This document shows positions 1-64,000 of a DNA stretch of 64,000 bases, one piece after another (position 1 is the stretch's first letter; each line of letters opens with the position of its first letter). This stretch comes from an uncultured Bacteroidales bacterium. GTDB taxonomy: Bacteria; Bacteroidota; Bacteroidia; Bacteroidales; ML635J-15. The translations under genes were made by a program, and so were the position numbers. A model generated the notes under the pieces. It did not search any database and was not told the DNA's origin. It saw only the letters and a program-made list of their open reading frames with translations. The stretch lies in NCBI GenBank assembly GCA_905234755.1, contig CAJOIT010000003.1:259135-323134 (forward strand). The letters run 5' to 3'.

Positions 1-1563
1 AGTAGGAGAAACCTGCGGCAATGTTCTCGATGGAAGTGCCTTCGCGAAGCGACTGCTTTACCTTTGAATTCATGAAGACGGTGCAGCGGGTGCCGAGGTC
101 GTAGGGATTGTCTGCTGTACAAGCCATGCGGGCAAATTCGGCAACCGGATAGTTTAACATATTCGCGTAAGTCTCTATAAAAGAGCCACATCCTGAAGAA
201 CAAGCCTCGTTGATTTCGATACGCTTTATGCTACCGTTGTCGATGAAAATGGCTTTCATGTCCTGACCGCCTATGTCGAGGACAAACGACACTTCGGGGC
301 AAACTTCGCGGGCTGCAATGTAGTGCGCCATCGTCTCGACAATGCCGTTATTCATATTAAAGGCTTTCTTTAATAGATTTTCGCCATATCCTGTAGCAGT
401 GCTACTTACAATTTTAATTTTTATGTTTTTCTTCTTCTCGAATTCCTGCAGCGACCTCATGCTTTCAACGAAAGTATTGAAGCTGTTGCCGTTGTTTCGG
501 AGGTAGTCCTTGTATATTATGTTGAGATTTTCGTCGATAAGGACAACCTTGGTGGTGGTGGAGCCTGAGTCGACGCCAAGATGACATCTTATTTCGGAGC
601 CGCTTTCAGGTTCGATTGTCTTGAGCGAAAATCTCTGTCGGTCGGCTTTCCAGTTCTGGAATTCTTCGTCAGAATCGAAGAGCTTTTTCAAGACATTACC
701 ATTTGATTTAGAAATAGAATCATGTTCTTTGTTCAACTTTTGAATTAAGTTGGAAATTGACTCTGGTTTCTCGTTGTACTTCTTGGCGAGGAAGGCGCAC
801 CCCAATGCAGGGAACAATTCTGTGTTTTCTGGAATTATGCAGTCTTCATCGTTGATTTTTAGGATTCTAACGAAGCTCTCTTTAAGTTGTGGTATAAACT
901 TAAACGGACCGCCGCAGAAAAGTATAGGAGGTACTATGTCTGTACCCCTTGCTAATGAGGAAGTTACCTGCATTGCTACCGAAGTCAGCACCGAGGCAGC
1001 AATGTCCTGCTTGCTTGTGTTTCGGCTTATAAGGTTCTGTATATCAGTCTTTGAGAATACTCCGCAACGTGAAGCAATGGGGTAGATTGTTTTGTGGTCG
1101 GCGGCCAGCTGGTTGAGTTCTATCGGTTCTATGCCGAGCAGCGTGGCTGTCTGGTCGATGAAGGCTCCAGTTCCGCCGGCGCATGAGCCGTTCATGCGGA
1201 TGTCGGGAGTTTTGCCTGGCTGGAGGAAAATCATCTTGCTGTCCTCGCCGCCAATGTCGACGAATGTGCGTACCTGCGGATACTTTTCCTTTATCCATTC
1301 GGTAGATGCGATGACTTCCTGCACGAACCTTGCGCCTGCCTTTTCGGCGTAACCCATTCCTACAGAGCCTGTTATTATTGTGCTTGCCTCAATGTTACCA
1401 AGCTTTTCGACGACCTTGCCAAGCGTTTCCGACAGCGTGTCGACCACATTGGCGTTGTGGCGCCTATATTCCGAGAACAGAATGTTGTCGTCGCAATCGA
1501 GGACTATGGTTTTTACTGTTGTTGAACCGATGTCAATTCCGAGTCTATATGATTGATTTTCCA
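1..1563 (-). CDS. 2-hydroxyacyl-CoA dehydratase activase (BcrAD/BadFG ATPase family), 3' part outside window
   Basis: Reads open from ATG at 1563 to the left edge, so about 520 N-terminal residues are seen and the C-terminus is missing. Two tandem ASKHA ATPase modules are visible, each opening with a phosphate loop (LGIDIGSTTVKT near residue 8, LGVDSGSTTTKV near residue 320) and each with a Cys motif that in this family binds a shared [4Fe-4S] cluster (NGSCAGGTGAFID; NEACSSGCGSFIE). Known members are ATP-driven electron donors that activate radical 2-hydroxyacyl-CoA dehydratases. The two-module form usually belongs to a protein of about 1400 residues with a DUF2229 region, which would lie outside. 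The TetR gene starts upstream on the same strand and may be co-transcribed. The dehydratase substrate cannot be told from here. Confidence 0.88.
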
Positions 1564-1567
1564 TGCT

Positions 1568-2200
1568 TTACTTGTTTTTAGGTCTTATGCTGCACATTAT
1601 TGTCTCTACCACTTCGTGCTTGCGTTGCTGCAACAGCTCGGCAATTTCTTCGTCGTCGAAGTTGAACTGGCTTTCGAGGAGCGGAAGCATAAAGAATATT
1701 ATTATGTTCATTGACACTATGTTGATTAGCAGGTCGAGGGTGGAGATGGGGCGGATGTTGCCTTTCTGGATTTCTTCCTGCAACTCGTGGTCGAAGCGCC
1801 GATATATTTCAAGGTTCTTGTTGTAAATGTTTTTGACAAGTGCACTGCGGCGTTCTTCGTTAAGTATCAGTTCGTTGACTATTAAAAATGGAATCTGCCT
1901 ATTCTCTATCAGCAGGTCGAAGTGCGCCTCTATTTTCTTGCGTAGCCTTGTGGTGAACGGCTCGTCGCTGTCGTCGAAGGTTGTGAAAATGTAGAGGAAC
2001 TTAGTGAATTTCGCTTGAAAAATCTGCTGGAACAGGTTTTCTTTAGTGCGAAAATAGTAGTGTACGAGAGCCTGATTACATCCCGCTTTCTTTGCTATGT
2101 CTGTGGTACTTACAAGAGAAAATCCTTTCTCAAGGAACAGTTCTTCTGCGCATTGCAGAATCTGCTGTTCCATATTGTTATCCTTGTTCATCTTTTGCAT
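1568..2200 (-). CDS. TetR/AcrR-family transcriptional regulator
   Basis: About 210 residues. The N-terminal helix-turn-helix is clear (EKGFSLVSTTDIAKKAGCNQ, then ALVHYYFRTKENLF), followed by an all-helical ligand-binding C-terminal part with no family-specific motif that I recognise. The frame also opens at a TTG (2218); I prefer ATG 2200, with ATGs at 2191 and 2173 also possible because no ribosome site decides it. It sits 4 bases upstream of the dehydratase activase on the same strand, so it probably controls that gene and itself. The ligand is unknown; an acyl-CoA or fatty-acid-like compound is a guess from the neighbour. Confidence 0.85.
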   Translation of the reverse strand: MQKMNKDNNMEQQILQCAEELFLEKGFSLVSTTDIAKKAGCNQALVHYYFRTKENLFQQIFQAKFTKFLYIFTTFDDSDEPFTTRLRKKIEAHFDLLIENRQIPFLIVNELILNEERRSALVKNIYNKNLEIYRRFDHELQEEIQKGNIRPISTLDLLINIVSMNIIIFFMLPLLESQFNFDDEEIAELLQQRKHEVVETIMCSIRPKNK

Positions 2201-2422
2201 TTCTAAAATTCGCCGCAAAACTAATAAATTTATTTAATAGAGTTATTAAATTGACTGATGAAATTTTTAGAATATAGTGTGGTTTTTATTTTTAATTATT
2301 TTGATTATAAAAACTTATTGCGTGGAAATAAGAAATTAGGGGAAATGTTTGGAAAATTTCCCCTAATTTGTAAATGTTTGCGACACTGTCGCAAGAATTC
2401 TATTGTTTATGATTCTCCTATT

Positions 2423-3952
2423 TTAATACAACGCCTTTCCAGTCATTTCCTTCGGTTGTTCTATGCCCATGAGTTTCAGGATGGTGGGAGCGACATCGGC
2501 TAAGATGCCGTTGTTCAGCGATTTTACCTTGTCGGAAATGGCAATGCAGGGAACTGGGTTGAGCGAGTGTGCGGTGTTTGGCGAGCCATCGGGATTAACG
2601 GCGTTGTCGGCGTTGCCGTGGTCGGCGATGATGATAACATCGTAGCCGTTGTTGCGGGCGGCGGAAACAACTTCGCCTATGCACTTGTCAACATCTTCGA
2701 CGGCTTCCCAGATAGCCTTGTAAACGCCTGTATGTCCGACCATATCGCCGTTGGCAAAGTTGACAACAATGAGGTTGTGCTCGTTCTTGTTGATTTCGGC
2801 AACAAGGTTGTCCTTGACGATGAATGCGCTCATTTCGGGCTGCAGGTCGTAGGTGGCGACTTTGGGCGATGGGATGAGTATGCGCTTTTCTCCGTCGAAT
2901 TCGGTTTCGCGGCCACCATTGAAGAAGAAGGTCACATGTGCGTACTTTTCGGTTTCGGCTATGCGCAGTTGTTTCAGTCCGTTGCGCGAAATTATCTCAC
3001 CGAGAGTATTTTGCGGATATTCCTTGCCGTAGATAACATTCACGCTCTTGAAATTCTCGTCGTAGCAGGTCATTGTGTAGTATTTGAGCGGAATTGTGTG
3101 CATCCCTTCTTCGGGAAATTCCTGCTGGGTGAGGGCGGTGGTTATCTGGCGGAGCCTGTCGGTGCGGAAGTTGAAGCAGATGACAACATCGTCGGGCTGA
3201 ATGGTCGTGAGCGGATTGCCGTTGCCGTCAACCATCACTATCGGCTTTATGAATTCGTCGGTAACGCCTTCGTCATAGGATTTCTGCATCGATGCAATTA
3301 TGTCGGTCGATTTTTCACCAATTCCGCTTACCATAAGGTCGTAGCCGAGTTTTATACGGTTCCAGCGCTTGTCGCGGTCCATTGTGTAGTAACGACCAAC
3401 GAGCGAGGCAAGTTTTACAGCCGACTTGGTTTCCGACATATAATCGATGATTCCTTTCACAAAGCCGATTCCACTCTTGGGGTCGGTGTCGCGGCCGTCG
3501 GTGAGGGCGTGGACAAAGGTCCGCTTGCAACCTTTCATGTCCGACATTTTTATCAAAGCTTCGAGGTGCTTGTCCGACGAGTGTACGCCGCCATTGGAGA
3601 CAAGTCCGAGCAGATGCACCTGCTTGCCGTTCTTCAATGCATAATCGAAGGCTTCGTTTAGCTTTTCGTTCTTGAAGAACTCGCCGCTGGCAATGGCGTT
3701 GTTTATGCGACCGTAGTCCTGATATACGATTCGTCCTGCACCAATGTTGAGGTGTCCTACTTCCGAATTACCCATCTGTCCATCTGGCAGACCTACATTC
3801 TCACCACAGGCAAGCAGTTGCGAGTTGGGGTATTGCTTTAGAAAATTGTGGTAGTTTATTGTGTTTGCCGAGTCTATTACGTCGGCTTTGTCGTGCTTTC
3901 CGATTCCCCATCCGTCAAGTATCATGAGGAGTGCCTTCTTGTTTTCGTTCAT
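2423..3952 (-). CDS. gpmI: 2,3-bisphosphoglycerate-independent phosphoglycerate mutase
   Basis: 509 residues, the usual length of the cofactor-independent enzyme, which interconverts 3- and 2-phosphoglycerate in glycolysis in the cytoplasm. The alkaline-phosphatase-type metal sites are present (MILDGWGIG at the N-terminus, [10 protein letters not shown] near the C-terminus) and the catalytic serine lies in [15 protein letters not shown]. Further family blocks such as [11 protein letters not shown] and [13 protein letters not shown] are intact. It stands alone; on its left there is about 200 bases of AT-rich spacer and then the divergently read upstream end of the TetR gene. Confidence 0.97.
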
Positions 3953-4048
3953 TTTTCGTTGTTTTTAGAATTTGCGAAGATACAGATTATATTTGAATAT
4001 CCGATTTTTTATTTTGTAAGGTTGGTTTAGGGAAAGATTTATTGTCTT

Positions 4049-4813
4049 TTACCAATCCACTGCTGTTTTATCTATTTTCTTTATTTTATCCTTTGTTTCT
4101 TGTGGTAAATTGCAACAATCGAAAGCACCTTCTCCAATACTAGTTACAGAATCTGGAATTGTAACGGATTTTAGCTTTAGGCAGCCTAAAAAAGCCTCTC
4201 TGCCAATGCTTTTCACCGAATTGGGAATAATAACCTTCTTCAGTCCGACGCAATCATAAAATGTATTATTGCCGATACTTGTTACCGAATCGGAAATTAT
4301 AATTGATGTTAGGCTGCGACAATAGCCAAATGCTTCATCACCAATGCTTTTTACCGAATTAGGAATGATGACAGATTTTAGCTTGGAGCAAAACTCAAAA
4401 GCACCATTTCCAATGCTATGTACCGAATTACCGATTGTAACTGATTTTATTTGGTAGCAATTAAAAAAAGCAGAATCTCCAATGCTTGTAACAGAATTGG
4501 GAATAGTTAACGCTGTAAGTTCTCCACATTCATTAAATGCATAATCGGAAATGCTTGTTACAGAATATGTTATGTTGCTGTTGGTGACTGTTGAAGGGAT
4601 TGCAAGATTACCTGAAGGTGGTGTGTTATACTCATGCCCATTTAATTCGTATGTAACCTCAGCCGTATAAGGCTCTGTATTAGATGTTATATTGTAGAAC
4701 AATGTCTGTCCGCTTTCGCATACGGCGGAAAATTTTTGTGCTTTCAGTGTGCTGGCAAAAGAAGCGAGCAATATTACAGTTGTCAAGGTTGTAAATAGTA
4801 AGTTTTGTTTCAT
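4049..4813 (-). CDS. Secreted BspA-type leucine-rich-repeat protein
   Basis: 254 residues. A signal peptide (about residues 1-25, ending LKAQ) is followed by a short N-terminal part and six LRR_5 repeats of about 23 residues with the pattern AFxxCxxLxxVxIPNSVxSIG (residues about 90-230). Treponema pallidum/BspA-type repeats are common on surface or exported proteins of Bacteroidales and mediate binding; there is no sortase or T9SS C-terminal sorting domain visible. The tail (KDKIKKIDKTAVDW) is short and non-repetitive. Likely monocistronic, with a -7 box upstream. The binding partner is unknown. Confidence 0.85.
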   Translation of the reverse strand: MKQNLLFTTLTTVILLASFASTLKAQKFSAVCESGQTLFYNITSNTEPYTAEVTYELNGHEYNTPPSGNLAIPSTVTNSNITYSVTSISDYAFNECGELTALTIPNSVTSIGDSAFFNCYQIKSVTIGNSVHSIGNGAFEFCSKLKSVIIPNSVKSIGDEAFGYCRSLTSIIISDSVTSIGNNTFYDCVGLKKVIIPNSVKSIGREAFLGCLKLKSVTIPDSVTSIGEGAFDCCNLPQETKDKIKKIDKTAVDW

Positions 4814-4838
4814 TATGTCTGCTTTGAATTATATTTTA

Positions 4839-4846
4839 CAAACTTA
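4839..4846 (-). promoter_or_regulatory. -7 promoter box of the BspA-type gene
   Basis: Minus strand reads TAAGTTTG, matching the Bacteroidota TAnnTTTG -7 element, 26 bases before the ATG at 4813. No TTTG at the -33 spacing is seen. Confidence 0.5.
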
Positions 4847-4860
4847 ATAAAAATATGCGT

Positions 4861-6207
4861 TTATCTATTGGCGAAAATTTTGTCCATTATATTTTCGACT
4901 TGTCCAGCATAATAGTAAGGTAGGTTGTAGAGAGTGAACTGTTTTCCGCTTGGGAGTGTTATGGTATCGACAGTTTTTGGTTGTGCCCAGAAACGCATGG
5001 CGTACTGGCATGATGCCTGTTCCATAAAGAGATTCAGCGATTTAAGATGCGCATTGTGTCCCGATTTTACTTCTATCGGCATTGCTCCGTATAGTCGGCT
5101 TTTGTAGAGAAAATCTATTTCTGCTTGAGAGTTTTTCTCTTCCCTTACCCAAAAATGCCTGTAGTCCAAAAATAAATTAGATTGGGCTAAAAGTTCCTGA
5201 CCTACAATATGTTCCGCTATTTTGCCTTTCCATGCATCAACTATGTCGGTTTTGCCGAAAAGTTCCGATTGCACGCCTGCGGCATAATTTACCAATCCTG
5301 TGTCTAGCCACATAAGTTTCGGTTTTTTGCGAAGGTCTTCGCTGAATGGGACAGTGGTTTCTGTAGTCGGGTACGTCAGTTCGAGTAGCATAGCTTTTTG
5401 CAAAGTTCTCATGGCTTCGCCAACTTCACGACTTTTGTAGTTGCTGTTTCCGAAACGCTCGAATGTTATCCGCGAAGCAGCATATTGCCAGCCTTTGTTT
5501 ATTATGAACCGCAGAACATTGCGCATGGTTTCATTCTTCTTGTATTTTTCTACATCGTCAGAGTAACTTGTAAGAAGTGGCTGATATACATTGTCCAATG
5601 CAACTAGATCACGTTTCTTTGCGTATTGCGCTACTGCCTCGGGCATTCCGCCAACGAGTGCGTACTGGTTGAAAAGTGTCATCACTCTGTTGTGGAGCAC
5701 TTCGGGCACATCGAAATTTTCGATCATGTCGCGAAGCGGCTTTTCGTCTATCGCTCCGAGAAATTCTGTGAAAGTGCAGGGGCGGAGTGCCATAAATTCC
5801 ACTCGTCCCACAGGGAATGATATTTCGGTGTTTATCATTGTCTCGAGCAAAGAGCCTGCTGCTATGACATAAACATCGGGCAGTTCTTCGTAGAAGAATC
5901 GCAAAACCTTTACTGCAAACGGCGAATTTTGTATTTCATCGATAAAAAGCAATATGTCACCTTCCTTTTTCTTGTGCCTTACCGACAAAAGCAGGTCGAA
6001 AAGTTCTTTGGCTGACATTTCGCGCGAAAACAATTGCAAGTCATCTGGATTTTCAAGGTTAAACGACAGGAAAGAATTGAACTCTTTGGCAAAGGTTTTT
6101 ATCAGCGAAGTTTTACCGACTTGCCTTGCTCCTCTGACTATAAGAGGCTTCCTGTTTTCTTTAGTCCTCCAGTTTCTGAGCCGTTTCATTGCATTTCTTT
6201 GAAACAT
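4861..6207 (-). CDS. ATP-binding protein, AAA_14/DUF4143 family
   Basis: 448 residues. Walker A is VRGARQVGKTSLIKTFA (residues about 24-40), Walker B is ILLFIDEIQN near residue 86, and a sensor-like AAGSLLE follows. The C-terminal half carries the DUF4143 pattern, with a restriction-endonuclease-like core ending in QAEIDFLYKS...GAMPIEVKSG (D, E and K of a PD-(D/E)XK fold). Such ATPases are very common in gut Bacteroidales in many divergent copies; their role is not established. The gene is preceded by an array of 33-bp repeats that carries promoter-like boxes, and it has no obvious operon partner. A second, distant member of this broad group lies at 55935-57341. Confidence 0.85.
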   Translation of the reverse strand: MFQRNAMKRLRNWRTKENRKPLIVRGARQVGKTSLIKTFAKEFNSFLSFNLENPDDLQLFSREMSAKELFDLLLSVRHKKKEGDILLFIDEIQNSPFAVKVLRFFYEELPDVYVIAAGSLLETMINTEISFPVGRVEFMALRPCTFTEFLGAIDEKPLRDMIENFDVPEVLHNRVMTLFNQYALVGGMPEAVAQYAKKRDLVALDNVYQPLLTSYSDDVEKYKKNETMRNVLRFIINKGWQYAASRITFERFGNSNYKSREVGEAMRTLQKAMLLELTYPTTETTVPFSEDLRKKPKLMWLDTGLVNYAAGVQSELFGKTDIVDAWKGKIAEHIVGQELLAQSNLFLDYRHFWVREEKNSQAEIDFLYKSRLYGAMPIEVKSGHNAHLKSLNLFMEQASCQYAMRFWAQPKTVDTITLPSGKQFTLYNLPYYYAGQVENIMDKIFANR

Positions 6208-6233
6208 AATGGTTTGCGATTTTTATTTCTCCG

Positions 6234-6399
6234 CAAAGATACATCTTTTTGCACAAATCCAAATATAAAATCAAAAATTTTTGTAACAAATCCAAAGATA
6301 AATTGGTTAAAATTTGTAATAAATCCAAACATATATTGATTAAAATTTGTAACAAATCCAAACATAAAATCACGATTTTTTGTAACAGATCCAAAGATA
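6234..6399 (-). repeat. Tandem 33-bp repeats, each with a -33/-7-like promoter pair
   Basis: Four exact 33-base units and one shortened unit, read on the minus strand towards the ATPase start at 6207. Each unit opens with TATCTTTG, TATGTTTG or TATATTTG, all matching TAnnTTTG, and most have GGATTTG so that TTTG lies exactly 19 bases before the next TAnnTTTG. A last TATCTTTG at 6234-6241 sits 27 bases before the ATG. Because 33 is a multiple of 3, an open frame of about 100 codons on the minus strand runs through the array with an LDLLQ-containing 11-residue repeat; I judge this a by-product. The rest of the 6208-6534 gap holds the mutS promoter. Confidence 0.7.
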
Positions 6400-6506
6400 A
6401 TTTTGTGTCTCGTTCTTGATTGTCGTCCTCAAAATCGGTCATGCTCGTTTTATAACTTTGCCACATTTGTTAATAATGTTTAAGAGCTACCATCAATTTT
6501 TTTCAG

Positions 6507-6514
6507 TAGTTTTG
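6507..6514 (+). promoter_or_regulatory. -7 promoter box of mutS
   Basis: TAGTTTTG matches TAnnTTTG and lies 21-28 bases before the mutS ATG. No matching -33 TTTG is present. Confidence 0.5.
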
Positions 6515-6534
6515 CACTCCTAAAATAGTTTCCG

Positions 6535-9138
6535 ATGACCAAGAAAGATACAGAAACACCGCTGATGAAGCAGTACTATGAAGTGAAACGCAAGCACCCC
6601 GATGCAATACTTTTGTTTAGGGTGGGCGATTTCTACGAAACCTTTGGCGATGACGCGGTTGTGGCGAGTAAAATTCTTGGCATAACGCTTACTCAGCGTG
6701 CCGGAGCTCCGCTTGCTGGCGTTCCGTACCATGCAATCGACACTTATTTGCCTAGGCTAGTGCGTGCTGGTCAGCGGGTGGCTATTTGCGAACAGCTTGA
6801 AGACCCAAAGACTGCCAAAACCATTGTGAAGCGTGGCATTACCGAATTGGTAACCCCTGGCATAACAATGGACGACAATGTGCTTGAACAGAAGGAAAAC
6901 AATTTCCTTGCAAGCATTTACTTCGACAAAAAGATTTACGGAATATCTTTCCTCGACATTTCTACTGGCGAATTCCTTGTCTCGCAAGGTACTCGTGAAT
7001 ACATCGATAAACTGATCCAAAACTTTAAGCCAAAGGAAGTTATCTTCGAGAAGAACCAGAAAGCGGAAATATTGGAAAACTTCCGCGAGCTTCCTGCAAC
7101 ATACGATCTTCCCGACTGGATGTTTACCGAGGAAAATGCTTTCGAGAAACTTACTAAACAGTTCAATGCCAAGTCGCTCAAAGGCTTTGGTGTAGAGCAA
7201 TTTAAGGTGGGCGTTGTCGCTGCTGGTGCAATAATCGACTATCTTGAATATACCAAGCACGATTGTTGCGAACACATAAAGAACCTTGCTCGTATCGATG
7301 AAGACAAGTATGTGTGGCTCGACAAGTTTACAATCCGCAACCTTGAGCTTTTTGATTCGGGATACGAAAACGGAAAAAGTTTGATTAATGTAATCGACAG
7401 TACCCAGACGGGAATGGGCGGCAGGTTGCTAAAGCGCTGGTTGTCATTGCCTCTGAAAAATGTAGCGGAAATAAACGAGCGCCTGAATGTGGTCGAGTAC
7501 TTGATAAAGAACAATGAGGTTTGCAATGGCATTTCGTCACAGCTGTCAATGGTTGGCGATATTGAGCGTTTGGCATCCAAAGTGGCTGTCATGCGAGTGA
7601 ATCCGCGCGAAATGCTTCAGTTGAAATATTCCCTCGATGCCATAGAACCGATAATCAAGCTTTGCAAGGAGTCGGAACTTCCAGAAATGCAGGTCATAGG
7701 AGAGAAAATCTACGATTGCACAGAATTGCGCGATAAAATTGGCTGTTATCTTAATCCCGAATGCCCCAACATGCTCTCGAAGGGCAATGTGATAAAAAGT
7801 GGTGCAAATGCTGAACTCGATGAATTGCGAAGCATATCAAATGGCGGACGGAACTATCTCAACGACCTTGAGCGGCGCGAAAGCCAAAGAACGGGAATCC
7901 CCTCGTTGAAAGTAAGTTATAACAATGTTTTCGGTTATTATTTCGAGGTGCGCAATACTCACAAGGACAAGGTTCCGCCCGAGTGGACACGCAAGCAGAC
8001 GCTTGTAAGTGCCGAGCGATACATCAACGAGGAACTTAAGGAATACGAGGAAAAGATTCTCGGCGCCGAAGAAAAGATTTCGGCAATCGAATCGCGACTA
8101 TATAACGAACTTATTGCTTTTGCAACAACGCAAATAGGCAAGGTGCAGGTAAATGCTGGTCTTGTAGCCCGTCTCGATTGTCTGCTTTCGTTTGCAAAGG
8201 ATGCCGTGCAGAACAATTATTGTCGTCCGGAGGTTAACGAGGAAAACATAATCGACATTAAGGAAGGTCGTCATCCTGTGATAGAGAAGCAGTTGAAATT
8301 TGGCGAACCATATATTTCAAACAATGTTTTCCTCGATGACAAGACTCAGCAGATAATGATGATTACCGGACCAAACATGTCTGGTAAGTCGGCGTTGCTA
8401 CGCCAGACTGCGCTGATATGCATTATGGCGCAAATAGGTTGTTATGTTCCTGCACAGAAAGCAACGCTTGGAATAGTTGACAAGATTTTCACCCGTGTTG
8501 GTGCATCCGATAACATTTCGATGGGAGAATCTACTTTCATGGTCGAAATGACTGAGGCAGCAAGCATAATGAACAACCTTTCGGACAAGAGCCTAATTCT
8601 GCTCGATGAGCTTGGTCGTGGTACAAGCACCTACGATGGTATTTCAATAGCTTGGGCAATAGCCGAATACATTCATGAACATTCGAAGGCAAAGACTTTG
8701 TTTGCAACTCATTACCATGAGCTTAACGAAATGGAGAAGGATTTTAACCGCATCAAGAATTTCAATGTTTCGGTGCAGGAATCTGGCAATAAGGTGATAT
8801 TCCTTCGTAAACTGCAGCCGGGTGGGAGCGAGCATAGCTTTGGTATTCATGTCGCAAAGATGGCTGGTATGCCCAAGTCGATTGTATATCGAGCCAACAA
8901 GATTTTGGAACAATTAGAAGCGGCTGGAAGCGATGTTAATGGTGTTGCAAATGTCGGAAAACCAGTGGATAACATCGCCCAGAACCGTGATGGTTACCAG
9001 TTGAGTTTCTTCCAGTTGGACGATCCTGTGCTTTCGCAAATAAAGAAGGAACTTATGAATCTTGACATTGATCGCCTAAGTCCGTTGGAGGCGCTCAACA
9101 AGTTAAACGAAATCAAGAAACTCGCTGGTGCTAAATAG
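6535..9138 (+). CDS. mutS: DNA mismatch repair protein MutS
   Basis: 867 residues, full length for MutS1. It recognises mismatches and small loops and recruits MutL by ATP-driven sliding-clamp formation. Domain I has the mismatch-wedge motif GDFYETF (Phe-x-Glu) near residue 31; the connector, lever and clamp domains follow; the ATPase has Walker [15 protein letters not shown] near residue 615 and Walker [16 protein letters not shown]. The helix-turn-helix end and a short tail ([16 protein letters not shown]) that resembles the MutL/tetramer region are present. Transcribed against its neighbours, with its own promoter box. Its domain I is the reference for recognising the MutS-like DGR protein at 34603-35139. 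Confidence 0.98.
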
Positions 9139-9155
9139 GTTGATGCCTTGTGTTT

Positions 9156-9182
9156 CAGATGCTGAAACAAGTTAAGCATGAC
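9156..9182. repeat. Dispersed 27-bp repeat, copy 1
   Basis: The inverse complement of this stretch recurs with one mismatch at 16412-16438 (core CAGATGCTGAAACAAGTT). It contains the small hairpin GTTTCA-gatgc-TGAAAC at 9152-9168 just after mutS and may serve as a weak transcription end between the converging mutS and hydF genes. Confidence 0.55.
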
Positions 9183-9208
9183 TGAGTAGGGTAGTGTTGC
9201 ACCATTTT

Positions 9209-10408
9209 CTATTTTCTAAAAACCTCAACCGCCTTGTCGAATATTCCGCTAAGGTATGCGAGGGTCATTCCGTAGTTTGAAATTGGTATGCCAGCATCAA
9301 CGGCAGGTTTCAGCCTGTTCATCAGTTGTTTGCGAGTAACCATGCATCCGCCGCATTGTATTACCATCGCAAAGTTGGTAATTGGTTCGGGAATGCTGTC
9401 AAGTCCTGCTACAAAAGTGAAATTCAATTGTTTGCCAGTGAATTTTCGCAGTCCGTTTGGAATCTTTACACGGCCTATGTCTTCGCACGAAACATGGTGG
9501 CTGCAACTTTCGAGCATCAGTATCATGTCACCATCCTTTAGTTCCGAAATGTGCGGTGTTCCTTTCAGATAGTTGGCAAAATCACCTTTGCTACGGGCAA
9601 GTACAATCGAGAAACTTGTCAGAGGTACATCCTTAGGGATCATATCCTTTACCTTGTGGAAAACTTGCGAATCGGTTATGGCAAGGCGTGGCTTTATTCC
9701 TCGGCGGAAAAATTCTTCTACTTCAGTGTCCTGTACAAAAATTGCCATGCAGTTGTTGTCGAGGCAGTCGCGCAGAACCTGCACTTGTGGAAGAATCATT
9801 CGCCCTTGTGGTGCTTCGCTATCTATTGGCGTGATTAGCAGTACAATATCATTCTTTTCAACAATGTCGCCAAGCAGAGAACCAAATGTCCATGTGTTTT
9901 CGGGGGCAATTTGCTTTATCGTGTCGAAAACAAGAGAAACCTTGTCGCGGTTTTTTGTGGTGAAGTCTATTACAGGGACTTTGAATTCATTTTCGATGTT
10001 TGTTTTCAGACTTTTGTCCAAAGGAGTAATGTCCGATTTGTTGTGTATTATGAAATAAGGTGTTTTTAAAGCATTCAGCTTGCCAATAAGTTCGCGTTCT
10101 TGTGCTCCGAATTCGTTGTTCGAAATCACTATTATTGCCATGTCGATGATGTTAATGGTGTCGAGTGATTTCTGAACTCTTAATTGCCCTGTATCGCCCT
10201 CGTCATCAATGCCTGCAGTGTCGATGAAAATGACGGGAGCATAGCCCAGTATTTCGTACGAGCGTTTAACAGGGTCGGTGGTAGTTCCCTTAAGGTCAGA
10301 AACTATTGAAATGTTTTGTCCTGATAGACAATTTATTAATGAGGATTTTCCTGCGTTGCGTCTTCCGTATATCCCGATGTGCGGTTTGTTGTCTTTTCCT
10401 TGTTTCAT
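9209..10408 (-). CDS. hydF: [FeFe]-hydrogenase H-cluster maturation GTPase HydF
   Basis: About 399 residues. The N-terminal GTPase has G1 GRRNAGKSSL, G3 DTAG and G4 NKSD; the middle is a dimerisation domain; the C-terminal part has the HydF cluster ligands, seen as SHHVSC and later IQCGGC. HydF is the scaffold that carries the 2Fe subcluster made by HydE and HydG to the hydrogenase. HydE, HydG and the hydrogenase are not in this window. I chose ATG 10408 over the GTG at 10411. The gene fits the fermentative anaerobic metabolism suggested by nifJ. Confidence 0.95.
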   Translation of the reverse strand: MKQGKDNKPHIGIYGRRNAGKSSLINCLSGQNISIVSDLKGTTTDPVKRSYEILGYAPVIFIDTAGIDDEGDTGQLRVQKSLDTINIIDMAIIVISNNEFGAQERELIGKLNALKTPYFIIHNKSDITPLDKSLKTNIENEFKVPVIDFTTKNRDKVSLVFDTIKQIAPENTWTFGSLLGDIVEKNDIVLLITPIDSEAPQGRMILPQVQVLRDCLDNNCMAIFVQDTEVEEFFRRGIKPRLAITDSQVFHKVKDMIPKDVPLTSFSIVLARSKGDFANYLKGTPHISELKDGDMILMLESCSHHVSCEDIGRVKIPNGLRKFTGKQLNFTFVAGLDSIPEPITNFAMVIQCGGCMVTRKQLMNRLKPAVDAGIPISNYGMTLAYLSGIFDKAVEVFRK

Positions 10409-10440
10409 CACGAAAATATTATAGAGATTCTTTCTGGATG

Positions 10441-10911
10441 TTATTCGTTTGCAGGCGATACGCGGAATACAATTCTGAAAAATCCTTCGTTGTAGCTAGT
10501 GCTTGTAATGCGGAAACTGCCGATTTCGGATGTGGTTTTTACATGGTTGCCAAGGCATGGGCACACATCGTAGTCGCCTACATATACAAGGCGAAGCGTT
10601 TCGCTTGCATCATCGGGCAGACGGCTTATGTCGATAGATGGTGGCAGTTCGTTGCGCGAGACAAATTTCGTAACCACAGGCAAGTTCTGTGAAATAATTT
10701 CGTTTACCTTAGCTTCTACGGCACGGATCTGATCTTCGGTAGGGCAGAAGCCAAGGTCGTAGTTGCATTTGCTTTTCTTGCGTTCGATGTGGTTTATGCG
10801 CGATCGTGAGCAGCCGAAAGTGCGCACCATTGTCTGGTTGAGTATATGTTCGGCGGTATGTGCTGGCGGAAATTCGTCCTTGTTGTGTGCGTTGAGTGTT
10901 GGTTCTTCCAT
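10441..10911 (-). CDS. AlaX-like alanyl/threonyl-tRNA editing domain protein
   Basis: 156 residues from ATG 10911 (an upstream TTG at 10929 is less likely). It is a free-standing tRNA synthetase second additional domain: the zinc ligands HTAEH (residues about 18-22) and CPCLGNHV (C-x3-H) near residue 114 are both intact, so it should hydrolyse a misacylated tRNA. The fragment lacks an aminoacylation core. It lies between hydF and a small secreted protein on the same strand. The specific substrate (Ser-tRNA-Ala or another) cannot be decided. Confidence 0.8.
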   Translation of the reverse strand: MEEPTLNAHNKDEFPPAHTAEHILNQTMVRTFGCSRSRINHIERKKSKCNYDLGFCPTEDQIRAVEAKVNEIISQNLPVVTKFVSRNELPPSIDISRLPDDASETLRLVYVGDYDVCPCLGNHVKTTSEIGSFRITSTSYNEGFFRIVFRVSPANE

Positions 10912-10929
10912 ACAAAAAACTTTTTTCAA

Positions 10930-11325
10930 TTATATGCTCTGGTCAAAAAGCATTACCAAATACCATTTGCCATCTATGGCTTCGAAGGTATATTTTATGT
11001 AAATTCCGTTTTCGATTCCTATCTGTTCGACAATGTACCTGCCGTTTTCCTTTTTGATTTTGTTTTTGGAGTATTGGTCTTCGAGTATGAGGAACCACCA
11101 ATCATCGGCAGATATTTTTTCTTTTATCAAATCATCGTGCTCTTCTTCTATTTCTCCATATTGGTAATACATAAAGGTGAGCGGAAATTGTGTGCGCTCT
11201 TTCTGGAAAACAGAATCTGCAACGAATGATTTCCAAAATGTTTTGAAATTTTCGGTCTTTTGTGCAAAGACATTGGTTGCCGAAATCAACAGAGCAACGG
11301 CAAGAGCTATTTTTAAGATTTTCAT
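10930..11325 (-). CDS. Small secreted protein, DUF4348-like
   Basis: 131 residues with a clear signal peptide (MKILKIALAVALLISATNVFA). The mature part is acidic and aromatic-rich (FKTFWKSFVADSVFQKERTQF...DDWWFLILEDQYS...GKWYLVMLFDQ) and resembles small periplasmic Bacteroidales proteins of the DUF4348 type; function unknown. It starts 10 bases after the thioredoxin gene ends, so the two are probably co-transcribed. Assignment to the DUF is tentative. Confidence 0.65.
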   Translation of the reverse strand: MKILKIALAVALLISATNVFAQKTENFKTFWKSFVADSVFQKERTQFPLTFMYYQYGEIEEEHDDLIKEKISADDWWFLILEDQYSKNKIKKENGRYIVEQIGIENGIYIKYTFEAIDGKWYLVMLFDQSI

Positions 11326-11335
11326 TTGTACCTTA

Positions 11336-11857
11336 TTAATTCATGTACGGTTCAAGTTCCAGTAGCAACTGGGCTTTTTCGTGATAGCCGATGATGCGTT
11401 TTACTTCTTTGCCGTCCTTGAATAGAATCATGCACGGAATCGAGCGAATGTTGTACTTGTTTGATAGGTTGGGGCATTTGTCGGTGTCGAGTGCGCCGAT
11501 TGTAATCTTGCCAACATATTCCTTTGCAACTTCAGCAAGAACAGGTTTTTGCATTTTGCAAGGTCCGCACCATGTTGCAAAAAAGTCAACTAGAACAAGT
11601 CCCTTTTCTGTAATCTTATTGAAATTGGCTTCGGTAATTGTTATTACTTCACCCTTTTCTCCCTTTTCTATTTCGGCGTTTGCATCCCCGGTCAACAGGT
11701 CTGTCGCCAAGTTTTCGATTGCTTCAGGCGCTTTTTCTTGTGTCGTGGTTTCTGCTACTTTTGTTTCAGATTCCGATTTTGCCTGTGACTGGTTGCAAGA
11801 TGTTGTCATTGTAAGTCCCAATGCCACTGCGATTGCTAAAAAAATGTTCATATTCAT
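11336..11857 (-). CDS. Thioredoxin-fold lipoprotein
   Basis: 173 residues. A lipoprotein signal ends in TTSC (lipobox cysteine at about residue 21), then a low-complexity Ala/Glu/Thr-rich linker, then a thioredoxin domain with the active site FFATWCGPCKMQKP near residue 92, the cis-proline in IRSIPCMILF and the FKDGKEVKRIIGYH strand. WCGPC is the classic reducing thioredoxin motif. Expected to be membrane-anchored on the periplasmic side and to act in disulfide reduction. It lies between miaA and a small secreted protein. Confidence 0.9.
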   Translation of the reverse strand: MNMNIFLAIAVALGLTMTTSCNQSQAKSESETKVAETTTQEKAPEAIENLATDLLTGDANAEIEKGEKGEVITITEANFNKITEKGLVLVDFFATWCGPCKMQKPVLAEVAKEYVGKITIGALDTDKCPNLSNKYNIRSIPCMILFKDGKEVKRIIGYHEKAQLLLELEPYMN

Positions 11858-11869
11858 ACTATTTAATTT

Positions 11870-12772
11870 TTATTGATTTAACTTTTGTTCAATTATGTCG
11901 ATCATGGTTGATTCGTCGGGTTCGCATTCAATGTATTCCTTGTCGCGATGGAACCATGTAATCTGCCTGCGGGCATAGCGACGCGAGTTGCGCTTTATGA
12001 GTTCCACGGCTTCGTCAAGGTTTGTCTTGCCATCAAAATAGTCGAATAGCTCTGTGTATCCGATGGTTTTTAATGCGGTATAGTCCCTGTATTTCTGCAG
12101 TTCGCGTGCTTCGTTGACAAGTCCGTTTTCCATCATCTTTTCCACGCGACGGTTTATCCTGTCGTAAAGCAGTGCGCGGTCGGTGTTGACTAGTATCTTT
12201 ATTGTGACGAAGTTGCGTTCGTGTTTGGTGTTTGTCCTAAACTCGGAAAATGGTCGTCCCGTCTGTCGTGTCATTTCAATTCCACGCATAATGCGCTGCG
12301 GATTCTTGAGGTCGACTTGCGAGTAATAGACAGGATCGATTCGCTGAAGTTCGAAACGCAATGCCTCGATGCCTTTTTCGTAGTACATGTCTATGACTTC
12401 CTGACGAATTACGGGGTCGGGATCGGGCATGGTGTCGATGCCATTGCATACGGCATCAATGTAAAGCCCGGAACCACCGCACATTACAGCAATATCGTGA
12501 GTTTTGAAATATTCATCAAGCAGTTTTGTCGCATCATCTTCGTACTGCCAGATACTGTAGCGTTCGGTTACTGTGGCGTTGTCGATGAAATGATGCTTTA
12601 CTTCCTTTTGCTGTTCGGCGGTAGGTTTGGCGACACCGATTCCCAGTTCGCGGTAGAACTGTCGCGAGTCGCACGACAGGATTTCCGCCCCAAAGCGTTT
12701 GGCAATGCCGATGCTGAGGTCGGTTTTTCCCACCCCTGTAGGACCTGCTATTATTATCAAGGTGTTTGCCAA
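11870..12772 (-). CDS. miaA: tRNA dimethylallyltransferase
   Basis: 300 residues, normal length. Adds the dimethylallyl group to A37 of tRNAs that read U-starting codons. P-loop AGPTGVGKTDLS at residues 8-19, the DSRQFYRELGIGVAKP substrate block and the conserved GGSGLYIDAVCNG are intact; the C-terminal RRYARRQITWFHRD matches the family end. It is followed by the thioredoxin lipoprotein gene 12 bases later. Confidence 0.96.
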   Translation of the reverse strand: MANTLIIIAGPTGVGKTDLSIGIAKRFGAEILSCDSRQFYRELGIGVAKPTAEQQKEVKHHFIDNATVTERYSIWQYEDDATKLLDEYFKTHDIAVMCGGSGLYIDAVCNGIDTMPDPDPVIRQEVIDMYYEKGIEALRFELQRIDPVYYSQVDLKNPQRIMRGIEMTRQTGRPFSEFRTNTKHERNFVTIKILVNTDRALLYDRINRRVEKMMENGLVNEARELQKYRDYTALKTIGYTELFDYFDGKTNLDEAVELIKRNSRRYARRQITWFHRDKEYIECEPDESTMIDIIEQKLNQ

Positions 12773-12790
12773 ATCAGTATAAGTTGTTGA

Positions 12791-13372
12791 TTAGTAGTCG
12801 TAGCCGTCATCGTAGCCACCGCCAAACTCATCGTATCCGTCTTCGAATTCGTTGTCGTAGTATGGATTTTCTACTTCGTCTTCAAGTTCGTCAAAATCTT
12901 CGAGAGCAGCGTTCTCATCAAAATCCTCGCTAATGTCGTCAAGGGTTATCTGCTGAGGCGGAATACCTTCGGCGCGAGTACATTTCGGGAATTTTGCCTT
13001 TTCGTCCTTTGCCGTGCAGTTGCGGATTTCGATTATTTCAACAAAAAAGCAATTTTCCGACAGAAGGTCGTACATGTACAAATATTTCATTCCCTTTGCC
13101 GGCTTTACGAAATTCAGCGGAGTGTCTTCCATAAGAAGGCAGTCGGCCTGAGTCTTGTCGTCCATGCGTTCGAGCAGGATTTCCTTTTCGGGTTCATCGC
13201 TTACTTCCCAGTTCTCATCGGTAATGTAGAACATTGTTATCAGCGATGGATCATACTTGCAAGCCTTTTGTATTGCCGTGTGCAAATCAAGGAAAGTGGA
13301 GTTGTCCTTCAGTTCGATTTCCCTTACGAATTCGTTTTCGTCCGAAACTTTGTATTTTATTATTTTTTGCAT
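12791..13372 (-). CDS. pRiA4b ORF-3-like (IS1096 TnpR-related) domain protein
   Basis: 193 residues. Residues 1-130 follow the pRiA4b ORF-3 pattern (YKVSDENEFVREIELKD...FLDLHTAIQKA...MKYLYMYD), a domain of unknown function found in Bacteroidota and once linked to insertion elements. The last 60 residues are strongly acidic with Gly/Tyr-rich repeats (DEFGGGYDDGYDY), probably disordered. Its start overlaps the end of the acyl-CoA reductase gene by 13 bases, implying translational coupling. No transposase residues are seen, so I do not call it mobile. Confidence 0.7.
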   Translation of the reverse strand: MQKIIKYKVSDENEFVREIELKDNSTFLDLHTAIQKACKYDPSLITMFYITDENWEVSDEPEKEILLERMDDKTQADCLLMEDTPLNFVKPAKGMKYLYMYDLLSENCFFVEIIEIRNCTAKDEKAKFPKCTRAEGIPPQQITLDDISEDFDENAALEDFDELEDEVENPYYDNEFEDGYDEFGGGYDDGYDY

Positions 13373-14394
13373 AGTCCTGTTATGAATTTAATTGTGTCAA
13401 TATTATCTGCAAAGTTATAAATATTTGGCTTTTGAGTTTCACCGAAACCAATACAATTTTTGAAAATTTTGTTTTTTGCGACAATGCATTGAATTCTGTC
13501 GGATTGCATTTCGAGTTCATTGACGACCTTGTCGATGCTGTCGTAGTATTCGAAATGCAGCACTCCGATGGGCGAGTTCATGTCTTTTTTTTCGGTGAGT
13601 AGCAGATGTCCGAAGTTTACATGTTCGATTTTGTTCATGCCCATAACAGCGTACTGATAGCTGTAGTTGTTGTTGTATTTGTTGTGATTAATGATGTCGG
13701 CATATTTCTGGAATGCTTCACCCATTGGGTTGAAGTCGTATCCGCGTGGAAGATAAATCTTTGATACGCTGCGACAACCGAGTCCGAAGTACATGAAAAC
13801 ATCATCTGCAAGGGCGGTCAGTTCCTCTTTGGTTTCATCGCCGGTCAGTATTGCCACCGAATTGCGGTTGTGACGCAGAATCTTGTCGTATTTTCCGAAA
13901 TAATATTCAAAATAGCGGTTGGTGTTGTCGCTTCCTGTGGCAATAACGGCATCAAAATCCGAAAGTCGTTCTTCGGTGTATTCGATTCTGCCCGAAAGTT
14001 CTGGCGACATAGCAGTTATCCTGTCGATTGCCCATTTCATCAGCACATTGTCCTTGCTCGATAGTTTGGCTTTTATTTTCACTCCGCAGAGAAAAGCGCA
14101 TGCAAAGTCGTGGAATCCGACCATTGGAATGTTGCCTGCCATAACTATTGCCACGCAAATGTCCGACAAATTATTGTCGATAGGGTAGGCGGCGCAGAAT
14201 TTTTCCAGTTCTTCGCGCTTTAACTGCGAATTCCAGTTTTGCAGGCAGAACTTAACATTATCTTCGGTAAACCACGGATTGTAGGCCTTTATCTTTTCGA
14301 ATCCGGGGAATCCATCTATTTCGGTTCCATTGCATATTTGGGCAAGGTCGTTGCCAAACGATGCAAGAATTTCGATTCTTTCCTTAATGTTCAT
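13360..14394 (-). CDS. LuxC-like acyl-CoA reductase
   Basis: 344 residues of the acyl-CoA reductase (LuxC) family. The aldehyde-dehydrogenase-like fold is recognisable from NIPMVGFHDFACAFLCG, DAVIATGSDNTNRYFEYYF, RNSVAILTGDE and the region of the active-site cysteine, YFGLGCRSVSKIYLPRG. LuxC proteins reduce acyl-CoA or acyl-enzyme to aldehyde; in Bacteroidota the gene is common and its substrate unknown. Downstream overlap with the pRiA4b-like gene and short spacing to the DUF4190/DUF2752 pair upstream suggest one operon. Confidence 0.85.
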   Translation of the reverse strand: MNIKERIEILASFGNDLAQICNGTEIDGFPGFEKIKAYNPWFTEDNVKFCLQNWNSQLKREELEKFCAAYPIDNNLSDICVAIVMAGNIPMVGFHDFACAFLCGVKIKAKLSSKDNVLMKWAIDRITAMSPELSGRIEYTEERLSDFDAVIATGSDNTNRYFEYYFGKYDKILRHNRNSVAILTGDETKEELTALADDVFMYFGLGCRSVSKIYLPRGYDFNPMGEAFQKYADIINHNKYNNNYSYQYAVMGMNKIEHVNFGHLLLTEKKDMNSPIGVLHFEYYDSIDKVVNELEMQSDRIQCIVAKNKIFKNCIGFGETQKPNIYNFADNIDTIKFITGLCKK

Positions 14395-14408
14395 GTCGTT
14401 TCAGATTG

Positions 14409-14798
14409 TTAATATCCAAGTCCGTCCCAGCCGTTTACAGAACCTGTGATGCTTGAAACATCATCGAGGGCAAAATAAACCAATATTATTGCAATGACGA
14501 ACATCAGTATTCCTACGGTAAGCCCAATGATTGCGCATGTTCTTCCGGCATTCACCTTTCCCAATGTCTTTTCGTTGTATATGTCGCTGTTGCGTTTGAA
14601 TTCCCTTTTGCTCTTTGTTGCTAGAATAATCGCGATTATCGATAGTATGATTCCAATAATTCCGTTGCAACAGCAGCAGGTTATGATGGACAATATGCCC
14701 AATGTCAGTATTGCGTTTGAATTTGGTGCCGGTAAATTCATTTCTTTCTTTGGGCTCGGGTTTTGAAAATCGTTTGTTTCGGTTCTGTAGGTTTCCAT
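14409..14798 (-). CDS. DUF4190-type membrane protein
   Basis: 129 residues. An N-terminal cytoplasmic stretch precedes two hydrophobic segments: about residues 30-57, containing CCCC, and about 82-108, with a Lys/Arg-rich loop between (KSKREFKRN). This is the DUF4190 layout. Role unknown. It is tightly spaced between DUF2752 and acyl-CoA reductase genes on the same strand. Confidence 0.75.
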   Translation of the reverse strand: METYRTETNDFQNPSPKKEMNLPAPNSNAILTLGILSIITCCCCNGIIGIILSIIAIILATKSKREFKRNSDIYNEKTLGKVNAGRTCAIIGLTVGILMFVIAIILVYFALDDVSSITGSVNGWDGLGY

Positions 14799-14800
14799 GT

Positions 14801-15088
14801 TTATACAAATTTTAAAATATAGTTTATAAATATGATTGACAAGGTTAGTATGTAGAAATATTTCAGTACTTTAAGCATTGTTTCCGAATTGATTTTTATG
14901 TTTATGGCGAGCAGAATCATCAATATTATAAGTGGAATAAGCGGCGGATAAAGCGTTATGCTTTCCCACAGGTTGCCCTTTAGCAGTTCGATTATCGACC
15001 TTTGCATTCCGCATCCCGGACATTCAATGCCGAAAAAGTGCTTTATCGGACAAGGTAGTAAATGATGTTCAAGCCATTCGAGAAACAT
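14801..15088 (-). CDS. DUF2752 membrane protein
   Basis: 95 residues with the DUF2752 signature ECPGCGMQRSIIELLKG near residue 22 and two membrane segments (about residues 45-62 and 73-93). Function unknown; in Bacteroidota it often sits next to DUF4190-type genes, as here, where the next start lies 2 bases after this stop. Confidence 0.85.
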   Translation of the reverse strand: MFLEWLEHHLLPCPIKHFFGIECPGCGMQRSIIELLKGNLWESITLYPPLIPLIILMILLAINIKINSETMLKVLKYFYILTLSIIFINYILKFV

Positions 15089-15103
15089 AGTGCAAATATA
15101 ATT

Positions 15104-15330
15104 AATAATGGGTAATTGACAATGTATAATGTTTTGGGGCGATGCCCGTTTGATGCTGCGCTGTGCTGAGCCTGTCGAAGTACGCCGTTTCTATGGGCTA
15201 AAGCCCGTTTCTAAGTTTCTATGTCGAGACGCGCCGTGGCACGTCTTTTCTGTTGAGACGCAAAATTTTGCGTCTGTACAATGTGAGATTGTTTGAAATT
15301 GTTTAAATTCTTGAATCTTTAAATTCTTGA
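15104..15330. repeat. Cluster of dispersed short repeats
   Basis: The spacer between two minus-strand genes contains, in order: an AATGGACAATT-type stretch; a copy of the CTTCGACAGGCTCAGCAC repeat (inverse complement around 15161-15180); the GAAAC/GGGCTTTAGCCC module in minus orientation (about 15186-15222); an imperfect AGACG...CGTCT palindrome (about 15226-15246); and AGACGCAAAATTTTGCGTCT at 15256-15275. The last recurs at 47177-47196 and the GAAAC module recurs through the DGR locus. Confidence 0.65.
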
Positions 15331-15334
15331 ATCC

Positions 15335-15820
15335 TCAATTTACTATTATCAGCCCGGTGCTGTCGGTGTTGCTGTGGTTGCCTGCGCGGTCAACGATGTA
15401 GAATTTGTACATTATGGTATCGCCGAACGACATGGCGTATTCGTTGAGGTCTTCGATTTTAATGTCACCGCTGACGGCTTGTTTCTTGTCATCGTTGTAT
15501 ATGCGCTCCACAAAGTAGTCGAGGTCGACAAGCAAGTCCATCTGCGAAAGCACATTGTCTTTCATCTTGTGCTTGGTCATGAATATGGTGTTCTTTCGTG
15601 GCGAAATGGTGTCGAAGCCAATGTCGCCATCGCCATCGGTGAACGAGAAGGTGAGAGTTCCTCGTTTTACGGTGTTGCCCAACAATACTGTGTCGGCAAA
15701 GGTAAATTCCTTGAAACTTACGGTTGGTTCATCGGGATATTCCTCTTCGGGTTTGCAAGATGGCATTATTGCCGATGAAATCATCAGCAGAACCATATTA
15801 ATTATGAGGAACTTTCGCAT
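15335..15820 (-). CDS. Predicted lipoprotein of unknown function
   Basis: 161 residues from ATG 15820 (an ATG five codons earlier is possible). The signal MRKFLIINMVLLMISSAIMPSC ends in a lipobox cysteine. The mature part looks like an immunoglobulin-like beta-sandwich of about 130 residues (GTLTFSFTDGDGDIGFD near residue 55; FYIVDRAGNHSN near the end). Conserved in Bacteroidales as small lipoproteins of unknown role. No operon partner within 70 bases. Confidence 0.7.
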   Translation of the reverse strand: MRKFLIINMVLLMISSAIMPSCKPEEEYPDEPTVSFKEFTFADTVLLGNTVKRGTLTFSFTDGDGDIGFDTISPRKNTIFMTKHKMKDNVLSQMDLLVDLDYFVERIYNDDKKQAVSGDIKIEDLNEYAMSFGDTIMYKFYIVDRAGNHSNTDSTGLIIVN

Positions 15821-15907
15821 ATATGAAATTTTTGTCAAAGGTAATGTTTTTTTGCGATATGGAATAAAAAAGAGCGAACAAATGTCCGCTCTTAGTTTTG
15901 TTTTGCT

Positions 15908-16360
15908 TTATGCAAGATTTGATACAATAGTTTTGCGCCATTTTTCGGTTATGCGTTGCTCATTGTCCAAGGCGAGCTTGTTCTCCGATGAGAACAAGGG
16001 CAGAATTTTAGTGCCTTTGCCTTCCTTGAACTCAATGTCAATCACGAGCTTGTCGATAAGCTCGCCGTTGATTGTTTCGGATGAAGTACGGCTGTTGCAA
16101 CTTTTTGCATCGTGCAGGTCGATGATAATGCCTTCTTTTCCTTTTTGCATGTAGGCGAGTTTCTTAGCGTTGCTGTCGATGCCGATTATTCCCAAGTCAC
16201 AACTGTCAAATTCGCTGATAACAAGTCCGTTGTCTGTCGCGAATTTTGTGAACTTGCGTATTGCTATCTTGTGTTTTCTTTTTCCCGAGGTCGCTAAAAT
16301 CACTACTGGGATTATTACTACTATCGTTATTACGATTCCTAAAATTATATTGCTGTCCAT
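15908..16360 (-). CDS. Single-pass membrane protein of unknown function
   Basis: 150 residues. One N-terminal membrane segment (residues about 5-24) followed by a basic stop (KRKHK), so the 125-residue soluble part probably faces the cytoplasm. That part is mixed alpha/beta with no motif I recognise (ISEFDSCDLGIIGID, KEGIIIDLHDAKSC). Stands alone between repeat-bearing spacers. Confidence 0.65.
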   Translation of the reverse strand: MDSNIILGIVITIVVIIPVVILATSGKRKHKIAIRKFTKFATDNGLVISEFDSCDLGIIGIDSNAKKLAYMQKGKEGIIIDLHDAKSCNSRTSSETINGELIDKLVIDIEFKEGKGTKILPLFSSENKLALDNEQRITEKWRKTIVSNLA

Positions 16361-16411
16361 TTCTAATTGTTTTTTACTGATTAATAATGACTTTTAATAA
16401 AAACGAGGACT

Positions 16412-16438
16412 GTCATGCTGAACTTGTTTCAGCATCTG
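16412..16438. repeat. Dispersed 27-bp repeat, copy 2
   Basis: Inverse complement of the repeat at 9156-9182 with one mismatch (core AACTTGTTTCAGCATCTG). A CTTCAACAGGCTCAG element follows at about 16477-16491, related to those at 15.1 and 35.2 kb. Confidence 0.55.
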
Positions 16439-16534
16439 GCATCGTTTTTTTTTCGTACCTTTATTCCGACTTACCCTTCAACAGGCTCAGGGAGCGTATT
16501 AATAAGTGAAGGTCCGTGAGTAGTTCTGGGTGAA

Positions 16535-16897
16535 TCAGTAAAAATTATGAAATGGAAATGTTAGGAAATGCTCCTTGAAAATCAGTTTGTTTTCGGTGTT
16601 CGTGAAGAAATTTGCTGATTTTGCATTTTGTGTTTGTGTGGATTCTTTTTCAATCAGGCATTTTGTGTCGAATCCCGAAAAGAAAACTTTGTTTTTCTGC
16701 GGTTGGCTGTTGTCGATTACTTTTGTTCTGTCGGTGATGACAAGGGTAAAGTTATCATTTTGAGCAACCAGCAGTTCCGCTTTTTGATTTTTGCTTGCAA
16801 ATGCATCTTCGTTGGTGCAGAAGGCATACAGCGATGCGCTTCTGGTGAGAATCAGAAGCGTAAGGAAAAGCGATAATATTTTGAAAGCGGTCTTCAT
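16535..16897 (-). CDS. Small exported hypothetical protein
   Basis: 121 residues from ATG 16897; an earlier in-frame ATG at 16927 lies inside the terminator hairpin of the upstream gene and is rejected. A signal peptide (MKTAFKILSLFLTLLILTRS) is clear; the rest (VAQNDNFTLVITDRTKV; KVFFSGFDTKCLIEKES) has no recognised domain. It lies just after the HMA/TonB metal-uptake group on the same strand but beyond its terminator. Confidence 0.55.
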   Translation of the reverse strand: MKTAFKILSLFLTLLILTRSASLYAFCTNEDAFASKNQKAELLVAQNDNFTLVITDRTKVIDNSQPQKNKVFFSGFDTKCLIEKESTQTQNAKSANFFTNTENKLIFKEHFLTFPFHNFY

Positions 16898-16931
16898 AAA
16901 AAAAATGCGGATGGATGCCATCCGCATTTTA
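16898..16931. terminator. Bidirectional terminator after the HMA gene
   Basis: Perfect 10-base stem at 16905-16927 (ATGCGGATGG-atg-CCATCCGCAT). On the minus strand it is followed by eight T, fitting the end of the HMA transcript; on the plus strand by TTTT. Confidence 0.8.
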
Positions 16932-16938
16932 TATCAGA

Positions 16939-17457
16939 TTACTTTGTTGCATCGTTATGCTTGTGCTGACATTCGGTGTGGTTTCCGCTGCAACCAGATG
17001 CCTTTTGTGTATCGTGAGAGTGGTTGCATCCAGCATGATTGCCACTGCAACCTGCGCTCTTCTGCTGTTCTTGTGCGTGGTTACATCCAGTGTGGTTTCC
17101 GTTGCAAGCTCCTGCCTTTGCGTGGGGGCACTGTGAGCAGTTGTGACCAGCGTTGTAAACTGTAGCAGAGTATCCGATTTCCTTGAGCGATGCAATCAAC
17201 TTTTCTGTGTCGGTGCGGTCGTTACGATATTTGATATACACGGCGTTCTTTTCGTGATTTGCCTGCACATCGATAACACCCTTTGTGTATGCCAACTGCT
17301 TAGCAACCTTGTCGGCACAATTCTGGCAGTGCATTTCGGTCGACAAAATAACTTCCGAAATCTTTGTGTCCTGTTTTGCTGCCTTCTGTTCCTGTGCAAA
17401 TGCGTTGCCTATTCCGAGCAACAATGCCAATACTAAAATTAAAATGTTCTTTTTCAT
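16939..17457 (-). CDS. Secreted heavy-metal-associated (HMA) domain protein with His/Cys-rich tail
   Basis: 172 residues. Signal peptide (residues 1-21), HMA domain at about 33-100 with the metal-binding MHCQNC motif (MxCxxC), then a tail with three repeats of the type GCSGNHxGCNH, rich in His and Cys. HMA domains bind Cu(I) or similar soft metals; the tail should add further metal sites. Its stop is followed by a terminator, and the TonB receptor ends 70 bases upstream on the same strand, so the two likely act together in metal capture at the envelope. Copper is the best guess, zinc or mercury not excluded. Confidence 0.85.
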   Translation of the reverse strand: MKKNILILVLALLLGIGNAFAQEQKAAKQDTKISEVILSTEMHCQNCADKVAKQLAYTKGVIDVQANHEKNAVYIKYRNDRTDTEKLIASLKEIGYSATVYNAGHNCSQCPHAKAGACNGNHTGCNHAQEQQKSAGCSGNHAGCNHSHDTQKASGCSGNHTECQHKHNDATK

Positions 17458-17529
17458 TGTCTTATAATTTTATGCGTTACAAAATTAATTTAAATTGCGA
17501 TACTAAATATACTTTTCATAAAAATATTC

Positions 17530-19743
17530 CTAATCCCTGTCAATAGCAAACCTTATACCTAAATAAAATTTGCGTCCATCAATAGGTCCCCAGATGAGTG
17601 ATGAGTCAAAGTAGTCGCCAAACGGATCGGTGACTGCAATAATCGGATCTTTCTGCGTGAAGTTGAAAATGTTTTCAACGCCGACATAGATGCTCCAACG
17701 CTTGAAAAACTTGGTAATCTGTGCATTGAAGATGTTGTATGCTTTGAATTTGTCGTCGCGACGGTACTCCTCGGGATTGGCGGCTGTTGATGGTATTCGG
17801 CCCGGTCCATTGAACTGTGCGGTGAAGTCGAACTGCCATTTTTCAAGTTTTGTGCGATACGAAGTTGTCAGCAAGCCTTTGAAACGGCTCATCAACGGTG
17901 ATTCTACAAGGTTGCCATCTACGGTCTGCCTTACATCGTTGTAGCGGAACGCGCCTGTAATGTCCCACCCGCGAAGCACTTCGCACGACATTTCGATTTG
18001 GTAGGTGTTGGAGAACGATTTGCCATCGAGGTTGTAGAACTCAACTTCGCCTGCATTCTCGAAATCGGCAACTATCTGCTTTACAAAGTCGGTGCGATAG
18101 TATTCTGCCATAATGTTTAGAACTCTGTCCTTTATGGGAACGTTTGCCGAGAAGGTAAGACCGTAATTCCATGCTTCTTCCATATCCAAGTCGCTGTGGA
18201 TTATTATCTTTCGCGATGATGCCAGAAGGAAAGAGTTTTCACTCAGCACATTGGCTTTACGGAACGACCTTCCTGCCGATGCACGCAGTGTGAGGTATTC
18301 GTTGATGCTGTATTTCAGGTTGAGTCGTGGCGTAAACAGGAATCCGTACTGGTTGTGGTAGTCGCCACGAACGCCAGCAATCATATTGAAGTTGCCGAAA
18401 TGTCCTGTGTATTGGAAGAATACTCCAGGAACGGCCTCTAGGTCGTTCATTATGCTGTCGTTGAGGTCCTGGTGAAGGTTTTCGTACTTCATGCTGATTC
18501 CAGTGGTGTAGGAGTGCTTTTCGTTGCCGCCGAAAGCAGATTTCCACAGCACATTTCCATATAAGCTGTTCTGGCTTGCATCGAAATTGTTGTGCCCGTA
18601 GTACGAATCCTGATGGTGGGTTATGAAGTTGGTAATCACTGCAATGCTCTGGTAGTCCTTTTCTGGGAACACATAGCCGCACTTCAAGAACGCTTCGCCA
18701 CGCTGCGAATGAATCTTGATTTTGTACAGTTCGCTTTGTGTTGTGTCGTAGGTATGATGCTCCGTGCTAATCTGACCGTTGCGGCGAGTTTCGTCAATGT
18801 ACTTTATGCCGAAACGCATTGTCAAGTGCTTGCCAAAGTAGTCCCAGCGATTGAAAAAGTTGTACTGCGTGACATTCGGCGAATCGTAGAAATTGTCGTG
18901 GTTGTGGTCCATCTTGATGAAGCGATTCTGTGCGTGTGCAAATATCTGTGTGCTAACGGTTTCGCTTACTTTTATAGGGGCATCGATGTTGCCTTCCACA
19001 TTGCCGTGCGAACTTCCCATCAGGTTTAGCGAGAATTTGTCGGACTGGCGAGGCTTCTTGTATTCCACATTTATTTGACCAGTCACAGCATCGTAACCGT
19101 TTATAACCGTGGAAGTTCCCTTAGAAATCTGCATTGATGTCATCCACGGACCAGGAATGTAGCCGAGTGCATACGGCTGCGAAAGTCCATACAAGTTGGG
19201 AATATTTTCGGTTAGGAACTGCACATATTTGCCTGCAAGACCGAGCAGCTTGATTTGCTTTGCGCCAGTTGCAGCATCGGTGTTTCCTGCATCGACTGAT
19301 GCGTTTGTCTCGAAACTTTCAGACAGGTTGCAGCAGGCGGCCTTGCAGAGTTCTTGCCCCGAAACATCCTGCACATTGCCGATTTCCATTCGCGAATAGC
19401 GCGTTCCTGCCTGTCGTTCGTTCACTGTGACTTCCGAAAGCATTTCGCCGGATGTGAGGGTAACTTCTATAGTTTTGCGTTTTTCTGTAATTACAATCGT
19501 GTCGGTGTTGTAGCCTATGAAACTGACAATCAGTTTGTCGGTGCTATTGACCTTGTTAATCTTGAAGTTGCCGTTCATGTCGGAAATTGTGCCTACGCTG
19601 CTGTTTTCCCAATAGACATTGGCTCCGAAAAGTGTCTGCTTGTTTCCGTCAACAATTTCGTACACCGTACCGCTTATCTGGGCTTGCAGACAAGTCGCGA
19701 ATGCAATTGTTGTGGCTAATGCCAATAATATTTTGTTTTTCAT
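17530..19743 (-). CDS. TonB-dependent receptor, metal-uptake type
   Basis: 737 residues: signal peptide (1-21), carboxypeptidase-regulatory-like domain (about 22-100, GTISDMNGNFKINKV), plug domain (about 105-225) and a beta-barrel ending in the aromatic YLGIRFAIDRD. The plug has an unusual cysteine group, ELCKAACCNLSESFE. The receptor lies between an HMA protein and a His/Cys-rich protein, which suggests uptake of a transition metal or its chelate; in Bacteroidota this arrangement is seen with putative copper receptors. It is not a SusC/SusD pair: no SusD follows. Confidence 0.9.
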   Translation of the reverse strand: MKNKILLALATTIAFATCLQAQISGTVYEIVDGNKQTLFGANVYWENSSVGTISDMNGNFKINKVNSTDKLIVSFIGYNTDTIVITEKRKTIEVTLTSGEMLSEVTVNERQAGTRYSRMEIGNVQDVSGQELCKAACCNLSESFETNASVDAGNTDAATGAKQIKLLGLAGKYVQFLTENIPNLYGLSQPYALGYIPGPWMTSMQISKGTSTVINGYDAVTGQINVEYKKPRQSDKFSLNLMGSSHGNVEGNIDAPIKVSETVSTQIFAHAQNRFIKMDHNHDNFYDSPNVTQYNFFNRWDYFGKHLTMRFGIKYIDETRRNGQISTEHHTYDTTQSELYKIKIHSQRGEAFLKCGYVFPEKDYQSIAVITNFITHHQDSYYGHNNFDASQNSLYGNVLWKSAFGGNEKHSYTTGISMKYENLHQDLNDSIMNDLEAVPGVFFQYTGHFGNFNMIAGVRGDYHNQYGFLFTPRLNLKYSINEYLTLRASAGRSFRKANVLSENSFLLASSRKIIIHSDLDMEEAWNYGLTFSANVPIKDRVLNIMAEYYRTDFVKQIVADFENAGEVEFYNLDGKSFSNTYQIEMSCEVLRGWDITGAFRYNDVRQTVDGNLVESPLMSRFKGLLTTSYRTKLEKWQFDFTAQFNGPGRIPSTAANPEEYRRDDKFKAYNIFNAQITKFFKRWSIYVGVENIFNFTQKDPIIAVTDPFGDYFDSSLIWGPIDGRKFYLGIRFAIDRD

Positions 19744-19790
19744 CTTACTGTTTTTTGAAATTATGAATTTGGACTTTATGTCCGTACTTA

Positions 19791-19823
19791 TCTCATTGGT
19801 AATGAGATGATAATCATAATCTC
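19791..19823. promoter_or_regulatory. Palindromes before the TonB receptor gene
   Basis: TCTCATT-ggt-AATGAGA (19791-19807) and the adjoining ATGATAATCAT lie between the His/Cys-rich gene and the receptor gene. They could be an operator for a metal-responsive regulator or an attenuating hairpin; no T-tract follows. The regulator is not in the window. Confidence 0.35.
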
Positions 19824-20278
19824 AAACAGGAGTTGACAAGACACACTTTGCCATCGGCATACATTGTAACATCTGTGGAAGATGCTAACAATTGGCTGAT
19901 TGCCAGATTGTTGATGCTAGTTTCGCAAATGTTTGCAAAATTTGTTGCAAATATGCTTATTGTTGTGATTTCGGGCAGTGATGTGTGGATATTGCTTTGG
20001 AACAAGTCCTTGAGCGACATGAATTCTACATGTGTGTGCTTCTGGTGTTCCTTTTGGCTTTCGCAGTGGCAATGATGACCATCGCAATGGTGGCTGTGGC
20101 ATTCGTGATGGGAATGGCATTCGTGGTTGTGCGAAACTTCGCCAAACTCGAACAGACTGATCTCCTGATGTTCCTCGTTGCAGCATTTGCAGAAATAGTG
20201 TTCATACACAATGCCGTTTGAGGTAAGGAATACCATCATAGCCGTGATTGTAGCCAATATTGCGCTTGTCAATTTCAT
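19814..20278 (-). CDS. His/Cys-rich exported protein (HYC_CC_PP-like)
   Basis: 154 residues. An N-terminal hydrophobic signal is followed by YEHYFCKCCNEE, resembling the HYC...CC start of the HYC_CC_PP family, and then by a dense His/Cys run (ECHSHHECHSHHCDGHHCHC) at about residues 53-73. The C-terminal half is ordinary (PEITTISIFATNFANICE). It is the first gene of the metal group, 70 bases before the TonB receptor, and probably binds the metal in the periplasm. Confidence 0.75.
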   Translation of the reverse strand: MKLTSAILATITAMMVFLTSNGIVYEHYFCKCCNEEHQEISLFEFGEVSHNHECHSHHECHSHHCDGHHCHCESQKEHQKHTHVEFMSLKDLFQSNIHTSLPEITTISIFATNFANICETSINNLAISQLLASSTDVTMYADGKVCLVNSCLRL

Positions 20279-20370
20279 CGTTGCAAAGGTAGGATTTTTT
20301 TTCGTCGGCTGGATTTGATTAACAAAACATTAATAAATAGGTATGTTGAAAAATTATGGGTGAAACCTAT

Positions 20371-20412
20371 TGAAAAAAAACAGAGACAATCGCAATTGCC
20401 TCTATTTTTTTT
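20371..20412. terminator. Terminator between rRNA pseudouridine synthase and metal genes
   Basis: Stem AGAGACAAT/ATTGCCTCT with one mismatch (20382-20403), with an eight-T run on the minus strand side and TATTTTTTTT on the plus side. Confidence 0.75.
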
Positions 20413-20416
20413 CTTT

Positions 20417-21586
20417 TTATTCGTACATTCCTGTTTTCAGTATGGTGATTTCCTTTTCTGTAAGGAATCTCCATTTGCCGCGAGGAAGGTTTAGCTTGGT
20501 AAGTCCAGCGAAATAAACGCGGTCGAGTCGTTTTACTTCGTAGCCAAGATGTTCGAGCATACGGCGTACAATCCTGTTGCGGCCCGAGTGGATTTCAATG
20601 CCGATGATGTTCTTGCTGTCGCCGACATAACTTACAGCATCGGCGGCGATGAATCCGTCCTCGAGTTCAAAACCATCGGCAAGTGCCTGAAGGTCGGCTT
20701 TACTGATGTTCTTGTCAGTTTCAACTTGATAGATTTTCTTCTTCTCGTATGACGGGTGGGTGAGTTTCTTTGTCAAGTCGCCGTCGTTGGTAAGAAGGAG
20801 AAGTCCTGTCGTGTTGCGGTCGAGGCGACCAACGGGGTAAATCCTTTCGGAGCAGGCATCCTTAACCAAATCCATTACAGTCTGGCGTTCTTCGGGGTCA
20901 TCGAGAGTCGTTACACAGTTTTTCGGTTTGTTCAGAAGGATATAGACAAGTTTTTCAGGATTTATCAGTTCTCCGCCAAAACGCACTTCGTCGCCGGGTT
21001 TAACCTTGGTGCCAAGTTCAGTAACGACTTCACCGTTTATGGTAACAACGCCGGCCTGAATGTAGGTGTCGGCTTCGCGGCGCGAACAGATACCTGCGTT
21101 GGCGATGTACTTGTTGAGGCGGATTTCTTCGTTTTCCTTCTTTGTTTGCTTTGGTTTCTCCGACCTGCGGATGCGTCTTTCCTGATAGTTGTTGTCGTCG
21201 AACTCGTCAAAATTGTCGTAGTCCTTGTAGTTCTTTGTTCTGAATCTTTCCGGTTTGCCACTTGGTTTTCCACCATGGTGTCCGCCATTGTGCTTCTTTT
21301 GGTATTCGGGAGCATCGTAGTATTTCGAGGCCTTGTCCTTCTTCTTGCCCGAGAAGTTGCGGTTGTCGGGGTTGCGCATGTCCTCGTCGAACGAGCGCGG
21401 CTTTCTGTCGCGGTTGAACTTGTTGTTGTTGCGCGGTTTGAAGTCGTCGTCGCGGTCGAAGTTGCGGCGTTCGCGCGGAGCCGAATTGCGGTCGTCGCGG
21501 TTGCGGTTGAACTTGGGTTTATTGTTGTCCCTGCGGTCGCGGTTGTTGCGTGGTCCGCGGGTTTCGTCGTCGTCAAATGTTCTCAT
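20417..21586 (-). CDS. rluB: 23S rRNA pseudouridine synthase (RluB/RsuA family) with long basic N-terminal extension
   Basis: 389 residues. Residues 1-155 are low-complexity, rich in Arg, Asp, Asn and Lys (RGPRNNRDRRDNNKPKFNRN), as often seen in Bacteroidota. An S4 domain follows (IRLNKYIANAGICSRREAD, about residue 160), then the RsuA/RluB catalytic domain with the nucleophilic Asp in YPVGRLDRNTTGLLLLTNDG and the closing GRNRIVRRMLEHLGYEVKRL. It isomerises a uridine in 23S rRNA; the exact position is inferred only from family. Arg-rich coding gives long antisense frames that are not genes. Confidence 0.9.
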   Translation of the reverse strand: MRTFDDDETRGPRNNRDRRDNNKPKFNRNRDDRNSAPRERRNFDRDDDFKPRNNNKFNRDRKPRSFDEDMRNPDNRNFSGKKKDKASKYYDAPEYQKKHNGGHHGGKPSGKPERFRTKNYKDYDNFDEFDDNNYQERRIRRSEKPKQTKKENEEIRLNKYIANAGICSRREADTYIQAGVVTINGEVVTELGTKVKPGDEVRFGGELINPEKLVYILLNKPKNCVTTLDDPEERQTVMDLVKDACSERIYPVGRLDRNTTGLLLLTNDGDLTKKLTHPSYEKKKIYQVETDKNISKADLQALADGFELEDGFIAADAVSYVGDSKNIIGIEIHSGRNRIVRRMLEHLGYEVKRLDRVYFAGLTKLNLPRGKWRFLTEKEITILKTGMYE

Positions 21587-21645
21587 TTGTTGTGCTGTTA
21601 ATTGGTTTAAAAATTATCTGCTGTATCAGCGATATGTTAAGTACT

Positions 21646-21837
21646 TTATAATTCTAATATTTCTGGTTCCGACAAATCGGTTATTTTTGCTATATAGTTA
21701 ATGTCTAATACGTTATGCTTCATTTTGCGAGCAATGTTAATTTGGGCGAATTTTTTCCCTTGTGAATAAGAGAAATCAAGGCAGTTTTTCATATCGCGCT
21801 TTATCATTAGTCTTTCTTCTTCGGCATTTAAAAACAT
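21646..21837 (-). pseudogene. C-terminal remnant of an Rpn-type nuclease gene
   Basis: 63 residues whose second half copies the end of the complete gene next door: DMKNCLDFSYSQGKKFAQ against DMKNCLDSSFAKGKIEGR, and INYIAKITDLSE against INYIAKVTGLSE. It starts 3 bases after that gene's stop. The start MFLNAEEERLMIKR also resembles the linker of Rpn proteins. Most simply a partial tandem duplication that has lost the nuclease domain; whether it is expressed is unknown. Confidence 0.7.
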
Positions 21838-21840
21838 AAC

Positions 21841-22704
21841 TTACAGCTCCTTTATGTCTTGTTCGGATAAGCCAGTTACTTTCGCAATGTAGTTAATGTC
21901 TGAACCGCTTTCTTTCATTTCGTGGGCAATGTCAAATGCCATCTCTTTTCGTCCTTCAGCACGACCTTCGATTTTTCCTTTAGCAAACGAAGAGTCAAGG
22001 CAGTTTTTCATATCGCGATAAACCTTGAGGCTTTCCTCGTAGTTGAAAAATTCGTCTTTGGTGAATTTGGATATTTCCGCCAGCCTGAAAAATTTCTCAA
22101 ACACGCGTTCCTGCAGTTTGGCGGGACGGTCTGTCAGCCTCGAAATGTTGCGTAATACATACAGCCACTTGTCCGTCATTGTTTCAAGTTCGTCCTCCGT
22201 TTTTGTGAACTTTGGCATTTCTAGGTAAACAAAGGTGAGTTTGTCGTAAAACACCTTGCTGGTTTCGATGTCGGAAAGTTTTACCCTGTAGATATATTTT
22301 GATGTTTCGTCCTTGTCCTCTGAAAATATGAAATCGAGGATGGCGACCATATATACGCGCTTCAGTTCGAAGTTCCACTCGCCATGTGCGGCTTGCTTTT
22401 GTATGGGGAATGTTGAATAATACAGGCTTCTGTCCTTGAAGTAGTCCTGCCGTGCCTTTTGCATCTCAACTATGAACTTGTCGCCCGACTGGTCTTCGCA
22501 GTAGAGGTCGAATATGGCTCGGCGGTCGTTTTCGAGACTTGGAAGCTGCTCGTTCTTCAGGTATGTGATGTTGACGATAGGAGCGCACTCGCCTTTCAGT
22601 ATTTCGTTTAGAAAACTGATAAGCAAGTCCTTGTTGGCTTCTTCGCCGAACAACCGCTTGAAACCAAAATCGGTATATGGGTTCAAATATTTTTCTTGAA
22701 TCAT
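21841..22704 (-). CDS. Rpn-family recombination-promoting nuclease / PD-(D/E)XK putative transposase
   Basis: 287 residues. N-terminal PDDEXK_2 nuclease: start NPYTDFGFKRLFGEEANKDL, catalytic acid in RRAIFDLYCED (about residue 66) and the ExQ variant in FIVEMQKARQ (about residue 78). The C-terminal part is helical with a Glu/Gly/Arg-rich stretch (GRAEGRKEMA) that in this family varies by small repeats. Related E. coli RpnA-E are DNA endonucleases that raise RecA-independent recombination. No inverted repeats typical of an insertion sequence are seen. Confidence 0.88.
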   Translation of the reverse strand: MIQEKYLNPYTDFGFKRLFGEEANKDLLISFLNEILKGECAPIVNITYLKNEQLPSLENDRRAIFDLYCEDQSGDKFIVEMQKARQDYFKDRSLYYSTFPIQKQAAHGEWNFELKRVYMVAILDFIFSEDKDETSKYIYRVKLSDIETSKVFYDKLTFVYLEMPKFTKTEDELETMTDKWLYVLRNISRLTDRPAKLQERVFEKFFRLAEISKFTKDEFFNYEESLKVYRDMKNCLDSSFAKGKIEGRAEGRKEMAFDIAHEMKESGSDINYIAKVTGLSEQDIKEL

Positions 22705-22850
22705 ATATTGATGTTTTGATTTGGCAAATATAATTCAAATAGTATTCAGAGCAAAAAAAAGTTTTTTGGGGTAGGAAATGGAATTTCAGAAATTTCCGTA
22801 CAGCAATGTCTTATCAATACTTTGGATTATGTCTTTGGGTATTCCGTTTT

Positions 22851-23204
22851 TCAATTGTCAACTTTATCCCAGTTGAAATCAGTCGTTTCTATCGTCTTTT
22901 TAGATTTGTATGCGTGTTTCTTCTTTGGATGTTTTTTTGCATATTCGGATAGTGCGATTGGACTTATTGGCTTGTCTTTCAGTATCTCGTCAAGAATTTC
23001 CAGCTTGTTCAATGCTCTTAGCACCATTACAAGGCTTAGGATTGATGTGTTGTGTCCGTTTTCCATCTGGCTTATCGAAAACGCGGAAAGTCCGCTCGCC
23101 TTTGCCAGTTCGCCCTGCGAAATGTTCTTTTCGATGCGGATTTCCTTTAATTTCAATCCTACCTGCACAAGAATTGCCTTATCTGTCAATGCATATATAT
23201 CCAT
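22851..23204 (-). CDS. XRE-family helix-turn-helix regulator
   Basis: 117 residues. HTH_3 domain at about residues 14-70 (KLKEIRIEKNISQGELAKAS, then FSISQMENGHNTSI), then a Lys-rich C-terminal tail (KKHPKKKHAYKSKK). It resembles Bacteroidota HipB-like antitoxin partners, but no hipA follows; only about 150 bases separate it from the Rpn gene. A -7 box TATTTTTG (minus strand, 23228-23235) lies 24 bases upstream. Could also regulate the nuclease gene downstream. Confidence 0.8.
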   Translation of the reverse strand: MDIYALTDKAILVQVGLKLKEIRIEKNISQGELAKASGLSAFSISQMENGHNTSILSLVMVLRALNKLEILDEILKDKPISPIALSEYAKKHPKKKHAYKSKKTIETTDFNWDKVDN

Positions 23205-23227
23205 TGTGTATATCTAATAATTCTTTG

Positions 23228-23235
23228 CAAAAATA
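23228..23235 (-). promoter_or_regulatory. -7 promoter box of the XRE gene
   Basis: Minus strand TATTTTTG matches TAnnTTTG; no -33 partner seen. Confidence 0.45.
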
Positions 23236-23300
23236 ATGAATTTATTTGATATAACTAATATTTTTTTTGTTTTTAATTTCCTAATATTACAAATTTTCAA

Positions 23301-23381
23301 ACCTAGAAACGGCGTCAGCCACAGAAACAGCGTCAGCGAGAAACGCCGTAGGCATAGAAACCCAGAAACCCAGTCAGCCGT
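23301..23381 (+). repeat. GAAAC/palindrome minisatellite, copy at left border of the DGR locus
   Basis: Alternating GAAAC and short GC-rich palindrome-like cores: GGCGTCAGCC, AGCGTCAGCG, GCCGTAGGC, then two AGAAACC. Same element family as at 28.9, 32.6 and 35.2 kb. The 23205-23678 gap otherwise holds the XRE promoter, this repeat, AT-rich DNA and the poly-C tract. Confidence 0.65.
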
Positions 23382-23541
23382 TCAAATCCTCAAAAATATT
23401 TTTTGTCATTTCATTTTCAATTTGTATTTTTGCGCTTCGTATAAGGTATGGATTGATGTATTCAAATGGTGCTGATATTGACACTGATTTTGCAGGAAAA
23501 GAACTTGGTTTTTCTTGTAACTCATTGATAGTCAATCAAAT

Positions 23542-23552
23542 CCCCCCCCCCC
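23542..23552 (+). repeat. Poly-C tract (11 C)
   Basis: Uninterrupted run of 11 cytosines, 126 bases before the start of the first gene of the DGR-linked locus, in otherwise AT-rich DNA. A homopolymer of this length is prone to slippage and could tune transcription by changing promoter spacing. It lies outside any gene I accept. Confidence 0.7.
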
Positions 23553-23678
23553 ATATCAATCTGCTTTAGCATAGTGTTTGTCTGCATGTTTTTGTGCGGG
23601 CTTTTCGTGTATGTGGACTATCTCTCTTCGGGAGTGATAAAGTGTTGTTTTATAGTGAACAGTTAAAATTGTACTATT

Positions 23679-24053
23679 ATGGAAAAAATCATGACAGTTA
23701 TTTTATTAATGTTGTTTTCAAGTGTTGGATTGCTGGCGCAGGAAAACGTTGTGCTAAAAACAGGTGCAGTAGTTGCAAAGGCTGATGAGAAAGGTACATA
23801 TACTTGGGACGATGCCGTAAAACAATGTGCCAGCAAAGGAAAAGGATGGAGGCTGCCATCAAAAAACGAATTGAACGAGATGTTTGTAGTAAAGAAAAAA
23901 ATAGGCGGATTTAGAAATGGGTGGTATTGGAGTGCTACCGAGAATGGACAGTTCGCGGCTAATGCTTGGTGTCAGGACTTTGAGAGTGGAGAACAAAGCT
24001 ACGAAAGCGAGTTTTATCTTGACTATAACGTCCGTTGCGTTCGGAAATTGTAA
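23679..24053 (+). CDS. Small secreted FISUMP/DUF1566 (C-type-lectin-like fold) protein
   Basis: 124 residues. Signal peptide (residues 1-21, ending LLAQ), then one short FISUMP/Lcl_C-type domain: KGWRLPSKNELNEMF, GWYWSATENGQFAANAW and the closing NVRCVRKL. This is a trimmed relative of the domain that the DGR diversifies in the two kinases, but it has no similarity to the template repeat and is not a DGR target. A paralogue lies at 44892-45332. It heads the plus-strand locus, 63 bases before the next gene, and may be an exported partner or decoy of the kinase sensors (inference). Confidence 0.75.
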   Translation: MEKIMTVILLMLFSSVGLLAQENVVLKTGAVVAKADEKGTYTWDDAVKQCASKGKGWRLPSKNELNEMFVVKKKIGGFRNGWYWSATENGQFAANAWCQDFESGEQSYESEFYLDYNVRCVRKL

Positions 24054-24116
24054 TATAGTTGATTTTGAATAATATAATTAAGTAATAATAAATTTTATAA
24101 TCTAAAAGTATAAGTT

Positions 24117-25166
24117 ATGAGCGACGAAACTATTTTTGATTCCAATCCGATTGGAGCAAGCAAGGAGGACAATAATGATTCTCAAAAATTTGCGGCAAGC
24201 AATGTGTCGGTAGAAAAAGATAAGGAAACTCCGGCCAAGAAGAAAAAAGGCAATGGTTTGAAGTTTGCTGGAATTGCAGGAGCTGCAGGTTTGGCGGGAG
24301 CTGCCGCTGGTGTGTTTATGCCAAAGGATATGTTTGCAAGTGAAGAAAATGCAGATGATGCTGGTACGAACGGTAGCGGCGGTGGAGCTTCTGTGGGCGG
24401 CTATGAAGGTCATGAATTGCCAGTTGCTACAGGTGTTGATGATTCCATGAGTTTTGCAGAGGCTTTTGCTGTGGCACGTGAGGAGGTTGGTCCCGGTGGT
24501 CTTTTTGAATGGCATGGGCAGACATACGGAACATATTATCAGGACGAGTGGCAGAATATGAGTCCAGAAGAACAGGGTGAATATTTGGCATCCGTAAATC
24601 AGACGACATCGGCATTAAACGAGCAAGACCCATCCGAAGTGCCATCTGAAAATATCGCAGAAGTGCCACCAGTAGAGGCAGAGGCAATTGCCGATGAAGA
24701 GCCGTATTCGTATGACCCCGAGCCTATTGGAAGTTCTGCACCTGATCCACTGGATGATAGCATAGTGATAACGGTGAATGAAAGCGATGTATATTCGCAG
24801 GCTGACACAAATGGCGACGGTATGGTTAATGCATCGATAATTGATTTTAACGGAAATGACATTCCGGACATTGTGCTTGATGAAAATGGTGATGGAGTTG
24901 CCGATACACTGATAATTGATCCGTCGTTGAATGAAAATGGTGAATTCATAGGAGACGCCATAAATATTGATGGCATGTCGGTAGAGCCTGATGATTCGGG
25001 CGTTGCATTTGATAATATTGACGATCCTACAATGGAGCCTGACCCTGGTATAATAAATAGTGATGAAATACCGGAAGACATTCCTAATATTGACGATACG
25101 GCAATGGCATCAATTGATCCGGACATCCCAATCGACAATGATATGAATATGAGTGAATATATTTAA
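24117..25166 (+). CDS. Acidic protein with membrane segment and Ca-loop-like repeats
   Basis: 349 residues. N-terminal 45 residues polar with a Lys run (AKKKKGN), then an Ala/Gly-rich hydrophobic segment (LKFAGIAGAAGLAGAAAGVF, about 47-66), a Gly/Ser-rich spacer, a folded-looking part (FEWHGQTYGTYYQDEWQNM, about 124-142) and an acidic C-terminal half with DTNGDGMVN and DENGDGVAD, which match EF-hand/thrombospondin-type-3 calcium loops. No enzymatic motif. First of five closely spaced genes running into FHA, PP2C and two caspases, so probably a structural or substrate part of that system. I do not recognise its family. Confidence 0.7.
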   Translation: MSDETIFDSNPIGASKEDNNDSQKFAASNVSVEKDKETPAKKKKGNGLKFAGIAGAAGLAGAAAGVFMPKDMFASEENADDAGTNGSGGGASVGGYEGHELPVATGVDDSMSFAEAFAVAREEVGPGGLFEWHGQTYGTYYQDEWQNMSPEEQGEYLASVNQTTSALNEQDPSEVPSENIAEVPPVEAEAIADEEPYSYDPEPIGSSAPDPLDDSIVITVNESDVYSQADTNGDGMVNASIIDFNGNDIPDIVLDENGDGVADTLIIDPSLNENGEFIGDAINIDGMSVEPDDSGVAFDNIDDPTMEPDPGIINSDEIPEDIPNIDDTAMASIDPDIPIDNDMNMSEYI

Positions 25167-25178
25167 TATATTGTAGGT

Positions 25179-25748
25179 ATGGCAAAGTCAATTAAATTGG
25201 TGGTGACATGTCCTTATTGTTCTGGGAAGACACCCATATCTATTACAGAAAATATGCTTGGCACAACGATAAAATACATGTGCACTACATGTCGAAAGCA
25301 GTTGCCTGTAAAGATAAGCGAATCGTTGGCATCAAAGTTTAATTCCGACAAGACTGAAATCGGTGGAAAGTCCGCCGATTTCGCCTTGCATCTCGATGTG
25401 GAGCAGAATGAATTAACCCCGCATCAGACATTTGAACTGGTGTCCGACTATTATACGATAGGTCGCAAAAATAATGGCGGTCCAGAACATAGAGCCGATG
25501 TCGAGGTGGTTACCACAGATATGAAAATGAGCCGTAAGCATGCTGCCGTGAAAAAGAAACCAAACGGGGCGTTTACGTTCAAGGATATTGGAAGCAAGAA
25601 TGGTGTTTTTTACAATGGCTCGAAACTTGATGCCGATGAGGAAGTGTACCTTAGTGATGGGGATAAGTTCCAGATAGGACAGACTATGTTCAAGGTTTCA
25701 ATTGTCGACAGGGTGTCAAAAGATGATGATGTAACAGTAACTGCGTAA
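25179..25748 (+). CDS. Zinc-ribbon plus FHA-domain protein
   Basis: 189 residues. A zinc ribbon at the N-terminus (CPYC at about 11-14 and CTTC at about 38-41) is joined to a forkhead-associated domain at about 80-178: YYTIGRKNNGG, MSRKHAAVKKK (the Ser-Arg-x-His that contacts phosphothreonine) and DIGSKNGVFYNG. FHA domains bind phosphothreonine, so this is a likely reader of the two kinases encoded downstream. No membrane segment. It lies 12 bases after the Ca-loop gene and 11 before the phosphatase gene. Confidence 0.92.
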   Translation: MAKSIKLVVTCPYCSGKTPISITENMLGTTIKYMCTTCRKQLPVKISESLASKFNSDKTEIGGKSADFALHLDVEQNELTPHQTFELVSDYYTIGRKNNGGPEHRADVEVVTTDMKMSRKHAAVKKKPNGAFTFKDIGSKNGVFYNGSKLDADEEVYLSDGDKFQIGQTMFKVSIVDRVSKDDDVTVTA

Positions 25749-25759
25749 ATTATTGGAAT

Positions 25760-27295
25760 ATGAAAATACAGAATTTCAGTCAGTTGGGCAAGCGATCCAA
25801 CAATGAGGATAGTTTTGGCGTAAACGATGCGCTTATAACTGTATGCGACGGTATGGGCGGACATGTGTCGGGAGAAAGGGCTAGTTCGTTTGTGGTGAAG
25901 TCTATGCTTGAGGTTTTCTCTTCGCAGCAAAGCATAGGAAAAATGGATATTCAGAAGCAGTTGGACAACGTTCAGTTAAACATGAACGAACTTCTGGAGT
26001 CGGAACCCGAACTTGAGAAGATGGGGACCACTTTTACTGGTATATTTAAGACTCTAGATGTGTGGTATGCTGCACATATTGGCGACAGTAGGATATACCT
26101 GTTCCGCCCGTCGGAAGAGAAGCTGTGGCACACATGGGATCATTCGCTTGTGGGGGAACTTATGCGAACACATGAAATCACCTGCGAAGGAGGACGTTTC
26201 CATCCGATGTCAAATCGGATATCAAAAGCAATTATTGCCAGGAAGGATGGCAAGCCGGTGAGTGCATCAATTGTGAAGATTGATAACTTGAAGGTTGGTG
26301 ACATATTCTTGCTATGTTCCGATGGGGTTGTCGAAGGGTGCAGTGATGTTGATCTGGTTAATATTTTTTCCGATAACGAAAATACATTTGAGCAGAAGTG
26401 TGAAGCTGTAAGAAAATTATGCAGCGAGAACTCAAAGGACAATAATACAGCCGTAATGATTGAAATCGAGTCTCAGGATGAGTTTTCGTACGGAAGCAAT
26501 GACGAGCTTTCGTGGACTTCTTTCGATGAGGTTTTTGCCGACTATGAGAAGTATGTGAATGAGTCGCAGGATGACGGGGACGGTTATTCCATTGAAGTTG
26601 AAGAATCGCCTAAATCGCAGACGAAACCGCAACCCCAAATTAATGATTCTCCTGTTGGTAGTGCCGGTACTCCTAATATGTCGGCACCGGTAGTAAAGAG
26701 GTCTGTTTCCGATTCTCAAAGTGGCTCTTTTCCTGTTGGCACAAGAAAAAAACAGAAAATAATGCGGCTTGCAGTTGGAATTGTTGCCGTTCTTGTTGTG
26801 GCTGTTGTCGTATTCTTTATGATGAAAAAATGCAGTGGCAAGGCTGGCGGAGAAAGCAAAGAGCCGGTGAAAAAAGAACAGTCGGTAGTAGAAAACGCCA
26901 AAAATAATGCTAAACCAGCAACCACCGCAAATAATAAAGAAGAAAGTGTGAAAGGTGATGAAGAGACTGAATGTTTTAATAAATGCACCGACCTCGAAGG
27001 CTGTACTAAGTATATTGAAAATTATCCTAATGGTAAATTTGTAACGCAGGTAAAAGACTTAATAAATAAACTTGATGAGCAAACTTTTAAAGCATGCAAA
27101 TCTATTGGAGATTATGATAGTTATCTGAAAGATTTCCCTGATGGAAAATATAAAGATCAAGCAAAGGTTAAAAAGGGCGAACTGGAAAAGCAACAAAGAG
27201 ACGCAAACGGACAAAATGAAGGTCAAGAACTAGAAGAACCTGCTAAGGGAGATGATGTCAGCAATGAGGGTGATATAAAAGATAAGGATGAATGA
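25760..27295 (+). CDS. Membrane-anchored PP2C-type protein phosphatase
   Basis: 511 residues. Cytoplasmic PP2C domain at about 1-240 with metal ligands in NNEDSFG, VCDGMGGHVSGERAS, AHIGDSRIYLF, LLCSDGVVEG and KDNNTAVMIE; it should remove phosphate from Ser/Thr. After a Pro/Ser-rich linker comes one membrane segment (about 336-357) and an outside part with two repeats of about 35 residues: CFNKCTDLEGCTKYIENYPN and TFKACKSIGDYDSYLKDFPD. A similar repeat occurs just outside the membrane in kinase 1 (FEACTAVADYRAYIRDYG). The stop overlaps the caspase start (ATGA). Likely the opponent of the two kinases. Confidence 0.93.
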   Translation: MKIQNFSQLGKRSNNEDSFGVNDALITVCDGMGGHVSGERASSFVVKSMLEVFSSQQSIGKMDIQKQLDNVQLNMNELLESEPELEKMGTTFTGIFKTLDVWYAAHIGDSRIYLFRPSEEKLWHTWDHSLVGELMRTHEITCEGGRFHPMSNRISKAIIARKDGKPVSASIVKIDNLKVGDIFLLCSDGVVEGCSDVDLVNIFSDNENTFEQKCEAVRKLCSENSKDNNTAVMIEIESQDEFSYGSNDELSWTSFDEVFADYEKYVNESQDDGDGYSIEVEESPKSQTKPQPQINDSPVGSAGTPNMSAPVVKRSVSDSQSGSFPVGTRKKQKIMRLAVGIVAVLVVAVVVFFMMKKCSGKAGGESKEPVKKEQSVVENAKNNAKPATTANNKEESVKGDEETECFNKCTDLEGCTKYIENYPNGKFVTQVKDLINKLDEQTFKACKSIGDYDSYLKDFPDGKYKDQAKVKKGELEKQQRDANGQNEGQELEEPAKGDDVSNEGDIKDKDE

Positions 27296-28083
27296 AAAAA
27301 TATAGTTTCTTTATAATTTTACTGCTTGTTGTTGTCTGTCCTAATTTTGCAAGGGCCTATAACAACACTTATGCAGTAATTGTGGCTGTGGCCGACTACA
27401 AGTATTTCTCGCGTAGCGATGGAGATCTTGTCTATACGATAGCCGATGCGGTTGCGTTTAGCAATTTTCTTAAGTCGAGTAGGGGTGGCGGTGTTCCGTC
27501 GTCCAACATATTGCTGCTAACCGACGCCAATGCCTACAAGCAGAATATTATTGCGAAGGCTAAGGCTTTGTTTGCAAAAGCGCGAAAGGACGACCGCGTT
27601 ATATTCTTCTTTTCCGGTCATGGAAGCAAGGGCTATTTTCTACCGTATGATGCAACTTCGTATGGTGGAAATATGCTTTACTTCAGCGAAATAAAGGAGA
27701 TTTTCAGATGCGCGAAATGTGAAACAAAGCTCCTATTCGGCGATGCCTGCTTTTCGGGCAGCATGAAGAAGAACCTAAGTGCTCAGATGCAGCAAAGCAT
27801 ATCGGCAGGGGCGAAGACAGCCTCGTCGATGAACATTGCCGTTATGATGTCATGCTCCGAAAACGAATATTCAATAGAGTCTAGTTCTCTGGGGCATGGG
27901 CTTTTCACCTATTATCTCATGCAAGGTCTTGGCGGCAAGGCTAATCGCGACGGGAACAAGTATATAACAATACAGGAATTGTTCTACTATGTGCACAAAA
28001 ATGTGCGGGCAGGCTCAGGCAACAGCCAGACACCGGTGTTGTTCGGTAAATTCGATTTAAGATTGATTGTCGGTAAAGTGTAA
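27292..28083 (+). CDS. Secreted caspase-like protease (peptidase C14), first copy
   Basis: 263 residues. Signal peptide of about 23 residues (MKKYSFFIILLLVVVCPNFA). The p20-like domain begins YAVIVAVADY; the catalytic dyad is intact: His110 in FFFSGHGSKG and Cys153 in FGDACFSGSM. The later AVMMSCSENEYSIESS and GHGLFTYYLMQGLGG blocks match caspase/metacaspase relatives. Metacaspase-type enzymes cut after Arg or Lys, but the specificity here is not read from sequence. Translationally coupled to the phosphatase. Export is the notable feature: it should act outside the cytoplasm. Confidence 0.93.
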   Translation: MKKYSFFIILLLVVVCPNFARAYNNTYAVIVAVADYKYFSRSDGDLVYTIADAVAFSNFLKSSRGGGVPSSNILLLTDANAYKQNIIAKAKALFAKARKDDRVIFFFSGHGSKGYFLPYDATSYGGNMLYFSEIKEIFRCAKCETKLLFGDACFSGSMKKNLSAQMQQSISAGAKTASSMNIAVMMSCSENEYSIESSSLGHGLFTYYLMQGLGGKANRDGNKYITIQELFYYVHKNVRAGSGNSQTPVLFGKFDLRLIVGKV

Positions 28084-28095
28084 TTGGAAAACATA

Positions 28096-29031
28096 ATGTA
28101 CAAGGGATTTCTATTATTGACATTTGCGTTTGTGGTGACTGCTGGAGCCGCCAATGCTTACGAAAATACATACGCGGTCATAGTCGCTATTGACGACTAC
28201 GAAAACGACGATGTAATCAACGATGTTCCATTTCTCATTAACGGAGCCAGTGCATTTTACGACTTTTTAACTTCAAGGAGGGGTGGCACGGTGCCTTCGG
28301 GGAACATTTGCAAGCTTATCGACAAGGAGGCTACAAGGCAGAACATTATCGATAGGGCCACTGCCCTGTTTGCTAGGGCAAGCAGGAACGACCGCGTGAT
28401 TTTCTATTTCTGCGGACATGGTGGCGATGGCGGTTTTGCTCCATACGATTTTGACGGTTATGACTGGTCGGTATTGTCATACGGCGACATCAAGGCGATA
28501 TTTCGCAGCGCAAGCTGCGGCACGAAGCTGCTTTTTGCCGACGCTTGCAATTCGGGAGGCTTGAAAGGAAGCTCTAATGCGCATATAAGTCAGTCCATTG
28601 TCGGGGATTCTTCTACTGACGACATGAATATAGCAGTGATGACATCGTGCAGGGCCGGCGAGAATTCGATTGTGACATCGGCTCTTGAAATGGGCATCTT
28701 CTCGTATTGTCTGATCCAGGGACTTGGAGGCATGGCGAACAGCGACGGCAACGCATACATTACTATTCAGGAACTTTTCTATTATGTGTACAGGCAGGTG
28801 TTGGACAAGTCGAAAATGAAGCAGACTCCTCAGCTGTTTGGCAAGTTCGACTTAAGATTGATTGTGGCAAAAGTATATAGCAACAATGCAAGGAAAAGCA
28901 ATAAACGAATTTATACTAACGATCATACGGCAATGAAACATAACAAACAGAAACTCAGAAACGGCGAAGCCCTCAACGAAGTTAAACTTAGAAACCTGGA
29001 AACACAGAAACGAGAAACTTATAAACATTAG
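28096..29031 (+). CDS. Secreted caspase-like protease (peptidase C14), second copy
   Basis: 311 residues from ATG 28096 (a TTG 12 bases earlier is less likely). Signal peptide MYKGFLLLTFAFVVTAGAANA. Catalytic His108 in FYFCGHGGDG and Cys151 in FADACNSGG are intact, and LFGKFDLRLIVAKV aligns with the last residues of the first copy. After that point about 50 extra residues, rich in Lys, Arg and Asn, are coded by the GAAAC repeat DNA that follows, so the original stop has been lost. A tandem duplicate of the upstream gene with clear divergence. Confidence 0.92.
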   Translation: MYKGFLLLTFAFVVTAGAANAYENTYAVIVAIDDYENDDVINDVPFLINGASAFYDFLTSRRGGTVPSGNICKLIDKEATRQNIIDRATALFARASRNDRVIFYFCGHGGDGGFAPYDFDGYDWSVLSYGDIKAIFRSASCGTKLLFADACNSGGLKGSSNAHISQSIVGDSSTDDMNIAVMTSCRAGENSIVTSALEMGIFSYCLIQGLGGMANSDGNAYITIQELFYYVYRQVLDKSKMKQTPQLFGKFDLRLIVAKVYSNNARKSNKRIYTNDHTAMKHNKQKLRNGEALNEVKLRNLETQKRETYKH

Positions 29032-29075
29032 AAACTTAGAAACGGGCTTTGCCCATATAAACTTAGAAACCCAGA
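28936..29075 (+). repeat. GAAAC/palindrome repeats before kinase 1
   Basis: Repeated AGAAAC or TAAAC separated by ACGGCGAAGCC and GGGCTTTGCCC cores, ending in CAGAAAAGTAT immediately before the kinase 1 ATG; the same ending (AAGAAAAGTAT) precedes kinase 2. The first part is read as the C-terminal extension of caspase copy 2. Confidence 0.7.
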
Positions 29076-29082
29076 AAAGTAT

Positions 29083-30945
29083 ATGCAAGGAAAAACAATT
29101 AACGGATTTGAACTGAAGCGACAGCTTGGCGTAGGCGGCATGGCCGAGGTGTGGTATGCCGAGAATAAGATCGGAAAGAAGGCGGCGGTGAAGATGCTGC
29201 TTCCTAAGTTGTGTGAAGATGCCAACGTTGTCGGGAGATTTTTGACTGAGGCGAAGGTTACGGTTGGTCTTTCTCATCCTAACATCCGTCAGGTTTACGA
29301 CTATGGCGAAATTGACGGGCGACCGGCGATAGTGCAGGAATATCTCGACGGCGACGACCTGAAGGCTCTTATGAAGTCGGGAAGAAAATTTACTGGCGCC
29401 GAACTCGAAAAGTGGTGGAACCAGCTCGTCGACGCACTCTGCTATACGCACGGCAAAGGTGTTGTTCACCGCGACATTAAGCCTGCTAATATATTTGTCG
29501 ATACCGACGGCAACATAAAGCTGCTCGACTTCGGAATAGCAAAGCTGCGCGACAGCATAAGCATTACGCTGACAGGACAGAAGATTGGTACGCTCATGTA
29601 CATGAGTCCCGAACAGGTGAGGGACAGCAAGCGTATCGACTATCGTACCGACCTGTACTCGCTGGCGGTTACATTTGTCCATCTGCTTACAGGGCGAAAG
29701 CCGTACGACAGTGATACGAGCAGCGACTTCGAGATTAGCGAAAATATTGTTTACAAGCCGATTGACATGACTGGTGTGCCTGACAAGTGGCGCAACTTCC
29801 TTTTGCCTTATCTTGCGAAGAATCCAGAAGACAGGCCTGCGCTCAAGCATTTCGGCGAAAATGTGGCAGCAGGGGGGCGTTCCGCGGCTTCTCCAAATGT
29901 ACAGGCAAACTTGGCATCTTCCGACGGCGACGAAACCTGTGCCGATACACCAGCAGCACCGACAAAGCCAAAACCTGTGAGCCAAGCCCCCAAACCTCAG
30001 CGGCCTGAACCTGATAGGCGGAAGAACCGCAATGGGTTATGGATAGGACTGGGATTGGGAGTTGTTGCTGTTATATTGGCTATTGTCTTATGGCCAAAAT
30101 CACAAACCAGCATTGAACAGCCGGACGATGTCGTGAAAAGCGACGATGACATTGCTTTCGAAGCTTGCACAGCTGTTGCCGATTATCGCGCCTACATAAG
30201 GGACTACGGACACAACGCCGCACATTACAGCGAGGCAAACGACTATGTAGAAAAACATATTGCCGACAGTACAAAGGACGTGGAGCAGAAGAAAGCCGAC
30301 GATGAGGCGGCAAGAAAAGCGGCGGCCGAGGCTCAGAAGAAAGCAGGAAAGGGCACTTTGAACGGACACGACTGGATTGACTTGGGGCTTTCGGTAAGGT
30401 GGGCTACCTGCAATGTAGGCGCAACCAGTCCCGAAAGCTACGGCAACTACTACGCATGGGGCGAAACGAAGACCAAGTCGGCATATAGTTGGAACACCTA
30501 TAAATATTGCAACGGAGGCTATAGTACACTAACAAAATACTGCAATAGTTCGGAGTATGGCAATGGTGGATTTTCCGATAACCTTACAAAACTGCAACGG
30601 GCGGATGATGCTGCCGCCAACTGGGGTAGTGGCTGGCGTATGCCGACAAAAGCCGAATTCGAGGAACTGATAGTCAAGTGTAGTTGGAATTGGACAGGCA
30701 AAGGCTACAAGGTTACCGGACCCAACGGCAACTCTATTTTCCTGCCCGCTGCTGGCGGCCGCTACGACAGTAGTCTCTACTATGCCGGTTCCTACGGCTT
30801 CTACTGGTCGAGTTCGCTCTACACGGACTACCCGAGCATCGCGTGGTACCTCTCCTTCAATTCGGGCTATTACAGCATGCACAGCATCTACTACCGCTAC
30901 TATGGGTTTACTGTGCGCCCTGTTTGCGTGTCCGCCCAGAACTAA
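29083..30945 (+). CDS. Receptor-type Ser/Thr protein kinase with C-terminal FISUMP domain, DGR target 1
   Basis: 620 residues. Kinase domain about 7-270: glycine loop LGVGGMAEV, Lys37, HRDIKPAN (His129), DFG (Asp149) and MSPEQ are intact. A Pro/Lys-rich linker leads to one membrane segment (about 318-338), then a short repeat shared with the PP2C protein (about 361-395), an Ala/Lys/Glu-rich coiled stretch, and a FISUMP/C-type-lectin-like domain (about 425-620; DLGLSVRWATCNVG, SGWRMPTKAEFEEL, NSIFLPAAG). Variable region VR1 is residues 552-619, just before the stop. Topology predicts kinase inside and variable domain outside the inner membrane. Start is the ATG after the GAAAC repeat; the same context precedes kinase 2. 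Confidence 0.95.
   Translation: MQGKTINGFELKRQLGVGGMAEVWYAENKIGKKAAVKMLLPKLCEDANVVGRFLTEAKVTVGLSHPNIRQVYDYGEIDGRPAIVQEYLDGDDLKALMKSGRKFTGAELEKWWNQLVDALCYTHGKGVVHRDIKPANIFVDTDGNIKLLDFGIAKLRDSISITLTGQKIGTLMYMSPEQVRDSKRIDYRTDLYSLAVTFVHLLTGRKPYDSDTSSDFEISENIVYKPIDMTGVPDKWRNFLLPYLAKNPEDRPALKHFGENVAAGGRSAASPNVQANLASSDGDETCADTPAAPTKPKPVSQAPKPQRPEPDRRKNRNGLWIGLGLGVVAVILAIVLWPKSQTSIEQPDDVVKSDDDIAFEACTAVADYRAYIRDYGHNAAHYSEANDYVEKHIADSTKDVEQKKADDEAARKAAAEAQKKAGKGTLNGHDWIDLGLSVRWATCNVGATSPESYGNYYAWGETKTKSAYSWNTYKYCNGGYSTLTKYCNSSEYGNGGFSDNLTKLQRADDAAANWGSGWRMPTKAEFEELIVKCSWNWTGKGYKVTGPNGNSIFLPAAGGRYDSSLYYAGSYGFYWSSSLYTDYPSIAWYLSFNSGYYSMHSIYYRYYGFTVRPVCVSAQN
30735..30939 (+). repeat. DGR variable region VR1
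   Basis: Aligned by eye to the template 35446-35646 over 67 codons: 25 base differences, every one at a template adenine, mostly in AAC/AAT codons that become TAC, TAT, AGC, ATC, TTC, TCC, CAC or GGC. It has one extra codon after ATG-CAC-AGC-ATC, in the (AAC)4 run of the template. The 3' end (ACTGTGCGCCCTGTTTGCGT and the following TCCGCCCAG) is identical to the template and is the likely initiation-of-mutagenic-homing site; the next base then differs (AAC in VR, CAC in TR). Confidence 0.96.
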
Positions 30946-30987
30946 ACCATTGTCAGGCAGGAGAAGCAAGAAAGGCAAGAATGGCAA

Positions 30988-31062
30988 AATCGGCGGCGGA
31001 GCAGATGGCAGCCCGTGGCGCACACGGAGTGTGCCACCCAGCCGTCTGCTCCGCCGCTGATT
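30988..31062. repeat. Long inverted repeat downstream of VR1
   Basis: 21-base arms 30988-31008 and 31042-31062 with two mismatches (core GCGGCGGAGCAGA / TCTGCTCCGCCGC), starting 48 bases after VR1. Inside is a second stem GCACAC-gga-GTGTGC. A small CCGCT-gatt-AGCGG hairpin overlaps the right arm. Comparable to the hairpin/cruciform needed downstream of the variable region in the Bordetella phage DGR. Confidence 0.85.
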
Positions 31063-31153
31063 AGCGGTTTGGATTTTGGAAGAAAACGGAATATTAGTCG
31101 CCTGTGGCGGCAGGATTTTGAAAAAGTTGATTGATGTAAAATGATCGATTGTT

Positions 31154-31870
31154 ATGGATATAGAAATTAAAATAGGAAGAGATGTGGAAGGCGGTTCCGT
31201 ACTTCGTGTTCAGGAGGAGTACAAGCGTGTGAGCCGCTTCCATGCCACGCTGAAGTGGCACGACAGGCAGTTGACGATAGTCGATAACGATTCGGCAAAC
31301 GGAACTTTTGTCAACGGTCGCCGTGTGGCGAGTGCAAAGGTGGGTGAAAACGATAGGGTTTTTCTTGGTGGCACCAATCCTGGCAACTACCAGCTCGACT
31401 TGCACAAGATGGTGGAGCAGTGTACGCAGTATGAACTAAAGAGCAAGACCGACTTCACTGAGGAGTTCAAGGATTTGAAGCGTGCATACATTCGCTATCA
31501 GGAGGAAGTCGCGGAACTTAAGGCAAACGTAGCCAAAAAGTCGCAGACACCCAAGTTGATAATTACTATAATACCGTCAGTGGTAACAATATTGCTTGCT
31601 GTATTCTTGCCATTTAGGCCGGAAACTATGGCGTTGAGAATGGTTGTGGGTAGTTTGGGACCGGTGTTGTCAACTATCATTGGTTTTACGACACTTGGCA
31701 AAAATAGCAACGACATTACCGAAGAGTTAACCGACCTCCAGATAAAATACCAGCAAAAGTATAAGTGCCCCAAGTGCGGCAAGGAGTACAATATAGCAGC
31801 CATGCACTGGAAAAAGCTTGAGGCAGGTGGCGAATGTCCGTACAAGTGCGGAGCAAAATTCGTAAAGTAG
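31154..31870 (+). CDS. FHA-domain membrane protein with C-terminal zinc ribbon
   Basis: 238 residues. FHA domain at about 3-85 (SRFHATLKWHDRQL, DNDSANGTFVNG), a helical linker (about 95-130), two close membrane segments (about 133-155 and 161-180), then a C-terminal zinc ribbon CPKCGKEYN...CPYKCGAKF (about 208-236). It carries the same two modules as the FHA protein at 25179-25748 in opposite order and adds a membrane anchor. As a phosphothreonine reader at the membrane it is a likely partner of kinase 1, encoded 200 bases upstream. The gap between them holds the VR1 inverted repeat and a small CGCC-tgt-GGCG hairpin (about 31100). Confidence 0.9.
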   Translation: MDIEIKIGRDVEGGSVLRVQEEYKRVSRFHATLKWHDRQLTIVDNDSANGTFVNGRRVASAKVGENDRVFLGGTNPGNYQLDLHKMVEQCTQYELKSKTDFTEEFKDLKRAYIRYQEEVAELKANVAKKSQTPKLIITIIPSVVTILLAVFLPFRPETMALRMVVGSLGPVLSTIIGFTTLGKNSNDITEELTDLQIKYQQKYKCPKCGKEYNIAAMHWKKLEAGGECPYKCGAKFVK

Positions 31871-31891
31871 AAATGTATAATGATACTAAAA

Positions 31892-32500
31892 ATGAAGAAA
31901 GCGGCGATATGTTTGTTTTTATGCATTGCGGTAGCTGGTAGTGCATTGTCGCAGGTTCCTCAGAAGCCTTCGCGCGGTCAGATTGCAGCCGACCTTGTTG
32001 GTAAAAAACTCGCCGAGGGAGTAGAGGACGGCTGGTTCGATTCGGAATGGCGTTACGAGATAAAGCGTGGCAGCATAAAGGGAATGAATATCGAGAAGAC
32101 TCTGAAAAATACTAATACGGACTATTGCGTCGTAGTGCTGCTAAAGTTACAGAGTGAGATAAATACATTCATGGCAAGGGTGAAGATTAATTACCATCTT
32201 GTACAAGGCAAGTGGAGGTTGGAGTTTGTAAATTCCGTGGGAATGAAGATAGTCAGGACCCATAAGTACGACGACTGCATACAGTTTGCCATAGTTGATG
32301 ACGGCTGGGGAGGTGTTGACGCCCTGCAGCTGACCAACAAGGTTGAGATTGAACTTGCCGTTGCCGGGTATTTCTATGCTTTCGGGCAGTGGAAAAAGTT
32401 TGCCGTAAAAGTAGGTCCTCATGGACAAAAGCAGGTTGGTGGCACTTTCGGCGGAGGCAGCGTAGAATCGTACAAGGTCGAATTTATCGAAAGGCTGTGA
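31892..32500 (+). CDS. Secreted protein of unknown function in the DGR locus
   Basis: 202 residues from ATG 31892 (ATG 31880 in the same frame is also possible). Signal peptide MKKAAICLFLCIAVAGSALS. The mature part has alternating beta-like strands (YCVVVLLKLQSEINTFMARV, then FAIVDDGWGGVDAL and VEIELAVAGYFYAF) and no known motif. It follows the membrane FHA gene by 21 bases, so it is likely made with it. Being exported, it could be a ligand, adaptor or caspase substrate of the system; this is inference from position only. Confidence 0.7.
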   Translation: MKKAAICLFLCIAVAGSALSQVPQKPSRGQIAADLVGKKLAEGVEDGWFDSEWRYEIKRGSIKGMNIEKTLKNTNTDYCVVVLLKLQSEINTFMARVKINYHLVQGKWRLEFVNSVGMKIVRTHKYDDCIQFAIVDDGWGGVDALQLTNKVEIELAVAGYFYAFGQWKKFAVKVGPHGQKQVGGTFGGGSVESYKVEFIERL

Positions 32501-32578
32501 ATAATGGACAATTAACAATGGACAATTAACAATGGACAATTAACAATGGACAATTAACAATGGACAATTGATAATGGA
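32501..32578 (+). repeat. Tandem 16-base AATGGACAATTAAC repeats
   Basis: About five head-to-tail copies of AATGGACAATTAAC-type units directly after the stop of the secreted gene. Single or double copies of the same motif occur at 35146-35184, about 47096-47122 and near 15104. Confidence 0.8.
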
Positions 32579-32609
32579 TAATCATATTAAACTTTGAACC
32601 TTAAACTTT

Positions 32610-32735
32610 GAACAACATAGAAACGCCACAGGCACTGAAACACAGAAACAATTAGAAACTTAGAAACGGGCTTTAGCCCATAAAAACACAGAAACGTGAA
32701 ACATATAAACGGGCTTTAGCCCATATAAACAAAGA
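32610..32735 (+). repeat. GAAAC/palindrome repeats before kinase 2
   Basis: Units AGAAAC plus GCCACAGGC or GGGCTTTAGCCC; the GGGCTTTAGCCCAT core appears twice (about 32668 and 32710). It ends in AAAGAAAAGTAT just before the kinase 2 ATG, as at kinase 1. Confidence 0.7.
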
Positions 32736-32742
32736 AAAGTAT

Positions 32743-34425
32743 ATGCAAGGAAAACAAATTAACGGATTTATTCTAAAACGCCCCTTGGGCGTAGGTGGCA
32801 TGGCCGAGGTGTGGTATGCCGAGAATGAAATACACAAGCCAGCTGCAATAAAGCTGCTGAACTTTGAGCTTACGAAGAACGAGCAGATAGTTGAGCGCTT
32901 CCGCAACGAGGCCGAGGTTATGGTTCGCCTTGACCACAGAAACATCCGTCAGGTTTACGGCTACGGGATGCTCGAATGTCAGCCCGCCATCATAATGGAG
33001 TATCTTGAAGGCGACGACCTGAAGGCCATGCTCAAGTCGGGTCACAAGTTTATCGATGCCGAACTGGTGAAATGGTGGAACCAGATGGTTTCTGCACTTG
33101 GCTACACCCACTCTCAGGGTGTTGTACATCGCGACATAAAGCCATCCAACATTTTCATCGACCGCAACGGAGATGTGAAACTGATGGATTTTGGCATTGC
33201 CAAGATAGGAGATGCAGGTAGCGGCACTCAGACAGGCTCCACGCTTGGTACACGGCTTTACATGAGTCCCGAGCAGGTTAAGGATCCAAAGCGTGTCGGC
33301 ATCAAATCGGACAACTATTCGTTGGCGGTATCGTTCGTACATCTGCTCACAGGCAAGGCTCCCTACGACACCACCACCAGCAGCGATTTCGACATACAGC
33401 TGCAGATAGTTTCCAAGCCGTTGGATTTGTCCGGTGTTCCTGAGAAGTGGTGCAACTTCCTGCTTCCATATCTCGACAAGGATCCCGACAAGCGTGCCGA
33501 ACTGAAGCCGTTTGGCGATGATGCAGGTGCTAATGCTTCGTCTAACCATCGACAGGAGGCTGCACCAAAACAATCGGAATCCATATACAGTGGTGGTGAC
33601 GAGACTGTAGTGGAAGGTGCTGGTAATGTGTCGTCCGCTCCTAAGCCAGCCGCAGCTCCCTCGCAAAAAACAAAAACACAAGTACAACCTCCAGCAAAGA
33701 AAAAGAGCCGTGTCGGATTGTGGGTGACTCTTGGCGTTATGGGATTTTTGATTGTGTCGGGAGTGGCTGTTGCTGTTGTTATGTCAACATTCGATGGGTA
33801 TATAAATAAAAATGATTATACCAATTTAATTAATGACTATAGCGAATCAGGAAGACTAAACGGTCATGCATACGTCGATTTGGGGCTTTCTGTAAATTGG
33901 GCTACCTGCAATGTAGGTGCTTACTATCCAGAAGACTACGGCGACTATTATGCTTGGGGCGAAACCTCCACCAAGAGTTCTTATACCGAGGGAAACTATA
34001 AATATTCGTCAAATCCGACTACTCTTCCCTCGAATGTTGATGTTGCTACCGAACTTTGGGGTGGAGAAATGCGTACAGGAACTGATTATGCTTATTACGA
34101 TTCGTGGCGCATGCCGACAAAAGAAGAGCTTGAAGAATTACAAAATAGGTGCAGTTGGACATGGACGACAAAGAGCGGAACAAATGGCTACAAGGTTACC
34201 GGACCCAACGGCAACTCCATTTTCCTGCCCGCTGCTGGCTACCGCTACGGCAGTAGTCTCAGCTTTGCCGGTTCCTACGGCTACTACTGGTCAATTTCGC
34301 TCCGCACGGACTACCCGTTCAGCGCGTGGTACCTCTACTTCAATTCGGACGATTACTGCATGTACAGCAACAACCGCTGCTATGGGTTTACTGTGCGCCC
34401 TGTTTGCGTGTCCGCCCAGAACTAA
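32743..34425 (+). CDS. Receptor-type Ser/Thr protein kinase with C-terminal FISUMP domain, DGR target 2
   Basis: 560 residues, a paralogue of kinase 1. Lys37, His129-Arg-Asp (HRDIKPSN) and Asp149 (DFG) occupy the same residue numbers as in kinase 1, and LGVGGMAEVWYAEN is identical. Membrane segment about 324-347. It lacks the PP2C-like repeat and coiled stretch, so the FISUMP domain (about 365-560; GRLNGHAYVDLGLSVNWATC, DSWRMPTKEELEEL) follows the membrane closely. VR2 is residues 493-559. The two kinases differ more in linkers and FISUMP N-terminal parts than in the kinase core, fitting a duplication whose outer parts adapted separately. Followed by an inverted repeat and a terminator. Confidence 0.95.
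   Translation: MQGKQINGFILKRPLGVGGMAEVWYAENEIHKPAAIKLLNFELTKNEQIVERFRNEAEVMVRLDHRNIRQVYGYGMLECQPAIIMEYLEGDDLKAMLKSGHKFIDAELVKWWNQMVSALGYTHSQGVVHRDIKPSNIFIDRNGDVKLMDFGIAKIGDAGSGTQTGSTLGTRLYMSPEQVKDPKRVGIKSDNYSLAVSFVHLLTGKAPYDTTTSSDFDIQLQIVSKPLDLSGVPEKWCNFLLPYLDKDPDKRAELKPFGDDAGANASSNHRQEAAPKQSESIYSGGDETVVEGAGNVSSAPKPAAAPSQKTKTQVQPPAKKKSRVGLWVTLGVMGFLIVSGVAVAVVMSTFDGYINKNDYTNLINDYSESGRLNGHAYVDLGLSVNWATCNVGAYYPEDYGDYYAWGETSTKSSYTEGNYKYSSNPTTLPSNVDVATELWGGEMRTGTDYAYYDSWRMPTKEELEELQNRCSWTWTTKSGTNGYKVTGPNGNSIFLPAAGYRYGSSLSFAGSYGYYWSISLRTDYPFSAWYLYFNSDDYCMYSNNRCYGFTVRPVCVSAQN
34219..34419 (+). repeat. DGR variable region VR2
   Basis: Same length as the template (201 bases). 25 base differences by eye: 24 at template adenines, one elsewhere (AGT to ATT, codon 26). 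Changes mostly turn AAC/AAT into TAC, AGC, TTC, TTT, CGC, TGC or GAT. The last 30 bases equal the template, then AAC replaces CAC as in VR1. Confidence 0.96.
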
Positions 34426-34453
34426 CCATTGTCAGGCGAGAGAAGCAGGACTG

Positions 34454-34546
34454 GCAGAAGTGGCGGCAAGGCGTGCAGTCGGGCGTGGTGCGCACCCCAG
34501 TGCGCTACCCAACCACGCACGGCAAGCGAGTTGCCACCACTTCTGC
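34454..34546. repeat. Long inverted repeat downstream of VR2
   Basis: 16-base arms 34454-34469 and 34531-34546 with one mismatch (GCAGAAGTGGCGGCAA / TTGCCACCACTTCTGC), starting 34 bases after VR2. Inner stems GCGTGGT/ACCACGC (34483-34489, 34512-34518) and GCGCAC-ccca-GTGCGC (34490-34505). The sequence is unrelated to the VR1 stem although the bases between VR and stem are alike. Confidence 0.85.
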
Positions 34547-34560
34547 AAAAAGATATAATA

Positions 34561-34582
34561 CCGCCTTTGGCGGTTTTTTTTG
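34561..34582 (+). terminator. Rho-independent terminator after kinase 2
   Basis: CCGCC-ttt-GGCGG stem followed by eight T. Separates the kinase 2 transcript from the MutS-like gene. Confidence 0.85.
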
Positions 34583-34602
34583 AAAAATAATAGAATCTTT
34601 AT

Positions 34603-35139
34603 ATGCCGAAATTAACAGAAATATTGCAAAAGGAGAGGGAACGTGCGACAATTGAGCAATGCGCTGTGATTCACTTGTTTCAGGAAGGCACTTTCTATCG
34701 TGCATACGAGTGGAGTGCGTGGTTGTGCCACCGATATGTTAAGGAATTCAAGCCCACGCACCGCCTGTTGAAAGATAGCGACGACAGCATTGTGTTTGTC
34801 GGTTTTCCGCTCACAAGCCTTGAGAGATATACGCCCGAAGGCGCGAGTGTGGCTGTCGCTGGCGAAAAGAGCGTTGATATGGCGCTTCCTGGCGGTGTGT
34901 TCGCACCCGATGCCGATGCAGAATCGCTTGGCGAGGAGTTTGATGCGTGGAAGCAGGGCGTTCCAATGACCGAGGCGTCGAAGAAACGCATTGCCGAGGA
35001 GCAGGGCAAGGTCGAGCGTCAGCCTCGCCTCACCGATGTTATGCACCGCATACTGGCATATCCAATCGAGCAGCGTTCTCCGATGGATTGTATGGCGTTC
35101 CTCGCCGAGATAAAACAGCAGATTTCGGAAATAATATGA
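34603..35139 (+). CDS. MutS domain-I-like protein, probable DGR accessory
   Basis: 178 residues. Residues about 20-75 resemble the mismatch-binding domain I of MutS: IHLFQEGTFYRAYEWSAWL against [19 protein letters not shown] of the mutS product in this window, and FVGFPLTSLERYTPEG against [16 protein letters not shown]. The wedge Phe and Tyr are kept but the Glu is replaced (FYRAY). No lever, clamp or ATPase domain follows; the C-terminal part is helical (PRLTDVMHRILAYPIEQRSP). It lies between target 2 and the TR/RT. As I recall, MutS-like accessory genes exist in a minority of DGRs. No avd-like helical-bundle gene is seen, so it may take that place. A direct role in tolerating or reading mismatched cDNA is inference. 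Confidence 0.75.
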   Translation: MPKLTEILQKERERATIEQCAVIHLFQEGTFYRAYEWSAWLCHRYVKEFKPTHRLLKDSDDSIVFVGFPLTSLERYTPEGASVAVAGEKSVDMALPGGVFAPDADAESLGEEFDAWKQGVPMTEASKKRIAEEQGKVERQPRLTDVMHRILAYPIEQRSPMDCMAFLAEIKQQISEII

Positions 35140-35145
35140 GATAAA

Positions 35146-35310
35146 GGACAATTGACAATGGATAATTAACAATGGACAATTGATAAAAACGCCCCTTCGA
35201 CAAGCTCACTTCGACAAGCTCAGCACGTCGCAGGGGGCGGAAAACCCAGAAACGGGCGTAGCCCTAGAAACTTAGAAACAATTAGAAACAGCGTCAGCCA
35301 TATAAACAAT
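35146..35310 (+). repeat. Mixed dispersed repeats before the template repeat
   Basis: AATGGACAATT-type units (35146-35184), two CTTCGACAAGCTCA units (about 35196-35225), then GAAAC units with GGGCGTAGCCC and CAGCGTCAGCC cores (about 35240-35306). All three families occur elsewhere in this window. Confidence 0.7.
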
Positions 35311-35325
35311 TTAAACTCTTTGACA

Positions 35326-36840
35326 ATGGTAAGTTCACAGGCGGTCGGCCCTTGCAAAAGGGATAGCGAAGAAGAGACGGTTGGCTTGCATGAAGGCATT
35401 CCTTCCGTCCCGAAAATAACAGTACCGCCGACGCAAACAAGTTGTATTTTCCTGCCCGCTGCTGGCAACCGCAACGACAGTAGTCTCAACAATGCCGGTT
35501 CCAACGGCAACTACTGGTCAAGTTCGCTCAACACGGACAACCCGAACAACGCGTGGAACCTCAACTTCAATTCGGACAATTACAACATGAACAACAACAA
35601 CCGCAACTATGGGTTAACTGTGCGCCCTGTTTGCGTGTCCGCCCAGCACTTGCCAGAGTCTGCCTATTGTCTTACAAGGGAACAACTTCTTGCCGACCTT
35701 TATGATGCCTACTACGATGCTCGCCGTCATAAGCGTAACAAGCCCTACCAGAAACGTTTCGAAGCAAACCTTGAGCGCAATCTCAACGAACTCTGCGATG
35801 AACTTTTTTCTCGCAAATACATGCCGCGCCCATCGACCTGCTTCATAATCACCGACCCCAAGAAGCGCGAAGTTTTTGCCGCCGATTTCCGCGACCGCAT
35901 TGTTCACCACCTGTACTACAACTATATGCACGAAATGTTTGAGCGCACTTTCATTCACGACACCTACAGTTGCATAAAGGGGCGCGGCACTCATTACGGC
36001 ATTGGGCGGCTCGAAAGCCATATCCGCAAGGAAAGCCAAGGCTTTACCGTTCCATGCTATGTGATGAAGATGGACATTCGCGGTTATTTTATGCACATTG
36101 ACCGCCGCCGTCTGCTTGGTATTTGCAACGAAAGCATTGACAGGATGGCGTGGCACCGCGTGTCGAAGCACAGGCGCGAAAGGTGGTGCGAAGTGGTTGA
36201 CATTGATTTTGTCAAGTACCTTACAGCCGAGATTGTTATGCTCAATCCTCTGGAAGACTGTCGTGTCAAGGGCGACCCGTCCGATTGGGACGACCTTCCG
36301 CACGACAAGAGTCTGTTCCATACGCCCCAAGGTTGCGGACTGCCGATTGGCAACCTTACCTCGCAACTTTTCAGCAATGTGTATCTCAATGTGCTCGACC
36401 AGTTTATGAAGCGCGAACTGAAATGCCGCCATTATGGTCGCTATGTGGATGACTTTTATGTCGTCGGTGCCGACCGCAACTGGCTGTTGTCGATTGTGCC
36501 TAAGGTCAGGCGTATGCTGTCGCAGCGGCTTGGGCTGGATTTCCACGATGGCAAACTGGAGATTGTGTCGGTTTGGCATGGTGTGGAGTTTGTCGGTGCG
36601 TATGTGAAGCCTTTTCGCAGGTATGCAAGCCGTTCGTGCGTTGGGCGTATGCGGCAGAAATTGAAATTGTTAGCCCAAAGTGTTTGCGAAAAGTGGGTGA
36701 ACTCCTTGAACTCGTTCTGCGGAGTGCTTTCGCACGGCAGCAATTATAGGTTGCGAATGAGGCTTTTTCTTGATGAAAATCCAGCATTTTTCCGTTACGG
36801 ATATTTTGATGCAGGAATACATAAGTTTTTACGATTTTGA
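35326..36840 (+). CDS. DGR reverse transcriptase, frame continuous with the template repeat
   Basis: The open frame has ATG 35326 (TTG 35320 just before) and runs without stop through the template repeat into the reverse transcriptase. The RT proper starts near LTREQLLADLYDAYYDARRH (35670) and spans about 390 residues. Diagnostic features: LPIGNLTSQLFSN (the IGxxxSQ form of RT block 4 that marks DGR enzymes), GRYVDDFYVVG with catalytic Asp pair (Tyr at residue 373), KMDIRGYFMHID (block A aspartate) and a basic end. It copies TR RNA into adenine-mutagenised cDNA that replaces the VRs. Whether the first 110 residues, 67 of them TR-coded and Asn-rich, are translated is open; TTG 35650 is an alternative start. 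Confidence 0.95.
   Translation: MVSSQAVGPCKRDSEEETVGLHEGIPSVPKITVPPTQTSCIFLPAAGNRNDSSLNNAGSNGNYWSSSLNTDNPNNAWNLNFNSDNYNMNNNNRNYGLTVRPVCVSAQHLPESAYCLTREQLLADLYDAYYDARRHKRNKPYQKRFEANLERNLNELCDELFSRKYMPRPSTCFIITDPKKREVFAADFRDRIVHHLYYNYMHEMFERTFIHDTYSCIKGRGTHYGIGRLESHIRKESQGFTVPCYVMKMDIRGYFMHIDRRRLLGICNESIDRMAWHRVSKHRRERWCEVVDIDFVKYLTAEIVMLNPLEDCRVKGDPSDWDDLPHDKSLFHTPQGCGLPIGNLTSQLFSNVYLNVLDQFMKRELKCRHYGRYVDDFYVVGADRNWLLSIVPKVRRMLSQRLGLDFHDGKLEIVSVWHGVEFVGAYVKPFRRYASRSCVGRMRQKLKLLAQSVCEKWVNSLNSFCGVLSHGSNYRLRMRLFLDENPAFFRYGYFDAGIHKFLRF
35446..35646 (+). repeat. DGR template repeat TR
   Basis: 201 bases with about 22 AAC/AAT codons in the target frame, giving an Asn-rich translation where the VRs have Tyr, Ser, Asp, Phe and others. 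AAY codons avoid stops under adenine mutagenesis. The (AAC)4 run at 35590-35601 is where VR1 has one more codon. The 5' limit of homology to both VRs is ATTTTCCTG at 35446; the 3' limit is CAG at 35646, followed by CAC instead of AAC, with no inverted repeat behind it, as expected for a donor copy. Confidence 0.96.
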
Positions 36841-36974
36841 ATGTTCTTGCTCGTATAATTTGCTTGTATTCAATAAAATATATGTATTTGCTGTTTTTCA
36901 ATACTGAGGAATTCTGTCATTTTAAGGAGATTTCTCCACTTTTGAATTCGGCATTTTTGTAATGCTCAACACAC

Positions 36975-37013
36975 AAAAAAAGGCTGTCCAGAATCTTTCC
37001 CGACAGCCTTTTT
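36975..37013. terminator. Bidirectional terminator between RT and glycogen genes
   Basis: AAAAAGGCTGTC ... GACAGCCTTTTT stem (AGGCTGTC 36981-36988, GACAGCCT 37002-37009) with A and T runs on the two sides. Serves the converging RT and glycogen-enzyme genes and marks the right border of the DGR locus. Confidence 0.85.
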
Positions 37014-37030
37014 GATGTTTAACCTTAAAT

Positions 37031-40000
37031 TTATATCCACATTATAAGCTTCGAATCCTGCTTGTACGGCAGAAGGTCGTTCTTTGCGTAGGCGCGGATT
37101 GCGTAGTTGTAGATTCCGGTCTTGTGCGGTGCGCCCTCGATGCGGAATACTGCAATCTTGCCGTTGCATTCCTTCAGCTTGAACGGCATCTTTTCGTCGA
37201 TGACTATCGAGCCGTCCTGCTTCTTCGAAACTGCTATTGCTTCGATACCTATGTCGTTGGGTGACAAACGGTTGAGGTTCAAAGTTATTTCTCCGTAGGC
37301 ATCCTGCGGATTCTCGAACTCGGTGGTGTGGAAGTCTATCTTCAGCACTTCGATGAAGTTCCAAGCGCGTGCAGCCTTCTCCTTCCAGTTTACAATCTCG
37401 AATACCTTTGCGTAGTCGTTTTCTGCCAGTTCGGTCGAGCGCTTGTATAGCTTGCCGTAGAACCTGTCCTTGTAGTCGTCAATCATACGCTTTGTGGTGA
37501 ACATAGGTACAATTTCGGCAATCGACTTCTTGATGCACTTAACCCAGCGGTGAGGAATTCCGTCGTCGCTGCAGTCGTAGAACATAGGTACAATCTCGTT
37601 TTCGAGCATATTGTAGATTGTCTGCGTGTCGAGTTCGTTCTGGAAGTCCTGGTTTTCGTAAACGCGTTCCTGTGGCAATGCCCAGCCTGCGCCTTCGCGG
37701 TAACCTTCGACCCACCATCCGTCGAGTACGCTGAAATGCAGTGCGCCGTTCATTACGGCCTTCATACCGCTGGTTCCCGATGCTTCGAGCGGACGGGTAG
37801 GGGTGTTCATCCAGATATCGACGCCCTGAACGAGTTTCTTTGCCAGACCTATGTCGTAGTCTTCGATGAACAAAATCTTGCCGAGGAATTCCGGACGCTT
37901 CGAGAATTCAACGATTCTCTTTATGAGGTCTTGTCCTGCGCCATCGTTCGGGTGAGCCTTTCCTGCAAAGAGGATTTGTACAGGCATCTTCGGATTGTTG
38001 AGGATTGCGGCAAGTCTTTCGGGGTTGCGGAATAATAGGTCGCCACGCTTGTAGGTAGCAAAACGACGGGCAAAACCGATTGTAAGTACCTTTTCGTCAA
38101 GCTTTTCGAGTACGGTAACCATATTGCTTGGCGATTCGTAGCTGCGTATCCAGTTTTCGCGAACGCGGTTCTTCACATAGTTGATGAGGCGTGTGCGTTG
38201 CAACTTGCGGATGTCCCAGATGTCGGCATCGTCAACATTGTTAATCTTTTCCCAGTATTTCGGATTCGACATGTCCGACATAAAGCCATCGCCGAAGGTC
38301 GTTTCGTAAAGTTTTTGCCAGGTCTTCGATGTCCAAGTCTGGTAGTGAACGCCGTTGGTAACATATCCCACATGGTTTTCTTCGGGGAAGTAGCCGTTCC
38401 ACAGCGGAGCGAACATCTTTTGCGATACGATTCCGTGCAACCACGAAACGCCGTTCACTTCCTGCGAAATGTTTGCTGCCAGGTAGCTCATCGAGAACTT
38501 GTCGTTGGGGTTGAGACGGCCGAGCGACATCATCTTGTCCCAAGTTATCTTGAGACGGTCCGGGTAGTGCGACATGTAGGTACGCAGCATATTTTCCTCG
38601 AATGCGTCGTGTCCTGCCGGAACTGGCGTGTGGGTTGTGAACAAGGTCGATGCCCTGACGATTTCCAGTGCTTCGTCGAACTTGAGGTTGCGAGCCGAAA
38701 TGAGGTCGTTGAGGCGTTCGAAACCGATGAAAGCAGCGTGACCTTCGTTGCAGTGGTAGATGTCCGGTTTCAAGCCGAGAGCCTTAAGTACGCGGGTACC
38801 GCCGATGCCGAGAATCATTTCCTGCTTGAAACGGAATTCCCAGTCGCCACCATACAGGCGCGAGGTTATCAGCTTGTCTTGGTCTTGGTTGTCAATGTCA
38901 TCGGTATCAAGCAAGTACAGAGGAATACGACCAACATTTGCTCTCCAAATCTTCACATAGACATTTCGTCCGGGGAACCTTACGACTATGCGCTTCTGTA
39001 TGCCGTTCTCGTCAAGTTCGGGAACAACTGGTATCTTGTTGAAATCCTGTGCGATATAGTTTGCCTGCTGTTTGCCTTCGAGGGTAATTGTCTGCTTGAA
39101 ATATCCATACCTATATAATAAACCGATACCAATCATGTTGGTGTTGGTGTCGCTGGCTTCTTTCAGGTAGTCGCCTGCGAGGATTCCGAGGCCGCCCGAG
39201 AAAATCTTCAGGTTGTCGTGCAGACCGTATTCCATGCTGAAATAAGCAATCTGTGGAGCCTTCTTGTCCTTTGCAGCCTCCATATATTTCTTGAAGTTGC
39301 CGTAAACGCGGTTGTAGAGCTGGCAGAATTCGTTGTCGTTCTCGAGTTCCTTCATGCGGTCGATTGAAACTTCTTCGAGGAACACTCTTGGGTTGTACCT
39401 CTTTTCGCGCCACAGGTCAACATCGATGCGCTTGAACATTGCCGATGCTTCGTAGTTCCATGTCCACCAGAGGTTGTTTGCCAGTTCGGTAAGACCTTCG
39501 AATTTCTTCGGGATGTCCGACTTGATTTCTGCCTGACGCCAGATTGGTGAAGTTTCCTTCGGCATAATCGTGCGCTCTATCTTGGTGTGCTGCATTCTGT
39601 TGTTTATAGCATCGGCGCGTTCTGCAATCTTGCTCTTTGCTATTGCGTATGCTTCGATGTATTTTTCTACCAATGATTTCCACAGAGCCTTCTTCGATGC
39701 TGCTGTTGCTGCTTCCGAAACTTTCTTGCGGCTATCGGCATCGAGGTTTGCGAAGTAAGCCATGCGTTCTGCCAATGTGGCTACAACTTCATCGTTGTTG
39801 TCTTCGTTACGGTCGATTACGGTTACGCAGTTGTCGAATCTGTCAATGTTTTGCTTCGACCACATTCCGAATCCCGACAAGGATGTCGTTATTGTAGGAA
39901 CGCCGAATGCTATACTTTCGAGCGGAGTGTAGCCCCAAGGCTCGTAGTACGAAACGAATGCTGTCAAGTCGATGCCTTGCAGAACATCGTAGTATTTCAT

Positions 40001-41242
40001 GTTGAATACGCCGTCATCGCCATTGAGGTAGGAGGGAACGAACACTACTTTAACCTTGTTTTCCGGACGGTTTGTAAGTCCAAGTCTCTTGAGCTGGTTA
40101 AGAATCGGGTCGTATTCGGCATCGTGTAGACCGTGAGTGAGGTTTTTGTTCTCGATGTTTGCGTTTTCGCCGTTGAGTGCAGCAAGAAGGCTCTTCTGCG
40201 GACCGTAGTTGTTGCCAGGAACGAGAATGTACGCAAGTATTTCGCGGTTGACGCTTGCGTTGCGGTTGAGTTTGTCGAGTGCGTCAACGAAGATGTTGTA
40301 GCCCTTGTTGGTATATTCGTAGCGTCCCGAAGTTGCGATAATCAGCGGTTCTTCCTTGAATTTATAAGATGTAAGCTTTTCGGCTACATCAATCATCTTC
40401 TGGCGAGCCTTGCTGCGAATCTTGGCTGCTTCTTCTGCCTTCGGAATGAAGTCGTCCTCGAATCCGTTCGGAGTTACCACGTCGGCGGGTTTGGTGAGCA
40501 GTTGAGCGCACTCCGACTGGGTAATATCGCTTACGGTAGTGAAGACGTCGGCATTGATTGCGCTTATCTTTTCAAGGCTGTGCTTAGAAATTATGTTGAA
40601 CTGGCGAGCCATATTTTCGCCGTTGTAGTTTGCAAGGTCCTTGTACAGCGGAAGTCCGTTTCCTGCTATCGAACGGCCTATTGCGGTTGCGTGGGTTGTG
40701 AAAGCTGTTGCAATGTGCGGTGCGTTCTTCTTGAGGTAGAGGATACCAGTGCCGGTCATCCACTCGTGGAACTGAGCGAGGATAGCATCGTTTGCCGATA
40801 GGTTGAAGTCGCAGAAACTTTCGATAACCTTACCGGCGGTGTACCCGAAAAGTGCTGGTTCGATGTAGTCCCATTGTCCCGAAAGCGAGTCGAGTTTGTA
40901 GTCTTCCCAGAAGTCGGCGAAAATCTTGTCCTTTTCGCTGATGAAGTCGGTGAAACTTATGAGAATAACCTTTGGACTTCCGCAGATGTTCCAGCGTCCT
41001 GTACGCACGCGCAGACCAGTAGAAGCAGCATATTGCTTCCACTCGGCAAACAATGCCGGCTCCTCGATGAACTCGGAGTTTTCGTTTGTTCCGTATGTGT
41101 CGGGGCCGATGAAAATGAGGTCGCCGCAGCGTTCCGACAGTGCCAATGATTTTGTTGAAATTACGGTGTGGATACCACCTACCTTGTTGCAAACTTCCCA
41201 ACTTACTTCAAATATGTAGTCGAGATTCAGAGTGTTGTTCAT
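37031..41242 (-). CDS. Fused glycogen synthase (GT3-like) and alpha-glucan phosphorylase (GT35)
   Basis: 1403 residues. Residues about 1-550 are a GT3-type glycogen synthase (EVSWEVCNKVGGIHTVISTK, QFHEWMTGTGILYLKK, FTTHATAIGRSIAG, VPTITTSLSGFGMW). From about 560 a DUF3417 region (LANNLWWTWNYEASAMFKRI) leads into a short-type alpha-glucan phosphorylase to the C-terminus, with HCNEGHAAF, FTTHTPVPAGHDAF and the PLP site EASGTSGMKAVMNGALHFS. One chain thus both builds and breaks alpha-1,4-glucan. In other Bacteroidota these are often two adjacent genes. Own promoter with both -33 and -7 boxes. Cytoplasmic. The fusion joint near IERTIMPKETSPIW shows no stop or frameshift. Confidence 0.93.
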   Translation of the reverse strand: MNNTLNLDYIFEVSWEVCNKVGGIHTVISTKSLALSERCGDLIFIGPDTYGTNENSEFIEEPALFAEWKQYAASTGLRVRTGRWNICGSPKVILISFTDFISEKDKIFADFWEDYKLDSLSGQWDYIEPALFGYTAGKVIESFCDFNLSANDAILAQFHEWMTGTGILYLKKNAPHIATAFTTHATAIGRSIAGNGLPLYKDLANYNGENMARQFNIISKHSLEKISAINADVFTTVSDITQSECAQLLTKPADVVTPNGFEDDFIPKAEEAAKIRSKARQKMIDVAEKLTSYKFKEEPLIIATSGRYEYTNKGYNIFVDALDKLNRNASVNREILAYILVPGNNYGPQKSLLAALNGENANIENKNLTHGLHDAEYDPILNQLKRLGLTNRPENKVKVVFVPSYLNGDDGVFNMKYYDVLQGIDLTAFVSYYEPWGYTPLESIAFGVPTITTSLSGFGMWSKQNIDRFDNCVTVIDRNEDNNDEVVATLAERMAYFANLDADSRKKVSEAATAASKKALWKSLVEKYIEAYAIAKSKIAERADAINNRMQHTKIERTIMPKETSPIWRQAEIKSDIPKKFEGLTELANNLWWTWNYEASAMFKRIDVDLWREKRYNPRVFLEEVSIDRMKELENDNEFCQLYNRVYGNFKKYMEAAKDKKAPQIAYFSMEYGLHDNLKIFSGGLGILAGDYLKEASDTNTNMIGIGLLYRYGYFKQTITLEGKQQANYIAQDFNKIPVVPELDENGIQKRIVVRFPGRNVYVKIWRANVGRIPLYLLDTDDIDNQDQDKLITSRLYGGDWEFRFKQEMILGIGGTRVLKALGLKPDIYHCNEGHAAFIGFERLNDLISARNLKFDEALEIVRASTLFTTHTPVPAGHDAFEENMLRTYMSHYPDRLKITWDKMMSLGRLNPNDKFSMSYLAANISQEVNGVSWLHGIVSQKMFAPLWNGYFPEENHVGYVTNGVHYQTWTSKTWQKLYETTFGDGFMSDMSNPKYWEKINNVDDADIWDIRKLQRTRLINYVKNRVRENWIRSYESPSNMVTVLEKLDEKVLTIGFARRFATYKRGDLLFRNPERLAAILNNPKMPVQILFAGKAHPNDGAGQDLIKRIVEFSKRPEFLGKILFIEDYDIGLAKKLVQGVDIWMNTPTRPLEASGTSGMKAVMNGALHFSVLDGWWVEGYREGAGWALPQERVYENQDFQNELDTQTIYNMLENEIVPMFYDCSDDGIPHRWVKCIKKSIAEIVPMFTTKRMIDDYKDRFYGKLYKRSTELAENDYAKVFEIVNWKEKAARAWNFIEVLKIDFHTTEFENPQDAYGEITLNLNRLSPNDIGIEAIAVSKKQDGSIVIDEKMPFKLKECNGKIAVFRIEGAPHKTGIYNYAIRAYAKNDLLPYKQDSKLIMWI

Positions 41243-41283
41243 ATTATGATACTATTTTTTTGATTAACGAAATTTTAGGTCAA

Positions 41284-41313
41284 CAAAGATAATGATTTTT
41301 TGATGAATGCAAA
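41284..41313 (-). promoter_or_regulatory. Promoter of the glycogen-enzyme gene
   Basis: Minus strand TTTG (41310-41313), 18 bases, TATCTTTG (41284-41291), then 41 bases to the ATG: a good Bacteroidota -33/-7 pair. The remaining 41314-41562 spacer is AT-rich; I see no gene in it and no clear box for the plus-strand gene. Confidence 0.7.
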
Positions 41314-41562
41314 TGTCGGGATGGTATTTTTTTTGACAATTTTTTAGACTCGGTTTGCCTTGTTGAAAAAATATTTGTCGAGGATACTATGGTTATATAT
41401 TTATGTTGTATCTTTACGCTTTGATTGCTTTTGATTAATTCGCTGATAATCAGATGCGTTTTTGCGAAAAATCTATTTGTTGGCAATTGGATTTGCCGAT
41501 TTGGCATATCGGATGTTGCAGCGGATTGGGCAAAATAGTTATTAACAAGTATTAGAAACTGT

Positions 41563-44500
41563 ATGAAGAGACTTTTTATTTTAACAATATGCATGCTGGT
41601 GGTTGTGTCAATGTTTTCACAGACAGTGACACTGAGTTTTACAGGTCGTGGTAGCGGAGGTGCCATAAGCAATGAGATTTACCAGCAGATTGATAGTCTG
41701 CAGGTTCGCAACATTACGCGGCACTGGGAGCAGATGATTTATTATCCCGATACAGTGGTTTTGCTCGAGGCTCTTGCTGTTCCTATGCTAAATGTGAAGC
41801 AGTCGGGACTTGAGCAGAATGTTCCTAATCCTTTCGACTGTGTTACCGAAGCCAGACTTAACTTATTTGAAAGCGACAATGTTACATTGACGGTGCTTGA
41901 TGCAGGAGGAAAGGAGTACCTTAATTATAACGGTAAATTGTCGGCTGGAGAACATTTGTTCGAGATAACTCTTGCTATACCTCAGCCATATTTTCTGACT
42001 GCAGTAACAAGCACAGGAAAATATATGGTCAAGATGGTTAACCTTGGAAGTTGCGGAACAAACAGCCTGTCTCTGAAGTCAAGTTCCGATATAACGGTCA
42101 GGTCGAAGGCCGTTGTCGAAAATGAGTTCGATTTGGGCGACCAGATGGAATATTTGGCATATACTACATATCACGATATTGTTTTCGATGCTTCTTTGCT
42201 TCAGGTGCAGAACGAAAGCGAGGACATAACCATTCATTTCAATATTCCGTATTGCACTTTTACCATGAATGTTGACAAAAGGTACGGCTGCGAAAGTTAT
42301 GAGATAAATGGTGAAACTTATTACGAAAATACTCTGGCTGCGGCAACTTTGTATCTGACATCGGCAGGCGGTTGCGACAGCGTTGTGGTTGTGGATGTTT
42401 ATATTGACCATCCGACAGAGACGGAAGAAAGCATAACTGCTTGTCAGCCTATTTATTGGAATGAAATTGCTTGTACAACATCAGGTGATTATATAGCCGA
42501 CCTTTTCTCGCGTGGTGGTTGCGACAGCATAGTGACTTTGCATTTCACAAGGAGAGATAGTATCGTACATCATGTTTATGAATCGGATTGCATCAGCGCA
42601 ACATGGAATGGTGAAACTTTCTACGAGACAGGCGAATATGTCCGTCATTTTCAAACCCAGTACTGGTGCGACAGCATTGTGCATTTCCATTTTAAAAATT
42701 TGACCGACGATACGACTGTTAATATATATGCTTGCGACCAGTTTACATGGATTAATGATCATACCTATTATGGTAATAATAATACCGATACTGTACACCT
42801 TGTGAACCAGTACGGATGCGACAGCATTGTAAGGCTGAATTTGATTCTCAATCATACTGGCTTCAGGAGAATTGACAGGTTGGCTTGCGGTCGATTCCTT
42901 TATAACGGTCATACATATACAAGTTCCGGCGTGTATACCGAAACATTGGACAATCCATACACGGGCTGCGATAGTGTGATTGAGTTGCATCTTACTGTTG
43001 TTCAGGATACGATAGTCGAAATATTCGAGAATGGTTGTGATTCTTTCGTCTTTGATGGTCGCACTTATACTGAGTCGAATGTCTACGACATACATTATCA
43101 TCCAAATAGTTATTGCGATAGTATTGTGCGTCTGCACCTTACGATTGGTCATAACACTTATGCGGAAGAAACGGTAGAAGTGTGCGATTCCTTTGCATGG
43201 TTTGGTAACAAGTATTATCAGTCTGGCGATTATGAGCATGTAATATCATGGGGCAATCATGATGGTTGCGATAGCATAATTACATTGCATCTTACAGTAA
43301 ACCATTCTGTGACAAATGAAAAAACTATCAATGCTTGCCGACAGTATGACTTTTTCGGTGAAAATATAACGCAAACATGCGATAGGGTTAGGTCGTACAC
43401 CTCTGTCCATGGTTGCGACAGTACGGTTACCTACCATATTAATATATTTGGAGACATCGAGACGGAGTTTACTCAATACGCTTGCGGTTCTTTCCAATGG
43501 CAGGGGGAAACCTTTAATGCAAGTGGCAACTATACAAGGCATGTGACTCCAGTTTTGTATTGCGACAGTATCGTAACTATGCATCTTTTCATCGGTTCGC
43601 CAAACAATGGCGTGGAAGATGTCCAGACTGCATGCGATTCATACGAATGGGAAGGTGTAACATATACAGGAAGCGGAAATTTTACAAGGACATTTACAAA
43701 TGTATATGGTTGCGACAGCGTTGTGACATTGAGGCTTACCGTTAATAGAAGCCATTCTAACATCGAGGATGTGCGAAGCGTATGCGATTACTACGATTGG
43801 GAAGGCGACAGATATACACAAAGTGGAAGATATACGAAGACATTGCACACTGTTGCCGGATGTGATAGCGTTGTAACACTTGTACTGACGGTTGATTATA
43901 GCTCATATACCGAATTTAGCGATACATCCTGTGGTGTATATGTTTGGGACGGAAGGTCATATTCGGAATCGGGCGACCACGAATGGGTATATTCGGCTGC
44001 CAACGGCTGCGACAGTGTTGTGACTTTGCATCTGGTATATCATGAGCTAGTTACAGATGCACGCGATGGAAATACCTATTGCACCATGGAGTATGGCAAT
44101 CAAGTATGGATGACAAGTAATATGAAGTATCGTCCGGCAAGCGGATATTACATATACGGAAATGACGAAAGCAACTATGCTACTTATGGAGTGTTATATA
44201 CTTACGATACAGCACAGACAGCTTGTCCTAGGGGATGGCATTTGCCAAGCAAGGCTGAATGGGATACGCTTGCAGCCTTTTTAGGTCGTAATCCTGAATA
44301 TACTTGTAATGCTACTGCAGCAAATGTCGCAAAGGCATTGGCATCTACAGAATATTGGAGTACATCTACAACAACATGTGCAGTAGGTAATGACAGGGCG
44401 TTGAATAATGCATCCGGTTTCAATGCTTTGCCTGGCGGACAAAGGACATCTGGCTTCCAGGGTAAATTGGATTCGGCAGACTGGTGGACTGCGACAGAAT

Positions 44501-44619
44501 ATAGTTCTGGTTCTGCATATCGTGTGGAGATTACAAAGGATTCCAAGAAGCCGGGAAGTTCAAATAAGGCCAAGAGTTGGGCATTCAGCGTTCGTTGCGT
44601 AAAGGATGTACAGCCGTAA
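41563..44619 (+). CDS. Large exported repeat protein with C-terminal FISUMP domain
   Basis: 1018 residues. Signal peptide (1-22), then a region (about 85-165) like a T9SS sorting-domain sandwich placed internally (LEQNVPNPFDCVTEARLNLF). Next come twelve divergent repeats of about 48 residues, each ending in a G/YCDS(V/I)VTLHL motif and with WxGxxYxxSGxY in the middle (about 235-835). A FISUMP domain closes the protein (about 838-1018: GNQVWMTSNMKY, CPRGWHLPSKAEWDTLAAFL, FSVRCVKD). Likely a long surface adhesin-like stalk with a binding tip. The FISUMP tip has the same fold as the DGR target domains but no TR similarity. Confidence 0.85.
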   Translation: MKRLFILTICMLVVVSMFSQTVTLSFTGRGSGGAISNEIYQQIDSLQVRNITRHWEQMIYYPDTVVLLEALAVPMLNVKQSGLEQNVPNPFDCVTEARLNLFESDNVTLTVLDAGGKEYLNYNGKLSAGEHLFEITLAIPQPYFLTAVTSTGKYMVKMVNLGSCGTNSLSLKSSSDITVRSKAVVENEFDLGDQMEYLAYTTYHDIVFDASLLQVQNESEDITIHFNIPYCTFTMNVDKRYGCESYEINGETYYENTLAAATLYLTSAGGCDSVVVVDVYIDHPTETEESITACQPIYWNEIACTTSGDYIADLFSRGGCDSIVTLHFTRRDSIVHHVYESDCISATWNGETFYETGEYVRHFQTQYWCDSIVHFHFKNLTDDTTVNIYACDQFTWINDHTYYGNNNTDTVHLVNQYGCDSIVRLNLILNHTGFRRIDRLACGRFLYNGHTYTSSGVYTETLDNPYTGCDSVIELHLTVVQDTIVEIFENGCDSFVFDGRTYTESNVYDIHYHPNSYCDSIVRLHLTIGHNTYAEETVEVCDSFAWFGNKYYQSGDYEHVISWGNHDGCDSIITLHLTVNHSVTNEKTINACRQYDFFGENITQTCDRVRSYTSVHGCDSTVTYHINIFGDIETEFTQYACGSFQWQGETFNASGNYTRHVTPVLYCDSIVTMHLFIGSPNNGVEDVQTACDSYEWEGVTYTGSGNFTRTFTNVYGCDSVVTLRLTVNRSHSNIEDVRSVCDYYDWEGDRYTQSGRYTKTLHTVAGCDSVVTLVLTVDYSSYTEFSDTSCGVYVWDGRSYSESGDHEWVYSAANGCDSVVTLHLVYHELVTDARDGNTYCTMEYGNQVWMTSNMKYRPASGYYIYGNDESNYATYGVLYTYDTAQTACPRGWHLPSKAEWDTLAAFLGRNPEYTCNATAANVAKALASTEYWSTSTTTCAVGNDRALNNASGFNALPGGQRTSGFQGKLDSADWWTATEYSSGSAYRVEITKDSKKPGSSNKAKSWAFSVRCVKDVQP

Positions 44620-44642
44620 ACGGATAATAAAGATATTATGGA

Positions 44643-44670
44643 AGGGCAGTCGTATGGCTGCCTTTTTTTT
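44643..44670 (+). terminator. Terminator of the repeat-protein gene
   Basis: GGCAG-tcgtatgg-CTGCC stem followed by eight T. Confidence 0.85.
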
Positions 44671-44683
44671 GATATGGGCAAAC

Positions 44684-44711
44684 AAAAAAGCCACAGGTTC
44701 TGTGGCTTTTT
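44684..44711. terminator. Bidirectional terminator next to the tRNA
   Basis: GCCACAG-gtt-CTGTGGC stem flanked by A6 and T5; on the minus strand it ends the tRNA transcript. Confidence 0.8.
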
Positions 44712-44713
44712 CG

Positions 44714-44787
44714 TGGTCCCACTAGGGCTTGAACCTAGGACCCCCTGATTATGAGTCAGGTGCTCTAACCAACTGAGCTATGGGACC
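44714..44787 (-). tRNA. tRNA with CAU anticodon (Met or Ile2)
   Basis: 74 bases forming a full cloverleaf on the minus strand: acceptor GGTCCCA/TGGGACC, D arm TAGCTCAGTTGGTTAGAGCA, anticodon stem CCTGA/TCAGG with loop CTCATAA (anticodon CAT), T arm CTAGG-TTCAAGC-CCTAG and discriminator A. CCA is not encoded (CGA follows). The acceptor pairs fully, so it is not initiator-type; elongator Met and Ile with lysidine at C34 cannot be told apart by eye. Confidence 0.95.
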
Positions 44788-44891
44788 TCGTTCCTTTCGG
44801 AAACGGACTGCAAAAGTACTGCAAATATTTTATAGTGCAAAATTATTTTCAACTTTTTTTGATAATGTTTGCTGAAAAGCGATTGCCATTT

Positions 44892-45332
44892 TCATTGATG
44901 TTTCACGCAACGCGCTTTTATGGTATATGTCTTTGAGTTGGATACTAATACACCATTGCTGAAAATCAAGTTCCATGCATTTCCATAGTCGGGATTTATA
45001 TCACTATCAGTGAAGAAAGTTGATGACTTGTCTGTAGAAAGACTCCAATACCAACTATCTGTGAAACCCTTTATTGTATCCCTGTATTGGTAAATTTCGA
45101 CAAGTTCCTCCTTTGTCGGAAGTGACCAGCCATCGCCTTTGTTTTCACATTTTTTCTTTGCCTCCGCCCATTTGAATATTCCGTATTCATCGGCAGTGGC
45201 CACTTTTAGTCCAGAGGGCAATTCTATTACATCGTTTTTCTGCGAGTATGTAGCGAATGGAATAGTCATCATTAAAATGAAGAATAGCCGAGGCATAATT
45301 TGTCTATTTTTGTGAAAATTGAACTTACTCAT
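44892..45332 (-). CDS. Small secreted FISUMP/DUF1566 protein
   Basis: 146 residues, or 134 from the second ATG (45296), which gives a tidier signal peptide (MPRLFFILMMTIPFATYSQ). One short FISUMP domain: GDGWSLPTKEELVEIYQYRD, DSWYWSLSTD, then the closing IKARCVKHQ. Clear paralogue of the 124-residue protein at 23679-24053 (TADEYGIFKWAEAKKKCENK against KADEKGTYTWDDAVKQCASK). It lies alone downstream of the tRNA on the other side of a 200-base spacer. Function unknown; binding of a glycan or protein ligand is the usual role of the fold. Confidence 0.75.
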   Translation of the reverse strand: MSKFNFHKNRQIMPRLFFILMMTIPFATYSQKNDVIELPSGLKVATADEYGIFKWAEAKKKCENKGDGWSLPTKEELVEIYQYRDTIKGFTDSWYWSLSTDKSSTFFTDSDINPDYGNAWNLIFSNGVLVSNSKTYTIKARCVKHQ

Positions 45333-45509
45333 AATTATCTAGTTTGTCCGTTATTATTGTGGATAGTCACAATAAATCAACGCAATTATAAGTGTTTTAT
45401 TTTATGCCAAAAAGATTTTTTTTGAAAAAAGTATTGAGATGGTGGCTGTTTGATTGTAAGTTCAAACTAAAAAATCAATAAAAAAACTCAACATAATGAA
45501 TATTCGTAT

Positions 45510-45517
45510 TATTTTTG
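45510..45517 (+). promoter_or_regulatory. -7 promoter box of the RidA gene
   Basis: TATTTTTG, 24 bases before ATG 45542. It overlaps a TTG in frame at 45515, so that longer start lies within the promoter and is rejected. Confidence 0.55.
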
Positions 45518-45541
45518 TCTTTTAATTTTAATAGTAAGAAC

Positions 45542-45916
45542 ATGAAGAACATAATTCATTCAGACAATGCGCCTGCAGCAATCGGTCCTTATAGCCAGGC
45601 TGTTGAGGCAAACGGTATGATTTTTATTTCAGGTCAGTTGCCAATCGACCCTGCAACGGGAACAATGCCTGAGGGCATCACGGCACAGACCGAACAGAGC
45701 ATGAAGAACTTAGAGGCTATCTTGAAGGCTGCTGGCTGCACTTTCGACAATGTTGTTAAGTCAACCTGCTTGCTCGCCGACATGAGCTATTTTGCCGACA
45801 TGAACGCTGTTTACGGAAAGTATTTCACCGCAAATCCTCCCGCAAGAGCAGCTTTCGCTGTAAAGGAACTCCCCAAGAAGGCTCTTGTAGAAATTGAAAT
45901 GATTGCTGCAAAGTAG
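45542..45916 (+). CDS. ridA: RidA family reactive-intermediate deaminase
   Basis: 124 residues of the YjgF/YER057c/UK114 family, which hydrolyses enamine/imine products of PLP enzymes. Family blocks are intact: APAAIGPYSQAVEANGMIFI, SGQLPIDPATGTMPEG, NLEAILKAAG and the active-site Arg in NPPARAAFAVKELPKKALVE with the closing EIEMIAAK. Start at ATG 45542 is set by the promoter position. The next gene begins 27 bases later and is probably co-transcribed. Confidence 0.95.
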   Translation: MKNIIHSDNAPAAIGPYSQAVEANGMIFISGQLPIDPATGTMPEGITAQTEQSMKNLEAILKAAGCTFDNVVKSTCLLADMSYFADMNAVYGKYFTANPPARAAFAVKELPKKALVEIEMIAAK

Positions 45917-45943
45917 TCGATTGTAGAACTTAAATTTACAGCT

Positions 45944-47092
45944 TTGAAAATATTTTTAGCATCATCGGGCGACGACAGCGACATCCCTCCGTCGTCCGTC
46001 GTCACCGATTTTCTTGGGCGATTCAACCTTACGCCCGATGTTTTTGTGCAGTCTAATCCTGATGTTATATGGTTCCTATCGGGTGGAACCGAGCACAAGG
46101 TGCTTGACAGGATTGAATCAAAGAACCGATATTGTTTCCTCGCATCACGCAACGGCAACTCGTGGGCAGCAGCCACCGAGGTGAAGGCTTATCTTAATGA
46201 AAAGGGTATCAATACCAAACTTTTCGATGTGGATAAGTTGCAAAGCCTCAGTGAGTTGGAAAGGTTTCTCACACCACCTGCATCTGAAAAAAAGGCAAGA
46301 TTGGGTGTGATAGGCGGAATTTCCGACTGGCTTGTGTCGAGTATTCCCGATGAGGACTTGCTTGATGATTTGCTTGACATTGAGCTTGTTAATTTTACAT
46401 GGGACGAATTCTTGGCTTTGCCTGAGGGCGAAGATTTCTGCAATTTCGCAGAAAATTTCGGCAGGTTCGGTCACGAAAGCTTTGCCTCGGAATTGTCGTT
46501 GGTGAAGAAGTTCGATACTTTGATTCGTCAGAACAACCTCGATGCCGTTACAGTGGCATGCTTCGGACTAATAGGCAAGATTGGAAATACTATTTGCTTG
46601 CCGGTGTCGGCAATGAACGACTACGGTTTTCCTGCTGCTTGCGAAGGTGACTTGTGTTCGGCTACGGGCATGTTAATTGTCAAGCGTCTGACTGGCAAGA
46701 TTCCGTGGATGGCGAACTTGAGTTTTGCCGACAGGGAGGCTGCTATTTTCTCGCATTGCACCGTGCAGAAGAATCTGCTCGACAAGATGGAAGTTACAAC
46801 CCACTACGAGACAGGAAAGTACGCAGCCGTTAAGGGTGAAATGAAGAAGCAGAATATTACCATTTTCCGCATCGATAGGAAATTGGAATATTGCTTCCTT
46901 TCGCTTGGCGAAATCATTGACAACTGCGATTCTCCATTGGCATGTCGTACACAGGTAAAGGTAAAGATGACTTCGAAGGGCTTGTTCCTGTTGCGTGAAT
47001 TCCCGCTCGGCAACCATCACCTTATAATTGATGGCGATTGCACCGATGCTATTGCCGAATACTTTACAAATAAGGGATTTAGGGTTGTTTAG
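45944..47092 (+). CDS. L-fucose/L-arabinose isomerase-fold protein
   Basis: 382 residues. The C-terminal half follows the fucose/arabinose isomerase family (NNLDAVTVACFGLIGKIGNT, GFPAACEGDLCSATGMLIV, PWMANLSFADREAAIFSHCT) with the metal-ligand-type acidic residues in CEGD; the N-terminal half (PDVIWFLSGGTEHKVLDRI) is the Rossmann-like domain found in this group. Shorter than true FucI (about 590), so the substrate is unlikely to be fucose itself; the class is poorly characterised. No ATG is available near the start: the frame opens with TTG 45944, 27 bases after ridA. Confidence 0.75.
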   Translation: MKIFLASSGDDSDIPPSSVVTDFLGRFNLTPDVFVQSNPDVIWFLSGGTEHKVLDRIESKNRYCFLASRNGNSWAAATEVKAYLNEKGINTKLFDVDKLQSLSELERFLTPPASEKKARLGVIGGISDWLVSSIPDEDLLDDLLDIELVNFTWDEFLALPEGEDFCNFAENFGRFGHESFASELSLVKKFDTLIRQNNLDAVTVACFGLIGKIGNTICLPVSAMNDYGFPAACEGDLCSATGMLIVKRLTGKIPWMANLSFADREAAIFSHCTVQKNLLDKMEVTTHYETGKYAAVKGEMKKQNITIFRIDRKLEYCFLSLGEIIDNCDSPLACRTQVKVKMTSKGLFLLREFPLGNHHLIIDGDCTDAIAEYFTNKGFRVV

Positions 47093-47125
47093 AATTGATA
47101 ATGGATAATTGACAATTGATAATCA

Positions 47126-47196
47126 GTAGTCACGCAATGCATTGCGTGACTACAAAAATCAAATTTATAATTGTACAGACGCAAAATTTTGCGTCT
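47126..47196. repeat. Two palindromic repeats between isomerase-like and protease genes
   Basis: A perfect 28-base palindrome at 47126-47153 (half site GTAGTCACGCAATG) and AGACGCAAAATTTTGCGTCT at 47177-47196. The second, with flanking TTGTAC, is the inverse complement of 15256-15275 plus flank. An AATGGACAATT-type unit precedes them (47096-47122). Confidence 0.75.
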
Positions 47197-47218
47197 TGAC
47201 TTATAACAAAAAATGCTT

Positions 47219-49528
47219 ATGAAAAAAATATTGTTGATATTAGGGATATTGCTAATTGCCTCACATTTTGCAACAGCAACTCCCGGATGCTACTGGGTAT
47301 TTTTCCGTGATAAGGCGAATACATCATTCAATCCTTACGAATATTTTGATGCAAAGGCAATTGAGCGCCGCGAAAAGTTGGGATTGTCGCTATATGACAT
47401 TACCGATTATCCGCTCAACGGCGGTTATGTAGATGCGGTTTCGGCATTGTCGGAAGAAGTTGTCGGCGAATCGCGTTGGTTTAATGCGGTTGGCATTATG
47501 GCAGAAAGTGCAAACATCGAAAAGATAAAGGCTTTGCCGTTTGTGTCGCGCGTTGTGGAAATAGCAGGGGAGATGGTTGTCGCTTCGTATACCAACGCAG
47601 TTGAGAACGAGGACGAAGCCTTCGATGTTTCCATGCTGAAACCCGAATTGCTTCCGCAGTTGATGAGAATGCAGGGCGAAAAGTTTGCCGAAAATAACAT
47701 CGATGGTAAAGGCGTCAGGATTGCCGTATTTGACGGCGGTTTCCCAAGTGTCGACAAGCACGAGATTTTCAGTCACCTTCGCGACAACAACCAGATTCTC
47801 AAGACATGGAACTTTCCGAACAAGAAGGAATATGTGTATAGTTGGAGTTCGCATGGAACTATGACATTGAGTTGCATTGCTGGCGTTTACCAAACAAGTA
47901 ACAAGGTGCAGAAACTCGGTCTGGCTACAGGTGCCGAATTTTTGCTGGCTCGTACCGAGGTAAATCCCGAACCTTTCAAGGAGGAAATTTGGTGGACGCA
48001 GGCAATGGAGTGGGCAGACCAGAATGGCGCCGACATAATCAGCAGTTCGCTCGGCTATGGAAAGGAGAGGTACTACACAAAGGATATGGACGGCACTTCG
48101 TATGTTGCCAAGGCTGCAAATATGGCGGCTCGCAAGGGTATGCTGGTTTGCAATTCCATGGGTAACGAAGCTGATGATAGGTCTTGGACAGTGCTTATAA
48201 CTCCAGCCGATGCCGATAGTGTAATTTCTGTTGGTGGAATAGAGGATTCGCTCGACAAGTATCGTCACATTGATTTTTCATCGTTCGGACCTACTGCCGA
48301 TGGTCGCCGCAAGCCGAATGTCGTTGCTTTTGGTCACGCGTATGTTGCCAACCCAAAGGGCGGAATGACAATGGCTTACGGAACTTCGTTCTCTTGCCCG
48401 CTTGTGGCAGGTTTTGCTGCCTGTGCATGGCAGACCAAGCGCGACCTAACCGCAATGCAGATGATGGCGGAAATTGAAAAGTCGGGCGATATTTATCCGT
48501 ATTTCGACTATGCGTTGGGTTATGGCGTCCCGCAGGCTGGATATTTTGTTGATGGACCAAAGGCGAATGTCGAACCTACTTTCGAATTTGAAAAAGTTGG
48601 CAACACCTTGAAGATAAAATGCCAGCCGTTTGAGGAAAATACCGAAGTTTTCTACAATCTTATGCGTGAAGATGGCAGATTGCATTCGTACGAACATGTT
48701 GATGCAAAGGGAGAATCTGTGATTTCCATTAGCAATATAGATATGTATTCGTCTTTTACCGTAAATGTATATTATCACGGATATGTTGGCTCGTACAAGA
48801 TTGACGGAAACAAAGAAGGTAATCTGGTTTATGCATGTCAGCCTGAAACAAAACTTACTGATGCAACGAAGATTATGTCGAGAAATGAGAACCAGAGCAA
48901 ACGTGAATATGGCAAGCCAGCGAAACATCATTTGCTATTGCAGATGAATGCTGGTTTTGCAGGCGTTAAGACATTTGAAGGCACGACCAACAAGCAGAAG
49001 ACGGCTTTCTCGGCTTTGGTCGGTGTTCAGTGGGATGCTTGCAAGCGCTATCATCTTGGTGCTGGCATTGGAATGGGATTTGACGACTATAGGGGAAATT
49101 ACCTTGATGGTATTAGTTATGCTACGCCAGCTTTCCCTGGTGCTGCTCAAGTGCTTCGAGAAAGATTCCGCACTTCAAATCTGAATATTGAATTGTTCCA
49201 GAGAGTTACACTTGCGCATGGCGGTTTGATGCACAACGGATTTACATGGGACTTGGGTGTTTTTGGAATGTGGAATTTCGAAAACCATTATGTTCAGCTT
49301 TGGAAATCGGATATTACCGATAATTATTTAAGAGAAAGAAAAATCAGAAAGAATTACGACTTTATAAATCCGTTGCAGTGGGGTGTAAAGATGGCGTTTA
49401 CATACGACATTGTTTCGGTGTATGCAAAGCTTAGAATCTCCGATTTGCTCAATCCATCGCTGTATCCGGGCAATTATGACGATTTTATGAAGTTGGAAAT
49501 CGGTATGCAACTGATGTTTGTGAAATAA
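47219..49528 (+). CDS. Subtilisin-like (S8) serine protease with probable C-terminal beta-barrel
   Basis: 769 residues from ATG 47219 (ATG 47213 also possible). Signal peptide about 1-21. Catalytic triad intact: Asp in IAVFDGGFP (about 170), His in SSHGTMTLS (about 220) and Ser in YGTSFSCPLVAG (about 390). After a linker, about 570-769 looks like an outer-membrane barrel: aromatic alternating strands (HHLLLQMNAGFAGVKTF, YHLGAGIGMGFDDYRG, LEIGMQLMFVK). If right, the protease is held at the outer membrane by its own barrel, either facing outward or the periplasm. The barrel has no autotransporter motif I recognise. Confidence 0.85.
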   Translation: MKKILLILGILLIASHFATATPGCYWVFFRDKANTSFNPYEYFDAKAIERREKLGLSLYDITDYPLNGGYVDAVSALSEEVVGESRWFNAVGIMAESANIEKIKALPFVSRVVEIAGEMVVASYTNAVENEDEAFDVSMLKPELLPQLMRMQGEKFAENNIDGKGVRIAVFDGGFPSVDKHEIFSHLRDNNQILKTWNFPNKKEYVYSWSSHGTMTLSCIAGVYQTSNKVQKLGLATGAEFLLARTEVNPEPFKEEIWWTQAMEWADQNGADIISSSLGYGKERYYTKDMDGTSYVAKAANMAARKGMLVCNSMGNEADDRSWTVLITPADADSVISVGGIEDSLDKYRHIDFSSFGPTADGRRKPNVVAFGHAYVANPKGGMTMAYGTSFSCPLVAGFAACAWQTKRDLTAMQMMAEIEKSGDIYPYFDYALGYGVPQAGYFVDGPKANVEPTFEFEKVGNTLKIKCQPFEENTEVFYNLMREDGRLHSYEHVDAKGESVISISNIDMYSSFTVNVYYHGYVGSYKIDGNKEGNLVYACQPETKLTDATKIMSRNENQSKREYGKPAKHHLLLQMNAGFAGVKTFEGTTNKQKTAFSALVGVQWDACKRYHLGAGIGMGFDDYRGNYLDGISYATPAFPGAAQVLRERFRTSNLNIELFQRVTLAHGGLMHNGFTWDLGVFGMWNFENHYVQLWKSDITDNYLRERKIRKNYDFINPLQWGVKMAFTYDIVSVYAKLRISDLLNPSLYPGNYDDFMKLEIGMQLMFVK

Positions 49529-49533
49529 TCTTG

Positions 49534-49580
49534 GGGACAATTTGTCCCTAGGAAATTTCAGTTGTACCCATATTGGGTAC
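49534..49580. repeat. Two short palindromes after the protease gene
   Basis: GGGACAA-t-TTGTCCC (49534-49548) and GTACCCA-tat-TGGGTAC (49564-49580). No T-tract follows. The rest of the 49529-49856 gap shows no gene; it ends with a terminator. Confidence 0.6.
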
Positions 49581-49804
49581 ATTTCGTTATTTGGGGATTT
49601 TCAACTTGCAAGGGTAGGTGCAATTTGTACCCATCCTTTGGTGTGTTTCCCAGTTTCTCTGTATGTTGTGCTTCCAACATGTGATTCGCGATGTTCGTGC
49701 AAGTCGAGGGCAGACAAGTTTCACTTGTATGCCGAGGCGCAGCCAAACATCTGTGAAACAAAAAATGTATCAATGAAATGTAGAAAAACAGCAATAGCAT
49801 CCAA

Positions 49805-49837
49805 CAAAAAAAGGACACTTTTCAGTGCCCTTTTTTA
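49805..49837. terminator. Bidirectional terminator downstream of the CHASE2 pair
   Basis: A-rich arm, CAC-ttttca-GTG core with GG/CC pairs and a TTTTTT run; fits the minus-strand gene ending at 49857 and plus-strand transcripts from the protease. Confidence 0.7.
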
Positions 49838-49856
49838 TCGTGTGTGTTTTAGCGTC

Positions 49857-50660
49857 CTAGTATAATTCGAGTATAGGGTAGATGTTCTTGTCGAGCGACA
49901 GTCTTATGAGTTTAATCTTTCTCATATATTCGTTTTGAGTCTTGTTGATTTCATCAACTTCCTTCTGGTATTCGCTCTTCCATGCATCATCAGCGAAAGT
50001 GAAAGTTCTAAGGATTGTGCCACTGTCCGGGTCGCCGGCTGTTGGACTTACTATCCACGAGTACTTTTTGCCCTTCTGGTAAATCTTTTCGTCAAACTTT
50101 ACAACGAATGCGCTGTCTGTTGTAGCGTAGTTGTCAATAATAGGTTCGCCCGATTCCTCGTCGTATATCTTGAGGTACAACTTTTTCTGCTTCGGGTTGG
50201 CCCAGTTAAGAACAACATAATTTTCGATAACCATTGCATCGTCGAACGGGTCTCTGATGATGTCGCCTACTGCACGATAAACACCACCGCTCTTGCGTTC
50301 CTTCTGCGAGTTCTGAATCATGTTGTTTGCGATGTAGTTGAAGAATTCCTGTGTGAGGTTGCTGTTTCCTACATCTTCGTAAATCTTGTTGAGGTCCGAT
50401 ACTGAATATGTTCCCGGTGTGTTGATTCCCATTGGCACATCGCTCTTGTTGGTAAGAACAACATACGAACCTGACGGAACCTTAAGAGAACTTTTCGATG
50501 AGATATAACTGTCTCTTACAAGGTTTGTTTCAACCTTCTTGTCAACAATCTTCGGATTCCCTGAGAAATAGAAAACCTTATACTCACTTGTCTGAGCGCT
50601 TAAACTTATTGCGAATAAACTCAAACCTAACAATGCTGCGTAAAACTTTATTCCTTTCAT
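49857..50660 (-). CDS. Secreted protein paired with CHASE2 gene, FecR-like start
   Basis: 267 residues. Signal peptide MKGIKFYAALLGLSLFAISLSA. Residues about 25-100 resemble a FecR-type beta domain (YKVFYFSGNPKIV, KSSLKVPSGSYVVLTN), followed by a region with paired beta strands (LYLKIYDEESGEPII). In iron-signalling systems FecR is an anti-sigma regulator, but here there is no membrane segment or sigma gene, so only the fold is suggested. Its start overlaps the CHASE2 gene by 77 bases in another frame; the signal peptide shows the overlap is real. Confidence 0.6.
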   Translation of the reverse strand: MKGIKFYAALLGLSLFAISLSAQTSEYKVFYFSGNPKIVDKKVETNLVRDSYISSKSSLKVPSGSYVVLTNKSDVPMGINTPGTYSVSDLNKIYEDVGNSNLTQEFFNYIANNMIQNSQKERKSGGVYRAVGDIIRDPFDDAMVIENYVVLNWANPKQKKLYLKIYDEESGEPIIDNYATTDSAFVVKFDEKIYQKGKKYSWIVSPTAGDPDSGTILRTFTFADDAWKSEYQKEVDEINKTQNEYMRKIKLIRLSLDKNIYPILELY

Positions 50661-51900
50661 CTTTCGTGTATTTAAATGTTTGCGTTATAAATGAATCTAT
50701 CTTAAATAATTCTAATGTTTCTTCGTACAAATATAGAACCTCGATACAGAATATCAGCATGATTCCAGTTGGCATCATATCAATTTTTATGCCAAACTCT
50801 TTCATTACATAGTACGAAATTAATAAAACTACTCCAATCAATATGAATTGTATCGGCTTGGAAAGAATATCGAAGAATTTGGCACCGAACACATACCAGT
50901 AACCCAGCCACAAAACAAAGAAGAATGTTATTATGAATGCCAGCAAGTTGTTCTGCCAGTTCTCAAATGTGACCAGACAGTCGTCATTCATTATCATGCT
51001 GATTGCATGTGCATGTATTTCAATGCCTTTGGCATCGTATCCGTCGCATCGTTTCAATGGCGTAAAGAATGCATCAATTGTATCCATCGGAGCACCCTTG
51101 TATAAGCCAAGATATCCCATTAGTACGATGTTGTCCTTCAGCATTCGCAGGTCGCACGAATCGTTAATGTCCTCGTAGTCAATCTTGATGAACGGCATGC
51201 TTCCGCCTCGGTAGTTTATGCATTCAAGTTGCTTCTTGTTTCGTTTTGCAAAACGCATGAACATGTCCTGGTCGTACATGTTTACTATTGCTGCCGAAAA
51301 AGCGTTTACCGTTACCGTATCGTGGGTTATCGAATCGGTGAAACGGATGAACTTGTCAAATTCGCGGCAGGTTTGCGGTTCGTTCTGCAACTCGCAGTGT
51401 CCGTAGGGCAGGTCGCCGAAGAATTCATTCGTGCGGATTATGCCCACAGCCTTGTCGGGGTCTTCCTCGTCATATATGCCGAATGATCCCATAATAATGT
51501 TCGGCTTGGCATTTAGGGCTTGCTTCAATGCCATATCCTCCATTATTTCCTGTATGTTTCCGGTCTTCGGCTCTCTGAATACGGCATCAATACCAATGAC
51601 CTTAGGCTCGAACTTCTCGATTATGTTTATCTTTTCGGCAAGTTCACCTCTGCTCAAATCGCCAATGTTGACTATATATATATTGGTGTCGGTCTTGTAT
51701 ATGTCGTCCTTGCGGCTCATCTCCGAATATACAAGGTCACTATATTCAAAGTTGTCAATATAGTCATCAAAAGGATTGAAAAGGTCAATCGAATCGATGA
51801 TACTCCACATGAACACTACCAAAAATGCTGTAAATACAGTAATAAGCGCTGCATCAACTAATAGTAGCGGACCATATTTTTCTGGATACTTCCTTGCCAT
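50584..51900 (-). CDS. CHASE2-domain membrane protein
   Basis: 438 residues from ATG 51900. A -7 box lies just upstream, so the longer TTG frame (51951) is rejected. One N-terminal membrane segment (about 20-42), an extracytoplasmic CHASE2 domain (about 60-310; IVNIGDLSRGELAEKINIIE, KVIGIDAVFREPK), then about three membrane segments near the C-terminus (LLAFIITFFFVLWLGYWYVF, FILIGVVLLISYYV, MLIFCIEVLYLYEE) and a basic tail. CHASE2 domains sense unknown ligands and are usually fused to cyclases or kinases; no output domain is present here. Partner of the secreted protein that overlaps it. Confidence 0.85.
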   Translation of the reverse strand: MARKYPEKYGPLLLVDAALITVFTAFLVVFMWSIIDSIDLFNPFDDYIDNFEYSDLVYSEMSRKDDIYKTDTNIYIVNIGDLSRGELAEKINIIEKFEPKVIGIDAVFREPKTGNIQEIMEDMALKQALNAKPNIIMGSFGIYDEEDPDKAVGIIRTNEFFGDLPYGHCELQNEPQTCREFDKFIRFTDSITHDTVTVNAFSAAIVNMYDQDMFMRFAKRNKKQLECINYRGGSMPFIKIDYEDINDSCDLRMLKDNIVLMGYLGLYKGAPMDTIDAFFTPLKRCDGYDAKGIEIHAHAISMIMNDDCLVTFENWQNNLLAFIITFFFVLWLGYWYVFGAKFFDILSKPIQFILIGVVLLISYYVMKEFGIKIDMMPTGIMLIFCIEVLYLYEETLELFKIDSFITQTFKYTKDERNKVLRSIVRFEFIRNKFKRSDK

Positions 51901-51918
51901 ATTATTTATAATTTGTCG

Positions 51919-51926
51919 CAAAGGTA
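51919..51926 (-). promoter_or_regulatory. -7 promoter box of the CHASE2 gene
   Basis: Minus strand TACCTTTG, 19 bases before ATG 51900; this decides the start. Confidence 0.6.
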
Positions 51927-52054
51927 GCAATAAATATTTTTTCTCGCTCAATGTTGACTAAAAAACTTTTACAAAAGTTATGTGTGCGAAGTCCCGTGAT
52001 GTTTGCCTGTTGAAATCTTTAATGTTTTGTCGGGAAATGAAATGGCTTTTTGTG

Positions 52055-52062
52055 TAGTTTTG
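52055..52062 (+). promoter_or_regulatory. -7 promoter box of glpK
   Basis: TAGTTTTG, 15 bases before ATG 52078. Confidence 0.5.
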
Positions 52063-52077
52063 CAAAAAAAATAATTG

Positions 52078-53568
52078 ATGAAAAATTACATTTTATCGTT
52101 TGACCAAGGGACTACAAGTTCGCGTGCGATTCTGTTCGACAGACACTTTAATATTGTAGGTATTGAGCAGCAGGAAACTACTCAGAATTTTCCTAAGCCC
52201 GGTTGGGTGGAACAGGATGCAAACGAGATTTATCGCAATCAGATAGCAACAGCGCGGCGACTTATTAATAGGTGTGACATTTCGTTTTCTGATGTGGCTG
52301 CAATCGGCATCACCAACCAGCGCGAAACGACTGTAGTATGGAATAAAAATACTGGCAAGCCGATATATAATGCCATTATTTGGCAGGACAAGCGTACCGA
52401 GGATTTGTGTTCGAAAATAAAAGGAAGTGATTTCGGAAAGTATGTGAACGCTGTCACAGGACTGGTTGTGGATTCGTATTTCTCGGCAACAAAGCTAAAA
52501 TGGATTCTCGATAATGTGGACAATGCCAGAGAAATGGCGCGTAGGGGAGATTTGCTGTTCGGCACAATCGACACATGGCTGATATGGCGCCTGACAAGTG
52601 GGAAATGCCATGTCACCGACTGTTCAAATGCTTCGCGCACAATGATGTTCAATATTAAGACTCAGGAGTGGGACGAGAACATTCTTGACGAGTTCGGCAT
52701 TCCTATGAAAATGCTTCCCAATGTCGTTGATTCATCGTGCGAGGTGGGATTTACAGACAAATTGGTTTTTGACGAGGAAATTCCGATTTGTGGAATTGCT
52801 GGCGACCAGCAGGCAGCACTTTTCGGTCAGGCATGCTACAAGGAAGGTTCGGTTAAGAATACATACGGAACAGGTTGTTTCATGCTGATGAATACAGGAA
52901 ACAAGGATGTCCGTAGCAAGTGCGGTTTGGTGACAACAATTGCATGGAGGATAGGAGGCAAGGTTTCGTATGCGCTCGAAGGTAGCGTGTTCGTTGCAGG
53001 AGCAGCAATACAGTGGCTTCGCGATAAGCTTGGCGTAATAAAGACAGCCGCTGAAACCGAAAAGGTTGCATCGGAAGTGAAGGATACAAATGGCGTTTAC
53101 TTCGTACCTGCATTTGCTGGACTTGGCGCTCCATATTGGAATATGAATGTGCGCGGCTGCATAAGCGGTATAACTGGCGGTGCTACATATAAGCATATTG
53201 TCCGTGCGGCGCTTGAGTCGATGGCATATCAGACAAAAGATGTCCTCGATGCGATGGAAAAGGATTCTGGAATGAAAATTCAGTCCATAAATGTAGATGG
53301 CGGTGCTGCTGTGAACAATTTCCTTATGCAGTTCCAATCAGATATTCTTCAGATAGATGTGGTGCGACCGAAAATAGTGGAGTCGACATCGCTTGGTGCG
53401 GCCTACCTTGCAGCGATTGCTATCGGATGGTGTACTTTTGATGGATTGTCGTCATCACGTGAGATTGAACGAAAGTTCTCGCCCAAAATGAATGCGCGGG
53501 CGGCTCGCGAAAAATACAGCGGTTGGTGTAAGGCTGTTGCCGATCTCGAGAGAAATAGCAAAAAATAA
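52078..53568 (+). CDS. glpK: Glycerol kinase
   Basis: 496 residues, normal length; the frame opens at TTG 52075 but ATG 52078 is the natural start. Phosphorylates glycerol to glycerol-3-phosphate in the cytoplasm. FGGY-kinase motifs intact: SFDQGTTSSRAILFD at the N-terminus, the glycerol site WVEQDANEI and GITNQRETTVVW, ATP site GIAGDQQAALFGQ, and YGTGCFMLMNTG. No glpF or glpD next to it. A hairpin terminator follows at once. Confidence 0.97.
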   Translation: MKNYILSFDQGTTSSRAILFDRHFNIVGIEQQETTQNFPKPGWVEQDANEIYRNQIATARRLINRCDISFSDVAAIGITNQRETTVVWNKNTGKPIYNAIIWQDKRTEDLCSKIKGSDFGKYVNAVTGLVVDSYFSATKLKWILDNVDNAREMARRGDLLFGTIDTWLIWRLTSGKCHVTDCSNASRTMMFNIKTQEWDENILDEFGIPMKMLPNVVDSSCEVGFTDKLVFDEEIPICGIAGDQQAALFGQACYKEGSVKNTYGTGCFMLMNTGNKDVRSKCGLVTTIAWRIGGKVSYALEGSVFVAGAAIQWLRDKLGVIKTAAETEKVASEVKDTNGVYFVPAFAGLGAPYWNMNVRGCISGITGGATYKHIVRAALESMAYQTKDVLDAMEKDSGMKIQSINVDGGAAVNNFLMQFQSDILQIDVVRPKIVESTSLGAAYLAAIAIGWCTFDGLSSSREIERKFSPKMNARAAREKYSGWCKAVADLERNSKK

Positions 53569-53573
53569 GGCAT

Positions 53574-53602
53574 AAAAAAAGCGGATGAAAATCCGCTTTT
53601 TT
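53574..53602. terminator. Bidirectional terminator between glpK and DUF5606 genes
   Basis: AAAAAAA-GCGGAT-gaaa-ATCCGC-TTTTTT, perfect six-base GC-rich stem serving two converging genes. Confidence 0.92.
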
Positions 53603-53619
53603 GTTTTTAAGAACTATTT

Positions 53620-54084
53620 TTATTCTTTGTTTTCTTCTGGTTCAGTTTGCTGCTCTTTTTCTGCATTTGCCTTTTCTTCAGCGTATGCCTTCATTGCTTC
53701 TTCACTGATTATTCCTTTTTCAACAAGGAGATTGTACCAAGAAATTATTTTCTTTACATCAGATGGATATACCTTTTCCTTGTCAAAATCGGGCAGAACT
53801 TTCTCGAAGAATGCAAATATTTCATTCTTTTCGGATTTTGCTGTAACACCAGTTATAGCACCTTTGTATTCGTTGAAAATGTTTGCAAAAACATCCTTCA
53901 GCGGAGTGTCGTTGTCGTATGTGTAAACAGTAATATCTTCAAGGGTGCTGATTCGTGAGGTTGAATATGCTGGCATACGCTTGCCTGTTATTAACGATTC
54001 AACAATGACACTGTTGTTCTTCTTCGATACCAACTTCAATAGTCCGGGTTGTCCTGCTATTGATAAAATTCCTTCCAAAAACAT
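53620..54084 (-). CDS. DUF5606 family protein
   Basis: 154 residues. The start (EGILSIAGQPGLLKLVSKKN) and the middle (SRISTLEDITVYTYDNDTPL) match DUF5606, a cytoplasmic Bacteroidota family of unknown function with an SH3-like N-terminal part. The last 30 residues are Glu-rich and disordered. Own promoter with both boxes at 54114-54143. Confidence 0.8.
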   Translation of the reverse strand: MFLEGILSIAGQPGLLKLVSKKNNSVIVESLITGKRMPAYSTSRISTLEDITVYTYDNDTPLKDVFANIFNEYKGAITGVTAKSEKNEIFAFFEKVLPDFDKEKVYPSDVKKIISWYNLLVEKGIISEEAMKAYAEEKANAEKEQQTEPEENKE

Positions 54085-54113
54085 AATTTCAATATCATTA
54101 AAAATTTAGGTTG

Positions 54114-54143
54114 CAAAAGTAGTGTATGAATTTTTAAAACAAA
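54114..54143 (-). promoter_or_regulatory. Promoter of the DUF5606 gene
   Basis: Minus strand TTTG (54140-54143), 18 bases, TACTTTTG (54114-54121), then 29 bases to the ATG; full -33/-7 match. Confidence 0.7.
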
Positions 54144-54253
54144 GATTTTTTTGCTGTTTTTTCTTAACAGGGGTATTTGAAAAGTGCTGTAAATGTTTGA
54201 AATGGTGGATGTTGGACTTTAGATTTACTCGCATTTATTTTGCAACTTTTTGT

Positions 54254-54261
54254 TATTTTTG
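54254..54261 (+). promoter_or_regulatory. -7 promoter box of the S1/P1 nuclease gene
   Basis: TATTTTTG, 18 bases before ATG 54280; the alternative TTG start at 54250 would lie upstream of it. Confidence 0.5.
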
Positions 54262-54279
54262 CGATATAATTTCAAAGGA

Positions 54280-55080
54280 ATGAAACGACTTTTTTGCATA
54301 TTCATTATGTCAATCTTCCTGTTTGGCGGAAGTATTGATATTTTTGCATGGGGGGAGAAGGGACACGACATTGTTGCTTATATCGCCGAAAAGCATCTTA
54401 CGCGTAAGGCAAAGAAAAATTTGAATGCAATTCTTGGTGGCAAGTCGCTAGTATATTATTCAACATGGATGGACTATATTCAGAATTCCCCGTATTGGAA
54501 AGATGGTTATGTGAGAACAAAGACCTGGCACTATATAAATGTAAATGAGGAATATACTCCACAAACTATGCCTCGCAATCCAAAAGGGGATGTACTTTCG
54601 GCCTTGAACATGTTAATAGATTCCTTGGAAAATCATAGAAAAGAGCTTTCCGACAGCGTCTGCTTCGATTATACTCGAATGCTAATTCATCTTGTCGGCG
54701 ACATGCATTGCCCAATGCATGTCGGAAGGTTGTCTGATAGGGGAGGTAATTGGCTGAAAATAAAATGGTTCGAGCACGATACAAATTTGCATGCGTTATG
54801 GGATTCAAAGTTGCTTGAAAGTGTACATTACTGGTCGTATACGGAATGGCAGCAGAACATTGATCGTTGTTCGAAGTCGGAAATCGCCCAAATGGCATCA
54901 GGAACTGTAGAGGATTGGCTGAATGAAACATGGAAGGTAACGGTCGATATATATGCAAATGTAACTCCAGGCGAGAACTATTCATATAAATATATTTATG
55001 ATTATGGACCTGTGGTCGAGCGGCAGCTACTATTGGCTGGCTATAGGCTCGCTGCGCTTTTGAATAGGATTTTTGGATGA
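54280..55080 (+). CDS. S1/P1-type secreted nuclease
   Basis: 266 residues. Signal peptide ends ...IDIFA, leaving Trp as the first mature residue (WGEKGHDIVAYIAE), which in this family ligates zinc through its amino group. Further zinc ligands are in HYINVNEEY, MLIHLVGDMHCPMHV and KWFEHDTNLHALWD. Such three-zinc nucleases cut single-stranded DNA or RNA, often for nutrient or nucleotide salvage outside the cell membrane. The stop overlaps the start of the L,D-transpeptidase gene (ATGA), so the two are coupled. Confidence 0.92.
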   Translation: MKRLFCIFIMSIFLFGGSIDIFAWGEKGHDIVAYIAEKHLTRKAKKNLNAILGGKSLVYYSTWMDYIQNSPYWKDGYVRTKTWHYINVNEEYTPQTMPRNPKGDVLSALNMLIDSLENHRKELSDSVCFDYTRMLIHLVGDMHCPMHVGRLSDRGGNWLKIKWFEHDTNLHALWDSKLLESVHYWSYTEWQQNIDRCSKSEIAQMASGTVEDWLNETWKVTVDIYANVTPGENYSYKYIYDYGPVVERQLLLAGYRLAALLNRIFG

Positions 55081-55721
55081 TAAGGGGAATTATTGCAATA
55101 TTTTTGATAATTGTAGGAGTGTCTTACGGTTGCGTTTCGAAGTCAAATGGGGCAGACAAGCCGATAGATAACATCGTTTGTCCCATTTATGAGGATACGA
55201 TTTCCGTTAATAAGGATGATAGTACATTTGTTTTTGTCAACGAAATGCCTTGTGTTAAGGAGCATTGCTTCATTGTGGTGTCGAAAAAGGAGAGGCATCT
55301 TTGTGTTTACGAGGCAATGTCGAATGATACGGTTTTGCTTGCTCGTTTCGACTGCTGTCTGGGCAAAAACTATGGTAACAAGCAGAAGCGCGGTGATATG
55401 CGCACTCCTGAATCATCGTTGCAAAAACCTTTCAAGATTACGAGCATTGAAAACTCATCGTGGTGGACTCACGATTTTGGTGACGGACGAGGTCGCATCA
55501 AGGCGTATGGCAAATGGTTCATGCGGTTGTCGTATGGCTCAGGCATCGGCATTCACGGAAGTACCAATAACGAGGATTCTGTTCCTGGTCGCCATAGCGA
55601 AGGATGCATACGACTTCGCGATGAGGACATAGATTTGCTTAAGCAGCACTATGCTTTCGTTGGCATGAAGGTGATAATCAAAGGAGAAGACGAAGATAAA
55701 TTAGATTTTGAATTGTTGTGA
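55077..55721 (+). CDS. L,D-transpeptidase (YkuD domain) family protein
   Basis: 214 residues. An N-terminal hydrophobic segment with Cys (IVGVSYGCVS) suggests a lipoprotein. The YkuD domain spans about 60-205, with GIGIHGSTNNED and the catalytic RHSEGCIRLRDEDI (HxxxSxGCxR: His and Cys present). It probably forms 3-3 cross-links or modifies peptidoglycan in the periplasm; related proteins in Bacteroidota also act as murein-binding enzymes. Coupled to the nuclease gene upstream. Confidence 0.9.
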   Translation: MIRGIIAIFLIIVGVSYGCVSKSNGADKPIDNIVCPIYEDTISVNKDDSTFVFVNEMPCVKEHCFIVVSKKERHLCVYEAMSNDTVLLARFDCCLGKNYGNKQKRGDMRTPESSLQKPFKITSIENSSWWTHDFGDGRGRIKAYGKWFMRLSYGSGIGIHGSTNNEDSVPGRHSEGCIRLRDEDIDLLKQHYAFVGMKVIIKGEDEDKLDFELL

Positions 55722-55827
55722 AGTTCTCATAACGAAAAATCATATTGATTTTGTTTGAATTGCGTTGTAAAAAGTAATGGGTTGATTCTCAGTCGATTTT
55801 GTTTTGTATGAAGGCGATTTTTTCTTA

Positions 55828-55932
55828 TTAGATGCAACCAAAACTATGTTTTTTAGTGTACTTTTGGTTGCTGTCTTAAAAATAGATGCAACCAAAACTA
55901 TGTGTTTTTATGTGCTTTTGGTTGCATCTACC
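55828..55932. repeat. Left flank repeat of the ATPase gene at 55935-57341
   Basis: About 105 bases made of two hairpin-like units: GATGCAACCAAAA...CTTTTGGTTGC and GATGCAACCAAAA...CTTTTGGTTGCATCTA, separated by an AT-rich spacer. It begins 2 bases past the ATPase stop. The same layout lies at 57388-57493. Confidence 0.8.
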
Positions 55933-55934
55933 GC

Positions 55935-57341
55935 TTATGAAAACAAGTCGTTCATGGTGACTTCGTTCTGGCAAATAGAGGAGTGTTTGTTTTGTTTTAT
56001 GCCGTAAGTCGTTATGAATGTGTTTGTTGGAGTAATGCTAGTATTTGTGCTTTCTTTGAACGATGACATTCTGTCGCGCAATTTTTCGGCATAGTTTTTT
56101 GTAATTTGATATTTTTCAATGGAGAATTTTATTTCGCATAGGTTTATAATGCGGTCGGCTCGTTCTATTACCAAGTCTATTTGCAATTCGTTGTTGCGCC
56201 ACGATGTTGACTTTGTTGAAATGCCAGAAATTCCGAGTGCTTTTTTTATCTGTTCAAGGTGGGTTAGGCATATCAGTTCAAATGTAAACCCTTGCCATGT
56301 GTTTATTTTGGGCGTATTTATGTTTTTGCTCCAGAAATCGTTCTCCCTGTAGTTTTTGTTTTCGATAAAGCGGAAATAAAAAAGAGTATAAAAGTCGCAC
56401 AACCTGTATATGACGTCTTTTGAAACTTTTCCCGTCTGTTGATAGCCGATGATAAAGTCGCATTTTTCGAGGTTGCTTAGCATTCTGGTAAGTGTGCTGC
56501 CTTGTATTTTTGTCTTTTGGGAAATTTCCTTGCGTGTAAGTCCGGAATTTTTGTCCGATAATGACTTGACTATGGAAATATATTTGTCGGAGTTGGTGAA
56601 AAGAGTGTTGTAAAGCTCGTCAAATTCCATTTTTAGGATGCCGTTTTTCGAAAAGAACAATTCATCGATGTTTTGAGCAAGTGAAAATTGCTTTTGCAAC
56701 AGTTTGAGGTAGAATGGAATTCCGCCCATGACCATATATGTTTGTAGGATGGTGTACCTGTCCCAATGGAACTTGCGGCTTTTCAGGAATTCTTCTGTCT
56801 CTTTGAGGTTGAATGGTTCGAGGAATATTTGGCATGTGATTCTGTTGTGTAATCCGCCTTGGTTTTCGAGCAGTTTGTCGTTCATCCATGATGTTGCCGA
56901 ACCGGAGGCGATAAGCATGATGTCGTTGCGCTGGGCTGCCCATGAGTTCCAGAAGTATTCCAATGCCTTGACAAATTTTGAGTTGTGCGTGTCAATCCAC
57001 GGCATTTCATCGAAGAATATCACTTTTTTCTTTTTGATTGGCAACGAGCCGAGATAGTTTTGCAGTTGCAAAAATGCTTCAAACCAGTTTTTCAGTGTTA
57101 TTTTCAATGGAGTTTTCATGTAATCCTTGAGTTTTTCTGCAAACATCATCAGTTGTTCGCTGTTGGACAGATTGTGTCCGCCTGTATAGTAGAATGCAAA
57201 CTTCTTGCCGTATAGGTTGTTGATTAAGAATGTTTTGCCAACGCGACGTCTGCCCGAGATTATTACAAATTCGGATTGTTTTGATTCGTAGCACAGATTG
57301 AGCCTATCTTTTTCTTTTTGCCTTCCGATTAGCTTGTCCAT
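55935..57341 (-). CDS. AAA-type ATPase with C-terminal DUF234/PD-(D/E)XK-like region
   Basis: 468 residues. Walker A in IISGRRRVGKTFLINNLYG (about 27-45), Walker B in KVIFFDEMPWID, sensor IASGSATSWM, a winged-helix part (KEISQKTKIQGSTLTRMLSN, about 270-290) and a C-terminal nuclease-like core ending in QIDLVIERADRIINLCEIKF. This is the archaeal-type ATPase/DUF234 class, abundant in gut Bacteroidota, function unknown. The gene is enclosed by two copies of a palindromic repeat, with the upstream copy supplying GTTG 19 bases before TACCTTTG as a possible promoter. Confidence 0.85.
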   Translation of the reverse strand: MDKLIGRQKEKDRLNLCYESKQSEFVIISGRRRVGKTFLINNLYGKKFAFYYTGGHNLSNSEQLMMFAEKLKDYMKTPLKITLKNWFEAFLQLQNYLGSLPIKKKKVIFFDEMPWIDTHNSKFVKALEYFWNSWAAQRNDIMLIASGSATSWMNDKLLENQGGLHNRITCQIFLEPFNLKETEEFLKSRKFHWDRYTILQTYMVMGGIPFYLKLLQKQFSLAQNIDELFFSKNGILKMEFDELYNTLFTNSDKYISIVKSLSDKNSGLTRKEISQKTKIQGSTLTRMLSNLEKCDFIIGYQQTGKVSKDVIYRLCDFYTLFYFRFIENKNYRENDFWSKNINTPKINTWQGFTFELICLTHLEQIKKALGISGISTKSTSWRNNELQIDLVIERADRIINLCEIKFSIEKYQITKNYAEKLRDRMSSFKESTNTSITPTNTFITTYGIKQNKHSSICQNEVTMNDLFS

Positions 57342-57387
57342 TGCGTATGCCTTTAAAAATCACAGCACAAAGGTAATACTTTTTTTG

Positions 57388-57493
57388 TTAGATGCAACCA
57401 AATCTGTATATTTTTTATAACTTTTGGTTGCAATCATTTAGTTAATTGCAACCAAAAGTATGTTTGTAAAGTGAGTTTTGGTTGCATCTAACC
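57388..57493. repeat. Right flank repeat of the ATPase gene
   Basis: Second copy of the paired GATGCAACCAAA / TTTTGGTTGC hairpin repeat, same internal order as the left copy: TTAGATGCAACCAAA, CTTTTGGTTGC, GCAACCAAAAGTATG, TTTTGGTTGCATCTAACC. Confidence 0.8.
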
Positions 57494-57529
57494 TAATTAT
57501 TGAAAGTCAAAAATAATCCTAAATTATTG

Positions 57530-58870
57530 TTATTCAGCAATTAAGTTTCTGTAATGCTTGTATCTGTCTACTACATTGTTTGTGAATTTGACAGTTCTGC
57601 TTCCTTTGTATTTTCCGCATTTGACATCGGTGTCGGTGTAAAATTCCCTGTCATTCAGATGCTCCATATATTTGGCAAGGTTTTTCCATGAGTTGGGGTT
57701 GCCCGTATGCTTCATTGCAAGTGTGTATGCATCTTCAGAGTGTCCGTGTCCAGCGTTGTATCCCATTAGTACATAGCGAACTATTACAGATGTGTCGGTT
57801 ATTGTTTCTGGGGTGTGTTTTTTCAAATAATCGACATGTTTTATTCCTGCTGCCATTTGTACATCAGGATTTGAAATGTCGGCACTGTCGTGAGCAAATT
57901 TCTGGTATGCCAAAGGCATAAGTTGCATAAGTCCGTATGCTCCTGATGGATTGCTAATGTCGGGGTTGAAGCGCGATTCTTCGCAAATAAGTGAGGCAAT
58001 GAGACGCCAGTCCCATCCTAGTTTTTTTGAGTGTCTTTTTATAAGTTCATCGTATGCACTTATCTGACCGTTGTTTCCGGAATAATATCTGCCTGACACA
58101 TTTATGTTTATGTACGAGTAGTATATTTCGTGCCGCAGTTTGAAATGCTTGGTTTCTTTTTCTCGAGAAAGCCATGAGTTTATGCTGTCGAGTAGCGCTT
58201 TGGATTCTGGGCGTGTTTTCCAACGAATTTGCCGTGGTAGGCATATTGTGGTGTCGATTTCGAGCCGTGGGTATGCTTTCTGGTAGGTGAGGGCGAGTGC
58301 CGAGTCGCATATTGCGGCAGAAATTTCTCCCGATGCAACCTTTCGTGCTAATCTTTCGGACGAAATGCTGTCGATGCTGATTATTGTTTTCCCTTTGTTC
58401 TTAATGCAGAAATTTTGCATACCTATTATATATAGGGTGTCGGAAATTTCTTTTGTGTGACTGAGAATTACATGATTTGAATTTATAAGAGGTTCGGATG
58501 AGCAACTGTCGCTGAGAGCGGTATGCTTGACGATTATATCGCACTGTTCTTCGGCGAGAAGTTTTTCTGCTTCGGTTTCTGTGTTTGCGATAATTACATT
58601 GAGTTCTAAGCCGTGAGCAGTAGCGAAATCATTAAATGTTTCGAGTTGGAATCCGCGTGGATTGGCGTTGTATATGCAGTATTCTGTTGCGTTTTCGGAA
58701 AGTGCTACATTCAGTATGCCTGATTCTAAAATTTCGTTGTAGTCGCGAATGATGATTTCGATTGGTTCTTCTGTGGTTTCATCCACGAGGCACTTGACAA
58801 TAGATATAATTGCCAGTATTGACAATACCGACACAACAATAAGTCGTGATATTCTGGCGTTTGTGTCCAT
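57530..58870 (-). CDS. mltF: MltF-like membrane-bound lytic transglycosylase
   Basis: 446 residues. N-terminal membrane anchor (about 10-28), an extracellular-solute-binding family 3 domain (about 45-245; LNVALSENATEYCIYNANPR, CDIIVKHTAL) and an SLT domain (about 285-440) with the catalytic Glu in CEESRFNPDISNPSGAYGLM and the closing AGHGHSEDAYTLA. It cleaves peptidoglycan glycan strands with 1,6-anhydro formation. The upstream porin gene ends 3 bases before its start, so the two are one transcript. Confidence 0.9.
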   Translation of the reverse strand: MDTNARISRLIVVSVLSILAIISIVKCLVDETTEEPIEIIIRDYNEILESGILNVALSENATEYCIYNANPRGFQLETFNDFATAHGLELNVIIANTETEAEKLLAEEQCDIIVKHTALSDSCSSEPLINSNHVILSHTKEISDTLYIIGMQNFCIKNKGKTIISIDSISSERLARKVASGEISAAICDSALALTYQKAYPRLEIDTTICLPRQIRWKTRPESKALLDSINSWLSREKETKHFKLRHEIYYSYININVSGRYYSGNNGQISAYDELIKRHSKKLGWDWRLIASLICEESRFNPDISNPSGAYGLMQLMPLAYQKFAHDSADISNPDVQMAAGIKHVDYLKKHTPETITDTSVIVRYVLMGYNAGHGHSEDAYTLAMKHTGNPNSWKNLAKYMEHLNDREFYTDTDVKCGKYKGSRTVKFTNNVVDRYKHYRNLIAE

Positions 58871-58873
58871 TCC

Positions 58874-60733
58874 CTAGTCGTAGAATTCCCATGATATTCC
58901 GAAGTTGAATGCGAGAGGATTGTCAGGCAGTCTGTATAGAGTGAAGTATGTCGGTTTCATGAATAGAGAGCCGTAGTTGGATACTTTTGCAAAAATGCGG
59001 AACCTTTTGATTTTTGCGCCTACGAAAAATCCCAAGTAAGGGTAGAACCCGAATTTTTTTTCGTCTTGCAGGAAGAATACTCCAGAAGATGGCATGTATG
59101 CATATCCATAGAAATTGGAATTCATTTTTGCATCAAGTCCAATTTGCAGGAGCAGTGCATTGCTGAACATTCCAGTCATGAAGTATAAGCTTGTGTATCC
59201 GGCGACTTCTGGCAACCGGACATATTGCTTGTCGCTAATGTACTGGTAGGCGACTTCGTTGAACCAGTGGAATTTCCAGAAATTAAAAGTCTTATTTATG
59301 TAGACATCTGCTATCAGGTTGGCTTTGTTTATTTGCGTAGGCATTGCCTGATAGTCGTATATTATGTAGTTGTGCAGTAGATTTAGGTTTGCACCTACCG
59401 ACAGGTGGAACTTTTCGTAGAAGAAGTCGAGGTGAGCGGTTGCGACTCCGCTTTTCTTGAAATTGTTGTCCCACTTGAAGTTGTTGGATGTGTAGTATGC
59501 GTCAAATACGCTTGCATTGCATAGTGAATATCCTGCTTTTGCGTTAATGCCCAAGTATTTTCCGAACATTTGCCTAAGAGTGGCGGAAACATCCAAGTCG
59601 AATGCATCACTGCCAAAAGCACAGTAGTCGGCTTCGGCTTGCAGGTCTGTCTTGTTGTGCTTTAGCAGCAGGTTTCCTGTTATGTATGTCGAGTTGTATA
59701 GTTTTTTGTATGTGCTGTCAATATTGTAGGCGTATAGTTTGTTCTTCAGACCTGCGTAAAGTTTCAGCTGGTTGCCTGTGGAATCGTTATGAATGTTGAG
59801 GCAGAACAATAGTTTGTTGTTGAACTGGTAGTAAGTTGTAGAGTCGAGGGTTTTGCTTGAATCGTTGTAGAAGTTCGTGTAGAACGACGATGCTATGTCG
59901 CTGTATTTGCGAATGTAGCGGTCGAATGTTACATCGTGGACGATTGAGAATTTGCTATGCAGGTTTTTGTTCAAAACAGTATCGTTCTTTTCGTCCCTGA
60001 TGAGTGTATCGATTGTATAGTGTCCGAATCTGTATTCATGGTTGTATTGCCCGCCTAACTGGGAGATTGTACTTGTGGCTTTTTTGAGCATAACATTATT
60101 GTCTACAGCACGGATGTCACCGCTTTCAAACCTGTCAATATCTTCGATGCCACCGTTTTCGTTGCTGTTTATCTTGTTGAAAATGAAGTTGAAATGGTTC
60201 TGGTATTTCTTTTTTGTGAATGCACCGGCTAAATATAGTGCGTTTACCTTTGATGCATTGTTCAGGTAAAAACCGTCGGAGTTGGAAATGTCGTAGTTGA
60301 ATGTAAGGTTGAAGTACGGTGAGAAATTCTGGCTGTGGATGAATTTTACAAGTTCAAGCCCTTTGTTTCCGCCTGTGAAATCGAAACGGGTGAATGGTTT
60401 TTGCGCGTCGAAATATATTACATCGCTATGCGACTTTATGAATGCCTGATAGTTGTCGAGGAAAAAGAAATCGTGTTTTTCCCATTTTTTCGAGAATATT
60501 GCAGTGAGGTAGGGGTTGCCCGGATTCATAAGACCGAGGGTGTTGTCCGACACTTTCTGCTGAGGCATGAATTTGTAGAATTCGTCGAGAGTTGTATCGT
60601 TGTAGAAACGCATGTCGGTGGTGGTGTCGTTGTTGAGGGTATACGACGAAAAATAGCGCCGAATACCTTCGTGCTGAGCCGATGCTGTGATTCCCATCAG
60701 CAATAAAATAACGATAACCGCCAATTTACGCAT
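58874..60733 (-). CDS. Putative outer-membrane porin
   Basis: 619 residues from ATG 60733 (ATG 60742 in frame is also possible). Signal peptide MRKLAVIVILLLMGITASA. The rest alternates polar and aromatic residues in many predicted beta strands, ending in aromatic ...NFGISWEFYD, the usual signature of outer-membrane barrels. It matches the Bacteroidota putative porin family. Adjacent to the lytic transglycosylase gene in the same direction. Confidence 0.85.
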   Translation of the reverse strand: MRKLAVIVILLLMGITASAQHEGIRRYFSSYTLNNDTTTDMRFYNDTTLDEFYKFMPQQKVSDNTLGLMNPGNPYLTAIFSKKWEKHDFFFLDNYQAFIKSHSDVIYFDAQKPFTRFDFTGGNKGLELVKFIHSQNFSPYFNLTFNYDISNSDGFYLNNASKVNALYLAGAFTKKKYQNHFNFIFNKINSNENGGIEDIDRFESGDIRAVDNNVMLKKATSTISQLGGQYNHEYRFGHYTIDTLIRDEKNDTVLNKNLHSKFSIVHDVTFDRYIRKYSDIASSFYTNFYNDSSKTLDSTTYYQFNNKLLFCLNIHNDSTGNQLKLYAGLKNKLYAYNIDSTYKKLYNSTYITGNLLLKHNKTDLQAEADYCAFGSDAFDLDVSATLRQMFGKYLGINAKAGYSLCNASVFDAYYTSNNFKWDNNFKKSGVATAHLDFFYEKFHLSVGANLNLLHNYIIYDYQAMPTQINKANLIADVYINKTFNFWKFHWFNEVAYQYISDKQYVRLPEVAGYTSLYFMTGMFSNALLLQIGLDAKMNSNFYGYAYMPSSGVFFLQDEKKFGFYPYLGFFVGAKIKRFRIFAKVSNYGSLFMKPTYFTLYRLPDNPLAFNFGISWEFYD

Positions 60734-60790
60734 AGGATGCAAAATTATTAAAAATTTTGGAACTGAGGGAATGTAAATTCAGTGCATGGG

Positions 60791-60822
60791 CAAAAAAGAT
60801 GCGCCCCATATAGAGGCGCATC
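60791..60822 (-). terminator. Terminator of nifJ
   Basis: GATGCGCC ... GGCGCATC stem at 60798-60805 and 60815-60822; on the minus strand followed by six T. Confidence 0.85.
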
Positions 60823-60854
60823 GGATTTATTATTGAAAATAATTTCAAATCAAA

Positions 60855-63800
60855 TTATTTCCCTTCGCTCAATCTCTTGTAGCCTTCGTATCTCAGCTTT
60901 GCAAACTGTTCGGTCTTAGCGAACAATTCCTTAGCTTCTTCTGGGAAGGTCTTGAGAAGCGAGTTGTAACGAACTTCGCCCATGATGAAGTTCTGGAATT
61001 CAGCCCAGTTCGGTTCCTTGCTGTCAAGGTGGAATCCGTTCTGTCCAGCTTCTTCTTCAGCAGGGTTGAAGCGCCACAAGTGCCAGTAACCGCAGTCAAC
61101 AGCAAGCTTTTCTTCGTGCTGTGTACGACCCATACCAATCTTAATACCGTGGTTGATACATGGAGCGTAGCAGATTACCAATGATGGTCCATGATAAGCT
61201 TCAGCTTCCTTGATTGCCTTGAAGTACTGTGCTGGGCTTGCTCCCATTGCAACCTGTGCAACATAAACATAGCCGTAGCTCTTTGCAATCATACCGAGGT
61301 CTTTCTTGCGAACCTTCTTGCCCGATGCAGCAAACTTAGCAACAGCACCTGCTGGAGTAGCCTTTGATGACTGTCCACCTGTGTTGGAGTAAACTTCGGT
61401 ATCGAGAACAAGAACATTAACATCTTCGCCGCTTGCCAATACATGGTCGAGACCGCCGAAACCTATATCGTATGCCCAGCCGTCACCACCAAATATCCAC
61501 TGCGATTTCTTTACAAGGTGATCCTTGAGGTCAACAATCTGCTTGCAGTAGTCGCAACCGCACTTTTCGCATTCAGCAACAATCTTGTCTGCGAGTTCTG
61601 CAGTCTTGATACCACATTCGCGGTTGTCGATCCATTCCTGGAACATTGCCTTGAGTTCTGCGCTGCAGCAGTTGCATTCTGCGATAGCTTCGCGCATGAT
61701 GCGTTCTACTCTGTCGCGCATCTGGCGGGTTGCTGTTGCCATACCGAGACCAAATTCAGCATTGTCTTCGAACAAGCTGTTTGCCCAAGCAACACCCTTG
61801 CCGTTGCGGTTGCTCTTGCAGTATGGAGTAGCAGGAGCCGAACCACCATAGATTGACGAACAACCTGTAGCGTTAGCAACAAGCATTCTTTCGCCGAACA
61901 ACTGAGTGATAGTCTTGATGTACGGAGTTTCACCGCAACCTGCACATGCACCCGAGAACTCGAACAATGGCTGTGCGAACTGGCTGTTCTTTACATTTGC
62001 GTACTTATCAATGAGGTTGTCCTTGTAAGTAACATTCTTCTGGCTGTAGTTCCAGTTGTCAACTTCACCAAGCTGGCTTTCGAAAGGCTTCATAACCAAT
62101 GCCTTTTCCTTAGCAGGACATACGTCGGCGCAGTTACCGCAGCCTGTGCAGTCCATAGCCGATACCTGCATACGGAAATGCATTCCTGCAAATTCCTTCG
62201 GCATCTTGATGTCAGCGGTCTTCATCGAAGCTGGAGCGTTCTTAAGCTCTTCGTCGGTCATAACTACCGGACGGATTGCAGCGTGAGGACATACGAGCGA
62301 GCACTGGTTGCACTGGATACACTTTGTGTTGTCCCATTCTGGAACCAAAGTAGCAACACCACGCTTTTCGTATGCTGTAGTACCTGCTGGGAAAGTACCG
62401 TCGATAATGTCCTTGAATGCGCTTACAGGCAGGTCGTTACCGCACTGTGCAACCATTGGACGCATAACCTTGTTGATGAATTCAGGATCGTTGTCGTTGT
62501 GTTCGAACTTGAATTCGGTTGTGCAGTTCAAGTTAGCCCATTCAGCAGGAATTTCAACCTTCTGGATTTCTCCACCGCGGTCAACTGCTGCGTAGTTCTT
62601 GTTAACAACATCTTCACCCTTCTTGCCGTACGACTTAACGATGAATTTCTTCATCTGCTCAACTGCGAGGTCGTAAGGAATAACGCCCGAAATCTTGAAG
62701 AATGCACTCTGGAGGATGGTGTTGGTTCTATTGCCAAGACCGATTTCCATAGCAATCTTAGTAGCGTCGATGATGTACATGTTGATGTGCTTTTCAGCCA
62801 AGTATTTCTTTACATTGTCTGGCAAGTGCTTCTTGGTTTCTTCAACCGACCATGGCGAGTTGTAGAGGAATGTTCCGTTTTCCTTCAAACCGCGCAGGCA
62901 GTCGTACTTGCGGAGGTATGATGGAACGTGAACAGCTACGAAATCAGGAGTACCTACAAGATACGGAGCAAGTATTGGCTGGTCACCGAAACGAAGGTGC
63001 GAGCAGGTGTAACCGCCCGATTTCTTCGAGTCGTAGTCGAAGTATGCCTGGCTGTACTTGTTGGTGTTGTCACCGATGATCTTAATGGAGTTCTTGTTTG
63101 CACCTACTGTACCGTCAGCACCAAGTCCGTAGAACTTAGCTTCGAAAGTGCCCTTCGGAAGTATTGAAATTTCCGGAAGTATCGGGAGTGAACGGAAAGT
63201 AACATCATCAACAATACCAACTGTGAACTGGTTCATAGGCTTGTCTGCTGCCAAGTTGTTGAAAACAGAAAGTATGTGAGCCGGAGTTGTGTCCTTTGAT
63301 GACAAACCGTAGCGTCCGCCGATAATCATTGGCTTTTCAGCGCAGTCCTTGAGAGCTTCAACAACGTCCAAGTATAGAGGATCGCCATTTGCTCCAGGTT
63401 CTTTTGTACGGTCGAGAACGCAGATTCTCTTAACGCTCTTAGGCATAACATCCATCAAGTACTTAACGCTGAATGGACGGTACAGGTGAACGCTGATGAG
63501 ACCGAGTTTCTTTCCGTTTGCATTTTCCTTGTCGATAACGGTCTTGATAACGTCGGTGATTGAACCCATAGCTACGATGATGTCGGTAGCATCCTTTGCG
63601 CCGTAGAATGTGAAAGGAGCATATTCACGACCTGTGATCTTGCTCATTTCCTTCATGTACTTAGCAACGATTTCTGGAAGAGCATCGTAGTACTTGTTCT
63701 GAGCCTCGCGTGTCTGGAAGTAGATGTCGGGGTTCTGAGCGGTACCGCGTGTTACAGGGTGCTCTGGATTGAGCGAGCGGTCGCGGTATTCCTTCAAAGC

Positions 63801-64000
63801 TGTCCAGTTAACGAGCTTCTTGAGTTCGTCCTGGTCAGCAGCTTCTACCTTCTGGATTTCGTGAGATGTACGGAAACCGTCGAAGAAGTGGAGGAACGGA
63901 ACGCGTCCTTCGATAGCTGCGAGGTGAGCAACTGGAGCCAAGTCCATGATTTCCTGAACCGAACCGGTAGCCAACAAAGCGAAACCAGTCTGACGAGCGC
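60855..64000 (-). CDS. nifJ: Pyruvate:ferredoxin (flavodoxin) oxidoreductase, N-terminal part outside window
   Basis: About 1048 residues are visible; the frame stays open to the right edge (reading QTGFALLATGSVQE), so about 130 N-terminal residues are missing. Seen in order: the end of domain I, the CoA/gamma domain, two [4Fe-4S] motifs (CIQCNQCSLVCPHAAIRP; DCTGCGNCADVCPAKEKAL), the TPP domain start SGACAGCGETPYIK and TPP-Mg site GGDGWAYDIGFGG...YSNTGGQSS. It oxidises pyruvate to acetyl-CoA and CO2 while reducing ferredoxin, which can feed an [FeFe]-hydrogenase, in line with hydF. Transcribed alone into the terminator at 60791. Confidence 0.97.
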   Translation of the reverse strand, partial: ARQTGFALLATGSVQEIMDLAPVAHLAAIEGRVPFLHFFDGFRTSHEIQKVEAADQDELKKLVNWTALKEYRDRSLNPEHPVTRGTAQNPDIYFQTREAQNKYYDALPEIVAKYMKEMSKITGREYAPFTFYGAKDATDIIVAMGSITDVIKTVIDKENANGKKLGLISVHLYRPFSVKYLMDVMPKSVKRICVLDRTKEPGANGDPLYLDVVEALKDCAEKPMIIGGRYGLSSKDTTPAHILSVFNNLAADKPMNQFTVGIVDDVTFRSLPILPEISILPKGTFEAKFYGLGADGTVGANKNSIKIIGDNTNKYSQAYFDYDSKKSGGYTCSHLRFGDQPILAPYLVGTPDFVAVHVPSYLRKYDCLRGLKENGTFLYNSPWSVEETKKHLPDNVKKYLAEKHINMYIIDATKIAMEIGLGNRTNTILQSAFFKISGVIPYDLAVEQMKKFIVKSYGKKGEDVVNKNYAAVDRGGEIQKVEIPAEWANLNCTTEFKFEHNDNDPEFINKVMRPMVAQCGNDLPVSAFKDIIDGTFPAGTTAYEKRGVATLVPEWDNTKCIQCNQCSLVCPHAAIRPVVMTDEELKNAPASMKTADIKMPKEFAGMHFRMQVSAMDCTGCGNCADVCPAKEKALVMKPFESQLGEVDNWNYSQKNVTYKDNLIDKYANVKNSQFAQPLFEFSGACAGCGETPYIKTITQLFGERMLVANATGCSSIYGGSAPATPYCKSNRNGKGVAWANSLFEDNAEFGLGMATATRQMRDRVERIMREAIAECNCCSAELKAMFQEWIDNRECGIKTAELADKIVAECEKCGCDYCKQIVDLKDHLVKKSQWIFGGDGWAYDIGFGGLDHVLASGEDVNVLVLDTEVYSNTGGQSSKATPAGAVAKFAASGKKVRKKDLGMIAKSYGYVYVAQVAMGASPAQYFKAIKEAEAYHGPSLVICYAPCINHGIKIGMGRTQHEEKLAVDCGYWHLWRFNPAEEEAGQNGFHLDSKEPNWAEFQNFIMGEVRYNSLLKTFPEEAKELFAKTEQFAKLRYEGYKRLSEGK

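Follow-up and report, generated by a model that had tools for sequence, protein, structure and literature searches.

The 64,000-nucleotide stretch of DNA that we analysed (the window), from an uncultured Bacteroidales bacterium, contains a chromosomal diversity-generating retroelement (DGR). Judging from its sequence, it diversifies two single-pass Ser/Thr kinases, Kin1 and Kin2, in their C-terminal C-type-lectin domains. The DGR, its targets, their architecture, the surrounding operon and the conservation of these features in a second species are supported directly by sequence comparisons; the mutagenesis we infer from the differences between the template repeat (TR) and the variable regions (VRs) in single assemblies. 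The two kinases are:

29083-30945, + strand: Kin1, 620 amino acids, with a Hanks Ser/Thr kinase domain (residues 9-256), a DET motif (283), a membrane segment (318-336), a helical stalk and an Lcl_C domain (about 421-620)
32743-34425, + strand: Kin2, 560 amino acids, with a Hanks Ser/Thr kinase domain (residues 11-253), a DET motif (286), a membrane segment (328-346) and an Lcl_C domain (about 368-560)

Both reading frames lie where an earlier note on this DNA had placed them, and its description of the kinases as catalytically complete proteins with one membrane segment was borne out: AxK at 35, HRDIKPxN at 129 and DFG at 149 are present in both, and hydropathy finds a single hydrophobic segment in each. 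Pfam recognizes the kinase domains (Pkinase, E = 3e-45 for Kin1 and 4e-47 for Kin2), which in a structure comparison were closest to PknB, PknA and StkP. The C-terminal part had been described as a FISUMP/C-type-lectin-like domain. It does resemble C-type lectins, but the FISUMP name (Fib_succ_major) has to be dropped for these tips: Pfam instead yields Lcl_C (PF07603, formerly DUF1566), with scores of 34.8 bits (Kin1) and 31.4 bits (Kin2) that are slightly below the cut-off of 34.9. (In another genome, related kinases do have genuine Fib_succ_major domains at the equivalent position.) The model of the Lcl_C domain has a pLDDT of 96.7. Among solved structures, VIA-align matches it best to Legionella Lcl (Z = 8.3); Mtd, which is the classic DGR target, scores slightly lower (Z = 7.4). 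Because plain Foldseek gave no significant match for the lectin domain, the fold assignment comes from the VIA-align ranking together with the homology to Lcl_C; a profile of the domain also found no match among PDB sequences. Kin1 and Kin2 are each a Hanks kinase with a C-terminal C-type-lectin fold that ends in a VR, as had been claimed, although the VRs span 69 (VR1) and 68 (VR2) codons rather than 67-68 residues. The components of the DGR are:

30736-30942, + strand: VR1, the C-terminus of Kin1 (69 codons), with 26 substitutions at template A
30984-31066, + strand: large hairpin behind VR1 (DNA fold -36.2 kcal/mol, z = -6.95), a possible homing cruciform
34219-34422, + strand: VR2, the C-terminus of Kin2 (68 codons), with 24 of 25 mismatches at template A
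34455-34545, + strand: large hairpin behind VR2 (DNA fold -32.9 kcal/mol, z = -5.68)
34603-35139, + strand: accessory gene, 178 amino acids, weakly similar to MutS domain I
35446-35650, + strand: template repeat TR1, 68 codons, of which 37 contain A and 20 are AAY
35326-36840, + strand: reverse transcriptase (RT) open reading frame (Pfam RVT_1, 1.5e-10), with the RT proper from about 35650

The 25 differences between VR2 and the TR fall within 201 bases, and the excess at template A has a binomial P of about 1e-12. VR1 is one codon longer than the TR and shows 9 non-A differences from it, all in the flanks and none inside VR1. A chance repeat can be rejected for either VR (binomial P about 1e-12 or less per VR). 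TR1 contains no codon that could become a stop by mutation, and the frame of the RT runs open across it. This frame is intact, and its translation carries the motifs IGNLTSQ and YVDD; [ILV]GxxxSQ is the motif of DGR-type RTs. It is the sole RT in the 3.31 Mb genome. The 3' ends of the TR and the VRs share an identical stretch, GTGCGCCCTG..CAG. Hairpins lie behind all four kinase VRs of the window and of the second species (genome G375), with z from -5.7 to -7.2, and none behind the TR (z = +1.6); in BPP-1, homing requires a hairpin downstream of the VR (PMC3240598). We did not identify Avd at the locus. The gene in that place encodes the 178 amino acid protein, whose match to MutS_I is weak (17.3 bits, under the Pfam cut-off of 20.6); the gene is conserved at this position, between the target and the TR, in every close relative of the RT (homologues in loci L033-L040).

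The earlier note proposed that the hypervariable end is outside the cell and the kinase inside. For Kin1 and Kin2 this is well supported as a prediction. The membrane segment has a net charge of +4 on the kinase side and a negative charge on the opposite side, and by a rough pattern at least 41 of the 67 homologous open reading frames with Lcl_C start with lipoprotein-like or signal-peptide-like sequences, which implies that this domain is normally exported. From this charge bias and these relatives, the variable tips most likely face the periplasm. The proposal does not extend to kinB of G375, which has a short linker and no membrane segment, and whose variable domain is therefore predicted to lie in the cytoplasm. 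Because kinB is a soluble DGR-targeted kinase, the receptor layout is not a shared rule.

The kinases are encoded together with these genes:

24117-25166, + strand: first gene of the operon, 349 amino acids, with one membrane segment near the N-terminus and an N-terminal SDETIFD
25179-25748, + strand: FHA1, a zinc-ribbon-like start and a phosphothreonine-reading FHA domain (Pfam FHA, 7.6e-16)
25760-27295, + strand: PP2C-type phosphatase (Pfam PP2C_2, 1.8e-11) with one membrane segment (337-355)
27292-28083, + strand: caspase-like peptidase 1 (Casp1; Peptidase_C14, 6.5e-20), signal-peptide-like N-terminus
28084-29031, + strand: caspase-like peptidase 2 (Casp2; Peptidase_C14, 6.5e-15), signal-peptide-like N-terminus
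31154-31870, + strand: FHA2 (FHA, 1.1e-13), with two membrane segments and a C-terminal zinc-ribbon-like part
31880-32500, + strand: 206 amino acid protein with a signal-peptide-like start, matching no Pfam family

Transmembrane Ser/Thr kinases, a PP2C and FHA proteins are thus encoded jointly. Nearly every kinase in such operons has a DET or EET motif shortly past its kinase domain, and the motif also occurs at the N-terminus of the 349 amino acid protein (the background rate is 0.33 per 1000 amino acids). Homologues of that protein are found in the same operon in G375, G229 and G510, as well as in a cluster in G057. Both caspase-like peptidases have the His and Cys (SGHG and DACFSG in Casp1, CGHG and DACNSG in Casp2), and they are tied to the kinases by gene order alone. 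PADLOC matches to PD-T4-6 were rejected as a defence assignment, as these models are broad Ser/Thr kinase models.

On balance we favor the view that the DGR was recruited to a Ser/Thr phospho-signalling operon, where diversified receptor tips would feed a kinase relay. The single RT and the MutS_I-like accessory protein would copy the TR RNA, erring at A, and the cDNA would be placed at the 3' end of each kinase gene, with homing that uses the 3' end common to TR and VRs and the hairpin that follows each VR. Different cell lines would end up with Lcl_C tips that differ at about 20 residues and with the kinase unchanged. Each periplasmic tip would be joined by one membrane helix (and in Kin1 by the helical stalk) to a cytoplasmic PknB-like kinase, which might be turned on by ligand binding or clustering. 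The active kinase may then phosphorylate itself and its membrane partner at (D/E)-E-T sites, which FHA1 and FHA2 would read and the membrane PP2C would reset. The output could use the two exported caspase-like peptidases in a damaging or remodelling response to the surfaces of phages, competitors or neighbours, and the biological role might then be threat sensing. Alternatively, since the targets of most related DGRs are other proteins, in part adhesin-like, the Lcl_C tip may do no more than bind a glycan or a surface.

The earlier note suggested that wiring hypervariation to phosphorylation would be a distinct class, but DGR-diversified Ser/Thr kinases are already described. Cyanobacterial Ser/Thr kinases carry a CLec domain at the C-terminus that is diversified by a DGR (Vallota-Eastman et al. 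2020, PMC7517822); the kinase is there the commonest partner domain, and the targets include orthocaspase domains too (PMC7517822). Pkinase is also among the domains of Thiohalocapsa DGR targets in a figure legend of Dore et al. 2024 (PMC10907252). The cyanobacterial proteins likewise join a Hanks-type kinase to a C-terminal C-type-lectin domain ending in a VR. However, they are mostly predicted to be cytosolic, whereas Kin1 and Kin2 are predicted single-pass membrane proteins of a Bacteroidales host, with a lectin domain of the Lcl_C family, and the caspases of their operon are exported as proteins of their own. In Thiohalocapsa and further multicellular bacteria, putative antigen sensors likewise carry DGR variation at the sensing end of multidomain signalling proteins, and a single genome encodes both cytoplasmic and periplasmic ones (PMC10907252). 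Those systems are centred on a MoxR/vWA/VMAP ternary and STAND NTPases, in contrast to the PP2C, FHA and caspase proteins here; a Pfam scan of the operon proteins found no MoxR ATPase, vWA/VMAP or STAND NTPase. DUF1566/Lcl_C is reported to be the commonest Pfam domain of DGR targets (PMC6642488) and shares its family and C-type lectin fold with our tips (compare Legionella Lcl, 8q4e), but such targets are described mostly as lipoproteins and pilin-like or other surface proteins, with no fusion to a transmembrane kinase. PknB/GarA and PpkA/PppA/Fha of type VI secretion offer a membrane Ser/Thr kinase with an extracytoplasmic sensor, a PP2C and an FHA reader; their sensors are not hypervariable, and our operon contains no type VI secretion genes. 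None of the papers that we consulted joins DGRs to FISUMP or Bacteroidales kinases, and earlier mention in DGR surveys (NAR 2018; Nat Microbiol 2017) is possible. New here are the Bacteroidales host, the predicted arrangement as single-pass receptors and the presence of exported caspases in the operon. Provided that the tips face outward and are active, the bacterium would make receptor diversity in advance and pass it on to a phosphorylation relay, an arrangement known otherwise from eukaryotic receptor kinases. The locus makes the ligands of DGR-diversified signalling sensors testable.

Conservation of the kinase-VR linkage in relatives was the other expectation of the earlier note, and it was only partly upheld. 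The linkage recurs in G375, whose RT is 72% identical and which likewise has the PP2C/FHA/caspase operon. There, a separate TR serves two kinase-Lcl_C targets, with mismatches at template A in 20/20 and 22/22 cases, and the two VRs are independently mutated; kinA has a single membrane helix between kinase and Lcl_C. As a general rule for RT relatives the linkage fails, as most of them, including the closest, target non-kinases: among about 30 related DGR loci examined, some of them without a detectable TR/VR pair or broken by a contig end, just two have kinase targets. The RTs of these two (the window and G375) sit on separate supported branches, and the DGR was probably recruited twice.

The closest RT (91% identical) is in G009 and targets a Flg_new-Lcl_C surface lipoprotein; a second, RT-less TR/VR pair in that genome also serves a Flg_new-Lcl_C lipoprotein. 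The DGR might then have arrived with the Lcl_C 3' end of a surface lipoprotein, so that diversification of the kinases would be a side effect of their sharing this domain and the tips would serve mainly adhesion or glycan binding, with the kinases merely reporting attachment. Between the middle of the Kin2 Lcl_C domain and the end of the RT, the window and G009 share 85% identity, which is what the import of a block by recombination within Lcl_C would be expected to leave. We nevertheless consider this explanation unlikely, as G375, on the other RT branch, likewise diversifies two kinases of the same operon, with every mismatch at a template A, and in the window both kinase VRs have been kept, each mutated separately and each followed by a hairpin. 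That the DGR came to serve kinases more than once suggests that the kinases are under selection.

A cytoplasmic variable domain could instead set the substrates of the kinase or detect an intracellular (for instance, phage) protein. This would suit G375 kinB, and a model of this kind was proposed for the kinases of cyanobacteria, where most DGR targets are predicted to be cytosolic (PMC7517822). It is quite improbable here, as Kin1, Kin2 and G375 kinA clearly have one membrane helix separating the kinase from Lcl_C and relatives of the domain are exported. That the DGR is inactive and the VRs are frozen alleles seems very improbable: VR1 does have a codon absent from the TR, and G229, a congener of the G375 species, has a related operon with a kinase-TM-Lcl_C protein and no RT, but the RT frame with YVDD and the hairpins are intact, non-A changes inside the VRs are almost absent, and the TR is strongly constrained (TR plus upstream TR RNA differ from G009 at 7/327 positions, the RT body at 127/1188). 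Returning to recruitment of the DGR for signalling, a broader version of it, which we offer tentatively and think rather doubtful, is that these are anticipatory receptors: DGR-made membrane kinases would face outside and soluble ones inside, sharing one PP2C/FHA relay and driving exported caspases, with recruitment to this type of operon having occurred independently at least twice in Bacteroidales.

Within one order, the kinase-TM-lectin module occurs with and without a DGR, which makes the gain of DGRs by signalling receptors traceable, and the same DGR type also serves plain lipoproteins, which informs how DGRs are acquired. The remote Lcl_C genes L113, L114 and L115 are unproven as current targets of TR1, with about 30 changes at A versus 13-26 other changes. 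The close relatives of the source bacterium are rumen dwellers.

The earlier note described two Ser/Thr kinases (here called Kin1 and Kin2) whose C-terminal FISUMP/C-type-lectin-like domains are targets of a diversity-generating retroelement (DGR). Both reading frames have the described positions and architecture, with a complete set of AxK, HRDIKPxN, and DFG motifs and a single hydrophobic segment in each protein. The domain itself was misnamed: Pfam places it in Lcl_C (PF07603, formerly DUF1566, a C-type-lectin domain), with scores just below the curated cut-off. FISUMP is a separate family, Fib_succ_major, which is found at the equivalent position in related kinases of the genome G057 (kinase-TM-Fib_succ_major; no reverse transcriptase). 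Every gene in 24117-36840 is on the same strand. The kinases and the DGR lie at:

29083-30945: Kin1, 620 aa; Pkinase at residues 9-256, C-terminal Lcl_C (Pfam) ending in variable region VR1
32743-34425: Kin2, 560 aa; Pkinase at residues 11-253, C-terminal Lcl_C (Pfam) ending in VR2
35446-35650: template repeat (TR)
35326-36840: reverse transcriptase (RT) frame

The operon's order is a 349-aa membrane protein, FHA1, a membrane PP2C, two caspase-like peptidases, Kin1, FHA2, a 206-aa protein, Kin2, an accessory gene, TR, and RT. Both peptidases have signal-peptide-like starts and both catalytic residues; the 206-aa protein also starts signal-peptide-like, and FHA2 has two membrane segments. The intergenic spaces flanking the two kinases and the DGR contain 14-bp tandem repeats (ACAATGGACAATTA; 32501-32588 and 35141-35186) and another repeat (GAAACTTAGAAACGGGCTTTAGCCC; 29031, 32655, 32698, and 35241), which may have aided duplication.

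Comparing the TR to the variable regions gives a clear A-to-N retroelement pattern. The template has A at 24 of the 25 mismatches with VR2. VR1, which is one codon longer than the TR, differs at 26 A sites, and its non-A differences are confined to the flanks. Mutation at A cannot turn any of the 68 TR codons into a stop, and the computed theoretical repertoire is about 10^32 proteins. A large composite hairpin lies behind VR1 (z = -6.95) and VR2 (z = -5.68) and not behind the TR (z = +1.6). Homing of the BPP-1 element requires such a hairpin, although there it lies nearer to the VR (PMC3240598).

The RT is the only one detected in the 3.31 Mb assembly. Its frame stays open across the TR, as in the related genomes G009 and G375, so translation of the RT could take in the TR as well. 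Relative to G009 (a congener from water buffalo rumen; RT 91% identical), there is 1 difference in the 120 bases preceding the TR and 6/207 in the TR region, versus 127/1188 in the RT body: the template RNA is more strongly constrained than the enzyme. The accessory gene encodes 178 aa and weakly resembles MutS domain I; in the close relatives, too, it is found between target and TR.

The proposed linkage of kinase and VR recurs in G375, a Bacteroidales assembly from roe deer rumen (RT 72% identical), but not in the closest RT relative, as G009's RT targets a Flg_new-Lcl_C lipoprotein; the targets in other relatives are Big_2 or unclassified proteins. In G375, which has the same operon, targeted kinases flank the RT on either side, all mismatches are at template A (20/20 for kinA and 22/22 for kinB), and hairpins lie behind both VRs (z = -7.19 and -6.25). 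kinA has a membrane helix and kinB (L109:10686-12248) does not, which by prediction puts one of the diversified kinases entirely in the cytoplasm.

In the RT tree, the two kinase-targeting elements lie on separate supported branches, which fits two separate recruitments of DGRs to kinases; a single gain followed by losses is a possible alternative. G229, a congener of G375, has kinase-TM-Lcl_C genes in the same operon and no RT. The window and G009 share a block of 85% identity from mid-Lcl_C through the RT, which points to recombination within Lcl_C as a route by which the element can move into a gene.

In G229, a kinase of the same operon type (L105:1982-4342) has an OmpA-like domain in place of Lcl_C at its outer end, a case of sensor swapping. 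A protein from G413 (L108:6456-8123; no DGR) joins TIR, a membrane segment, and Lcl_C; here the Lcl_C sensor module is attached to a different immune-type signalling domain.

The Kin1 Lcl_C model (56 aligned sequences; pLDDT 96.7) had no significant match with Foldseek alone. With VIA-align, the C-terminal domain of Legionella Lcl was the top match (Z = 8.3), followed by a group that includes Mtd U1, the classic DGR target (Z = 7.4, tied within 1), and C-type lectins. The best match for the kinase domain was PknB in complex with GarA, its FHA substrate. The full-length Kin1 model (pLDDT 78.8) has the kinase, a disordered linker, a membrane helix, a long helical stalk, and the lectin domain. 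The tips are predicted to be external on two grounds: the helix has a charge bias, and relatives of the Lcl_C domain are exported (at least 41/67, by a rough pattern).

The architecture of Kin1 and Kin2 and their targeting by the DGR are shown by sequence. Beyond that, the best reading is by inference one of retroelement-diversified receptor kinases: the tips would sample ligands on the far side of the inner membrane, and the signal would be relayed via the kinase, FHA readers, and PP2C, perhaps reaching the exported caspases. A (D/E)-E-T motif directly follows the kinase domain in almost every kinase from operons of this type, and the 349-aa protein has one at its N-terminus; among the window's other proteins its frequency is 0.33 per 1000 aa. 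It may be a phosphosite that the FHA proteins read.

The earlier note suggested that direct wiring of hypervariation to a phosphorylation cascade would be a distinct class, but kinases were already known as DGR targets: Ser/Thr kinase-CLec proteins are DGR targets in cyanobacteria (PMC7517822), and Thiohalocapsa targets include a Pkinase domain (PMC10907252). In the literature searched, we found no description of a DGR-targeted single-pass receptor kinase from Bacteroidales in a kinase/phosphatase/FHA/caspase operon, of recurrence in a second species, or of mixed membrane and soluble diversified kinases.

The window's genome has other Lcl_C genes:

L112, about 7640-7985 and 8125-9120 (minus strand), on a different contig (C5): second TR and Flg_new-Lcl_C lipoprotein
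L113:5275-6888, L114:6602-7507, and L115:4599-6419: further Lcl_C genes

The end of the L112 lipoprotein differs from the adjoining TR almost exclusively at A (31 A-substitutions). There is no RT nearby, and this pair is probably served in trans by the genome's one RT. The 3' ends of L113, L114, and L115 match the window's TR at about 74-78%, with A-biased differences, and hairpins lie behind L114 and L115; these three genes are possible older remote targets of that TR.
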